A DNA stretch of 35,369 bases from Eubacteriales bacterium (GTDB lineage Bacteria; Bacillota; Clostridia; Lachnospirales; Lachnospiraceae), in NCBI GenBank assembly GCA_030524175.1, contig JAUNHC010000050.1, forward strand, positions 1 to 35,369, read 5' to 3'. This document shows, piece by piece, positions 1 through 35,369 of the stretch. Each line of letters opens with the position of its first letter. Within the stretch, counting starts at the first letter, position 1. Below the pieces are notes generated by a model that was not told the origin of the DNA, made no database searches, and worked only from the letters and a program-made list of their open reading frames with translations. The position numbers and the translations under genes were made by a program.

Positions 1-299
1 TTCATGCATATATGCATGAAAACACCTCGCGGGATATTACCAGTGAAAAGTAACCTTCATCCGTTCCTGTTCACCAGTACAATGCGTTGCCGGACTCAGA
101 GGGAACAGCAACCTTGGTATTATTAAAAATATTTTACCATATAATACTAAAAAAACTGTAAACTGCTTTTTGCGGATTAAGGCGGAAAACTCTATGAGCC
201 TTCCGCCTTAATTCACATGCATATGGTATTCTATTAGCATGATTTCTCTACATCGGAAATCTGCTTCATATGGTTGAGTCGCCACAGGCTTCTGCTGTT
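1..299. other. Intergenic left edge with a 20-bp perfect palindrome
   Basis: No gene was recognised here. Bases 1-20 are the perfect palindrome TTCATGCATATATGCATGAA, cut by the window edge, so its flank is unknown. Around 125-160 the minus strand is AT-rich with a TTTACA hexamer, possibly part of a weak leftward promoter for a gene outside the window. The only open frames are about 20 codons or fewer. Confidence 0.5.
177..211 (-). terminator. Hairpin downstream of the HPr-like gene
   Basis: Perfect 11-bp inverted repeat (arm TTAAGGCGGAA) around a 13-nt loop, about 90 nt after the stop of the leftward HPr-like gene. The run of U expected of an intrinsic terminator is weak on both strands, so it may terminate poorly or only protect the mRNA 3' end. 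Confidence 0.45.
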
Positions 300-527
300 T
301 TACGGAATTTCGTAATTTCTCAGCCTATCCACATTTCCTGCATAAGGAGTATCTATCTTCAGTTGCATCGGTCTTGTCAAATCCAGATAAAAGATGGACA
401 GCAATGACTTAGCGTCTACAATATATCTGTCTGAAATCAAATCAAACCTGCCGTCCATATTGGTTACTTCCTTCACAAAATTTCTCACTGTATCCACAGA
501 CTTCAGCTGTATATTCATTGTCACCAT
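300..527 (-). CDS. HPr-like protein lacking the active-site His (Crh-like)
   Basis: A 75-aa protein resembling the phosphotransferase-system carrier HPr. Aligned on the FV pair (residues 17-18), the HARPAA phosphorylation segment of HPr is replaced: Ser10 sits where HPr has His15, and the Arg and Pro are lost. The second HPr landmark, the AKS box with the regulatory Ser46, is kept as DAKSLLS (Ser41). It therefore cannot take part in the usual PTS relay but could be a target of an HPr kinase, as Bacillus Crh is. A regulatory role is inference. The start is set by AAAGG at 540-544: the outermost ATG (539) abuts it with no spacing, while ATG 527 (12 nt) or TTG 530 (9 nt) fit. It is divergent from the AraC gene. 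Confidence 0.75.
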   Translation of the reverse strand: MVTMNIQLKSVDTVRNFVKEVTNMDGRFDLISDRYIVDAKSLLSIFYLDLTRPMQLKIDTPYAGNVDRLRNYEIP

Positions 528-654
528 CAATTTAACCATCCTTTCTTCTTATAAGCAACAGACACCAAAGAGCTTATTTGTCTATTCCTTTTACTCTATT
601 TTTATTATACGAAATACCTGGCCTCAATACTATGACTGCAGTAAATCAATTTAA

Positions 655-683
655 TTGACTTTGTTTAATCTATTTACTATAAT
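655..683 (+). promoter_or_regulatory. Sigma-A promoter of the AraC-family gene
   Basis: TTGACT, 17-nt spacer, TATAAT (678-683). Predicted transcription start is near 690, about 60 nt before the ATG. This excludes the longer open frame beginning at 683. Confidence 0.8.
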
Positions 684-751
684 TGACCCATACTAATATA
701 TTCATTGTTTCTAATGTGTGTTGTGGTGATTTATGTCAGGAGGGTCTAGAA

Positions 752-1789
752 ATGGCTTATGAAATGATTTTAGATTCCCTATTCAGATGGAATAAGGATG
801 AACTTCTGTTCAGAGATTATTATCATACTGTACCTGAAAAAGAAGCCTTGGATCTGTTTCTTGTCAGGCACAAAGAAGAAGCAGAAAAGGATGCTCTTGA
901 AATTGCCCTGCACCCTAAAACCATAGAATACGACAAAACCGAAGATGAATTTATCAGCAGCGGCAGAAATGTATCCCTGGTCAAACATCCCCGCTACCTT
1001 CCGCTTTTTTACCATCAGCATGCTTTTTTTGAAATGATCTATGTTCTGTCAGGAAAATGTGTTCAGCTTTTACAGGATAAAAAAATATACCTCTCAGCAG
1101 GAGATTTTTGTCTCATTGCACCAAGTGTTATCCATGGAATTGAGGTTTTTAACGATGACACCATTGTCTTGAATATCCTTATCCGCAGAAGCACCTTCCT
1201 GGATATTTTCATCAATACTGTTCGGGACAAAACACAGATTTCTCTTTTTTTCATGGATAATCTGTATGCAAAAAAGAAAATACGGTATCTTCTGTTCCAC
1301 ACTGAGGAAGATACCGTAATCAGGAATTACATACTGGATATGTTTATTGAACAGCAAAATCCCGATGAATTCTCCGACCGTATTATATGCAGCCAGCTTA
1401 CCATTTTTTTTAATCAGCTTACCCGCCGCCATAAGAAAACAATGGAAATACCCGATGCCCATCAGGGAAACAGCAACTATGAAAATACAATGGTAAACTA
1501 TATCCTCACTAACTATGCCACTGTTACTCTGGAAGAACTGGCGGATGAATTCCATTTCTCCGTACCCTATTGCTCCAAACTGTTTAAAACCATTACTGGG
1601 TATACTTTTTCAGATTTCCTCACAAATGTCCGCCTTCAGCAAGGGGAAAACCTTTTGCTTCTCACACAGCTAAACGTGGCTGACATCAGCGACAGAATCG
1701 GATACAAAAATCCGGAAACCTTTATCCGTATCTTTAAACGTTTTTACAACAGCACACCCAGTCAATACAGAAAATTGAACAATATATGA
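752..1789 (+). CDS. AraC-family transcriptional regulator with N-terminal cupin domain
   Basis: A 345-aa cytoplasmic transcription factor. Residues about 75-150 form a cupin/AraC-binding sensor fold (histidines in PLFYHQHAFFEMIYV, then the GDFCLIAPSVIHGIE turn). The last about 100 residues are the double helix-turn-helix domain, ending in the family signature DRIGYKNPETFIRIFKRFY. The start is fixed by AGGAGGG at 738-744, 7 nt before ATG, with the promoter at 655-683. Such proteins sense a sugar or small ligand and activate neighbouring genes. No sugar gene is directly adjacent: the divergent neighbour is the HPr-like gene and the downstream one the Cys-motif protein. The target is unknown. 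Confidence 0.88.
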   Translation: MAYEMILDSLFRWNKDELLFRDYYHTVPEKEALDLFLVRHKEEAEKDALEIALHPKTIEYDKTEDEFISSGRNVSLVKHPRYLPLFYHQHAFFEMIYVLSGKCVQLLQDKKIYLSAGDFCLIAPSVIHGIEVFNDDTIVLNILIRRSTFLDIFINTVRDKTQISLFFMDNLYAKKKIRYLLFHTEEDTVIRNYILDMFIEQQNPDEFSDRIICSQLTIFFNQLTRRHKKTMEIPDAHQGNSNYENTMVNYILTNYATVTLEELADEFHFSVPYCSKLFKTITGYTFSDFLTNVRLQQGENLLLLTQLNVADISDRIGYKNPETFIRIFKRFYNSTPSQYRKLNNI

Positions 1790-1904
1790 TCACCGTTGAA
1801 ATATTTACGCCATTATGAATATCACAACGTACGGCGGATCTTCAGTCCACTGCACAATCAATAATAGACCATATTATTACTTTCAATTATGCCGCATACC
1901 CGAA

Positions 1905-1933
1905 TTGCAAAACCCGGACGTCTGTGGTAAAAT
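1905..1933 (+). promoter_or_regulatory. Promoter of the 119-aa protein gene
   Basis: TTGCAA, 17-nt spacer, TAAAAT. The predicted start near 1940 places the repeated palindrome at 1950-1975 in the first bases of the transcript. Confidence 0.65.
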
Positions 1934-1949
1934 ATAGTAAATTCACAGT

Positions 1950-1975
1950 AACCGTTCAGGCTTGCCTGGACTGTT
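1950..1975. repeat. 26-nt palindrome, copy 1 (imperfect)
   Basis: Same 26-nt sequence as at 9760-9785 apart from two substitutions and the orientation of the central two bases. The core is GTTCAGGCTTGCCTG. It lies between the promoter and start codon of the 119-aa protein, so it could form a leader hairpin or be a protein-binding site. The rest of 1790-2005 holds only the promoter. Confidence 0.7.
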
Positions 1976-2005
1976 CCAATTTATAAAGAAAGCGGGGTAT
2001 CAGTA

Positions 2006-2365
2006 ATGGATAAAGATGTTTTAAAATTTGTCACTGAAAAAACACACGAGCTGATCAATTCAGCCACCTGCAGCAGTGAAACAAAGGCTGCCGCCCAGGC
2101 TTGGCTGGATTCTGTCGGAACAGAGGCAGAATTGTCAGAAACAAGAAAATATATCGATGAGCTGGAAGCGGACATTATGCCCATTGACAATTTAATCGGA
2201 TTCGCAGAATCTGATGCCGGTGCTCAGGTTTTTGGAGCTGATACTGCCAAAAATGTTGCAGCACATGCCCGGGAGATTAAATCTGCCGGAGCCATTTACT
2301 GTGACTGTCCGGCTTGCAGCGCTGTAGCGGCAATTCTTGAAAAGAAAGACCAACTTCTTAAATAA
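2006..2365 (+). CDS. Conserved small protein with CxCxxC motif, function unknown
   Basis: 119 aa, predicted mostly helical and soluble, with no signal peptide or membrane segment. The clearest feature is a Cys cluster near the C-terminus, CDCPACSA (residues about 99-106), plus one Cys near residue 22. This spacing could bind metal or act in thiol chemistry. I recognise this as a conserved Lachnospiraceae-type protein but know no established function. The gene is monocistronic: own promoter (1905-1933), a weak purine-rich ribosome site (AGCGGGG, about 8 nt before ATG) and a strong terminator 6 nt after the stop. Confidence 0.75.
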   Translation: MDKDVLKFVTEKTHELINSATCSSETKAAAQAWLDSVGTEAELSETRKYIDELEADIMPIDNLIGFAESDAGAQVFGADTAKNVAAHAREIKSAGAIYCDCPACSAVAAILEKKDQLLK

Positions 2366-2370
2366 GTACA

Positions 2371-2408
2371 AGGGGCTGTCTATTTCCCGGACAGCCCCTC
2401 TGTTTTTC
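2371..2408 (+). terminator. Intrinsic terminator of the 119-aa protein gene
   Basis: Ten-bp GC-rich stem (AGGGGCTGTC / GACAGCCCCT), 9-nt loop, then CTGTTTTT. The same stem lies downstream of the leftward dehydrogenase (stop at 2469), so it may stop both convergent units. Confidence 0.9.
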
Positions 2409-2468
2409 ATTTATCTTCTACTTATTAAATATATGTATCTTAATTCACCGGCATCCGGTTTCATGTTC

Positions 2469-3518
2469 TCAATCTGCAATTTTAATGACAGATTTCACAA
2501 TATCCGCCTTATTCCTCACACTCTCATCCATAGCGTTCTGGATATCGTCAAGCGGGAAAATATTTGTCACGATTCCCTTCAGATCCACACGTCCGGAGGC
2601 TACGGCTTCAATAGCCATAGGATAAATATGGCGGTAGCGGAACACGGTCTTAAAGGTTAGTTCTTTATCAAGGGCAAGACTCATTGGCAAGGTCATTTCC
2701 CCGGAAGCAGAATAGCCTACTAATACGATAGTGCTTCCCTTCTTCGCAAAATGAATGGCCTGGCGTGTTGTAATCTCAGTTCCGGCTGTCTCAATGACCA
2801 GGTCTGCGCCCATTCCGCCTGTCAGTCTCAGAACTTCCTCTACTGTATCCTTCTCTTTTCCGTTGATCACATCTGTGGCTGCAAGCTCCAGGGCCTTATC
2901 AAGACGTTTCGGCATCACGTCCACTGCAATGATCCTGCTGACTCCCATTGCTTTCAGGGCCATCATTGTGACAAGTCCGATACATCCGGCACCTGTAACC
3001 ACTGCTGTCATACCAGCCTGGGCTTCTCCCTGTCTTGCTGCATGGAATCCCACTGCAAGAGGCTCGATCAAGGCAGCTTCCATAGTATCCATATTGTCGG
3101 GGATTTTGAAACACAGGCCAGCCTCATGAGCCACATATTCCTGGAAGACACCGTCTACAGGCGGTGTTGCGAAGAAGATAACATCCGGGCAGAGATTATA
3201 TCTGCCTGTTTTGCAGAATTCACATTTACCGCAGGTTTTCCCTGGTTCCAAGGCCACTTTATCACCCACTTTAAGGTGTGTGACATTTTCTCCTACCTCA
3301 ACTACCGTACCGCCTGCCTCATGTCCAAGGACAAAGGGAGGTTTTACAATATTGGCACCGATTCCGCCGGCTTCATAATAATGCAGGTCAGAGCCGCATA
3401 CACCTACATATTCCACCTTCACAAGGACTTCGTCCCCTTTGGGAACAGGAATTTCTCTTTCTGTCAGTTCTACCTTAGCCACATCTGTCATAATGGCAAC
3501 TTTCATTTTTCCTTCCAT
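2469..3518 (-). CDS. Zinc-dependent sorbitol/xylitol-type polyol dehydrogenase (MDR family)
   Basis: 349-aa NAD(P)-dependent medium-chain dehydrogenase, closest in character to sorbitol, xylitol and L-iditol 2-dehydrogenases, which oxidise a polyol to a ketose. Catalytic zinc ligands are Cys41 (GVCGSDLH) and His66-Glu67 (GHEAGG). The structural zinc lobe is Cys96, 99, 102, 110. The Rossmann motif GAGCIG is at 176-181, and Asp200 at the end of the second strand favours NAD. ATG 3518 is preferred over GTG 3527 because GAGGTG lies 6 nt upstream. It is the last gene of the five-gene rbs-like unit, 40 nt after the permease, so it probably oxidises the imported polyol. The exact substrate cannot be read from the sequence. 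Confidence 0.88.
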   Translation of the reverse strand: MEGKMKVAIMTDVAKVELTEREIPVPKGDEVLVKVEYVGVCGSDLHYYEAGGIGANIVKPPFVLGHEAGGTVVEVGENVTHLKVGDKVALEPGKTCGKCEFCKTGRYNLCPDVIFFATPPVDGVFQEYVAHEAGLCFKIPDNMDTMEAALIEPLAVGFHAARQGEAQAGMTAVVTGAGCIGLVTMMALKAMGVSRIIAVDVMPKRLDKALELAATDVINGKEKDTVEEVLRLTGGMGADLVIETAGTEITTRQAIHFAKKGSTIVLVGYSASGEMTLPMSLALDKELTFKTVFRYRHIYPMAIEAVASGRVDLKGIVTNIFPLDDIQNAMDESVRNKADIVKSVIKIAD

Positions 3519-3558
3519 ATCTGTCACCTCATACCTTCTTTATTTTACATTGGATTTA

Positions 3559-4518
3559 TTAAGCTGCTGTCTTTGCTTTTAATAAATTTTGCTGCTGGAT
3601 ACAGTCTGAACCAACTGCCAGAAGCAGGATAATTCCCTTGATCACCATCTGCATATAGGAGCTTATATCCAAAAGCACCATACCATTGCTCAAGACACCG
3701 ATGATCAATACACCTGCAATAACATTGGACATCTTACCCGAACCGCCGTTTACACTGACACCGCCTAAAACAACACAGGTGATAACATCGAATTCATATC
3801 CCTTTCCTGCGTTTGGCTGTCCTGTGTTTGCCCTTGCCAGCATGACCAGACCTGCGATTCCTGCAAAAAGGCCGGACAAAGAATATACCAGATATTTCAC
3901 CTTTTTAACCTGGATACCGGAAAGCTCTGCTGCTTCTTCATTTCCGCCTAAAGCATAGAAATAACGTCCAAAGTAAGTCTTATCCAGAATAAATGCACCA
4001 AGTGCAAAGCACAATGCCATTAGGATTACAGGAACCGGAATAGGCCCTACGTATCCCTGCCCGATGGCCAAAAATGAATCAGGAAAACGGGAAATAGGAG
4101 TTCCCTTACAGATAATATACGCAAGCCCTGCAAAAATCGTCTGGGAGGCGAAGGTTACGATCAGCGGAGGCATCTTAATGTCCGCGATAATGATACCGTT
4201 TATCAAACCGATCAATGTACTGATCACCAGTGAGCCAATCACGGCGATAACCGGGTTCAGCCCCATATTTACCATAAAGTAAGCTCCCACTATATTGATA
4301 AAAGAAATAATGGAGCCTGTGGACAAATCAATTCCGCCAAGCAGGATCACGTAAGTCATACCAACGGAAGCAATACCGAAAATTGCTACCTGCTTTGCCA
4401 CATTCAGCAGGTTCCGCATTGACAGGAAGTTACTGCTCATCACTGAGAAGAAAATGAACAACAGCAGCAGAAATACCCAGATTGCCCTGCTTTTTAATAT
4501 ATCAACGGTCTTTTTCAT
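3559..4518 (-). CDS. Sugar ABC transporter permease, RbsC family
   Basis: 319-aa integral membrane permease of the ribose/xylose/galactose (CUT2) class, with about 8-10 hydrophobic segments beginning at residue 10. Family landmarks are the GGIDLSTGSIISF segment, the ALGGNEEAAELSGI cytoplasmic loop that contacts the ATPase, and the VLGGVSVNGGSGK stretch. ATG 4518 follows GAGAGG by about 9 nt and lies 4 nt after the ATPase stop, indicating translational coupling. Together with the RbsA- and RbsB-type proteins it forms an importer for a pentose, polyol or similar small sugar. Confidence 0.92.
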   Translation of the reverse strand: MKKTVDILKSRAIWVFLLLLFIFFSVMSSNFLSMRNLLNVAKQVAIFGIASVGMTYVILLGGIDLSTGSIISFINIVGAYFMVNMGLNPVIAVIGSLVISTLIGLINGIIIADIKMPPLIVTFASQTIFAGLAYIICKGTPISRFPDSFLAIGQGYVGPIPVPVILMALCFALGAFILDKTYFGRYFYALGGNEEAAELSGIQVKKVKYLVYSLSGLFAGIAGLVMLARANTGQPNAGKGYEFDVITCVVLGGVSVNGGSGKMSNVIAGVLIIGVLSNGMVLLDISSYMQMVIKGIILLLAVGSDCIQQQNLLKAKTAA

Positions 4519-4522
4519 ATTC

Positions 4523-6025
4523 TCAATCCTCTCTTTCCTTAGAAGCAAATCTCATAATCGTTTCCTGATTAAATTCATTCTTTTGGAGTTCCCCGCTTGT
4601 GGTCCCTTCTGCCAGAATGATAATACGGTCCGACATTCCCATCAGTTCTTCCATCTCCGAAGAAATCATCAGGACTGCTTTTCCCTGCTCCACCAATGTA
4701 TTGATCAGGGTATAGATTTCCTGTTTTGCACCTACATCAATCCCCCTGGTAGGCTCGTCAAATATAAGTAGCTCTGAATCTGCTGCCAGCCATTTTGCCA
4801 AAATTACTTTCTGCTGGTTGCCGCCGCTTAAATTCTTAACGAGCTGGGCAAGGTTAGGTGCCTTGATGGAAATCTCTTTCTTATACTTTTCTGCGGTTTG
4901 CCTTTCCGTCTTTTTGTCAATTACGCTTCCCTTGGAAATACGGGGATAGATAGGCATATTGATATTCTCCTGAATACTTAAGCCCAGCAAAGCCCCTTTC
5001 GCTTTTCTGTCCTCGGGTACCAGGCCGATGCCTGTACTGATAGCTTCTTTCGGTGACTTGGGATTGATCTCCTTTCCCTTGTAGAAGAACTTTCCGGCTG
5101 TTTTCGGCTTCATGCCGAACATCAGCTCTGCAAATTCCGTACGTCCTGCTCCCACAAGGCCTCCGAAGCCCAGGACCTCACCTTTATGTATTTTAAAGGA
5201 AATATCTTTGTCTCCATTTCCACTTACATTCGCTGCCTCAAAAATCACATCATCTTTAATACATCCTGGTTTTCTGGACGGATAGATTTCTGTCAGTTCA
5301 CGTCCAACCATATATTTTACCAGTTCGTCTTTGTCAGTCTCGTCCTTATTCAGAGTCGTCACATATTGTCCGTCCCGCAGCACAGTGATCCTGTCTGACA
5401 GGCGGAATATTTCATCTAAACGGTGAGATATGTAGATGATGGTAACCCCTTTTTCTTTCAGAAGGTCTACTACAGCAAACATACTCTCTACCTCTGCACT
5501 TGTCAAAGGAGCGGACGGCTCATCCATGATCAGCACCTGTGCGTCCTGGGACATTGCTTTTGCAATCTCCACCATCTGCTGATATCCTACGCTCAGATTT
5601 TTCACCATTGTTTTAGGGTTTATATTAATATGGAAAGAATCCAGGATTTTCTTTGCCTCACTTTCCATAGCTTTCTGGTCTACCACAATTCCTTTTCGGA
5701 TCGCTCTTCCGAGGAAAATATTCTCAGCAACTGATAAGTCGCCTACAAGGTTGAATTCCTGATAAATTACGCCGATTCCATTTTCTTCTGATGATTTTGG
5801 AGTCATGGCATTAAATGTTTTTCCATTGATCACGATCTCACCCTTTGAAGGCTGGATTGCACCGCTGCAGGTCTTGATAAGGGTAGATTTCCCTGCTCCG
5901 TTCTCTCCTACCAGAGAATGTATTTCGCCTCTTCTGATACTTAACGATACATCATTTAATGCTGTAACGCCGGGGTAATATTTGGAAATGTGCTTTAATT
6001 CCAAAATATTGTCATCTGATTTCAT
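4523..6025 (-). CDS. Sugar ABC transporter ATP-binding protein, RbsA family (two ATPase domains)
   Basis: 500-aa tandem ABC ATPase that energises CUT2 sugar import at the inner membrane face. The first domain has a Walker A at 40-48 (GENGAGKST), signature LSVGYQQ (144-150) and Walker B LIMDEP (165-170). The second has the degenerate Walker A GLVGAGRTE (289-297) typical of RbsA/MglA, an intact LSGGNQQ (399-405) and LIFDEPTRGID (420-430). One active and one degenerate site is normal for the family. The start is placed at ATG 6025, 7 nt after a GGGGG run. It is separated from the binding-protein gene by a 51-nt hairpin element. Confidence 0.93.
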   Translation of the reverse strand: MKSDDNILELKHISKYYPGVTALNDVSLSIRRGEIHSLVGENGAGKSTLIKTCSGAIQPSKGEIVINGKTFNAMTPKSSEENGIGVIYQEFNLVGDLSVAENIFLGRAIRKGIVVDQKAMESEAKKILDSFHININPKTMVKNLSVGYQQMVEIAKAMSQDAQVLIMDEPSAPLTSAEVESMFAVVDLLKEKGVTIIYISHRLDEIFRLSDRITVLRDGQYVTTLNKDETDKDELVKYMVGRELTEIYPSRKPGCIKDDVIFEAANVSGNGDKDISFKIHKGEVLGFGGLVGAGRTEFAELMFGMKPKTAGKFFYKGKEINPKSPKEAISTGIGLVPEDRKAKGALLGLSIQENINMPIYPRISKGSVIDKKTERQTAEKYKKEISIKAPNLAQLVKNLSGGNQQKVILAKWLAADSELLIFDEPTRGIDVGAKQEIYTLINTLVEQGKAVLMISSEMEELMGMSDRIIILAEGTTSGELQKNEFNQETIMRFASKERED

Positions 6026-6129
6026 TTCAATTCCCCCTTCCTCTAAATTCCGTTTCACACATATTTTTTAACAAAGGAAATTTAATACAACTTCCTGAAT
6101 CCCTCATTCACAAGGAATTTATATAGTTT

Positions 6130-6180
6130 GTGCGCCAATGTGCGGCTGAAAAACAGCTTTCCTCCGCACATTGTGCGCAC
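6130..6180. repeat. Bulged palindromic intergenic repeat, copy 1
   Basis: Arms GTGCGCCAATGTGCGGCTG and its near complement enclose AAAAA. The right arm carries an extra AGGAAAG-type bulge (minus-strand view) and one bulged A. A second copy at 26743-26792 has the same architecture. Here it sits between the binding-protein stop (6194) and the ATPase, where such hairpins often stabilise the upstream mRNA or reduce read-through. Confidence 0.8.
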
Positions 6181-6193
6181 CTTCAGGCTTTAT

Positions 6194-7144
6194 TTATTTT
6201 TCCGGAAGCATTTCCTCAAGATTGTCGATGGTTACAGGAACAAGCTCTCTGTAAACATTCTGATCCATTTCTTTGCCTTCTGCACATTCCATGGACAGAT
6301 CATACACAGCGTCACCACATGCATATGCATTACCTGTGATGGCAACTACCATACGGTTGAACTCACCGTTCTGCATGGAAGCCACAGATTCGTCAGTAAG
6401 GTCGGTAGAGAAGATTCCCACGTCATCCGGAACCTCACTTCCGTAAGTTCCTTTCAGAGCTTCGTTTGCACCTGCAGCTCCGCCGCCGCCGATACAGCAT
6501 ACAACTTTTACATCAGGATTTGCCTGAAGGATAGTCTCCATGGCATTCAGGCCTTCTGTGGTATCAATTGCCGGCTGATTTGCCACAACAGTTGCGTTTG
6601 GTGCTTTTTCCTTCAATGCATCAAGGATACCGTTTTCTCTTTCCAGAAGAATAGGTGTCTGAGGATATCCAAGAACTGCAACTTCACAGGTACCGTCTTC
6701 AAATTTCTCATTGATCCAATCTGCTGCCTGGTTTCCGATTTCAACGCCAAGGTCATAGTTCTTTATGATCCAGTTTACATCTGAGTTTTCCATTTCTTCG
6801 TCCCAGCATACAATCTTGATTCCTGCCTCACGGGCTTCTTTGCAGATTTCTTCGATAGCATCCGGGTCCTGAGGCTGTACGATGATCAGGTCAGTCCCTG
6901 CTGTGATGAAGTTCTCCAGCTGGTCAATCTGTGTGTTAGCATTTTCTTTACACTCAACAACAGTAACCTCGTTGCCGTCCTCCTGTGCACGCTTCTGGAT
7001 CTGTTCTGCCTGCTGTGCCCATACCTGATTGCTTAACGTCTGGACTGCAAGACCGATTTTTAAGTCTGCTGCTGATGCCGATACTGTTGTAAGTCCCATT
7101 ACCATTATTGCTGCCATTAATCCTGCTACTGCTTTTCTCTTCAT
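6194..7144 (-). CDS. Sugar-binding protein of the RbsB family, non-lipoprotein signal peptide
   Basis: 316-aa periplasmic-binding-protein-like receptor (class I, ribose/galactose type) delivering substrate to the RbsAC-type importer. N-terminus: Lys/Arg start, a hydrophobic core at about residues 6-20 and an ASA-A signal peptidase I site near residue 24. There is no Cys in the signal region, so the usual Gram-positive lipid anchor is missing. The mature part opens LKIGLAVQTLSNQVWAQQ, a typical ligand-contact strand. The start ATG 7144 follows AGGAGG by 7 nt. It lies downstream of the dehydrogenase, with two tandem hairpins (7183-7218) between them. Confidence 0.9.
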   Translation of the reverse strand: MKRKAVAGLMAAIMVMGLTTVSASAADLKIGLAVQTLSNQVWAQQAEQIQKRAQEDGNEVTVVECKENANTQIDQLENFITAGTDLIIVQPQDPDAIEEICKEAREAGIKIVCWDEEMENSDVNWIIKNYDLGVEIGNQAADWINEKFEDGTCEVAVLGYPQTPILLERENGILDALKEKAPNATVVANQPAIDTTEGLNAMETILQANPDVKVVCCIGGGGAAGANEALKGTYGSEVPDDVGIFSTDLTDESVASMQNGEFNRMVVAITGNAYACGDAVYDLSMECAEGKEMDQNVYRELVPVTIDNLEEMLPEK

Positions 7145-7182
7145 TTTGTTTCCTCCTGTTTTTGGAATTTGTAGGTGACGGG

Positions 7183-7218
7183 TTGGCTTTGCCAATCCGG
7201 GCAAACAGCTTTGCCGGG
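7183..7218 (-). promoter_or_regulatory. Tandem hairpins between dehydrogenase and binding-protein genes
   Basis: A perfect small hairpin (TTGGC-TTT-GCCAA, 7183-7195) is followed by a 9-bp one-mismatch stem (CCGGGCAAA / TTTGCCGGG, 7197-7218). There is no U-run after either on the minus strand. They may mark an mRNA-processing or stabilising point that raises binding-protein expression. No function can be proved from the sequence. Confidence 0.4.
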
Positions 7219-7298
7219 CAGGGCCTTTGTTTTTCTGATTTACCCTGGGGCTTCACTGTTTTTATTTGAACAGCATGCGCTGTCAACATCTTTTTCTA

Positions 7299-8345
7299 TT
7301 AGTCCACATCTCCGTTGGGCAGAATCACAAACTTTCCTTTTGCTCTCTTCTTTGGATCGCTCAGGACTTCTGTCAGACCCTCCAAAGGTTCTTTACCGCC
7401 CAGCATAGTGGTCACATCGATACGGTGTGCATTGATAAGTTCAACTGCACGCCCCATATCATAAGGACTGCAATACGAACCTTTAATGGTCAGCTCTTTC
7501 TGGAATACCTGGTAGGTTTTCAGGCTGATGGCAGAATCTACGGCTGTCACAGCGAATAAAACGACTGTGCCTTTTCTGTCTGCAATCTCTATGGCCTCTT
7601 CGGAAGTGCTCTTAAGCCCGCAAGTCTCAATAACTACCTGGACATGTTCAATTCCGTTAGCCAGAAGTGTTTCTTTTACATTCTGTTCCAGAGGATTGAT
7701 TGTAAGGCTTGCCCCAAGTTCCATTGCCACCTTGCGTTTCTCTTCCACCGGTTCTACCAGCACAACCTTGCTGGCTCCTTTCAGTCTTGCAAGCTGCAGA
7801 AGAAGAAGTCCGATCATTCCGCCGCCGTAGACCACCACATTATCACTTACCTTGATATCACTGCGGTCAGCGCCGTTGATACAGCAGGCCAGAGGCTCTG
7901 CCATTGCTCCTTCAATAAAGGTGACATCGTCTGCCAGGTGATGGACCAGCTTTGCTTTCACTTTGCAGTACTGTGAAAAACCACCGTCAATGTTTGTCCC
8001 TATAGCACCCATATGCTCACAGTGTCCCATCATCCCGGATGCACAGTAATAACATTCATTACAGTTATCTGCCGGGTCCACGCACACCCGGTCACCAGCC
8101 TTGCAGTTTGTAACCCCGCTTCCTGTTTCTACGATCACGCCGGAAAATTCATGTCCCTGGATAAGCGGCGGCACTGTTGTAGTGGAGCCCTGGTCTCCTT
8201 CATAAATATGTAAGTCGGATCCGCATACCCCGCAGGCCATAACTTTAATCAGAACTTCTCCCGGACCTGCCTTGGGTATGTCCCGTTCCTCCACACGTAT
8301 ATCACACTTTCCATGAAAAACTGCACTCATCATTTTCGCCATCAT
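7299..8345 (-). CDS. Zinc-dependent MDR dehydrogenase, polyol/threonine dehydrogenase type
   Basis: 348-aa NAD(P)-linked zinc dehydrogenase, first gene of the rbs-like unit. Catalytic zinc ligands are Cys41 (GVCGSDLH) and His65-Glu66 (GHEFSG). Structural zinc cysteines are 95, 98, 101 and 109. The nucleotide motif GGGMIG is at 174-179, and the second-strand acidic residue is Glu198. It differs clearly from the 2469-3518 dehydrogenase, so the unit has two different oxidation steps or two alternative substrates. Starts at 8345 and 8342 are both possible, AGAGGA lying 5 or 8 nt upstream. Annotation as L-threonine 3-dehydrogenase is a possible alternative, but the transporter context favours a polyol or sugar. 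Confidence 0.85.
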   Translation of the reverse strand: MMAKMMSAVFHGKCDIRVEERDIPKAGPGEVLIKVMACGVCGSDLHIYEGDQGSTTTVPPLIQGHEFSGVIVETGSGVTNCKAGDRVCVDPADNCNECYYCASGMMGHCEHMGAIGTNIDGGFSQYCKVKAKLVHHLADDVTFIEGAMAEPLACCINGADRSDIKVSDNVVVYGGGMIGLLLLQLARLKGASKVVLVEPVEEKRKVAMELGASLTINPLEQNVKETLLANGIEHVQVVIETCGLKSTSEEAIEIADRKGTVVLFAVTAVDSAISLKTYQVFQKELTIKGSYCSPYDMGRAVELINAHRIDVTTMLGGKEPLEGLTEVLSDPKKRAKGKFVILPNGDVD

Positions 8346-8388
8346 TCATGTCCTCTTTTCGTTTCTTAATGTCTCTCTTAAAGACTTT

Positions 8389-8415
8389 TTAAATATCTTT
8401 TAAAATCATATTTAA
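8389..8415. promoter_or_regulatory. Candidate operator at the start of the rbs-like unit
   Basis: Inverted repeat TTAAATAT - 11 nt - ATATTTAA immediately after the -10 box, covering the predicted transcription start (about 8409). Its position suits repression, perhaps by the adjacent ROK protein. The arms are AT-rich, so chance cannot be excluded. Confidence 0.4.
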
Positions 8416-8444
8416 TTTATACCACACTCTCAGTCTCTTGTAAA
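8416..8444 (-). promoter_or_regulatory. Promoter of the dehydrogenase-rbs-like unit
   Basis: Minus-strand TTTACA, 17-nt spacer, TATAAA. It lies just downstream of the ROK gene terminator and about 70 nt before the first start codon, so the five-gene unit is expressed independently of the kinase/ROK unit. Confidence 0.8.
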
Positions 8445-8446
8445 GA

Positions 8447-8497
8447 GAAAAAATAAAAAAGCCGTCATTTTGTATAACCTCTACAAAAATGACAGCT
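8447..8497 (-). terminator. Terminator of the kinase-ROK unit
   Basis: A long stem (arms from AGCTGTCATTTTTGTA with one mismatch and one bulge) with a 7-nt loop, followed on the minus strand by TTTTTTATTTTTT. Position and U-run are typical of an intrinsic terminator. Confidence 0.9.
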
Positions 8498-8585
8498 TTC
8501 ATTTATCTATATTTCCAATAACCTTTATGTCTGACCCAATAGCTCTAAGTGAAATTTTCCCACACTCTTCCCGTTACGGCAAGCT

Positions 8586-9707
8586 TCAAATCTCTGATAA
8601 ATACTTTTCAATGAACACACCTGCCGCACCTATAGCGGATGCTTCGTATTTCAGAATAGCTGGCTTTATCATATCAAACTTAGCAATATAATGGTCGATC
8701 TTCTCAACACGTTTCTCTAATTCTTCAATATAAGGACCGATAAACTGCCCCAGGTATCCTCCTATGATCACTTCCATATCAAATGAAGTAATTAGATTAT
8801 GAATCGCTAATGCCATAGAATCGAGATATTCTTCCCAAACCCTGACGCACACTTCATCTTTCCCGGACAATCTTCTGAAAAATTCCTGAAGATTACCGTC
8901 TGTATGCTCTGACAAAAGGTCTGTGGAACAGTAAGAGTTTATGCACCCTATTCTGCCGCAGTAGCATTTCTTCCCTCCTGGTATCAGCGTCATATGACCG
9001 AACTCTCCTGCCCTTCTTGTCTTTCCGTAGAAAGGTTTCCCGTCAATCATAATGGAACCGCCCACAGAAGGGCTGACAAAAAAGTAAACCGTATTATCCA
9101 ATGATCCCCGTCTCTTGATTTCTGCACGTCCGGCGCTGTTGGCATCGTTTTCCAGGTATACGGGAAAAGGAAACCAGTCCTTGACAATATCATAGAGATG
9201 ATAGCTGATCCTCATCTCCTCGTGCATCCCGTTAATTCCCGTTCCTGTCTCGTCAATGATCGCCGGAATTGAAATACCAAGCCCGAGAATTGATTCCTTG
9301 TCAATACCGCTCTCATCAATAGAACGGCAGATGATCTGCCGCAGCTCTTCATAAGAGTCTGCTTCATCATGAATCCTTATATTCACCCTCTTAGAATACA
9401 GCAGACCCATGGACAAGTCCAGTACCACTATATTCACATGGGTTCTTGTGATATCCACGCCTACCGCAACCTTTGCATCCCTGATACACCGGTAGCCGAT
9501 AGATTTCCTTCCCCCAATAGACTCCATGGAGCCTTCTTCCTGCACAAGCCCCATTGCCTGAAGATCATTCATACATTGAGTCACTGTAGGAATACTCAGG
9601 CGCAGAGCGGCAGCGGCGCTGCTTTTGGAAATTTGTCCTGTCTTCAGCATATACATAAGAAGATTATTTCTGTTTACTCTTTTCACTTGGATATTATTTA
9701 AGCCCAT
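8586..9707 (-). CDS. ROK-family transcriptional repressor (XylR/NagC type)
   Basis: 373-aa sugar-responsive DNA-binding protein. Residues about 12-62 form a winged helix-turn-helix (KSSAAAALRLSIPTVTQCMNDL). From residue 80 comes the ROK kinase-like fold, starting VAVGVDITRTHVNIVVLDL. The ROK zinc site is complete: His238 and Cys248, Cys250, Cys255 (CYCGRIGC). The ENDAN motif is at 186-190. Extra N-terminal DNA-binding residues separate it from plain ROK glucokinases. ATG 9707 is 7 nt after GGGGTGG. It is co-transcribed behind the FGGY kinase and probably represses this unit and the rbs-like unit in response to the imported sugar or its phosphate. Confidence 0.9.
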   Translation of the reverse strand: MGLNNIQVKRVNRNNLLMYMLKTGQISKSSAAAALRLSIPTVTQCMNDLQAMGLVQEEGSMESIGGRKSIGYRCIRDAKVAVGVDITRTHVNIVVLDLSMGLLYSKRVNIRIHDEADSYEELRQIICRSIDESGIDKESILGLGISIPAIIDETGTGINGMHEEMRISYHLYDIVKDWFPFPVYLENDANSAGRAEIKRRGSLDNTVYFFVSPSVGGSIMIDGKPFYGKTRRAGEFGHMTLIPGGKKCYCGRIGCINSYCSTDLLSEHTDGNLQEFFRRLSGKDEVCVRVWEEYLDSMALAIHNLITSFDMEVIIGGYLGQFIGPYIEELEKRVEKIDHYIAKFDMIKPAILKYEASAIGAAGVFIEKYLSEI

Positions 9708-9759
9708 CGATCAACCACCCCTACCTGAAATATTATTACTGTATTGCTTTCCTGCCGGC

Positions 9760-9785
9760 AACAGTTCAGGCAAGCCTGAACTGTT
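9760..9785. repeat. 26-nt palindrome, copy 2 (perfect arms)
   Basis: Two perfect 12-bp arms (AACAGTTCAGGC / GCCTGAACTGTT) around AA. It overlaps the last two bases of the kinase TAA stop codon (9784-9785). A near-identical copy is at 1950-1975. There is no U-run, so it is not a simple terminator. It lies in the 76-nt gap between kinase and ROK genes. Confidence 0.8.
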
Positions 9786-11451
9786 ACTGCTCCTGTTTCA
9801 TATCACGAAGTTCTTTAAGTAAGTCACGACTATCTGCGCCCATTATATCACTTAATGCACAATAAATGTCATACAATTTTGTATATTTTTCCATTCTTTT
9901 TTTGTCAGGAAGATATACCTGTTCTTTGACACTGCTCATACTTCTGACTGCTGTCCAGTAGGAGTCATAACCACCCGCTGTCTCCCCTGCTGCCAGGGCT
10001 GCGTAAACGGCAGACCCCAGCGCTGCGGCCTGGTCGCTTGCTGCTATCTTAATCTTTTTCCCCAGCACATCAGCGTAAATCTGCATCAGCATTTCGTTTT
10101 TCATAGAAATGCCGCCGCTGGCAATCACTTCTTCAATATCCAGCCCGCTTTGTTCATATAAATCCACAATGCGTTTTGTCCCAAAGGCAGTAGCTTCTAT
10201 GAGAGCCCGGTAAATTTCTTCCGGCTTCGTACTCAAGGTCAGGCCGAACAAAATACCTGTCAGGCTGCCGTCCACAAAAGGTGTCTTATTTCCATTCCAC
10301 CAGTCAAGAGCCAGGACCCCGCTCTCTCCGGGTTCCAGTTTCTCCGCCTTCCGGCTCAAAAGGGTATGAATGTTGATTCCCTCTTTTTCCGCTTCTTTTC
10401 TATAATCTTCGGGAACCATCCTGTCTGTAAACCATCCAAAAAGATCACCCACAGATGCAAGCCCTGACTCAAGTGCATAATATCCCGGAACAATGGCGTC
10501 CTTCACACCTCCGCACACTCCCTTTTCCGAGTACGGCTTTTCACTGAGAGCCACCATCACGCTGGAAGTTCCCAGGACCATCATCATCTGCTTTACATCA
10601 GAGAGACAGCTACCCGGAACGCCTGCATGAGAATCAATAATGGCCGGTGCCACCTCAATACCGGCAGTAAGCCCAAGCCGGTCTGCCCATTCCTCTGACA
10701 ATCTTCCTATGGATTCCCCAATGCCGCATATCTCTCCCGGCATCTTTTCCGCTGCAAAATCCTCCAGTTCCGGATGAAGCTGCTTCAGAAATTCTCTGTC
10801 CACGTAACCTTCCCGGCTGTTCCACCATGCCTTATACCCTGCCATAGAGCAGCTTCTTTTATGGGAGCCTGTCAGCACTCTTGTCACCCAGTCTCCTGCT
10901 TCCAGAATCTCATCTGCACAGTGGTAAATCTCCGGATCTTCCTCCAGAATTTCCATCACCTTGGGGATCAGCAGTTCAGGGGATATTTTTCCCCCAAATC
11001 TTGGACTGTCTTCAAGCCCCAGACTCTCGATCAGCTCATTCACCTTATCCGCCTGTTTCTGGGCACCGTGATGCTTCCACAGCTTTGCATAAGCATTTCT
11101 TCTGTGTGCAAACTCCTCCTTCTCACAAAGAGGAACCCCGTTTTTATCTACCGGCAGCATAGTACAGGAGGTAAAATCAATGCCTATGCCGATGATACTT
11201 TTCTTATCGACTCCGCTCTCCCGGAGAAGTGCAGGAACTACCTCGTCCAACACCTCCAGATAATCCCCTGGGTATTCCAGACACCACGCATCAGGGAGAG
11301 CTGTGATGCCGTCCGGGAGAAAACGATCCATAACACCGTGAGAATATTCCTTCACCCCACTTGCCAGCACCTGCCCGTCCCGGCAGCGGACCAGAACGCC
11401 CCGTCCCGATAAAGTACCGTAATCCAATCCTATTGTATACTTATCTTCCAT
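9784..11451 (-). CDS. FGGY-family sugar kinase, ribulokinase (AraB) type
   Basis: 555-aa carbohydrate kinase phosphorylating a ketose or polyol with ATP in the cytoplasm. The length and N-terminal GLDYGTLSGRGVLV (8-21) match L-ribulokinase AraB rather than the shorter xylulokinases. Further marks are GIGIDFTSCTMLPVD, the MMVLGTSSVMVAL phosphate loop, and the C-terminal FGGY signature region VIASGGISMKNEMLMQIYADVLGKKI. RBS AAGGA is 9 nt before ATG. No araA or araD is adjacent, so a D-/L-ribulose or a related ketopentose made by the nearby polyol dehydrogenases is a likelier substrate than arabinose-derived ribulose. That is inference. Confidence 0.87.
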   Translation of the reverse strand: MEDKYTIGLDYGTLSGRGVLVRCRDGQVLASGVKEYSHGVMDRFLPDGITALPDAWCLEYPGDYLEVLDEVVPALLRESGVDKKSIIGIGIDFTSCTMLPVDKNGVPLCEKEEFAHRRNAYAKLWKHHGAQKQADKVNELIESLGLEDSPRFGGKISPELLIPKVMEILEEDPEIYHCADEILEAGDWVTRVLTGSHKRSCSMAGYKAWWNSREGYVDREFLKQLHPELEDFAAEKMPGEICGIGESIGRLSEEWADRLGLTAGIEVAPAIIDSHAGVPGSCLSDVKQMMMVLGTSSVMVALSEKPYSEKGVCGGVKDAIVPGYYALESGLASVGDLFGWFTDRMVPEDYRKEAEKEGINIHTLLSRKAEKLEPGESGVLALDWWNGNKTPFVDGSLTGILFGLTLSTKPEEIYRALIEATAFGTKRIVDLYEQSGLDIEEVIASGGISMKNEMLMQIYADVLGKKIKIAASDQAAALGSAVYAALAAGETAGGYDSYWTAVRSMSSVKEQVYLPDKKRMEKYTKLYDIYCALSDIMGADSRDLLKELRDMKQEQ

Positions 11452-11492
11452 TTTTTATTTTCCTTTTTTAAAGTGTTTTAATAAGTAGTTTC

Positions 11493-11521
11493 ATTATACA
11501 GTACATTAGGCTCTGCGTCAA
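11493..11521 (-). promoter_or_regulatory. Promoter of the kinase-ROK unit
   Basis: Minus-strand TTGACG, 17-nt spacer, TATAAT, about 40 nt before the kinase ATG. The remaining bases between this and the terminator at 11619 contain nothing further that I recognise. Confidence 0.85.
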
Positions 11522-11618
11522 GTTAAAGATTGCGTTGTCTGTTAAATAATTCACATCTTCCAAAGGCCCCTGTCTGATAACGCATTTACAATAATGCACT
11601 ACAGAGGTACAAGATACC

Positions 11619-11652
11619 AAAATGCCTGTATCCAAATATACAGATACAGGCA
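11619..11652 (-). terminator. Terminator of the ADP-kinase/aldolase unit
   Basis: Perfect 10-bp stem (TGCCTGTATC / GATACAGGCA) with a 10-nt loop, followed by TTTT on the minus strand, about 90 nt beyond the aldolase stop. Confidence 0.75.
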
Positions 11653-11743
11653 CTTTACTGTGTGGCATTTTTTTAATGCTAAAATATACATCCGGTTCAA
11701 CAACAGATATCAACATTCCTTACACGCGGCAAAATGCGCCTCT

Positions 11744-12655
11744 TTAAATCCCTCCGTTGATTTTTCTTTTCTGAACCGTTTCTGAAGGCAGATACTCCTG
11801 AGCCTTTCCGGCTGCCCCCAGAAGTTCTATCCATTGGATCAGTTCATCCCTCCAACTGTCATTGATCACCTGCCAGATATCATAAATCTTTCCACTGTCA
11901 AGATCAGCAGTGCGCACCGCATGTAAGGATGCCTTAAACAGATCCGTCCCTACATTTACCTTATTGATTCCCATACGGCTGGCCTTCTGCAGATTTTCCT
12001 TGCCGGTCCCGCTTCCTCCGTGTAAAACAAGGGGGAAATTGTCTGTGACCGTTTTAATTTTCTCTAAACGTTCAAAATCAAGATGAGGCTTCCCTTTATA
12101 CTGTCCGTGCGCCGTCCCCACAGAAACCGCCAGGCAGTCAATGCCTGTTTCCTGTATAAACCTTTTCGCCTCATGGGGGTCCGTCAATACCATATCACTT
12201 TTATTGTCATATTTCTCACCGTCCCCCACGTGTCCAAGCTCAGCCTCAACAGAAACTCCTGCTGCATGGGCAACTTCAGTGAGTAGTTTTACCTGCCTTA
12301 CATTTTCATCATAAGGAAGGCTGGACCGGTCAACCATGATTGAAGTAAACCCTGCACGAAAACAGGGCATCACTTCCCGGAGACAGGATTTAAGATCAGC
12401 CCAGCGGCTCCCGCCATGATCCAGATTAATGGCTATAGGTACGGACGACTCTTCCGCCAGGCGCCGGGTAAGTCCGCCAAGAAAAACAATGTCCGGATGA
12501 ATGGGAAATGCAATATCTATAATAAGGGGAGAGTTGCATTTTTCCGCTGCCTCGATCACAGCTCTGGCAGTCAGTTCATTCTGGATATTCGGCGCCGGAA
12601 TTGCAAAATTTTCTTTATTTGCAGTTTCTAAAAGATGTTTCATTGTATACAGCAT
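11744..12655 (-). CDS. Class II ketose-bisphosphate aldolase (GatY/KbaY/Fba type), 1
   Basis: 303-aa zinc aldolase that splits a ketose 1,6-bisphosphate into dihydroxyacetone phosphate and an aldehyde or aldehyde-phosphate. Asp79-His80 (NLDHG), Glu139 (VEAELG), His183 (GTAHG) and His212 (LHGGSG) are the expected catalytic and zinc residues. VNVGTDL (233-239) is the phosphate loop. RBS GGGAGG is 9 nt before ATG. It is second in a two-gene unit behind an ADP-dependent-kinase-like protein, with a hairpin and T-run (12687-12720) between. The stereochemistry (fructose, tagatose or other) cannot be told from the sequence. Confidence 0.9.
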   Translation of the reverse strand: MLYTMKHLLETANKENFAIPAPNIQNELTARAVIEAAEKCNSPLIIDIAFPIHPDIVFLGGLTRRLAEESSVPIAINLDHGGSRWADLKSCLREVMPCFRAGFTSIMVDRSSLPYDENVRQVKLLTEVAHAAGVSVEAELGHVGDGEKYDNKSDMVLTDPHEAKRFIQETGIDCLAVSVGTAHGQYKGKPHLDFERLEKIKTVTDNFPLVLHGGSGTGKENLQKASRMGINKVNVGTDLFKASLHAVRTADLDSGKIYDIWQVINDSWRDELIQWIELLGAAGKAQEYLPSETVQKRKINGGI

Positions 12656-12686
12656 ATTTATATGCCTCCCTCTGAATAATTTAAAA

Positions 12687-12720
12687 AACGCAGCTATTCA
12701 GTGCTAACTCCTGAATAGTC
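12687..12720 (-). terminator. Intra-operon hairpin with T-run (attenuator-like)
   Basis: Eight-bp stem (CTATTCAG / CTGAATAG) with a 9-nt loop. On the minus strand it is followed by CTGCG and TTTTTT, lying between the kinase stop and the aldolase start. It may cause partial termination and lower aldolase expression relative to kinase. Confidence 0.45.
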
Positions 12721-12743
12721 ACAGAATATTTCCTTTTAAAAAG

Positions 12744-13928
12744 CTACTCAAAACAATATTTATATAAAAATCCTCCCACAAAGCTGTCCCCCAGCCCCAC
12801 TGTCGTAGGAGCATCAACCCTGATATCCGGAGCAGGCAGACATCTCACAGGAAGGTCAAAAGCTGTCATCATCTTTTTACAGAACACCTTTGATTCTTTT
12901 TGCACAAGAAGCCTGCCTGACGCCTCAATCCCAATTTTATCAACAGTTCCCCGCCAATACCTTGTTGACGCTGCTAGCATACCATATTCCAGAGCCTTCA
13001 TGATATCCTGTGACTGTTCTCCAATCGCCAGCACCCAGAAACAAGTATGAACAATGATCGTGGCGGACGGAAGTTTTTCCCTGGCAAGCATCAGCCCCTC
13101 CATTACATCCTTCTCACTTAACAGATCAATTTTTCTCCCTGCAAGCGTCTGAAACTCATCTTCGTTCATACTGTATATATCAATGACCTGCCTAAGCTCA
13201 TCTCTTACCATATCCTCCAGCTTTCCATTGGAGAAGCATGCGTGTTCATAAAATATAAGAGGTTTATCCTTATGAAAACAGCTCAATTCTTCTTTCACTT
13301 CCATCAGCCGCATGGACAATATATCAGGATTGACAATAAGGTCAAATCCGGACAGCAAGACGGCCCTCATTCCCCGTGCCCTTATAAAAAATTCTCTGCT
13401 TAAAGGCATTTGCGCACATGCGGTATCTCCGGAATAAATGACACGGTTCTCTCTGGGAGCAATAATCTCAATGTCATTTGCTTTAACATAAGCATTCTTT
13501 GGAAACTGTATTGCTATATGCGGAAAACAGCACTTGAACTTATCGCCGCCCACCCAACTGATATTCTTAGGCAGCAGCTTGTGTGTTTCATCGTTGACAG
13601 AAACCAAATGGACCAGTGCACTTCCTCCCAGAGCAGAAATCACCTCAGCAGCACGTAAGTTAGTGCCGCCCAATGCTACACGGTATGCTGTTCCCCTTAT
13701 AAACTCATCTATTACCTCAGGTCTTTCCGTCAATAAGCCGCAGCCTGTGCCTTCCCTCATATGGAAAAGAACAGAAGCTAAAAGGTCCTTCATATTCTTG
13801 ATATCTTTCGTGTCTTTAATATCCTCCTTGCATAGTCCCACACCTCTTATTAAGTTCTCCAGGTGTTGTGAATCCCATTGGATTTCATAGTCAACTGTAT
13901 TGGAAAATCCAAGTGCTGCTTTTTCCAT
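12744..13928 (-). CDS. ADP-dependent phosphofructokinase/glucokinase family sugar kinase
   Basis: 394-aa protein with the landmarks of the ADP-dependent kinase family (ADP-PFK/GK fold of the ribokinase superfamily), best known from archaea and less from bacteria. Near the sugar-binding strand is GGTNLRAAEVISALGG (87-102). LLSGFD (191-196), FYEHA (227-231) and NEDE (255-258) correspond to the family's SGL, E and NExE positions. The C-terminal VGLGDSF (377-383) provides the anion hole and catalytic base Asp381. RBS GGGGG lies 11 nt before ATG. It precedes a class II aldolase, so it likely makes the bisphosphate that the aldolase cleaves. Phosphoryl donor and sugar are not proven. Confidence 0.78.
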   Translation of the reverse strand: MEKAALGFSNTVDYEIQWDSQHLENLIRGVGLCKEDIKDTKDIKNMKDLLASVLFHMREGTGCGLLTERPEVIDEFIRGTAYRVALGGTNLRAAEVISALGGSALVHLVSVNDETHKLLPKNISWVGGDKFKCCFPHIAIQFPKNAYVKANDIEIIAPRENRVIYSGDTACAQMPLSREFFIRARGMRAVLLSGFDLIVNPDILSMRLMEVKEELSCFHKDKPLIFYEHACFSNGKLEDMVRDELRQVIDIYSMNEDEFQTLAGRKIDLLSEKDVMEGLMLAREKLPSATIIVHTCFWVLAIGEQSQDIMKALEYGMLAASTRYWRGTVDKIGIEASGRLLVQKESKVFCKKMMTAFDLPVRCLPAPDIRVDAPTTVGLGDSFVGGFLYKYCFE

Positions 13929-14056
13929 GCACTCTTCTACCCCCTTGCTCTTTTATAATAAAATTTGCTGGTATGCCCTGAGTACAGGCCGTAACAGCAA
14001 TAAAAATTCCAGAAATTGTAAATCTCCTGTTTTCTCCATTTGTGTTGCTCTGAAAT

Positions 14057-14085
14057 TTGTTTCATGATAAACTACTATTTATGAT
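14057..14085 (+). promoter_or_regulatory. Promoter of the RpiR-family gene
   Basis: TTGTTT, 17-nt spacer, TATGAT, about 85 nt before ATG 14170. Two related 9-mers, TTCATGATA (14061-14069) and TTTATGATA (14078-14086), overlap the promoter and are possible binding sites. I found no convincing minus-strand promoter for the divergent kinase in 13929-14169. Confidence 0.55.
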
Positions 14086-14169
14086 ACCAGGGTCAAAATA
14101 CAATACATGTCCGCATGGAATTGGATAACTTTCAGCCCCGTAAAACACGAGAAAGCAGGATGGCTTACC

Positions 14170-15018
14170 ATGGAAAACGGTTCATTATTTGCTAAAATAC
14201 GTTCTAAATACAGCGAGATGACAAGTGTGGAGCGGATCATTGCCGATTACTTTTTAAACCATTCTCCGTCAGAAAAACTCACCCCCGGACAAATTGCCGC
14301 CGCACTCTTTGTATCCAAGGCTTCCCTTTCCCGATTTGCACAGAAGCTTGGCTTTGACGGTTTCCGGGAATTTATGTACCAGTATAAACGGGATTTAAAT
14401 GCCAATAGCCAAATGGACTGCCTCCACCCATCAGACCGCAAGGTCTGTGAAGACTATGGATTTATTTTAAAGGAAGCTCAAAAAAATATTGACAACCGCT
14501 CACTGGAAAAAGCTGTATCCCTCATTCACAACAGCAGCAGGATCCTCATTTACGGGGATGGCCTTTCCGGTTATGCGGCAGGGGAATTTATGATACGGTT
14601 TAAGCGCCTTGGTTTTCCGGTTGAAGCGTATACAAATGACTTCATGATGCAGACCAATTCAGCTATTGTCCAGTCATCCACTCTGGTGGTAGGAATCTCC
14701 TTAAGCGGTACAACAAAAAACACCATGCAGGGTCTGAAAAAAGCACACATTAACGGTGCCAAAACATTGCTGATCACTTCCCGCAGGGCCAGAGATTACA
14801 AATTTGACGCTGTCCTTTATGCTGCCTCTCTGCCGGATATGAATACAGGCATGTTCATTTCACCTCAAATCCCTATTCTCCTGATCATCGATCTGCTGTT
14901 TAACCGTATCGTGGATATGGATTCCGGCACTTATATTGCAAATTATCAGGACACCCTTAACGCATTAAATCATAACATAAATGAACTTCCGCCTTTTAAC
15001 AAAGGCAAACATACATAA
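14170..15018 (+). CDS. RpiR/MurR-family transcriptional regulator (HTH + SIS)
   Basis: 282-aa sugar-phosphate-responsive regulator. Residues about 1-78 form the RpiR-type helix-turn-helix (LTPGQIAAALFVSKASLSRFAQKLGFDGFREF). About 110-245 form a SIS phosphosugar-binding domain (RILIYGDGLSGYAAGEF and VVGISLSGTTKNTMQGLKKA). ATG 14170 follows AGGATGG by 6 nt. The longer frame from 14107 lacks such a site. It is divergent from the ADP-kinase/aldolase unit and convergent, with only 2 nt between stop codons, with the ABC/aldolase unit. It is therefore the likely regulator of both, sensing a phosphorylated intermediate. Confidence 0.9.
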   Translation: MENGSLFAKIRSKYSEMTSVERIIADYFLNHSPSEKLTPGQIAAALFVSKASLSRFAQKLGFDGFREFMYQYKRDLNANSQMDCLHPSDRKVCEDYGFILKEAQKNIDNRSLEKAVSLIHNSSRILIYGDGLSGYAAGEFMIRFKRLGFPVEAYTNDFMMQTNSAIVQSSTLVVGISLSGTTKNTMQGLKKAHINGAKTLLITSRRARDYKFDAVLYAASLPDMNTGMFISPQIPILLIIDLLFNRIVDMDSGTYIANYQDTLNALNHNINELPPFNKGKHT

Positions 15019-15020
15019 CA

Positions 15021-15989
15021 TTATCGGTAAAGATGCCCCTTTCCATCTGCACCAAACCACTTGATCCTCTCTGCAGCAACTGCCTGCATTGCCTGGATAC
15101 ATGCCGGTTCGATTTCATTAGGTTCTCTCAGATTGTCATCCTGGAGAACCTCTTTCATTTTGCTGTAATAAGCCTTTTTTATATCACTGGAAATATTTAT
15201 TTTTGTCACACCGTTTTGAGCTGCTTCTGTAAGCTCTTCTTTTGGATTTCCTGAACCTCCGTGGAGAACAAGGAACGTTTCAAGGCCTGCTTCTTTTATT
15301 GCCTTACGGATTGCTTTCAGCCTGTCAATCTGAATATGGGGAAGGAATCCTTTAGGATATAAACCATGGCTTGTACCTATTCCTACTGCAAGACAGTCGA
15401 TACCTGTTTCCCTGATATAGCAAACTGCCTCTTCCGGCTCTGTAAAATGCATCCCTTCTGTAACTTTACCAGTACATTCGTCAATGCTCCCTATATTCCC
15501 CAATTCACCTTCCACAGAAATATTGCCGCAGTGTAATGACGGTGCATAATGCCACTGTGCCCTGTCTTCCTGCATCCGTGGATCAAAGCTATCCTGAACT
15601 GAAGTGTATGTGATCGCTGCATGGGCTGCTTCTGCCACTTTCCTGGTAATTACAACATTCTCTTCATAAGGTAAAGAAGATGCATCGATCATAACTGACG
15701 TAAATCCGGCTCTGACCGCAGTCATAATATTCTCATAGGATGCACCATGATCCAGATGAATGCACACAGGAATCTTTGATTCCGAAGCCCTGGCTCTGAA
15801 AGCTGCAATAACATCAGTGCCTATATGTTTTAGTTCATTCGGATGTATCTCTATGATCACCGGTGCATTCAGTCTCTCTGATATGTCCATGATCCCATTA
15901 AACATCCCATAGCTGCTGATATTAAAAGCCGGAACTGCAAACCCGTTCTCATCTGCCTTTTCGAGCAGTTCCTTCATATTGTACAGCAT
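15021..15989 (-). CDS. Class II ketose-bisphosphate aldolase with a 30-residue insertion, 2
   Basis: 322-aa relative of the 11744-12655 aldolase. The zinc and catalytic set is present: Asp80-His81 (HLDHG), Glu162 (VEGELG), His208 (GTSHG) and His243 (LHGGSG). INISSDI is the phosphate loop. Unlike its neighbour, it has about 30 extra residues (about 126-155, including RAQWHYAPSLHCG) between the AAHA helix end and the SVEGELG strand, close to the active-site mouth. RBS AAGGAGG lies about 8 nt upstream. It is the last gene of the ABC - UroD-like unit, 106 nt after that gene. The different active-site loop suggests a different substrate. Confidence 0.88.
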   Translation of the reverse strand: MLYNMKELLEKADENGFAVPAFNISSYGMFNGIMDISERLNAPVIIEIHPNELKHIGTDVIAAFRARASESKIPVCIHLDHGASYENIMTAVRAGFTSVMIDASSLPYEENVVITRKVAEAAHAAITYTSVQDSFDPRMQEDRAQWHYAPSLHCGNISVEGELGNIGSIDECTGKVTEGMHFTEPEEAVCYIRETGIDCLAVGIGTSHGLYPKGFLPHIQIDRLKAIRKAIKEAGLETFLVLHGGSGNPKEELTEAAQNGVTKINISSDIKKAYYSKMKEVLQDDNLREPNEIEPACIQAMQAVAAERIKWFGADGKGHLYR

Positions 15990-16095
15990 AATTTGTCCTC
16001 CTTTTTTGAAACTTCACAGATATTTTTTGCCGGAAGGACACCCCCTTTTCCAGCCAGATTCCTTTCACTACCCGCATGGTTACTTATTGCTGACC

Positions 16096-17133
16096 TTATT
16101 TTTTCAGCGCGTCTATCAATGCGAAAATGTTTTCATCCGGCACACTGGCATCCAGATCCGGCGCCTGAATAGAAAATCTATCCCAATGACCTTCTGTTTC
16201 TTCCAGTATCTCACCTATTTTCTCTCTGATTTCATCAACTGTTCCAAAATTAAGCAGCTTTGTACTCATAATATACTGGATATGTGCAGTCTTAAATTGT
16301 TCCAACACCGGCCTTATTGAACTCTCATGTCCGATTTCAATATAACTCAGCTTATCCATTGTCCCGTAAATATCTACAAAATCATCAAATCTGCCGCAAT
16401 GATGAAGACCAATGGATCTCCCATGCTTTACACATTGTTCGTATAACTGCCAATCATAAGCAAATACCTTGCTCTTGTAAGTTGGTGCTCCGGCAACAGC
16501 ACAGGTACAATTCATCATAATATGCATAAAGTCAGAATCCAATTCACAGTTTCTTCTAATCTGCTGCTGCAGTACACCGGATACAAAGCCCATGGCTTTT
16601 TTTATCACATCCTCATAATCTTCATCCAGTAAATAACCATAAAACTCTGTTGAACAAATCTGAACCGCCTCATTCAGGATTCCTCTTGTCTTCATCATAG
16701 GCGGTACACTTGTTCCCAGCCTGCGGTTCATATACTCTACCTGACTTTTTACTTCTTTATATGGATAAACACCCCATAAATCCTCCGGAACCTCTAAATC
16801 CATAATCTGCTCGTCCGTCAGTGCTCCAATCCCCATAGGATACTGGTCCACCGGAAAGCGGACTTCCAGACCAAGCATAGACTGATAAAACGTATTGTCA
16901 AAATCAGGCTGGATGACCATTGGCTTCGGATTTTTACAACATGTGCCAGTGTCTTTTCCAAAACGCTGATAATACAATTCTCTCATATTTATATAGGTTT
17001 CAATACGATAATCCGGATCAAAATACATCTTTCTCCCATATTCAATCCCATAGTGCCGATACCACCAAGACGGAAGAAAATTAATAACCGCCTCTTCAAT
17101 TTTCAAATCATGGATCCGCTCACAAAACCACAT
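16096..17133 (-). CDS. Uroporphyrinogen decarboxylase-like (URO-D/MtaA superfamily) protein in a sugar operon
   Basis: 345-aa cytoplasmic TIM-barrel protein of the URO-D/methylcobamide methyltransferase superfamily. The His-x-Cys-Gly zinc-ligand motif of the methyltransferase branch is visible (GLHHCGRFDDF, His244 and Cys246). The C-terminus has the family ending PDENIFALIDALKK, but the distal Cys that normally completes the zinc site is absent: QAPDLDASVP stands where GCG-type sequences occur. There is no corrinoid protein or heme gene nearby. It is 30 nt downstream of the ABC permease and upstream of the aldolase, with GGAGG 9 nt before ATG. A role in processing the imported substrate is inferred. 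The reaction is unknown. Confidence 0.82.
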   Translation of the reverse strand: MWFCERIHDLKIEEAVINFLPSWWYRHYGIEYGRKMYFDPDYRIETYINMRELYYQRFGKDTGTCCKNPKPMVIQPDFDNTFYQSMLGLEVRFPVDQYPMGIGALTDEQIMDLEVPEDLWGVYPYKEVKSQVEYMNRRLGTSVPPMMKTRGILNEAVQICSTEFYGYLLDEDYEDVIKKAMGFVSGVLQQQIRRNCELDSDFMHIMMNCTCAVAGAPTYKSKVFAYDWQLYEQCVKHGRSIGLHHCGRFDDFVDIYGTMDKLSYIEIGHESSIRPVLEQFKTAHIQYIMSTKLLNFGTVDEIREKIGEILEETEGHWDRFSIQAPDLDASVPDENIFALIDALKK

Positions 17134-17163
17134 ACCATCGTTCCTCCGTTTCAGTTTATCCTA

Positions 17164-18003
17164 TCAGCTCTTTATTGCTCCTGCTGAAAGACCTGCGATA
17201 AAATAATTCTGGGCAAAAACAAACAGTATGATGATCGGAATAGATCCCAGGATACTCATGGCCATCATTTCATTCCAACTGTATGTAATCTGCCCCATCA
17301 ACAGCTGGATACCGATGGGAACGGTACGCATTTCTCCGGACTTGGTCAGACACAAGGCAAACAGGTATTCATTCCAGCATTGCAGAAAAGTATAAATGGC
17401 AGTGGCTACAAGCCCCGGTTTCGCTATGGGCACAAGCACACGCCATAGTACACACCAGGTGGAACCTCCGTCAATTGCTACGGCTTCATCCAGATCCTTC
17501 GGCAAAGTATTGATATACCCTGTGATCATTATGGTTGCATAGGGCAGGGTAAATACAAGATATGTGACGATCATTGCCCAGTAAGAATCATAAAGACCGA
17601 ACATAACGAGCATACCGAAATAAGGAATCAATAAGGTTATAGGCGGCACCGCCTGTGTAATGATGATGAATGTATTCAAAGTCTTTTTAGCTTTAAAATC
17701 ATACCGGCTCAATGCATAACCGGCCATAATGGCAACGATCAAAGTAATTCCGGTAGTGACCAGAGCTACAATATAACTGTTCACAAAATACCTCAGCTTT
17801 GTAGTATCCGTGAGCACGCTTGTAAATGCCTCTAAGGTAATATTCCTGGGTATGATCTGCTGCGGCACTGTAAATACTTCTTTATTGGACTTGAACGCGC
17901 AGCTGATCATCCATACAACCGGGAACAAAGCGTAAACAAGCCCTATCAGCAATCCTATTTCTATCAAAAGTTTCGTAAGGCGCATTTTCGTTGATTTCTT
18001 CAT
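17164..18003 (-). CDS. Carbohydrate ABC transporter permease, MalG family
   Basis: 279-aa inner-membrane permease of the CUT1 class with six predicted helices, the first at about residues 10-32. The cytoplasmic EAA loop that docks with the ATPase is LDEAVAIDGGSTWCVLWRVLVP. ATG 18003 is chosen because GGGAG sits 9 nt before it and directly abuts ATG 18012. It is 18 nt after the partner permease. No CUT1 ATPase gene is in the unit, so a shared MsmK/UgpC-type ATPase encoded elsewhere is probably used. Confidence 0.92.
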   Translation of the reverse strand: MKKSTKMRLTKLLIEIGLLIGLVYALFPVVWMISCAFKSNKEVFTVPQQIIPRNITLEAFTSVLTDTTKLRYFVNSYIVALVTTGITLIVAIMAGYALSRYDFKAKKTLNTFIIITQAVPPITLLIPYFGMLVMFGLYDSYWAMIVTYLVFTLPYATIMITGYINTLPKDLDEAVAIDGGSTWCVLWRVLVPIAKPGLVATAIYTFLQCWNEYLFALCLTKSGEMRTVPIGIQLLMGQITYSWNEMMAMSILGSIPIIILFVFAQNYFIAGLSAGAIKS

Positions 18004-18021
18004 ATTTTTCATCTCCCAGTG

Positions 18022-18876
18022 TCAATCCAGGCTGGTTTGCCTCCTTACATAAAAGATAGCTATGACAAGACACAGCATCATCATGATCACAGCACTGGCT
18101 GATGCTGCAGAAAACTGATACGTCTTAAAAGCCAGATTATACGTATACGTCCCCACAGTTTCCGATGAGCCGATGGGGCCGCCCCCTGTTGTTATATAGG
18201 TGAGGGACAGCTGCTGCATAGACCACACAAAATCCAGAAGCATAAGACTGATGAGCACCGGTTTTAAATGAGGTACCGTTATCTTAAAAAACTTCTGAAT
18301 GCTGTTAGCCCCGTCTATACTTGCCGCCTCATAGTATACGTGGGAAATTCCCTGCAGCGCTGCAAGAATACTTATCATATAAAACGGATAAGAACACCAG
18401 ATATTCACAAAGATAACAGCTTTCGCCGCCAGTTCCCTGCTCCCGAACCAGTCAATACTCAGGCCGAAGATAGTATTGATGATACCGCTGTTGTTCAGCA
18501 TAAGACGCCAAAGAATGGCTACAATGGATACAGTAAATGTCCATGGTACAATAAACAAGGCCCTCACCACTCCTCTGAATCTGCTGTTGAGCAAATCTGA
18601 GTTCAGCATCAGTGCAAAGGCAATGCCCAGTATTATATGAAAAAAGAGTGAAACAATGGAAAATTCCAGGGAATTTCCCAAAGCCCTCCAGAACTCACCC
18701 GACTGTATTATTTTTGAAAAATTTTGGAATCCCACAAAATGGGGAGTCGGATTCACGATCACATTATCTTTTACTGAAAAACTGATCACCTGGTAAATAG
18801 GATAAACCAACAGCACACAGAAAATCAAAATAATCGGGAGCAAGTAGAGATATGGTGTGATTTTTCTTCTTTTCAT
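18022..18876 (-). CDS. Carbohydrate ABC transporter permease, MalF family
   Basis: 284-aa CUT1 permease with six predicted helices. It opens KRRKITPYLYLLPIILIFC, and its EAA loop is YEAASIDGANSIQKFFKITVPHLKP (split between helices near residue 190). RBS AAGGGA lies about 6 nt upstream. It pairs with the MalG-type protein to form the channel for the substrate bound by the upstream family-1 binding protein. Confidence 0.92.
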   Translation of the reverse strand: MKRRKITPYLYLLPIILIFCVLLVYPIYQVISFSVKDNVIVNPTPHFVGFQNFSKIIQSGEFWRALGNSLEFSIVSLFFHIILGIAFALMLNSDLLNSRFRGVVRALFIVPWTFTVSIVAILWRLMLNNSGIINTIFGLSIDWFGSRELAAKAVIFVNIWCSYPFYMISILAALQGISHVYYEAASIDGANSIQKFFKITVPHLKPVLISLMLLDFVWSMQQLSLTYITTGGGPIGSSETVGTYTYNLAFKTYQFSAASASAVIMMMLCLVIAIFYVRRQTSLD

Positions 18877-18909
18877 AGCTTCCCTTCTTTCTCATTGAAA
18901 CAGTTAAAG

Positions 18910-18965
18910 GGCAGAGTATTAAACTTCCGGATATTTAAAATCTGCAATGTGCTTAATACTCTGCC
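18910..18965 (-). promoter_or_regulatory. Stable hairpin between binding-protein and permease genes
   Basis: Perfect 13-bp arms (GGCAGAGTATTAA / TTAATACTCTGCC) with a 30-nt loop, 7 nt after the binding-protein stop. Only CTTTAAC follows on the minus strand, so it should terminate partly at most. Such hairpins usually keep binding-protein mRNA in excess over permease mRNA. Confidence 0.7.
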
Positions 18966-18971
18966 GATCCA

Positions 18972-20231
18972 TCATCCTCCGATTATACTGTTCCAGTAGT
19001 CCTGTGCATTTGTAAGTGACTCTGAAATTTCCTGGTCACCGGTAATTGCAAGCTGTGCCTGAATGGTAAGATTCTTCATCAATTCCTCTGCAGACGGCAG
19101 CCCCTGCATCTCATTGATCAGGTAATTATCCTGAACGATTTTGTAAGCATTGGCAAAGGCCTCATCCTCAGATATAACTTCTGATTTGGTATTTCCGGGA
19201 AATGCATTAGCATAACCTGCAAACTGTGTGTTCACTTCCGGGCTTAACAGATAGGATACAAACTCCCATGCTTCCTCCGGATGTTCCGTGTTGGCAGATA
19301 TGCCAAGTCCCCAAGGGGCATACATAACACCGCTTTCGCCTTCCAGTCCGCCTTTAACCGGTACGGCACCCATGGTAAATTCCAGGTCAGGGTTAGAAGC
19401 ACGAAGGGTATTGATAGTTGAACAGGTGGTAAGCATAAATGCTGCATACCCATTGGCAAATGTATCCTGCATATCAGAAGACGTCATGGAAAAAACGCCA
19501 GGATTCATTACGCCTGCATCGTAACATTTTTTAAAGAAGCTTAGCGTATCGGCTGCTGCCTGGTCATCTGCAAAAGCTGCCTTTCCGTCCTCCCCGATCA
19601 TGTATCCCTGGTTAGCCCATAACCAGCTCATAAACTGATCCTGTGAGGAGGAAGGATATGCTTCCGATAGAGCTGTGATCCATCCGTAAACATTATTATC
19701 AGGATCATTGACAGCTTCACAATCTGCAAGGAATTCATCAAAATCACCCGGAAGTTCAGTGATTCCATGCTCCTTCAAAAGCGTCATATTTGCATACATA
19801 TGATAAGAATAAACCACAACAGGAATCATATAGGTGGTTCCTCCCACCTTTACACATGACACATCTTCCGCTGTAAACTTATCCTCTTTTTCTACATAAG
19901 CATCCAGATCAAGGAGTGCGTTCATATTGGACAAGTCATAAATCCAGGTTCCGTCAACACCGCAGATATCTGACATCGTTCCCGTTGCAGCACCTGCAAC
20001 CAAAGCATCATGGGTACTGGAATAAGGATTCGTCACAAGTTTAATTTCAATTTCCGGATACTGTTCTTCAAAGTTCCCGATAATCTCGGCCATCTTTCCC
20101 TCCGGCAGTTCATTTTCCCACCACTGGGCAAATTCCAAAGTTACCTTTTCATTACTCTCTGCCATTACCGTTACCTGGGCTGCATAACAAACCATACTTA
20201 CAGCTAATAAAATACTTAACCCTTTCTTCAT
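18972..20231 (-). CDS. Extracellular carbohydrate-binding protein, family 1 (MalE-like)
   Basis: 419-aa substrate receptor for the CUT1 importer, first gene of the unit. The signal peptide covers residues about 1-24 with VMA-E as the likely cleavage point. A Cys at residue 15 (VSMVC) has Val before it and does not fit a lipobox. The mature protein starts KVTLEFAQWWE and shows family-1 features (PWGLGISANTEHPEEAWEFVSYL near residue 305). RBS AAAGGAG lies 6 nt upstream. The ligand is unknown. Lack of an obvious lipid anchor is unusual for this class in Gram-positive bacteria. Confidence 0.9.
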   Translation of the reverse strand: MKKGLSILLAVSMVCYAAQVTVMAESNEKVTLEFAQWWENELPEGKMAEIIGNFEEQYPEIEIKLVTNPYSSTHDALVAGAATGTMSDICGVDGTWIYDLSNMNALLDLDAYVEKEDKFTAEDVSCVKVGGTTYMIPVVVYSYHMYANMTLLKEHGITELPGDFDEFLADCEAVNDPDNNVYGWITALSEAYPSSSQDQFMSWLWANQGYMIGEDGKAAFADDQAAADTLSFFKKCYDAGVMNPGVFSMTSSDMQDTFANGYAAFMLTTCSTINTLRASNPDLEFTMGAVPVKGGLEGESGVMYAPWGLGISANTEHPEEAWEFVSYLLSPEVNTQFAGYANAFPGNTKSEVISEDEAFANAYKIVQDNYLINEMQGLPSAEELMKNLTIQAQLAITGDQEISESLTNAQDYWNSIIGG

Positions 20232-20469
20232 AAGAATCTCCTTTCATTCTCCTTTGTCTTTTTCTTTTAAACTCTCTGTGACATTCCTTTTAAGCTCACC
20301 AACTTGCCATATTTTAAACCGCCTCCCCAGAGTGCAAAATTTATCCGAAATCAAATAAGACTTCTGCCATTATCTGCGGCAGACGGCTTTTGGCAAGCAG
20401 TCCGGTGTTCGCCCAAACTTTTAGATTAATACCGTCAAATTGTACAATCATTCTGTATTTCATCTTTAT
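20232..20469 (-). promoter_or_regulatory. Long leader of the ABC/UroD/aldolase unit
   Basis: About 235 nt lie between the predicted transcription start and the binding-protein ATG. It holds a 10-bp palindrome ATTGTACAAT (20439-20448) and overlapping hairpins at 20359-20402: CTGCC at 20364-20368 can pair with GGCAG at 20378-20382 or with the arm at 20392-20402. These alternatives could allow attenuation, but no riboswitch class is recognised. Confidence 0.35.
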
Positions 20470-20475
20470 ATACAG

Positions 20476-20504
20476 ATAATAACCCACAACTATTTTGGTT
20501 TCAA
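20476..20504 (-). promoter_or_regulatory. Promoter of the ABC/UroD/aldolase unit
   Basis: Minus-strand TTGAAA, 17-nt spacer, TATTAT. Upstream are a TTGTACAATT-containing inverted repeat (20521-20536) and a cre-like palindrome TTGAAA-N4-TTTCAA (20554-20569). In the latter the arms match catabolite-repression elements but the central CG is one base out of register. Nothing else was recognised in 20505-20670. Confidence 0.7.
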
Positions 20505-20670
20505 CTATCATTTTCCAGTAAATTGTTTGTACAATTCAGTTTTTCACTGAATATTGAAACGTATTTCAAACACGTGATTTGACAAATTTTTCCCAAGAAC
20601 GTAAATACATACATTTCATGATTTCAACTTCATTTCCCGCCGGAAAAATCCTTGTACCAACCGCCCTTAT

Positions 20671-22041
20671 TTAGAAACAGCTTTCATCATACCTATAAGA
20701 AGACGCAAGCTCCTTATGCAGCCTGACTGCCATAAACACTGTAATAATCCCGGAAAGCACATCAGCCGCAGGCTGGGCATACAGGACACCCTTCAGCCCC
20801 AGCAGCCCCGGCAGAAGTAAAATCATGGGAACAAAACAAATCCCCTGTCTGCATATGCCAAGCATTAACCCCTCCTTCGCTTTGCCCATAACCAGGAACA
20901 GGAAGGAATATACCGTATAAAAACCAAAAAGTATAAAAGTAACACCGTTTGCCCGCAGCGCAGTTACACCGATATGGATCATGTCCATGTCTCCTTTTGT
21001 AAACCGGGCCATGATCCCTGAAGAGAACAGGGCTGTACATACTCCGAAAGCTGCACAAAATAACGTTGACCAGATTACAGACGTTTTGATGGCTTCCTGT
21101 AACCGTTCATATTTTCTTGCCCCAAAGCTGTAACCTGCAATGGGCTGAAAACCCTTCAGGAAGCCAAAGACCATAAGGCTTCCCATGGACATGATCTTTG
21201 TCACCGGACCCATGGCTGCAAGAGCAGCGCTTCCGTACTCCTTGGCTGCATCATTGATCATACTTATGGAAAGACTGGTAAGCAGCTGAAATATCAATGT
21301 GGGAATCCCTATTTTTAAAATCTCGTACATGATCTCCTTTGAGAAGCAGCATTCACTGATACGGAAACTGAAGACACTCTTTTTCCTTAAGATATAGAAC
21401 AGATAGATCAACGTGGAAGAAATCTGAGAAACAGCGGTGGCAATTGCAGCCCCTGCTATGCCCAGATCCAAAGTATAAATAAAGACAGGATCTAAGACTA
21501 CGTTAAGCAAGGCACCTGCCATCAATGCACACATGGCTGTTTTTGCAGCGCCTTCGCTGGACGCAATATTGTTCATGGTCACATTAAATACGTTAAAGAT
21601 AGAAAATGTAATATAAATACTGGTATAAGAAACAGCGTAAGGCATAACGCTTTCAAGCGCACCCAGCCGTATCAGAATTGGTTTCAGAAAAATCAGAGAA
21701 CAAAGAATTGCCGCAGCACCCAACACAACGCTGCTGTACAAAGCTGTACTGGCAACTTTATCTGCCCTTTTTTTGTCCCCCCGTCCCAGCAGCCTGGAAA
21801 GATAAGCCGCTGCTCCGTTTCCAAATAAGAGCCCCAGGCCCACTACCACCTGCCCAAGTGGATATGCCACTGTAATAGCCCCCATCTGATCCGTTCCCAG
21901 TCCGCCTACAAAATAAGCATCCACCAGATTATACAATGCATTGATCAGCATACCTATCATGGTGGGCAGCCCCAGCGCAAGAAGTGCTTTTGGTATGGGC
22001 GCACTCTCCAGCAATTCCATTTTTGTGTTTTGTTCTTTCAT
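20671..22041 (-). CDS. MATE-family multidrug/cation exporter, 1
   Basis: 456-aa inner-membrane antiporter with 12 predicted helices in two halves. MATE hallmarks are PIPKALLALGLPTMIGMLINALYNLVDAYFVG at the start and GPVTKIMSMGSLMVFGFLKGFQPIAGYSFGARKY opening the second half. ATG 22041 has GGAG 7 nt upstream. The eight extra N-terminal codons do not. It is divergent from a PadR regulator whose promoter region contains two matching palindromes, so it is probably induced by the drug or metabolite it exports. No clear intrinsic terminator follows its stop. Confidence 0.9.
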   Translation of the reverse strand: MKEQNTKMELLESAPIPKALLALGLPTMIGMLINALYNLVDAYFVGGLGTDQMGAITVAYPLGQVVVGLGLLFGNGAAAYLSRLLGRGDKKRADKVASTALYSSVVLGAAAILCSLIFLKPILIRLGALESVMPYAVSYTSIYITFSIFNVFNVTMNNIASSEGAAKTAMCALMAGALLNVVLDPVFIYTLDLGIAGAAIATAVSQISSTLIYLFYILRKKSVFSFRISECCFSKEIMYEILKIGIPTLIFQLLTSLSISMINDAAKEYGSAALAAMGPVTKIMSMGSLMVFGFLKGFQPIAGYSFGARKYERLQEAIKTSVIWSTLFCAAFGVCTALFSSGIMARFTKGDMDMIHIGVTALRANGVTFILFGFYTVYSFLFLVMGKAKEGLMLGICRQGICFVPMILLLPGLLGLKGVLYAQPAADVLSGIITVFMAVRLHKELASSYRYDESCF

Positions 22042-22058
22042 GTTAACTCTCCTCTCTC

Positions 22059-22087
22059 TTGACATTTGCCATAAAATATATTACTAT
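22059..22087 (+). promoter_or_regulatory. Promoter of the PadR gene
   Basis: TTGACA, 17-nt spacer, TACTAT. The -10 box lies inside palindrome 1 (22081-22099). Predicted start is near 22094. Confidence 0.8.
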
Positions 22088-22099
22088 AAATTATAGTAA
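22081..22099. promoter_or_regulatory. Operator palindrome 1 of the padR-MATE region
   Basis: TTACTATAAATTATAGTAA: perfect 9-bp arms with one central base. It overlaps the -10 box of the rightward (PadR) promoter. Confidence 0.75.
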
Positions 22100-22114
22100 T
22101 GAGTTACGCCGTTC

Positions 22115-22143
22115 ATACTACTATAATTTATAGTATTTGTCAA
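22115..22143 (-). promoter_or_regulatory. Promoter of the MATE exporter gene
   Basis: Minus-strand TTGACA, 17-nt spacer, TAGTAT. The spacer is almost filled by palindrome 2. Predicted start is near 22108, leftward. Confidence 0.8.
22119..22135. promoter_or_regulatory. Operator palindrome 2 of the padR-MATE region
   Basis: TACTATAATTTATAGTA: perfect 8-bp arms with one central base and the same core as palindrome 1, centre-to-centre distance 37 bp. It lies between -35 and -10 of the leftward MATE promoter, so binding would block it. Confidence 0.75.
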
Positions 22144-22181
22144 CCTAAAAAAGAACATGCAATGTCCAAAGGAGGAATATC

Positions 22182-22697
22182 ATGGCAACCATAGATTTAA
22201 TTGTATTAGGAATGTTAAAAAAAGAACCGCTGAGCGCATACGACATTCAGAAATTAGTAGAATACCGAAATATATCACGATGGGTAAAAATCAGTACCCC
22301 TTCTATCTATAAAAAAGTCATCCAGCTTGAGTCCAAAGGCTTCATTAGTAGCACTATGGTAAAAGAGGGGAACATGCCGGAAAAAGCAGTGTATTCTCTC
22401 ACTGAAGCCGGATCAAAAGAATTTGAAAACCTTATGTTTAAAATTTCCTCCCAGCCGATCCATTTCTTCCTGGATTTCAACGCTGTGATCGTAAACTTAT
22501 CCAGCCTTCCCCCGGAAGGCCAAAAAGCTTGCCTTTCTGACATTGAAAACAACATTAAAATATTAAAAGCTTATCTGGAAGAAAATATCCGGGAAAAAGA
22601 AAATGCGCCGGATATCCCCGACGCAGGTATGGCTGTTTTACAACAGCAGTATGTACTGGCACAAGCCATTGAAAAATGGATTGATACGATCCGGTGA
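22182..22697 (+). CDS. PadR-family transcriptional repressor
   Basis: 171-aa winged-helix repressor. The N-terminal PadR domain (residues 1-85) begins ATIDLIVLGMLKKEPLSAYDIQKLVE and has the wing region VYSLTEAGSKEFENLM. The C-terminal half is the helical Vir-like dimerisation domain (about 95-170). RBS AAAGGAGG precedes ATG by 8 nt. Divergent from a MATE exporter, it is probably an autoregulated repressor of that pump, acting at the two palindromes. It converges on the downstream GNAT gene with 11 nt between stop codons. Confidence 0.92.
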   Translation: MATIDLIVLGMLKKEPLSAYDIQKLVEYRNISRWVKISTPSIYKKVIQLESKGFISSTMVKEGNMPEKAVYSLTEAGSKEFENLMFKISSQPIHFFLDFNAVIVNLSSLPPEGQKACLSDIENNIKILKAYLEENIREKENAPDIPDAGMAVLQQQYVLAQAIEKWIDTIR

Positions 22698-22708
22698 CGA
22701 ATAAGCAT

Positions 22709-23158
22709 TTACACCGTCTCCAATTTCATATATAAAAGCGGATATGGATTTCCTTGCTCATCCATATCCATTCTTTTATATACTCTGAATCCCATGTGCG
22801 AATAAAATCCCGCTGCCTGGGGATTCTGCTCATTTACTGTAACTTCATGAACCCCATATTTTTCAATACCATATTGAACCATCTGCTTTCCTAAACCGTT
22901 TCCACGTTCTTCCGGCAGCAGAAAGAGCATTTCTAATCTTTGTTCTTCTATTCCCATGAACCCAACCTTGCGGCCTGTATCGCTTTCTGCAATGATCAAA
23001 TGAGAAACATGTTTTATAGCTTCCGGTACATATTTCTTTATTTTTTCAATTTCTTTATCTGATAAAAATAAATGTGTGGCCCTCACAGAACGGTACCAAA
23101 TTTCAGTGAGCCTTTCTGTCAGGATCGGGCTTCTGTCGGCTGCTGTTAATAATCTCAT
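22709..23158 (-). CDS. GNAT-family N-acetyltransferase, 1
   Basis: 149-aa acetyl-CoA-dependent acetyltransferase. The CoA pyrophosphate-binding motif is RGNGLGKQMV (about 90-99), after the strand LEMLFLLPEE. The terminal NPQAAGFYSHMGFRVYKRM is the standard motif B. It resembles the YjaB-like subgroup. The substrate is unknown. RBS GAGGT lies 5 nt upstream. Confidence 0.88.
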   Translation of the reverse strand: MRLLTAADRSPILTERLTEIWYRSVRATHLFLSDKEIEKIKKYVPEAIKHVSHLIIAESDTGRKVGFMGIEEQRLEMLFLLPEERGNGLGKQMVQYGIEKYGVHEVTVNEQNPQAAGFYSHMGFRVYKRMDMDEQGNPYPLLYMKLETV

Positions 23159-23240
23159 TTTTTACCTCGTAAGCTTTAAATTTAATAAACCATATCACTT
23201 ATGCATCTGAAAGAATAGTCCGCACTAAACACAGGCACTC

Positions 23241-24356
23241 TTATTTTTCCGGAACTATGTCTATCACAACATATTCACATTTTTCTTGTGTACGAACAGG
23301 AAAGCCCCATCCGGTTGCTCCGGAGGATACGATCAAAGTACATCCCTCCTCCTCATATTTCCCATAATTCGGTTCAAGTAACCAGTCAGTAAAATAGCCT
23401 ACCGGAAATATCTGTCCTGCATGGGTATGCCCGGACAACTGCAGGTCCACACCCAGCCCGGCATTTTCTTTTATTCCAACGGGCTGATGGTCCGCTGTTA
23501 TAATAAACCTGTCTCTATCCGTATCTTTTAACAAGTCTTTTGCATCGGCCCGCCCGGACAAGGTACCCGCATCGTTTCTGCCGGCCAGAATCAGTTCTTC
23601 TCCCACAGATACCCAGTTGTCACACAAAATAGTAATACCGTTAGATTCAATTGCCTTCTGAAGTTCCTGTACTGTATAGGTACGTGTTCCAAAAGCCGCA
23701 TCTGCATAATCCTGCCGGTCATGATTTCCGTAAACATAGTAAGTGCCAAAGGTACTCTCAAGCCCTCCCAATACATGAAAAGCTTCTTCCATAGACTTTT
23801 TTGAAGTACCTTCTTCTACAATATCCCCTCCAAGCACAACCAAATCCGGATTCCACCCATTCATTTCATCTATTTTTCTCTTTAATACATCCGGATTCTG
23901 AATCGTACCATAGTGGGTATCTGTGATTAAAATCACTCGATAGTCTGACTGGACCTTATCTGTGGAAATGGTATATTCTGTAGGGACAATACGGGTCATA
24001 TTATAGGCTCCGTATCCCAGGATCAGGCAGGTAATAAGAACAGGAACAAGACCGCTGCGGTAAATTCTGCGGAAGATTCGGAACCACCTGTCTTCCCTGT
24101 GATTTTTCCCTGCACGTCGTATAACAAAAGCGCCAATATCCATCAAAAGGAACAGCACCATCAAGTGCAGCGCAATAAGGATGGTCATTCTCCATAACCA
24201 GGACAATAAAGCAATCATCAGCACTGCACCAATCCGCACCAGACGGATACTCCGTTTCTTAACACAAACTCCATAGAGTGACAGCCACCTGCCTGTCAGC
24301 CAATACAGGGAGGATCCCAGTACCAGCAGCATCCCTCCTAAAATTAATAGAACCAC
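23241..24356 (-). CDS. Membrane-anchored calcineurin-like metallophosphoesterase
   Basis: 371-aa protein with a dinuclear-metal phosphoesterase domain (about 140-368) behind an N-terminal membrane part with about four hydrophobic segments (1-20, 43-58, 58-80, 102-120). The metal-site motifs are complete: Asp146-x-His148, Asp178 (GGD), Asn211-His212 (GNHD), His290 and His310-x-His312 (GHTHAGQ). The layout matches YkuE/YaeI-type enzymes, some of which act on lipid or envelope substrates. The start is GTG 24356, 9 nt after AAAGGAGG. The internal ATG at 24329 has no usable spacing. Confidence 0.88.
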   Translation of the reverse strand: MVLLILGGMLLVLGSSLYWLTGRWLSLYGVCVKKRSIRLVRIGAVLMIALLSWLWRMTILIALHLMVLFLLMDIGAFVIRRAGKNHREDRWFRIFRRIYRSGLVPVLITCLILGYGAYNMTRIVPTEYTISTDKVQSDYRVILITDTHYGTIQNPDVLKRKIDEMNGWNPDLVVLGGDIVEEGTSKKSMEEAFHVLGGLESTFGTYYVYGNHDRQDYADAAFGTRTYTVQELQKAIESNGITILCDNWVSVGEELILAGRNDAGTLSGRADAKDLLKDTDRDRFIITADHQPVGIKENAGLGVDLQLSGHTHAGQIFPVGYFTDWLLEPNYGKYEEEGCTLIVSSGATGWGFPVRTQEKCEYVVIDIVPEK

Positions 24357-24420
24357 AGCGTTTTGCCTCCTTTTTTAAGCTTTTGGATTATCTCTGACAC
24401 AGCACATGAAGGCACGCCAT

Positions 24421-24939
24421 CTAAGATTTTCTTCTGAATATCGCTTTCTGCAGCTCCCGAAACTCCTCTGCCGTAAACCCGTCCTCTGTAGACATGATTT
24501 CATATCTGACGTTTCTTATCTTTACATACTCATTTGTTTCATAAAATCCATTCCGCTTATAAAAAGCAATGCGGCTTTGTCTCTGATCTGCGTTATCTGC
24601 ACTGTCATCCGGTTCCTCTACTTCAAGGATTACAGGCTTGTCAGAATACCTCTTTTTTAAATATGTTAATATCCGTGAACCATATCCCTTACTTCTCATA
24701 TTATCATTGACTGCCAGGTACATGAGTAAAACGGCCTTTTCCCGCACAATACTGTATGAAAATCCACAGAGCCGCTCCCCGTCATAGAAAGCCAGCGCAT
24801 CAAATATCTTGAATCCAGACATTATCTGCAAAATGCCCATAGGGATTCGTTCCTCTTTTGGAAAAGCCCTCTGATACAGACCCTTAATGTTATTATAATC
24901 ACGCAGTTTTCTGTGAATTTTCTTTACAGTCAAAATCAT
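24421..24939 (-). CDS. GNAT-family N-acetyltransferase, 2
   Basis: 172-aa acetyltransferase with the CoA-binding stretch LAVNDNMRSKGYGSRIL (about 76-92) and the terminal RIAFYKRNGFYETN. Between them is an acidic loop (VEEPDDSADNADQRQ) common in a Firmicutes subgroup of unknown substrate. RBS GAGGT is 6 nt before ATG. It lies downstream of the nitroreductase by 62 nt and may be co-transcribed with it. Confidence 0.87.
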   Translation of the reverse strand: MILTVKKIHRKLRDYNNIKGLYQRAFPKEERIPMGILQIMSGFKIFDALAFYDGERLCGFSYSIVREKAVLLMYLAVNDNMRSKGYGSRILTYLKKRYSDKPVILEVEEPDDSADNADQRQSRIAFYKRNGFYETNEYVKIRNVRYEIMSTEDGFTAEEFRELQKAIFRRKS

Positions 24940-25001
24940 GTTCTACCTCTGTCCTCCATTTTATAGCTGCAAGCATAAGTGATCATCCACATATACCGGC
25001 T

Positions 25002-25556
25002 TTACAGATAGAATACACGGTCCGGCTTAATTTCAGTCTTTTCTTTTTCTGCAGCCGCGTGACCCAGGATACAGAATCCAATCCCTTCCACTTCCTCTGT
25101 AATGCCGCACTTTGCAAGGATTTCCTTACCTTCCGGCGTGTCGAAAACTTCCTTGGCACGGTGAATCCAGCGGCTGTCAATTCCCATACTCCAGGCTGCA
25201 TTCATCAGGTTTCCCATTGCCAGGCTGCCGTCGTAAATATATGTACCGCCCTTTTTGTTTGCCACAACAGCGATCACATCCCTGGCGCCATAGAACGGAT
25301 TTGCCGGAAAGTTTTCAGCCATAGCAGGATTTATTTTTGCCATCGCCGCTTTTGCAACAGCCGCATTCAGTCCTGAAATCTGCTTTACAATTTCATCGTC
25401 CTGTATGGCGATAAAGTAAGCACACTGGCTGTTCATGCCTGATGGGGCGTTCAGACCTGCAGCAATAATCTGGTCCAGCTCCTCACGTGAAATATGTTCC
25501 GGCTTATAATCAGAACAGCTCTTACGGGTAACAAGGTTTTTTACAGTTTCATTCAT
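25002..25556 (-). CDS. Nitroreductase-family FMN oxidoreductase
   Basis: 184-aa NAD(P)H-dependent flavoprotein. The N-terminal RKSCSDYKPEHIS is the FMN-phosphate contact, followed by GLNAPSGMNSQCAYFIAI. DGSLAMGNLMNAAWSMGIDSRWIHRAKEVF forms the second FMN-binding helix region, and IGFCILGHA the late strand. RBS AAAGGAGG is 7 nt before ATG. It is third in the flavodoxin-TetR-nitroreductase unit, which suggests detoxification or redox control. The physiological acceptor is unknown. Confidence 0.9.
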   Translation of the reverse strand: MNETVKNLVTRKSCSDYKPEHISREELDQIIAAGLNAPSGMNSQCAYFIAIQDDEIVKQISGLNAAVAKAAMAKINPAMAENFPANPFYGARDVIAVVANKKGGTYIYDGSLAMGNLMNAAWSMGIDSRWIHRAKEVFDTPEGKEILAKCGITEEVEGIGFCILGHAAAEKEKTEIKPDRVFYL

Positions 25557-25586
25557 GATAAATCCTCCTTTAATTATAAATTATGG

Positions 25587-25609
25587 ATCATAAGGGTTAA
25601 CCTTATGAT
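25587..25609. promoter_or_regulatory. Hairpin/palindrome upstream of the nitroreductase
   Basis: Perfect 9-bp arms (ATCATAAGG / CCTTATGAT) with a 5-nt loop, between the TetR stop and the nitroreductase RBS. It could be an mRNA hairpin separating expression levels or an operator. No U-run follows. Confidence 0.45.
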
Positions 25610-25621
25610 TTCTGTTTTACC

Positions 25622-26158
25622 TTACGGACTTACAAACAGTCCTCGGATCATGTCCGAAAAGACCTTTTGGATGATTTCCGGGCATTCCTGGTCATACTTC
25701 AAATTCATATGAAACAAGCTGGTCAGCACTGCCTCCAGACGGATATCATTTTCCTTGCTTACTTCCAACGGACAGGATTCGTAAATTTTTGTCTGCAGCA
25801 GTTTGATCACACAAGGTTCCGACAATGACATGTCACGATGCTTGAAAAGCCGGCGGCAGTCAGTTACCTTTTGATGAACGGTATTCCGGAGTTTCTCCAG
25901 AAACAATTCCGGCTGTAAAATAAAAAGAGGAAAATAATCAATAGAAGCAATAAATTCATCAAAAAATGCCTGTATCAGCTTATCATAAAGATCATCCATA
26001 TTCTGAAAATGAAGGTAAAACGTACCTGTGTTGATTTTTGCCCTGCGGGAAAGTTCCCGGACTGTTATCTTTTCAAAAGGCAGTTCTTCCAGCATATCCA
26101 GAAAAGACGACTCTACGGCTTCCAATGTTTTTATTACTCTCAGATCATTTTCATTCAT
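25622..26158 (-). CDS. TetR/AcrR-family transcriptional regulator
   Basis: 178-aa repressor. Residues about 8-55 form the TetR helix-turn-helix (EKITVRELSRRAKINTGTFYLHFQNMDDLYDKL). The remainder is an all-helical ligand domain of the TetR_C_8/dihydroxyacetone-kinase-regulator-like type. The ATG overlaps the flavodoxin stop by one base (TAATG), so translation is coupled. It probably controls its own operon through the TAGAC-N4-GTCTA palindrome at 26660-26673. Confidence 0.9.
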   Translation of the reverse strand: MNENDLRVIKTLEAVESSFLDMLEELPFEKITVRELSRRAKINTGTFYLHFQNMDDLYDKLIQAFFDEFIASIDYFPLFILQPELFLEKLRNTVHQKVTDCRRLFKHRDMSLSEPCVIKLLQTKIYESCPLEVSKENDIRLEAVLTSLFHMNLKYDQECPEIIQKVFSDMIRGLFVSP

Positions 26159-26613
26159 TACTCTCTCTCCTGCTTTATCAAAGATTCGTAGAAGGCGGCA
26201 GCACCCGCGATTTCATCCGACGTAGGGTGCCCTTTGCTGACACCTCCGATCAGCTTAAACGGACCAACAGTATCAAACCCGGAACAGCCATACTTCCCAA
26301 CCACACGGCACTGCTTTTTTTCACAGAGCTTTTCCATGTCCGTTCCGTACTCTTTACTTCCGTTTCCGCTTGTGAATATCAGAAACACATCTTTCTTCTC
26401 CGGCAGGGATTTCGCTGCCAAAGCTGCAACATTCTTATAATATTTACCAAACGCAATACCAGAGGCAATGCCGATGAGGTCGTAGTCAGAAAGCTCCGCG
26501 GCCAATACCTGCCTGGCATCAAATAGTGTCACCTCATGCTTTTTTACAATGGCATCCAGAAGTTTCTTCGTATTTCCATGATGATAGGATTCATAGATGA
26601 TGGCAGTTTTCAT
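26158..26613 (-). CDS. Flavodoxin-family protein
   Basis: 151-aa flavodoxin-fold protein. The N-terminal strand and FMN phosphate loop read AIIYESYHHGNTKKLLDA (4-21). FTSGNGSKEYGTDM and KYGCSGFDTVGPFK form the isoalloxazine-side loops. It is an electron-transfer or flavin-reductase-like protein, first in the flavodoxin-TetR-nitroreductase operon. ATG 26613 follows GAGGTGG by 5 nt. The eight upstream in-frame codons overlap that site and are not used. Confidence 0.88.
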   Translation of the reverse strand: MKTAIIYESYHHGNTKKLLDAIVKKHEVTLFDARQVLAAELSDYDLIGIASGIAFGKYYKNVAALAAKSLPEKKDVFLIFTSGNGSKEYGTDMEKLCEKKQCRVVGKYGCSGFDTVGPFKLIGGVSKGHPTSDEIAGAAAFYESLIKQERE

Positions 26614-26659
26614 AGTTCCACCTCTTTCTGCGTGCATTTATTGAATTAGTATCTATTAT

Positions 26660-26673
26660 TAGACTTGTGTCTA
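26660..26673. promoter_or_regulatory. Candidate TetR operator
   Basis: TAGACTTGTGTCTA: arms TAGAC / GTCTA with four central bases, covering the edge of the -10 box and the predicted transcription start. This is where an autoregulating TetR protein would act. Further TAGAT/AGTATC half-site-like sequence follows at 26648-26656. Confidence 0.6.
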
Positions 26674-26701
26674 TTATATCTCCAAAATACTTTTCTGTCA
26701 A
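26673..26701 (-). promoter_or_regulatory. Consensus promoter of the flavodoxin-TetR-nitroreductase unit
   Basis: Minus-strand TTGACA, 17-nt spacer, TATAAT, matching the sigma-A consensus at both hexamers, about 60 nt before the flavodoxin ATG. Confidence 0.92.
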
Positions 26702-26742
26702 TCGCTTCCTTCTATCCTGATCATGAGGGACTTGTACACTTT

Positions 26743-26792
26743 GTGCGCCAATATGCAGCTGCGAAGCAGCCTTCCTCTGCACATTGTGTGCA
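26743..26792. repeat. Bulged palindromic intergenic repeat, copy 2
   Basis: Same architecture as 6130-6180: GTGCGCCAATATGCAGCTG, 5-nt loop, CAGC, then an arm carrying the same CTTCCTC-type bulge. Between the copies one stem position changes on both arms (G-C to A-T), which keeps pairing and points to selection on structure. Confidence 0.8.
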
Positions 26793-26861
26793 TCCCCCAG
26801 AGGATTTTTATATACTAGGAAAGTCATAACCTTCTGGTCAGAACAAAATGGAGTACTTCCC

Positions 26862-26916
26862 TAGAGTGTGTTTGAAAATTCATTCCAACAAGATGCAATT
26901 TTCAAACACACTCTAG
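26862..26916. repeat. CTAG-ended inverted repeat element
   Basis: Perfect 19-bp arms beginning CTAGAGTGTGTTTGAAAAT around a 17-nt centre, total 55 bp. There is no coding capacity. It could be a MITE-like element or a long stable hairpin. It lies between the MATE-2 terminator and the flavodoxin operon. Confidence 0.75.
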
Positions 26917-26921
26917 CATAT

Positions 26922-26969
26922 AAAAAACAGACATCACACTTGTTTTTTACTGTGTGCCTGTCTGTTTTA
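26922..26969 (-). terminator. Terminator of MATE exporter 2
   Basis: Interrupted stem (AAAACAGAC and CACAC pairing with GTGTG and GTCTGTTTT) followed by a T-rich run on the minus strand, about 45 nt after the MATE stop at 27014. Confidence 0.75.
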
Positions 26970-27013
26970 TAAAATATATTTATAACTCCTTTTTGTATAA
27001 AAATATTTATCTG

Positions 27014-28369
27014 CTAAGCTGCCTTTGCTTTAAATATCCGTTTAAGCATCACCACCGATGCGATGGACAACACAAATTCTGCGACAAACTGTGCGTACGG
27101 AAGCCCATACAGAGGAAACAGGATATTCAACACATACAGGGCCGGAATCTCCAGTACAATTTTACGCAGAACGGCAAATGCAAGTGCTGAACGTCCGTTA
27201 CCCACTGCCTGGAACACACCTACTGCAATAAAGTCCATGCAAAGGAATGGCAGACATAGGCAGGCACCTCTCAAGAACCTTGTCCCATAAGCAATAATAC
27301 TCTCATCTTTCATAAAAGCATTGATTATAGGTCCCGCTCCCACACTGAACAGGACTAACACCCCAGCCATTAGCGGGACAACCGTTTTAATCGTAAACAT
27401 AATGGATTCTTTCATACGCTTCCGGTTCCCGCTTGCATAATTATAGCTGATCAAAGGCATGACTCCCTGGGAAAAACCCAGTGCCACCTGGAGGGGCACC
27501 ATATTTACCTTCTGAGCAATTCCCATAGCTGCCACCGCATGGGCACCAAAGGGTGATGTAAAGTTGTTTAAGATTGTCATGCCTGTAACATTAAGCAGGT
27601 TCTGGATTGACGCAGGAACTCCCACACCGCAGATTCCCAGCACGATTTCTTTCCGAAAACCAAACTTTCCGGGAGAAATACATACCACAGTGCTCTTCCT
27701 TCGCACATACAGCAGCACAAAAAAATAACAGCATGCTGCACAGTTTGACAGAAATGTGGCAAGACCGGCCCCTGAGGCTCCCATATTCAACCCCCAGGGC
27801 AGAATAAAAATGGGGTCCAGTATAATGTTTAAAAGACAACCGCTCATAGTCCCGATGCTGGCATGCAGGGACGAACCCTCCGCCCGGACCATATAAGCCA
27901 TTACCACGTTCAGGATTGCCGGAGCTGCACCGCACATCACGGTCCATCGCAAATACTCAAGTGTGGCCTGTACAGTATTTTTGTCCGCCCCAAGCACAGT
28001 GAGCAGTGGATTTTGGAAAGAAAAACACAAAAATGAGAATAATAAACCAGAAAGCAGTGAGCAGTAAAATCCAAATGCAGAACTTCTGCTGACTTTATCA
28101 TAATCCTTACTCCCCAGCGCTCTGCTCATCATACTGGAGCTTCCAACACCGAACAGGTTGTTGACCGCGTTAAAGGCCAGAAGCACAGGGGTAGCCAGTG
28201 TCACCGCCGCATTCTGCACCGGGTCATTCAACATTCCCACAAAATAGGTATCCGCCAGGTTATAAATCACCATAACCAACGAGCTGAGCACAGTTGGTAT
28301 GGACATCTTCATTACAGCCTTTGGTATCGGCATCTTCTCAAACAACAGTATTTTCTGGTCATCTGCCAT
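27014..28369 (-). CDS. MATE-family multidrug/cation exporter, 2
   Basis: 451-aa 12-helix antiporter with the same landmarks as the 20671-22041 protein (PIPKAVMKMSIPTVLSSLVMVIYNLADTYFVG; GIAQKVNMVPLQVALGFSQGVMPLISYNYASGNRKR). It is clearly diverged, so the two are distinct pumps and not a recent duplication. ATG 28369 is 10 nt after GGAGGAGG. The 17 codons upstream overlap this site. It has its own promoter and terminator and no adjacent regulator. Confidence 0.9.
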   Translation of the reverse strand: MADDQKILLFEKMPIPKAVMKMSIPTVLSSLVMVIYNLADTYFVGMLNDPVQNAAVTLATPVLLAFNAVNNLFGVGSSSMMSRALGSKDYDKVSRSSAFGFYCSLLSGLLFSFLCFSFQNPLLTVLGADKNTVQATLEYLRWTVMCGAAPAILNVVMAYMVRAEGSSLHASIGTMSGCLLNIILDPIFILPWGLNMGASGAGLATFLSNCAACCYFFVLLYVRRKSTVVCISPGKFGFRKEIVLGICGVGVPASIQNLLNVTGMTILNNFTSPFGAHAVAAMGIAQKVNMVPLQVALGFSQGVMPLISYNYASGNRKRMKESIMFTIKTVVPLMAGVLVLFSVGAGPIINAFMKDESIIAYGTRFLRGACLCLPFLCMDFIAVGVFQAVGNGRSALAFAVLRKIVLEIPALYVLNILFPLYGLPYAQFVAEFVLSIASVVMLKRIFKAKAA

Positions 28370-28432
28370 CTTTCGGTTTCCTCCTCCACAAAAATGCGGC
28401 ATCCCGCCGGATGTCCGCATATAATTCTTTCT

Positions 28433-28461
28433 ATTGTAGCATAAGAAAACGTTTTAAACAA
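28433..28461 (-). promoter_or_regulatory. Promoter of MATE exporter 2 with a cre-like spacer
   Basis: Minus-strand TTGTTT, 17-nt spacer, TACAAT. The spacer contains TTTAAAACGTTTTCT, one mismatch from the catabolite-responsive element consensus WTGNAANCGNWNNCW. A 14-bp palindrome GTCTGGATCCAGAC lies upstream at 28534-28547. Confidence 0.6.
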
Positions 28462-28587
28462 GCCAGCCACAAGCCAACACAAAATAGAATCTCTCTGCGC
28501 CACTATTAAAAATCTAGTTATACTGGAATATTTGTCTGGATCCAGACTAAGAAATATAGATTAACATTTTTGACATTTCTATCATAA

Positions 28588-28608
28588 GGGCCTTAAAACA
28601 GGCCCTTA
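28588..28608 (+). terminator. Hairpin over the stop codon of the PD-(D/E)XK gene
   Basis: Nine-bp GC-rich stem (AAGGGCCT / AGGCCCTT plus flanking T-A). The T-run (CATTTTTTT) follows on the plus strand only, which would end rightward transcripts. For the leftward gene the stem includes its stop codon and lacks a U-run. Confidence 0.55.
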
Positions 28609-29460
28609 CATTTTTTTCGCAAAATCCTCCGGCGAAGCAGACCCGGCAGCAAGCAAAAGCCACTGGGACAACTTTTCAAGACTCTCCTCAGACTCAATCC
28701 GGCTGCGGAGCCCGGATGTCACCTCTCCCTTTGTCTCCAGAAGGGCTATGACACATTCGGCCTTTTCCCTGCGACGGCCTTCTAAAATGCCAGCCTTCCT
28801 CTCATTTCGCATCATTTCTTCCAGCAGCATATATCTCTCCTCCATTGACCGGTCATTTTTAATCCTTCTGACTTTTTCCTGAAGATGTTTCACAAAGGGA
28901 TCATAAAATTCACCCTCACACTCCTCCTGGGTAGCCCTTATATACCGAAGAAACTCTACCAGCTCAGGCTGCACATCCTGGGAGTTCCGGCCCTTAGTGT
29001 TTAAATAAATGCTCTTTGTACCATTCTGTATGGGAAAATTTTCTTCGCAGCACCTGGTTTCACAGGTGTAACGGTAAAGTCCCCTCCCGAAGGGATCAAA
29101 GTCACAAATAAAAATCACATAGGTGTCCGGCAGGTTTTCGTAAGATTCCCCTGCAGACAAAAGATCCATGTCCAACTGGCTGTGGTAATACCGGTCTCTT
29201 TTTGGCAGCCAACGTTGAAATACCACCTGCATTTCAATATTGAACCGGGTATTTTTGTCATCTGCCGCATAGACATCCAGACGCACGCCATGGTATTCCG
29301 GATGATATACCATGGTTTTTTCCGTGCACACATGTACTTTTGCAATGGGGATACCCAAAGCCAGCTCAATGACCCTGCGGCATATTTCTTCATCAGCCAT
29401 TGCGGCTGAGAAAATAAAAGCATTGCTTATGGTCAGGTTTCTGAATTGTGTTCTGCTCAT
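28606..29460 (-). CDS. PD-(D/E)XK nuclease family transposase-like protein (Rpn type)
   Basis: 284-aa protein of the family often labelled PD-(D/E)XK transposase or recombination-promoting nuclease. The nuclease core is visible as GVRLDVYAADD followed by FNIEMQVV (D...ExQ, residues about 58-80), with YHSQLDMDLLSAGESYENLPDTYVIFICDFDPF after it, as in family members. The C-terminal about 80 residues are charged and helical (RNERKAGILEGRRREKAE). RBS GGCGGG lies 4 nt upstream of ATG. No terminal inverted repeats flank it, so it is a solitary gene rather than an IS. Its biological role is uncertain. Confidence 0.85.
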   Translation of the reverse strand: MSRTQFRNLTISNAFIFSAAMADEEICRRVIELALGIPIAKVHVCTEKTMVYHPEYHGVRLDVYAADDKNTRFNIEMQVVFQRWLPKRDRYYHSQLDMDLLSAGESYENLPDTYVIFICDFDPFGRGLYRYTCETRCCEENFPIQNGTKSIYLNTKGRNSQDVQPELVEFLRYIRATQEECEGEFYDPFVKHLQEKVRRIKNDRSMEERYMLLEEMMRNERKAGILEGRRREKAECVIALLETKGEVTSGLRSRIESEESLEKLSQWLLLAAGSASPEDFAKKM

Positions 29461-29499
29461 CCTTCCCGCCTTTCCGGCGCAGAGGGATTCTATATGTAT

Positions 29500-29528
29500 A
29501 GTATATCCTGGAAATTAAGGGATTTCAA
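29500..29528 (-). promoter_or_regulatory. Promoter of the PD-(D/E)XK gene
   Basis: Minus-strand TTGAAA, 17-nt spacer, TATACT, about 40 nt before the start codon. Confidence 0.75.
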
Positions 29529-29567
29529 GAAAAATTCCTGACCTTTCTGAAAGAATACCTGATATTA

Positions 29568-29612
29568 TAATTAATGATGCCGGCTCCCTTTTGACCCCGG
29601 CATCATTAATTA
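29568..29612 (-). terminator. Terminator-like 16-bp hairpin after the alkyltransferase gene
   Basis: Perfect 16-bp arms (TAATTAATGATGCCGG and complement) with a 13-nt loop, 9 nt beyond the ogt-like stop. The AT-rich base of the stem replaces a clear U-run. Confidence 0.65.
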
Positions 29613-29621
29613 AATTATCCA

Positions 29622-30161
29622 TTATAGTGCCGTACCTTTTTTAGGAACAAACAACTTCGTCATATCCACCCCTTCATGTTCCAGAAGCTTAATCTTTTTG
29701 TCTATTCCTCCCGCATACCCTGTCAGACTGCCATTACTGCCGACTACCCTGTGACAAGGGATAATGATAGAGATAGGGTTATGACCTACAGCTCCGCCCA
29801 CAGCTTGTCCGGACATTTTCTCCCTGCCCATCTTCACAGCCATCTTTCTTGCAATTTCACCATATGTGATCACACTTCCATAGGGAATCTCACATAAAAT
29901 TTCCCACACCTGCTGCCGGAATTCTCCTCCCACAGGGCGCAAAGAAATCTCCGAAACTGACGGCCTCTCTCCTGCAAAATAACGGTCCAGCCAGTCTCTG
30001 GCGGCTTCAAACACCAAAAGCTCATCCTTTCTCTCCATTTCCTCAGAAACAGAAGGGCAAAAATATTTCTGCCCTTCTATCCAAAGCCCTACAAGACTCT
30101 CCCCGTCAGAGGCCAGGGTCAGAAGCCCCAGCGGTGACTCATACTCTGTTAAATAATACAT
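29622..30161 (-). CDS. ogt: Methylated-DNA-protein cysteine methyltransferase (Ogt type)
   Basis: 179-aa suicide DNA-repair protein that moves the alkyl group from O6-alkylguanine to its own Cys136 in the PCHRV motif (SIIIPCHRVVGSNGSLTGYAGG). The helix-turn-helix recognition region is YGSVITYGEIARKMAVKMGREKMSGQAVGGAVGHNP (split by one Lys-rich insertion). The length and lack of an Ada N-domain fit Ogt. RBS AGGAGG is 5 nt before ATG. It is monocistronic. Confidence 0.93.
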   Translation of the reverse strand: MYYLTEYESPLGLLTLASDGESLVGLWIEGQKYFCPSVSEEMERKDELLVFEAARDWLDRYFAGERPSVSEISLRPVGGEFRQQVWEILCEIPYGSVITYGEIARKMAVKMGREKMSGQAVGGAVGHNPISIIIPCHRVVGSNGSLTGYAGGIDKKIKLLEHEGVDMTKLFVPKKGTAL

Positions 30162-30319
30162 TGCATCCTCCTATTAAATATCCCACAGCTTTACAACAGT
30201 GCAACTAACTATGACCATTGAAACCACAATCAACTATACACTCATACCATGTCGTTTTATAATAAGATTTTAACACAGTTATCTGCAATGTGTTATTATT
30301 AAATTCTTTTATCCGCCTA
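30162..30319. other. Intergenic region upstream of ogt
   Basis: AT-rich. On the minus strand a 7-bp weak hairpin (TAACACA / TGTGTTA, about 30274-30300) could help end the esterase transcript. A loose TTGCAG-18-TATTAT pair may be the ogt promoter. Nothing is strong. Confidence 0.3.
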
Positions 30320-31702
30320 TTATTTCCAAAGATAAGTTTCAACAAAATCTTTTAAAATCTGCTGCCAGGTAAACCAGTCATGTCCACCCTCCACAATTTT
30401 CAGTCCCGTATATTCAATATTATTCTCATCCAAATATTCAGAGAACGGAACCATAGGAATCTGACCTTCCTGGAAAGCTGCTGTCATTGTATGGTCGGCG
30501 TAACCGCCCGCCAGATATAATTTTGCTTTATTAAGGTTAACTGCATCCGCTATGTCATAAGTTGGTCCGGGATACCCTACACTGAATGCGCCAAAATAGC
30601 CAAATATATCATCAATAAGGTAATGTGCGGTATAGGTGAACTTAGCCCCTTTGGAAAGTCCGGCTAATGCACGGTCATTTATCTCAGAAGAAACATTATA
30701 ATTTTTCTCTACATACGGAATGGTATAATCAGATAAATTTTTGCACAATTCCTCATCTGTCCCAGTTGAAATATCAATGGCAACCATGACGAATTCTTCT
30801 GTTTTTCCTTCTGATGCCAGACGGTCTACAATATTACCAGCATTTCCCTGATGGAACCAGTCCCCTTCTTCTCCACCACCGCCATGAACCAAATATAAAG
30901 TCTTGTAAGGTTCCTCTCTGTTTTCATCGTAATGAGCGGGCAGATAAACCTCTGCCTCCTGCACTGCCGAATCAGTCCCCTCATAGATATAACCCTCATA
31001 GGTATCCCAGATTAAAGTGCCTCTGTCATCTTCGTTTTCAGCAGGAAATACGAATGTCCAGTCATCTGATTCGGCCTGGCTTTCCGCATCATATGGAACA
31101 TAGAACTGACTTCTCACCTGTGATGCCCCTAAAGTATTGCAATACGGAATATTTGCCGGATCTGCAATCAACTCTTCATTTCCGTCAGCGTCAATCACAT
31201 TATACTGGTATAAATAGGAACCTCCCGGCAGGTCAACACTAAAGGTCCATGCTCCGGTTGTCTCATCCTTTGTCATATCCCGGATATATCCCCCATCGCC
31301 ATAGCGGGCCAGGCCAGGCTCCCAGTTTTCAGGCGTATAGAGATGGTTTTCTACATCCACAATACCACCGTCCTCATTCTGACGTCCATCTGAATAGCAG
31401 TATTCATCCCCAACGCTGTAAAATGTAAATCCACCCTGGATTTTAACATTTGCCGCTTTGTCATCATAGTATGTGAAGGTAGCAGTATACCCGGTCCTGG
31501 AATCTTCATTCTTTTCCACTGTCACTCCGCCTTCTGTCATCTCTTTTTCTGCATCATTAGCCTCCGCATCTGCCGATACCGCTTCAGATTCTACTGTATC
31601 CTTTTGTCCCGCGGCTGCATCCCCTGCATAAACTGTACCAGTAAATAAGGTAGTGCTCAGAGCTGCCGCTGCAATAAAAGCAGGAATAGTTTTTTTCTTC
31701 AT
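30320..31702 (-). CDS. Secreted CE1-like esterase with N-terminal beta-sandwich domain
   Basis: 460-aa exported hydrolase. The signal peptide spans residues 1-26 (cleavage near VYA-G), followed by an acidic linker (27-58). Residues about 70-205 are a beta-sandwich (E-set/CBM48-like) domain (SYLYQYNVIDADGNEELIADPAN). Residues about 228-460 form an alpha/beta-hydrolase esterase of the CE1/esterase-D type, with YLVHGGGG (270-277), nucleophile Ser350 in GLSKGA and His441 (GGHDWFTW). The Asp may be 403. Family members remove acetyl or feruloyl groups from plant polysaccharides. The start ATG 31702 is 7 nt after GGGAGG. It is divergent from a YesMN-type pair, its likely regulator. Confidence 0.87.
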   Translation of the reverse strand: MKKKTIPAFIAAAALSTTLFTGTVYAGDAAAGQKDTVESEAVSADAEANDAEKEMTEGGVTVEKNEDSRTGYTATFTYYDDKAANVKIQGGFTFYSVGDEYCYSDGRQNEDGGIVDVENHLYTPENWEPGLARYGDGGYIRDMTKDETTGAWTFSVDLPGGSYLYQYNVIDADGNEELIADPANIPYCNTLGASQVRSQFYVPYDAESQAESDDWTFVFPAENEDDRGTLIWDTYEGYIYEGTDSAVQEAEVYLPAHYDENREEPYKTLYLVHGGGGEEGDWFHQGNAGNIVDRLASEGKTEEFVMVAIDISTGTDEELCKNLSDYTIPYVEKNYNVSSEINDRALAGLSKGAKFTYTAHYLIDDIFGYFGAFSVGYPGPTYDIADAVNLNKAKLYLAGGYADHTMTAAFQEGQIPMVPFSEYLDENNIEYTGLKIVEGGHDWFTWQQILKDFVETYLWK

Positions 31703-31726
31703 GGTTTTTCCTCCCTGATATATGAT

Positions 31727-31737
31727 TTTTGTTGGAT
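31727..31737. promoter_or_regulatory. 11-bp motif, copy A, at the esterase transcription start
   Basis: TTTTGTTGGAT, inverted with respect to ATCCAACAAAA at 31856-31866. It covers the predicted +1 of the esterase gene. Confidence 0.4.
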
Positions 31738-31739
31738 AC

Positions 31740-31768
31740 ACTTTACCAAAGGTCGTCTTTGATGGCAA
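31740..31768 (-). promoter_or_regulatory. Promoter of the esterase gene
   Basis: Minus-strand TTGCCA, 17-nt spacer, TAAAGT. The spacer holds a small inverted repeat CAAAG-N5-CTTTG (31747-31761). Confidence 0.6.
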
Positions 31769-31848
31769 TTATAAATAAAATGCTGTCAAATCATATTTTC
31801 CACATTAGATGTATTTCACAATATAGATATGAACTTTTTTTATAATAA

Positions 31849-31873
31849 CTGCAAAATCCAACAAAATTTGCAG
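31849..31873. promoter_or_regulatory. Inverted repeat containing 11-bp motif copy B
   Basis: CTGCAAA - 11 nt - TTTGCAG. The ATCCAACAAAA motif (31856-31866) fills the centre. It is midway between the divergent esterase and yesN-like promoters, a plausible AraC-type or repressor site. Confidence 0.4.
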
Positions 31874-31934
31874 AAAATTACAAGAAAAGATTATTGCCCT
31901 TTCTGTACCGGCAGAAGTATAATTAGAACAGGTT

Positions 31935-31964
31935 TTGTACAATAGTTTCGTTTTTCTGTATAAT
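31935..31964 (+). promoter_or_regulatory. Promoter of the YesN/YesM-type pair
   Basis: TTGTAC, 18-nt spacer, TATAAT, about 30 nt before the response-regulator ATG. Confidence 0.7.
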
Positions 31965-31997
31965 AACAAGAAGACCGGTTATTTGAGGTGTATAAGA

Positions 31998-33533
31998 ATG
32001 ATTCGTGTATTACTGGCAGACGACAATAAGATGTCCTTACAATATTTTTCAAAATTAATTCAATGGGAAGATTATGGATATAAATTGGTTTCCACCGCTG
32101 TTGACGGAGAAAACGCATGGTATGATTTTCAAACCTACATGCCGGAGGTGGTGATCGCTGATATCCAAATGCCGGTCCTTTCAGGTATTGACTTAGCAAA
32201 AAAAGTATTAAGCACAGCGCCGGACACTGTTTTCCTTTTCTTGTCCAGTTACAAAGAATTTCAGTATGCCCGTGCGGCATTGCAGCTAAAGGTTTATGAT
32301 TATCTTTTAAAACATGAGACTACAAAGGAAATTTTAATCCAGAAGCTGGAAGAAATCAGAACCTACCTGGCTCAGGAAAAAAAGAAACGGCGTCTTTTTG
32401 CTAATGAGGAAATATCCTCCTTATTTCTACATCGTAAAGAAAACATCTGCCGGCTAGAAGATTCCACCTCATTTTTGACAGGAGAATACGATTGTTTTAT
32501 TTTGGAGGAAGAACATCATTTTCCTTTTTTTATCCAAAAGCTGCAAGCATATTTCCCGGAAGAAACTCTGCCTGATAAAAAGATTCTCCTGGAATTCTGC
32601 AGCACTATGGAGTATGTAGTGGGAATCGTAGCTGTTTCAGAAGTACAGTTTGTTCTGATCACAACTCCTTCTGATAATCCCTTTGATTTTTGCTGCCGGC
32701 TTCAGCGAAAGCTGTGGAAACAATTTTCCTGCTCCTATTCCCTGGTAATGCTTCAAAAAAGACAGTCCATCCAAAAATGCGCTCTGGCGTATGAACAAAA
32801 CCGTGTGTATTTGACCCAGCTTTATTTTTATCCTTCTCCAACCATAATTGAAGGGACTTATCTACTTCCCCAAAATCTAGTTCTTCCTATTCCTGAGGAA
32901 GGCGGACAGTTTACAACCATATATGAAGGGATATTAGCCGACATGGACCGCCTGTATGAAGCAATTGCTGCGTCAAAGGACTTCGCGGCTTTCTGCCGTA
33001 CAGCCGAAAAATGGCTGGACCTTCTGCTCAACTATGACAAGCGTGTGGTCCATCCCTCTACAGGCCGGATCGTCAGTCTTTTTGCCGGCGAAGTTTCCTG
33101 GCCCGGCTGTGATGTAAATGCGGTATATCAATGGATACGAAGCAAATTCACCTTCCTGACGGATATCCTGGCCCTTTCCCACTATCGGGAATATTCTTCA
33201 TTTGTACGGGAAGCTACATATCTTATCAGCATCCATTTCAGCAATTGTAACTTAAGCGTAGAATGGATTGCAGATAAGCTAAAAATCAGTCCAAGCAGTT
33301 TAAACACCCTCTTCAAACGGGAGACTGGTTTTACTCCGTGGAAAGTGATCATCAATACCAGGCTCTCTGCTGCTGCGCAGCTGCTTTTACAGGAACCCGA
33401 TACCCCTATGGAAATTTGTATGAAAACAGGATATAACTCCCTTTCCTATTTTTCCAAATCATTTAAAAAAGCTTACGGAGTTCCGCCTCAGGAATACAGA
33501 AGGAGCAGATTACATGAAAAGGATAAAACCTGA
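31998..33533 (+). CDS. Response regulator with AraC-type output domain (YesN family)
   Basis: 511-aa two-component response regulator. The receiver domain (1-120) has the acidic pair Asp8-Asp9, phospho-acceptor Asp55 (VIADIQMP) and Lys105. A long middle region (about 130-400) has no recognised fold. The last about 105 residues are the double AraC helix-turn-helix (NLSVEWIADKLKISPSSLNTLFKRETG; EICMKTGYNSLSYFSKSFKKAYGVPPQEYRR). ATG 31998 follows GAGGTG by 7 nt. The stop overlaps the kinase start by 20 nt. Systems of this type usually regulate polysaccharide or oligosaccharide uptake and breakdown genes, here probably including the divergent esterase. Confidence 0.92.
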   Translation: MIRVLLADDNKMSLQYFSKLIQWEDYGYKLVSTAVDGENAWYDFQTYMPEVVIADIQMPVLSGIDLAKKVLSTAPDTVFLFLSSYKEFQYARAALQLKVYDYLLKHETTKEILIQKLEEIRTYLAQEKKKRRLFANEEISSLFLHRKENICRLEDSTSFLTGEYDCFILEEEHHFPFFIQKLQAYFPEETLPDKKILLEFCSTMEYVVGIVAVSEVQFVLITTPSDNPFDFCCRLQRKLWKQFSCSYSLVMLQKRQSIQKCALAYEQNRVYLTQLYFYPSPTIIEGTYLLPQNLVLPIPEEGGQFTTIYEGILADMDRLYEAIAASKDFAAFCRTAEKWLDLLLNYDKRVVHPSTGRIVSLFAGEVSWPGCDVNAVYQWIRSKFTFLTDILALSHYREYSSFVREATYLISIHFSNCNLSVEWIADKLKISPSSLNTLFKRETGFTPWKVIINTRLSAAAQLLLQEPDTPMEICMKTGYNSLSYFSKSFKKAYGVPPQEYRRSRLHEKDKT

Positions 33534-35310
33534 TACGATCATCAAAAAAAGCTGCTACCTGATTTTGGGCATAGGCCTGGCTGCAGCTCTGTTGATCCGG
33601 CTCATCATGCCCGTGATTTTTTACGATATGCTGACGCCGTATATTTCCCAGCATATTTCCAGTATGCTGCGGGCCAGCACGATCAGCCAAAGTTATATCT
33701 GGCAAGGTAACAGCCTGGCCTACGTTCTCTATGGGAATGATGAACTGAAAGAAGATATCCGGAAATATAATTCAGCCGATAGTGCGAAAATTAAAAAAAC
33801 ATGCAGGGAACAGATTCTTTCAAGGCTGGACAGCCGTAAGCTTGGCAATATCACTCATCAAATTCCCGGCAAAGGTGCTATTGTGTGTAATTCCTATTCT
33901 ATGGTCTGCACGGAATGGGGCGATGCCTTTTATTTGGAGGAAGCATCTGATGTAGCAGATATTCTCCTCAATTCCGGGTGGCTTTCCACATTGTCCGCTG
34001 ACATGGACATGGTTTATTCACCGGTTCTGGGTGATGATTCCCTTCAGGTGATTTGCTTTGTTATGCCCTTTGTTGTGGATAAGGCTGTCTGCTACGCCAT
34101 TCATATTATGGATTTTTCTTATATACTCAATCTTTTTCGTGAAATGGAAGAAGACGGAATTGTAGATTTCGCAATCCTTCAGAATGAAAATATACTGTAC
34201 CAGAATACAGACTATAGGTTCGATATGGATGCCTGGCCGGACTACATGTTTCGGCAACTCCAATATGAAACCTCAGTTTTTTCCCAAAAAGACGGTATGG
34301 ATTTCATGACCTTATGCTCCTATGAGGGGGAGAATATGAAAATTGCCGCCCACGCTGACCGAGAAACACTTCTGGCGCCATACCAGACAATTATGATTCT
34401 CATTGAATTCCTTCTGTATGGGATCATCTTTACATTAGTGCTGTCCATCATCCTGATAATCCGCCACCTGCTGCTGCGTCTCACTGTTTTGAGCCAACGG
34501 ATCGACAGAGTCAATGAGGGCAACTATACTCCTCTGCCGGCAGATGAGCATCACGATGAGATTGGAAGTCTCACCAGGAATTTTAACAGAATGGTAGAAA
34601 ATATACAGTTTAATCTTGACCGGCAAATCTCCCAGGAAAAGATGACCCAGCAGATGCAGTATTCTCTGCTGGTATCTGCCTTAGATCCGCATTTTATCTA
34701 CAATACCCTTAATACCATCACCTTTCTTGCACATATGGGAAAGACCGATGAGATTACAAAAGTAAATACAGCATTGATCGGCACATTAAAAGACCGGCTG
34801 GCCATAAAGAACTGTAAAAACTATGACACTATTATCACAGAAAAAGAGATTTTAACCCAGTACATGGTGATACAAAGCTATTTATGCCATAATACTATTG
34901 ATTATCAGTTTGAGGTAGATGATGATGATCAGGAACTGTTGATCCCAAAAAATATTTTACAGCCTCTTGTGGAAAATTCCATAAAACACGGACTGCTTCC
35001 CCATAAAGACTTGGTAACTCATCAGATTCTTGACGGCAAGATTCATATTGAGGTTAAACGTAACGCCAAAAATCTTCTTATCACCATAGCTGATAACGGA
35101 ATTGGTATTTCAAGTGAAGATATTTATCATTACTTTGATCGGCCGGTCCGGGAAATCACTGAAAAAGATGCCGAACACATAGGTATTTACAATATCCGCA
35201 AACGGCTAAGCTACCTTTTAGGCAGTCAATATGAGATACTGGCAGAAAGCAAAAAGGGATGCATTATAAGTCTTAGTCTTCCCATTATTACTTCAGAACC
35301 AGTAATATGA
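33514..35310 (+). CDS. Sensor histidine kinase, YesM family
   Basis: 598-aa membrane sensor, partner of the upstream response regulator. TM1 is about residues 14-36, the extracellular sensor 37-291, TM2 292-317 and HAMP about 317-368. In the His_kinase domain, phospho-acceptor His393 lies in ALDPHFIYNTLN. In the ATPase domain the N box PLVENSIKHG (484-493) and DNGIGIS (527-533) are intact. The extracellular part has no recognised domain, so the ligand is unknown. The 20-nt overlap with the regulator implies coupled translation. Confidence 0.92.
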   Translation: MKRIKPDTIIKKSCYLILGIGLAAALLIRLIMPVIFYDMLTPYISQHISSMLRASTISQSYIWQGNSLAYVLYGNDELKEDIRKYNSADSAKIKKTCREQILSRLDSRKLGNITHQIPGKGAIVCNSYSMVCTEWGDAFYLEEASDVADILLNSGWLSTLSADMDMVYSPVLGDDSLQVICFVMPFVVDKAVCYAIHIMDFSYILNLFREMEEDGIVDFAILQNENILYQNTDYRFDMDAWPDYMFRQLQYETSVFSQKDGMDFMTLCSYEGENMKIAAHADRETLLAPYQTIMILIEFLLYGIIFTLVLSIILIIRHLLLRLTVLSQRIDRVNEGNYTPLPADEHHDEIGSLTRNFNRMVENIQFNLDRQISQEKMTQQMQYSLLVSALDPHFIYNTLNTITFLAHMGKTDEITKVNTALIGTLKDRLAIKNCKNYDTIITEKEILTQYMVIQSYLCHNTIDYQFEVDDDDQELLIPKNILQPLVENSIKHGLLPHKDLVTHQILDGKIHIEVKRNAKNLLITIADNGIGISSEDIYHYFDRPVREITEKDAEHIGIYNIRKRLSYLLGSQYEILAESKKGCIISLSLPIITSEPVI

Positions 35311-35332
35311 TAAACTGATATATCGGGTAGGA

Positions 35333-35355
35333 GGTAGATAATTATTTTATCTACC
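35333..35355 (+). terminator. Hairpin after the sensor kinase gene (truncated by the window)
   Basis: Nine-bp arms GGTAGATAA / TTATCTACC with a 5-nt loop, plus partly complementary GGAGG/CCTCC flanks. The window ends before any U-run can be seen. Confidence 0.5.
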
Positions 35356-35369
35356 GACCTCCCACACCA

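Follow-up and report, generated by a model that had tools for sequence, protein, structure and literature searches.

The window, a stretch of 35,369 nucleotides (positions 1 to 35,369, forward strand, of contig JAUNHC010000050.1, assembly GCA_030524175.1) from a Eubacteriales bacterium of the Lachnospiraceae living in the gut, carries an importer, a URO-D-like protein, two class II aldolases, a kinase of the ADP-dependent phosphofructokinase/glucokinase (PFK/GK) family and a divergent RpiR/SIS regulator (Table 1). Every one of these parts, named in an earlier sequence-only reading of the same DNA, was confirmed. The cluster was compared with its two closest Blautia loci, L077 and L078.

Table 1. 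Genes and other features of the cluster, with positions in the window.
Feature	Positions	Strand	Remarks
ald1, class II aldolase type B1	11744..12655	-	PF01116 277 bits
KIN2, sugar kinase, ADP-dependent PFK/GK family, derived Blautia paralogue	12744..13928	-	
Palindrome TGAAA-N4-TTTCA, putative RpiR operator	14051..14064		between regulator and kinase gene
RpiR/MurR-type regulator, HTH_6 + SIS	14107..15018	+	divergent from kinase unit
ald2, class II aldolase type A	15021..15989	-	PF01116 283 bits
106-base gap	15990..16095		L077 and L078 have the KIN1 kinase gene here
URO-D-fold protein with HHCG motif	16096..17133	-	
CUT1-type permease B	17164..18012	-	PF00528
CUT1-type permease A	18022..18876	-	PF00528
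Extracellular sugar-binding protein of the importer	18972..20231	-	SBP_bac_1 119 bits
Palindrome TGAAA-N4-TTTCA, putative RpiR operator	20555..20568		upstream of importer unit

The regulator contains HTH_6 and SIS domains (56 and 48 bits in the profile search), and comparison with relatives suggests that its true start may lie about 20 codons downstream of the called one. The window, L077, and L078 loci each have exactly 2 TGAAA-N4-TTTCA palindromes, at matching places, where 0.15, 0.04, and 0.10, respectively, are expected by chance, and both the importer unit and the kinase unit are preceded by one in all 3 loci. This agrees with the proposal that the two units form a single regulon, and the palindrome is operator-like, a putative binding site of the RpiR protein. 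Genome-wide, the pattern occurs at 25 sites in 5.95 Mb, compared with 10 for a reversed control pattern, and is thus too unspecific to list the regulon by itself. With 2 permeases and an extracellular binding protein, the importer has the composition of a CUT1 ABC importer; the profile search found no ATPase gene in the cluster, as is usual for CUT1 importers that use a shared ATPase. The sugar-binding protein displays weak kinship to GacH/MalE-type proteins, and copies of permease B beside the kinase in relatives are mostly 53% to 66% identical.

Conservation of the neighbourhood was assessed in 24 loci of a family sample and 80 loci on genome contigs, some of them cut by contig ends, using tblastn counts because automatic gene calling gave false antisense frames in high-GC loci. 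Within 3 kb of the kinase, 19/24 family-sample and 77/80 genome-contig loci have an aldolase (missing in 5 and 3, respectively), and both permeases lie within 8 kb in 16/24 and 72/80. A lack of conservation, which would have spoken against the earlier reading, was looked for, and importer, kinase, and aldolase proved to be conserved across Lachnospiraceae and other phyla; the kinase is tied to aldolases, as had been proposed, rather than being a housekeeping enzyme. Minimal operons, ordered DeoR-SBP-permA-permB-aldolase-kinase in Actinomycetota and SBP-permA-permB-aldolase-kinase in Chloroflexota, suggest that kinase and aldolase suffice. A one-kinase scheme leaves unexplained some group-2 clusters that instead have a CUT2 importer together with an FGGY kinase. 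Because the set recurs in Lachnospiraceae, Actinomycetota, Chloroflexota, and Spirochaetota, the kinase family cannot be called rare in bacteria, as had been claimed; its distribution is patchy (20/299 family genomes and 5/64 genus genomes).

The window kinase matches PF04587 with 73.6 bits (Pfam cut-off 27) and has the whole fold of ADP-dependent PFK/GK enzymes, and it falls below the NCBIfam ADP-glucokinase equivalog cut-off (71.7 versus 387). Residue roles were taken from the available text of PMC7948494, where Lys179 and Asn181 are described as binding the 6-phosphate in ADP-phosphofructokinase and the Asn181 position as being His in the T. litoralis ADP-glucokinase. Positions were transferred by hand from the printed alignment to 106 kinase sequences, including that of the window. 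The family signature, comprising the GXGD base, NXXE, and the equivalent of the catalytic Arg206, is present in all 106, with the equivalents of GG, E228, and D471 likewise invariant and that of D36 found in 104, the other 2 being gaps. The Asn181 position is occupied by the glucokinase-type His in 106/106 and the Lys179 position by Lys in none (Arg in 1), so that the hallmark of ADP-dependent phosphofructokinases is absent throughout; at the R212 position, 96 sequences have Asp and 1 has Arg. Glu90, which contacts the sugar, is kept in 97/106 and replaced by Gly in all 3 window-type kinases, which, together with variation at N32 and N34 within the family, suggests that the window enzyme may differ in substrate from the rest. 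It is the only PF04587 match in its own genome. L077 and L078 each carry a further kinase, KIN1, absent from the window; no KIN1 remnant was recognised in the 106-base gap, where significant matches fall only on the edges of both flanking genes, and a remnant was rejected. Only the derived KIN2 is left in the window genome, most simply through loss of KIN1.

Both window aldolases are PF01116 proteins with the catalytic Asp and 3 zinc-binding His, which are kept in 112 to 113 of the 113 aldolases of the loci. They belong to different types, as the sequence-only reading had supposed. According to the residue tables, ald1 (copies in L077 and L078 are 85% to 87% identical) keeps the zinc and catalytic residues and lacks the distal-phosphate Arg. 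In ald2 this Arg is replaced by Asn, and the alignment shows approximately 30 extra residues after about residue 125. A DNA accident as the source of this insertion was dropped, a comparable stretch being present in L077, L078, and L059. In the available text of PMC6692403, R280 and R259 of the Giardia aldolase bind F1,6P. Arg280 (DPR), the distal-phosphate ligand of bisphosphate aldolases, is missing from both window enzymes, and the equivalent position is Arg in 2/113 and Lys in none of the aldolases of the loci. By comparison, all 30 high-scoring aldolases of relatives, a set made up of the top-scoring 30 matches given as loci and hence canonical, have Arg (17) or Lys (13) at this position. 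E. coli YdjI, whose annotation is that of a ketose-1-phosphate aldolase, likewise lacks the R280 Arg, and the window proteins are of the same kind, PF01116 without the distal-phosphate Arg. The kinase and aldolase residues speak for ketose-1-phosphates as substrates and for only one phosphorylation, making the cleavage of ketose bisphosphates assumed previously unlikely.

The URO-D-like gene is located between the importer and the kinase/aldolase genes in the window, L077, and L078, its products being 78% to 79% identical, with a fold that resembles UROD and a Methanosarcina methyltransferase. The window protein has the URO-D fold and yields no PF01208 match up to E 5; a distant relative, L074, reaches 37.2 bits (cut-off 23.9) and scores weakly with MtbA/MtaA models. 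The zinc site of the MtaA type consists of H-x-C plus a later Cys as third ligand; H244-x-C246 is invariant in 13/13 aligned sequences, and the later Cys was not recognised in the alignment. Because a URO-D-like gene is found near the kinase in only 1/24 family-sample and 2/80 genome-contig loci, the protein does not appear to be the core step it had been taken for, and reads as a Blautia add-on of unproved role.

Isomerase genes accompany part of the loci. A gene of the D-lyxose isomerase family (PF07385, 323 bits) lies within 10 kb in 8/24 family-sample and 2/80 genome-contig loci, and a ManA-like gene within 6 kb in 0/24 and 33/80, the two never occurring at one locus. No isomerase gene was found in the window's cluster, and one beside it was rejected as a candidate, both PF07385 genes of the genome (L230 and L231) being on other contigs, with no palindrome near them in the stretches read; in B. 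schinkii (L232), one palindrome site lies beyond the PF07385 gene. The L231 gene adjoins permease and binding-protein genes and a large protein resembling, by eye, a GH2 mannosidase, a hint at mannose only.

From gene content, the palindrome, conservation, family membership, and active-site residues, all read from the sequence, we infer a route that we hold to be moderately probable as a whole, namely, an RpiR-controlled regulon for CUT1 import and one-kinase retro-aldol breakdown of a free ketose. The sugar would enter through the CUT1-type ABC importer as a free ketose or be converted to one, in relatives by the D-lyxose/D-mannose isomerase or ManA-like protein, which would feed aldoses into the route. 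The ADP-PFK/GK-family kinase would phosphorylate the unphosphorylated ketose once, at C1, with ADP as the probable, not proven, donor, and the zinc class II aldolase, lacking a site for the distal phosphate, would split the ketose-1-phosphate into DHAP, destined for glycolysis, and a neutral aldehyde. His at the Asn181 position, the absence of Lys179, and the loss of the aldolase Arg280 all point to such a single C1 phosphorylation with release of a neutral aldehyde. The two aldolase types may serve two ketose configurations or two sugars, the RpiR protein may sense a sugar phosphate, and the Blautia-specific URO-D-fold protein may act on an incoming modified sugar by removing a substituent, such as a methyl group. 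The earlier pathway is thus partly supported: the single regulon, kinase-aldolase coupling, and two aldolase types were retained, kinase rarity and URO-D as a core step found no support, and bisphosphate aldolases gave way to the more likely ketose-1-phosphate aldolases. A broader view, possible but doubtful, is that the kinases form a bacterial clade of the archaeal-type ADP-dependent enzymes, spread across phyla, whose members are ADP-consuming ketose-1-kinases ("ADP-ketohexokinases") paired with zinc aldolases that have lost the far-phosphate site. Blautia would have gained a second, diverged kinase copy whose sugar pocket is altered, with Gly in place of Glu90, and a URO-D-fold enzyme unmasking a modified sugar.

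The same families could instead operate a bisphosphate route, with a PFK-like kinase using a ketose-6-phosphate supplied from elsewhere and aldolases that cleave ketose-1,6-bisphosphates, given that ADP-PFKs belong to the kinase family, bisphosphate enzymes are numerous among PF01116 aldolases, and a second kinase, of the FGGY type, occurs in some group-2 clusters. This is unlikely in view of Lys179 missing and Asn181 being His in all 106 kinases, Asp in 96 and Arg in just 1 at the R212 position, the absence of R280 from 111/113 aldolases, and minimal operons without a labelled second kinase among the reference proteins looked for. That the kinase is a housekeeping enzyme lying there by chance, unconnected to the aldolases, is scarcely credible: the family includes glycolytic enzymes of archaea, but the kinase is patchy, its linkage to aldolase and importer is conserved, and the kinase and importer units have the palindrome in common.

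Two further alternatives concern the sugar. The position and conservation of the URO-D-like gene in the window, L077, and L078, its fold, the invariant HxC motif, and the weak MtbA/MtaA scores of L074 would fit an O-methylated or otherwise substituted sugar, for which the URO-D-fold protein, working as an MtaA/MtbA-type methyltransferase or a decarboxylase, would be the essential first step ahead of kinase and aldolase; this is improbable, considering the rarity of the gene near the kinase, the lack of any match to a corrinoid-binding family among the 30 window proteins scanned, and the unrecognised third Cys ligand. A sulfo-EMP2 variant would use sulfofructose as its ketose and release sulfolactaldehyde; it follows the same principle, with a single kinase and without a distal phosphate. 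In the excerpted text of PMC9594981, sulfo-EMP2 comprises SqvD (PF02952, our assignment of it as D-lyxose-isomerase-like being wrong), SqiK (PF00365), and SqiA, a PF01116 aldolase acting on sulfofructose-1-phosphate. Such a variant is very improbable, as PF02952, PF00365, and a sulfoquinovosidase-like glycosidase are all missing from the Pfam matches of the 30 window proteins scanned.

The route that we favour, a single C1 phosphorylation followed by aldol cleavage, resembles several known systems in part. E. coli YdjH and YdjI, named in RefSeq as L-glycero-L-galacto-octuluronate kinase and its 1-phosphate aldolase, also combine one kinase gene with a PF01116-type aldolase without the DPR arginine, and DHAP should result, but YdjH is a PfkB-family kinase accompanied by MFS-type transporters, whereas the window set combines a PF04587 kinase with an ABC importer. 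KbaY, GatY, and Fba have PF01116, the zinc ligands, and the catalytic Asp in common with the window aldolases, which have lost the distal-phosphate Arg. Compared with archaeal ADP-dependent glucokinases and phosphofructokinases, the bacterial kinases are shorter in the alignment (about 394 to 444 aa), are tied to importer and aldolase genes, and have a partly changed sugar pocket. Sulfo-EMP2, as excerpted in PMC9594981, likewise proceeds through an isomerase, one kinase forming a ketose-1-phosphate, and a PF01116 aldolase yielding DHAP, whereas here the kinase is PF04587 and the isomerase of relatives PF07385 or ManA-like. In the available text of PMC11519228, human and haloarchaeal ketohexokinases, ATP-linked members of the ribokinase/pfkB superfamily, phosphorylate fructose at C1; humans cleave fructose-1-phosphate directly, and haloarchaea add a second phosphorylation before a class I aldolase. 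C1 phosphorylation is what these routes have in common with the proposed one; their ATP-linked kinase and, in haloarchaea, the second phosphorylation and the class I aldolase set them apart.

Among the matches listed from the open-access PMC literature, we found neither an account of this cluster nor a described role for the bacterial branch of ADP-dependent sugar kinases, and the core of importer, kinase, and zinc aldolase looks like an undescribed way to cut a ketose in two. This bacterial branch gains a conserved cross-phylum gene set, and the vague labels "ADP-dependent phosphofructokinase/glucokinase" and "fructose-bisphosphate aldolase" give way to a sharp prediction, free ketose to ketose-1-phosphate to DHAP and neutral aldehyde. 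If the broader view is true, several phyla have in common an undescribed glycolytic side-branch activating a free ketose with ADP. The Arg280 rule would also cast doubt on further "bisphosphate" aldolase annotations. In the window genome itself, 10/14 PF01116 aldolases have neither Arg nor Lys at the R280 position; the 8 besides the window pair all lie near a kinase, as do, judged by eye, 3/4 of those keeping Arg or Lys, and kinase adjacency was therefore discarded as a mark of Arg-less aldolases.

The locus occupies two minus-strand units flanking a divergent regulator, and its nearest named relatives, among the matches listed, are Blautia; the 2 Blautia loci compared below were also recovered from genomes of the window's genus. 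The gene set described in the sequence-only reading was confirmed. Its interpretation, in which an imported sugar is phosphorylated by an ADP-linked kinase and split by an aldolase, held insofar as the linkage of kinase, aldolase, and importer is conserved, but the Arg280 equivalent (Giardia numbering) expected for cleavage of a bisphosphate is mostly gone from the aldolases, and the reading is sharpened accordingly. Genes from 11451 downward fall outside the block common to the window and the 2 Blautia loci; the ribulokinase encoded there scores above its NCBIfam cut-off, and this neighboring block perhaps represents a pentitol/pentulose route.

Gene units of the kinase–aldolase locus and the adjoining block in the window
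Feature	Position	Strand
Importer unit: sugar-binding protein, two CUT1-type permeases, 345-aa protein	20231 down to 16096	-
ald2, class II aldolase, next after importer unit	15021-15989	-
RpiR regulator	between ald2 and kinase	+
PF04587 kinase, then second class II aldolase, ald1	beyond RpiR	-
Two zinc alcohol dehydrogenases, CUT2-type ABC importer, ROK protein, ribulokinase	2469-11451	

The kinase query found matches in 20 of 299 family genomes, and at least 338 relatives in named genomes were confirmed with a profile, of which the best 80 loci were retained. Neighbors were counted using tblastn with reference proteins on the window and 103 loci. Of 24 family-sample loci (window included), 19 have an aldolase no more than 3 kb from the kinase, as do 77 of these best 80 named-genome loci, and both permeases lie within 8 kb in 16/24 and 72/80, respectively; all four counts are lower bounds, because 6 kb is present on both flanks in only 16/24 and 58/80 loci. 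The loci are not independent, since the named set is weighted to a small number of genera, including Microbacterium, Cellulomonas, and Nonomuraea, and at least 1 genome is present in both sets (the kinases of L042 and L093 are identical). The typical order is DeoR-SBP-permA-permB-aldolase-kinase in Actinomycetota, often followed by a ManA-like gene, and SBP-permA-permB-aldolase-kinase in Chloroflexota, with most Treponema loci showing kinase-aldolase-DeoR and a divergent importer. Lachnospiraceae clusters carry RpiR and 1 or 2 aldolases, with a D-lyxose isomerase in 8/24 (PF07385, 323 bits) and a mutarotase in 3/24 (PF01263, 123 bits; one representative scanned for each). A second Lachnospiraceae kinase group (13 of 106 kinases; apart in the tree with support of 100) is accompanied by the same importer or by a CUT2 importer and an FGGY kinase.

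By best match, the aldolases of the kinase loci form 3 groups: type A, type B (including ald1), and a Treponema type. Residues were counted in 113 sequences of at least 240 aa from anywhere in the loci, with 9 shorter matches excluded. Almost all of them (112 to 113) retain the catalytic Asp and the zinc-binding His residues. In the Giardia enzyme, fructose 1,6-bisphosphate is bound by Arg280 together with Arg259 (PMC6692403). The Arg280 equivalent is Arg in 2/113 and Lys in none, the 2 exceptions being a canonical aldolase about 3.6 kb from the kinase (L045) and one about 7 kb away (L130). In 30 high-scoring control aldolases of relatives, to which the window's genome contributes 2, this position is occupied by Arg 17 times and by Lys 13 times; in Escherichia coli, the residue is kept in KbaY and missing from YdjI. 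Of 12 other aldolases in the window's genome, 4 keep Arg or Lys, and the remaining 8 have within about 3 kb a kinase of the PfkB (4), FGGY (2), or Dak (2) type. Kinase adjacency alone says little, because by eye 3 of the 4 canonical enzymes likewise have a kinase-like gene nearby. At L206 and L209 of this genome, aldolases resembling type B by eye adjoin Dak1/Dak2-type kinase genes, and the data suggest that one aldolase type pairs with different kinase families.

Four features together, namely a free-sugar kinase pocket, aldolases without a far-phosphate site, one recognized kinase per minimal operon, and optional aldose isomerases, lead us to favor a predicted route in which a single kinase would convert a free ketose into ketose-1-phosphate, which the aldolase would cleave into DHAP and a neutral aldehyde. 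YdjH/YdjI and sulfo-EMP2 (PMC9594981) share this working principle, but the kinase here is non-orthologous to both and the isomerase to that of sulfo-EMP2; single-kinase, DHAP-releasing ketose routes are already known, and the newness lies in the variant. The D-lyxose/D-mannose isomerase family and ManA-like genes (TIGR00218, 48.7 bits in one representative, below the cut-off of 116.2) hint at manno/lyxo-configured aldoses, and thus fructose- or xylulose-like ketoses, as substrates.

The palindrome TGAAA-N4-TTTCA was first spotted by eye upstream of both window units and tested afterwards. It matches the window exactly twice, at 14051 and 20555 (0.15 expected; 2 sites were reached in 1 of 100 shuffles), and twice each in the B. 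schinkii locus L077 (0.04 expected) and the Blautia MAG locus L078 (0.10 expected); the window's genome has 25 sites in all. In each of the 3 loci, one site lies upstream of the SBP gene and the other in the regulator–kinase gap. These findings support joint control of both units by the RpiR protein, which would bind the putative operator.

Both Blautia loci read SBP-permA-permB-uroD-KIN1-ald2 / RpiR / KIN2-ald1, with a D-lyxose isomerase gene behind the cluster in L078, and the window matches them gene for gene apart from the missing second kinase, KIN1. Its genome (5.95 Mb, 90.7% complete) has a single PF04587 match in total, and the 106-base gap in the window shows no recognizable KIN1 remnant, matches being confined to the edges of flanking genes. 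In a quick tree, with long branches flagged by the program, KIN2 of the 3 loci forms its own clade on a long branch and KIN1 falls among Lachnospiraceae kinases. A close uroD gene (the 345-aa protein) occurs in 3 of 64 genus genomes, the same 3 that carry KIN2; beyond these, a more distant relative of uroD occurs in 3 genomes and a distant kinase in 2. The window's ald2 has about 30 extra residues between about positions 125 and 155, a stretch shared with L077, L078, and L059 and absent from the remaining aldolases aligned with it.

Two Lachnospiraceae kinase loci (L059:5464-8399 and L047, about 0.9-3.9 kb) contain a glycyl-radical enzyme and its activating enzyme; that of L059 matched PF02901/PF01228 in the profile scan and reached no NCBIfam equivalog cut-off. 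In L065-L074, a URO-D-like protein of ~345 aa (HHCG) is paired with a second of ~380 aa (HSCG) in 7/10 loci, adjoining CUT1-type permease genes in L067. The short contig L051:1-9005 carries two copies of the kinase cluster in inverted orientation, one of them with broken frames; this may be an artefact of assembly. One of the genome's 2 further D-lyxose isomerase genes (L231, G000:C87:40323-40991) has a binding-protein/permease set on one side and, on the other, a large gene that by eye looks GH2-like, hinting that this isomerase serves mannose.
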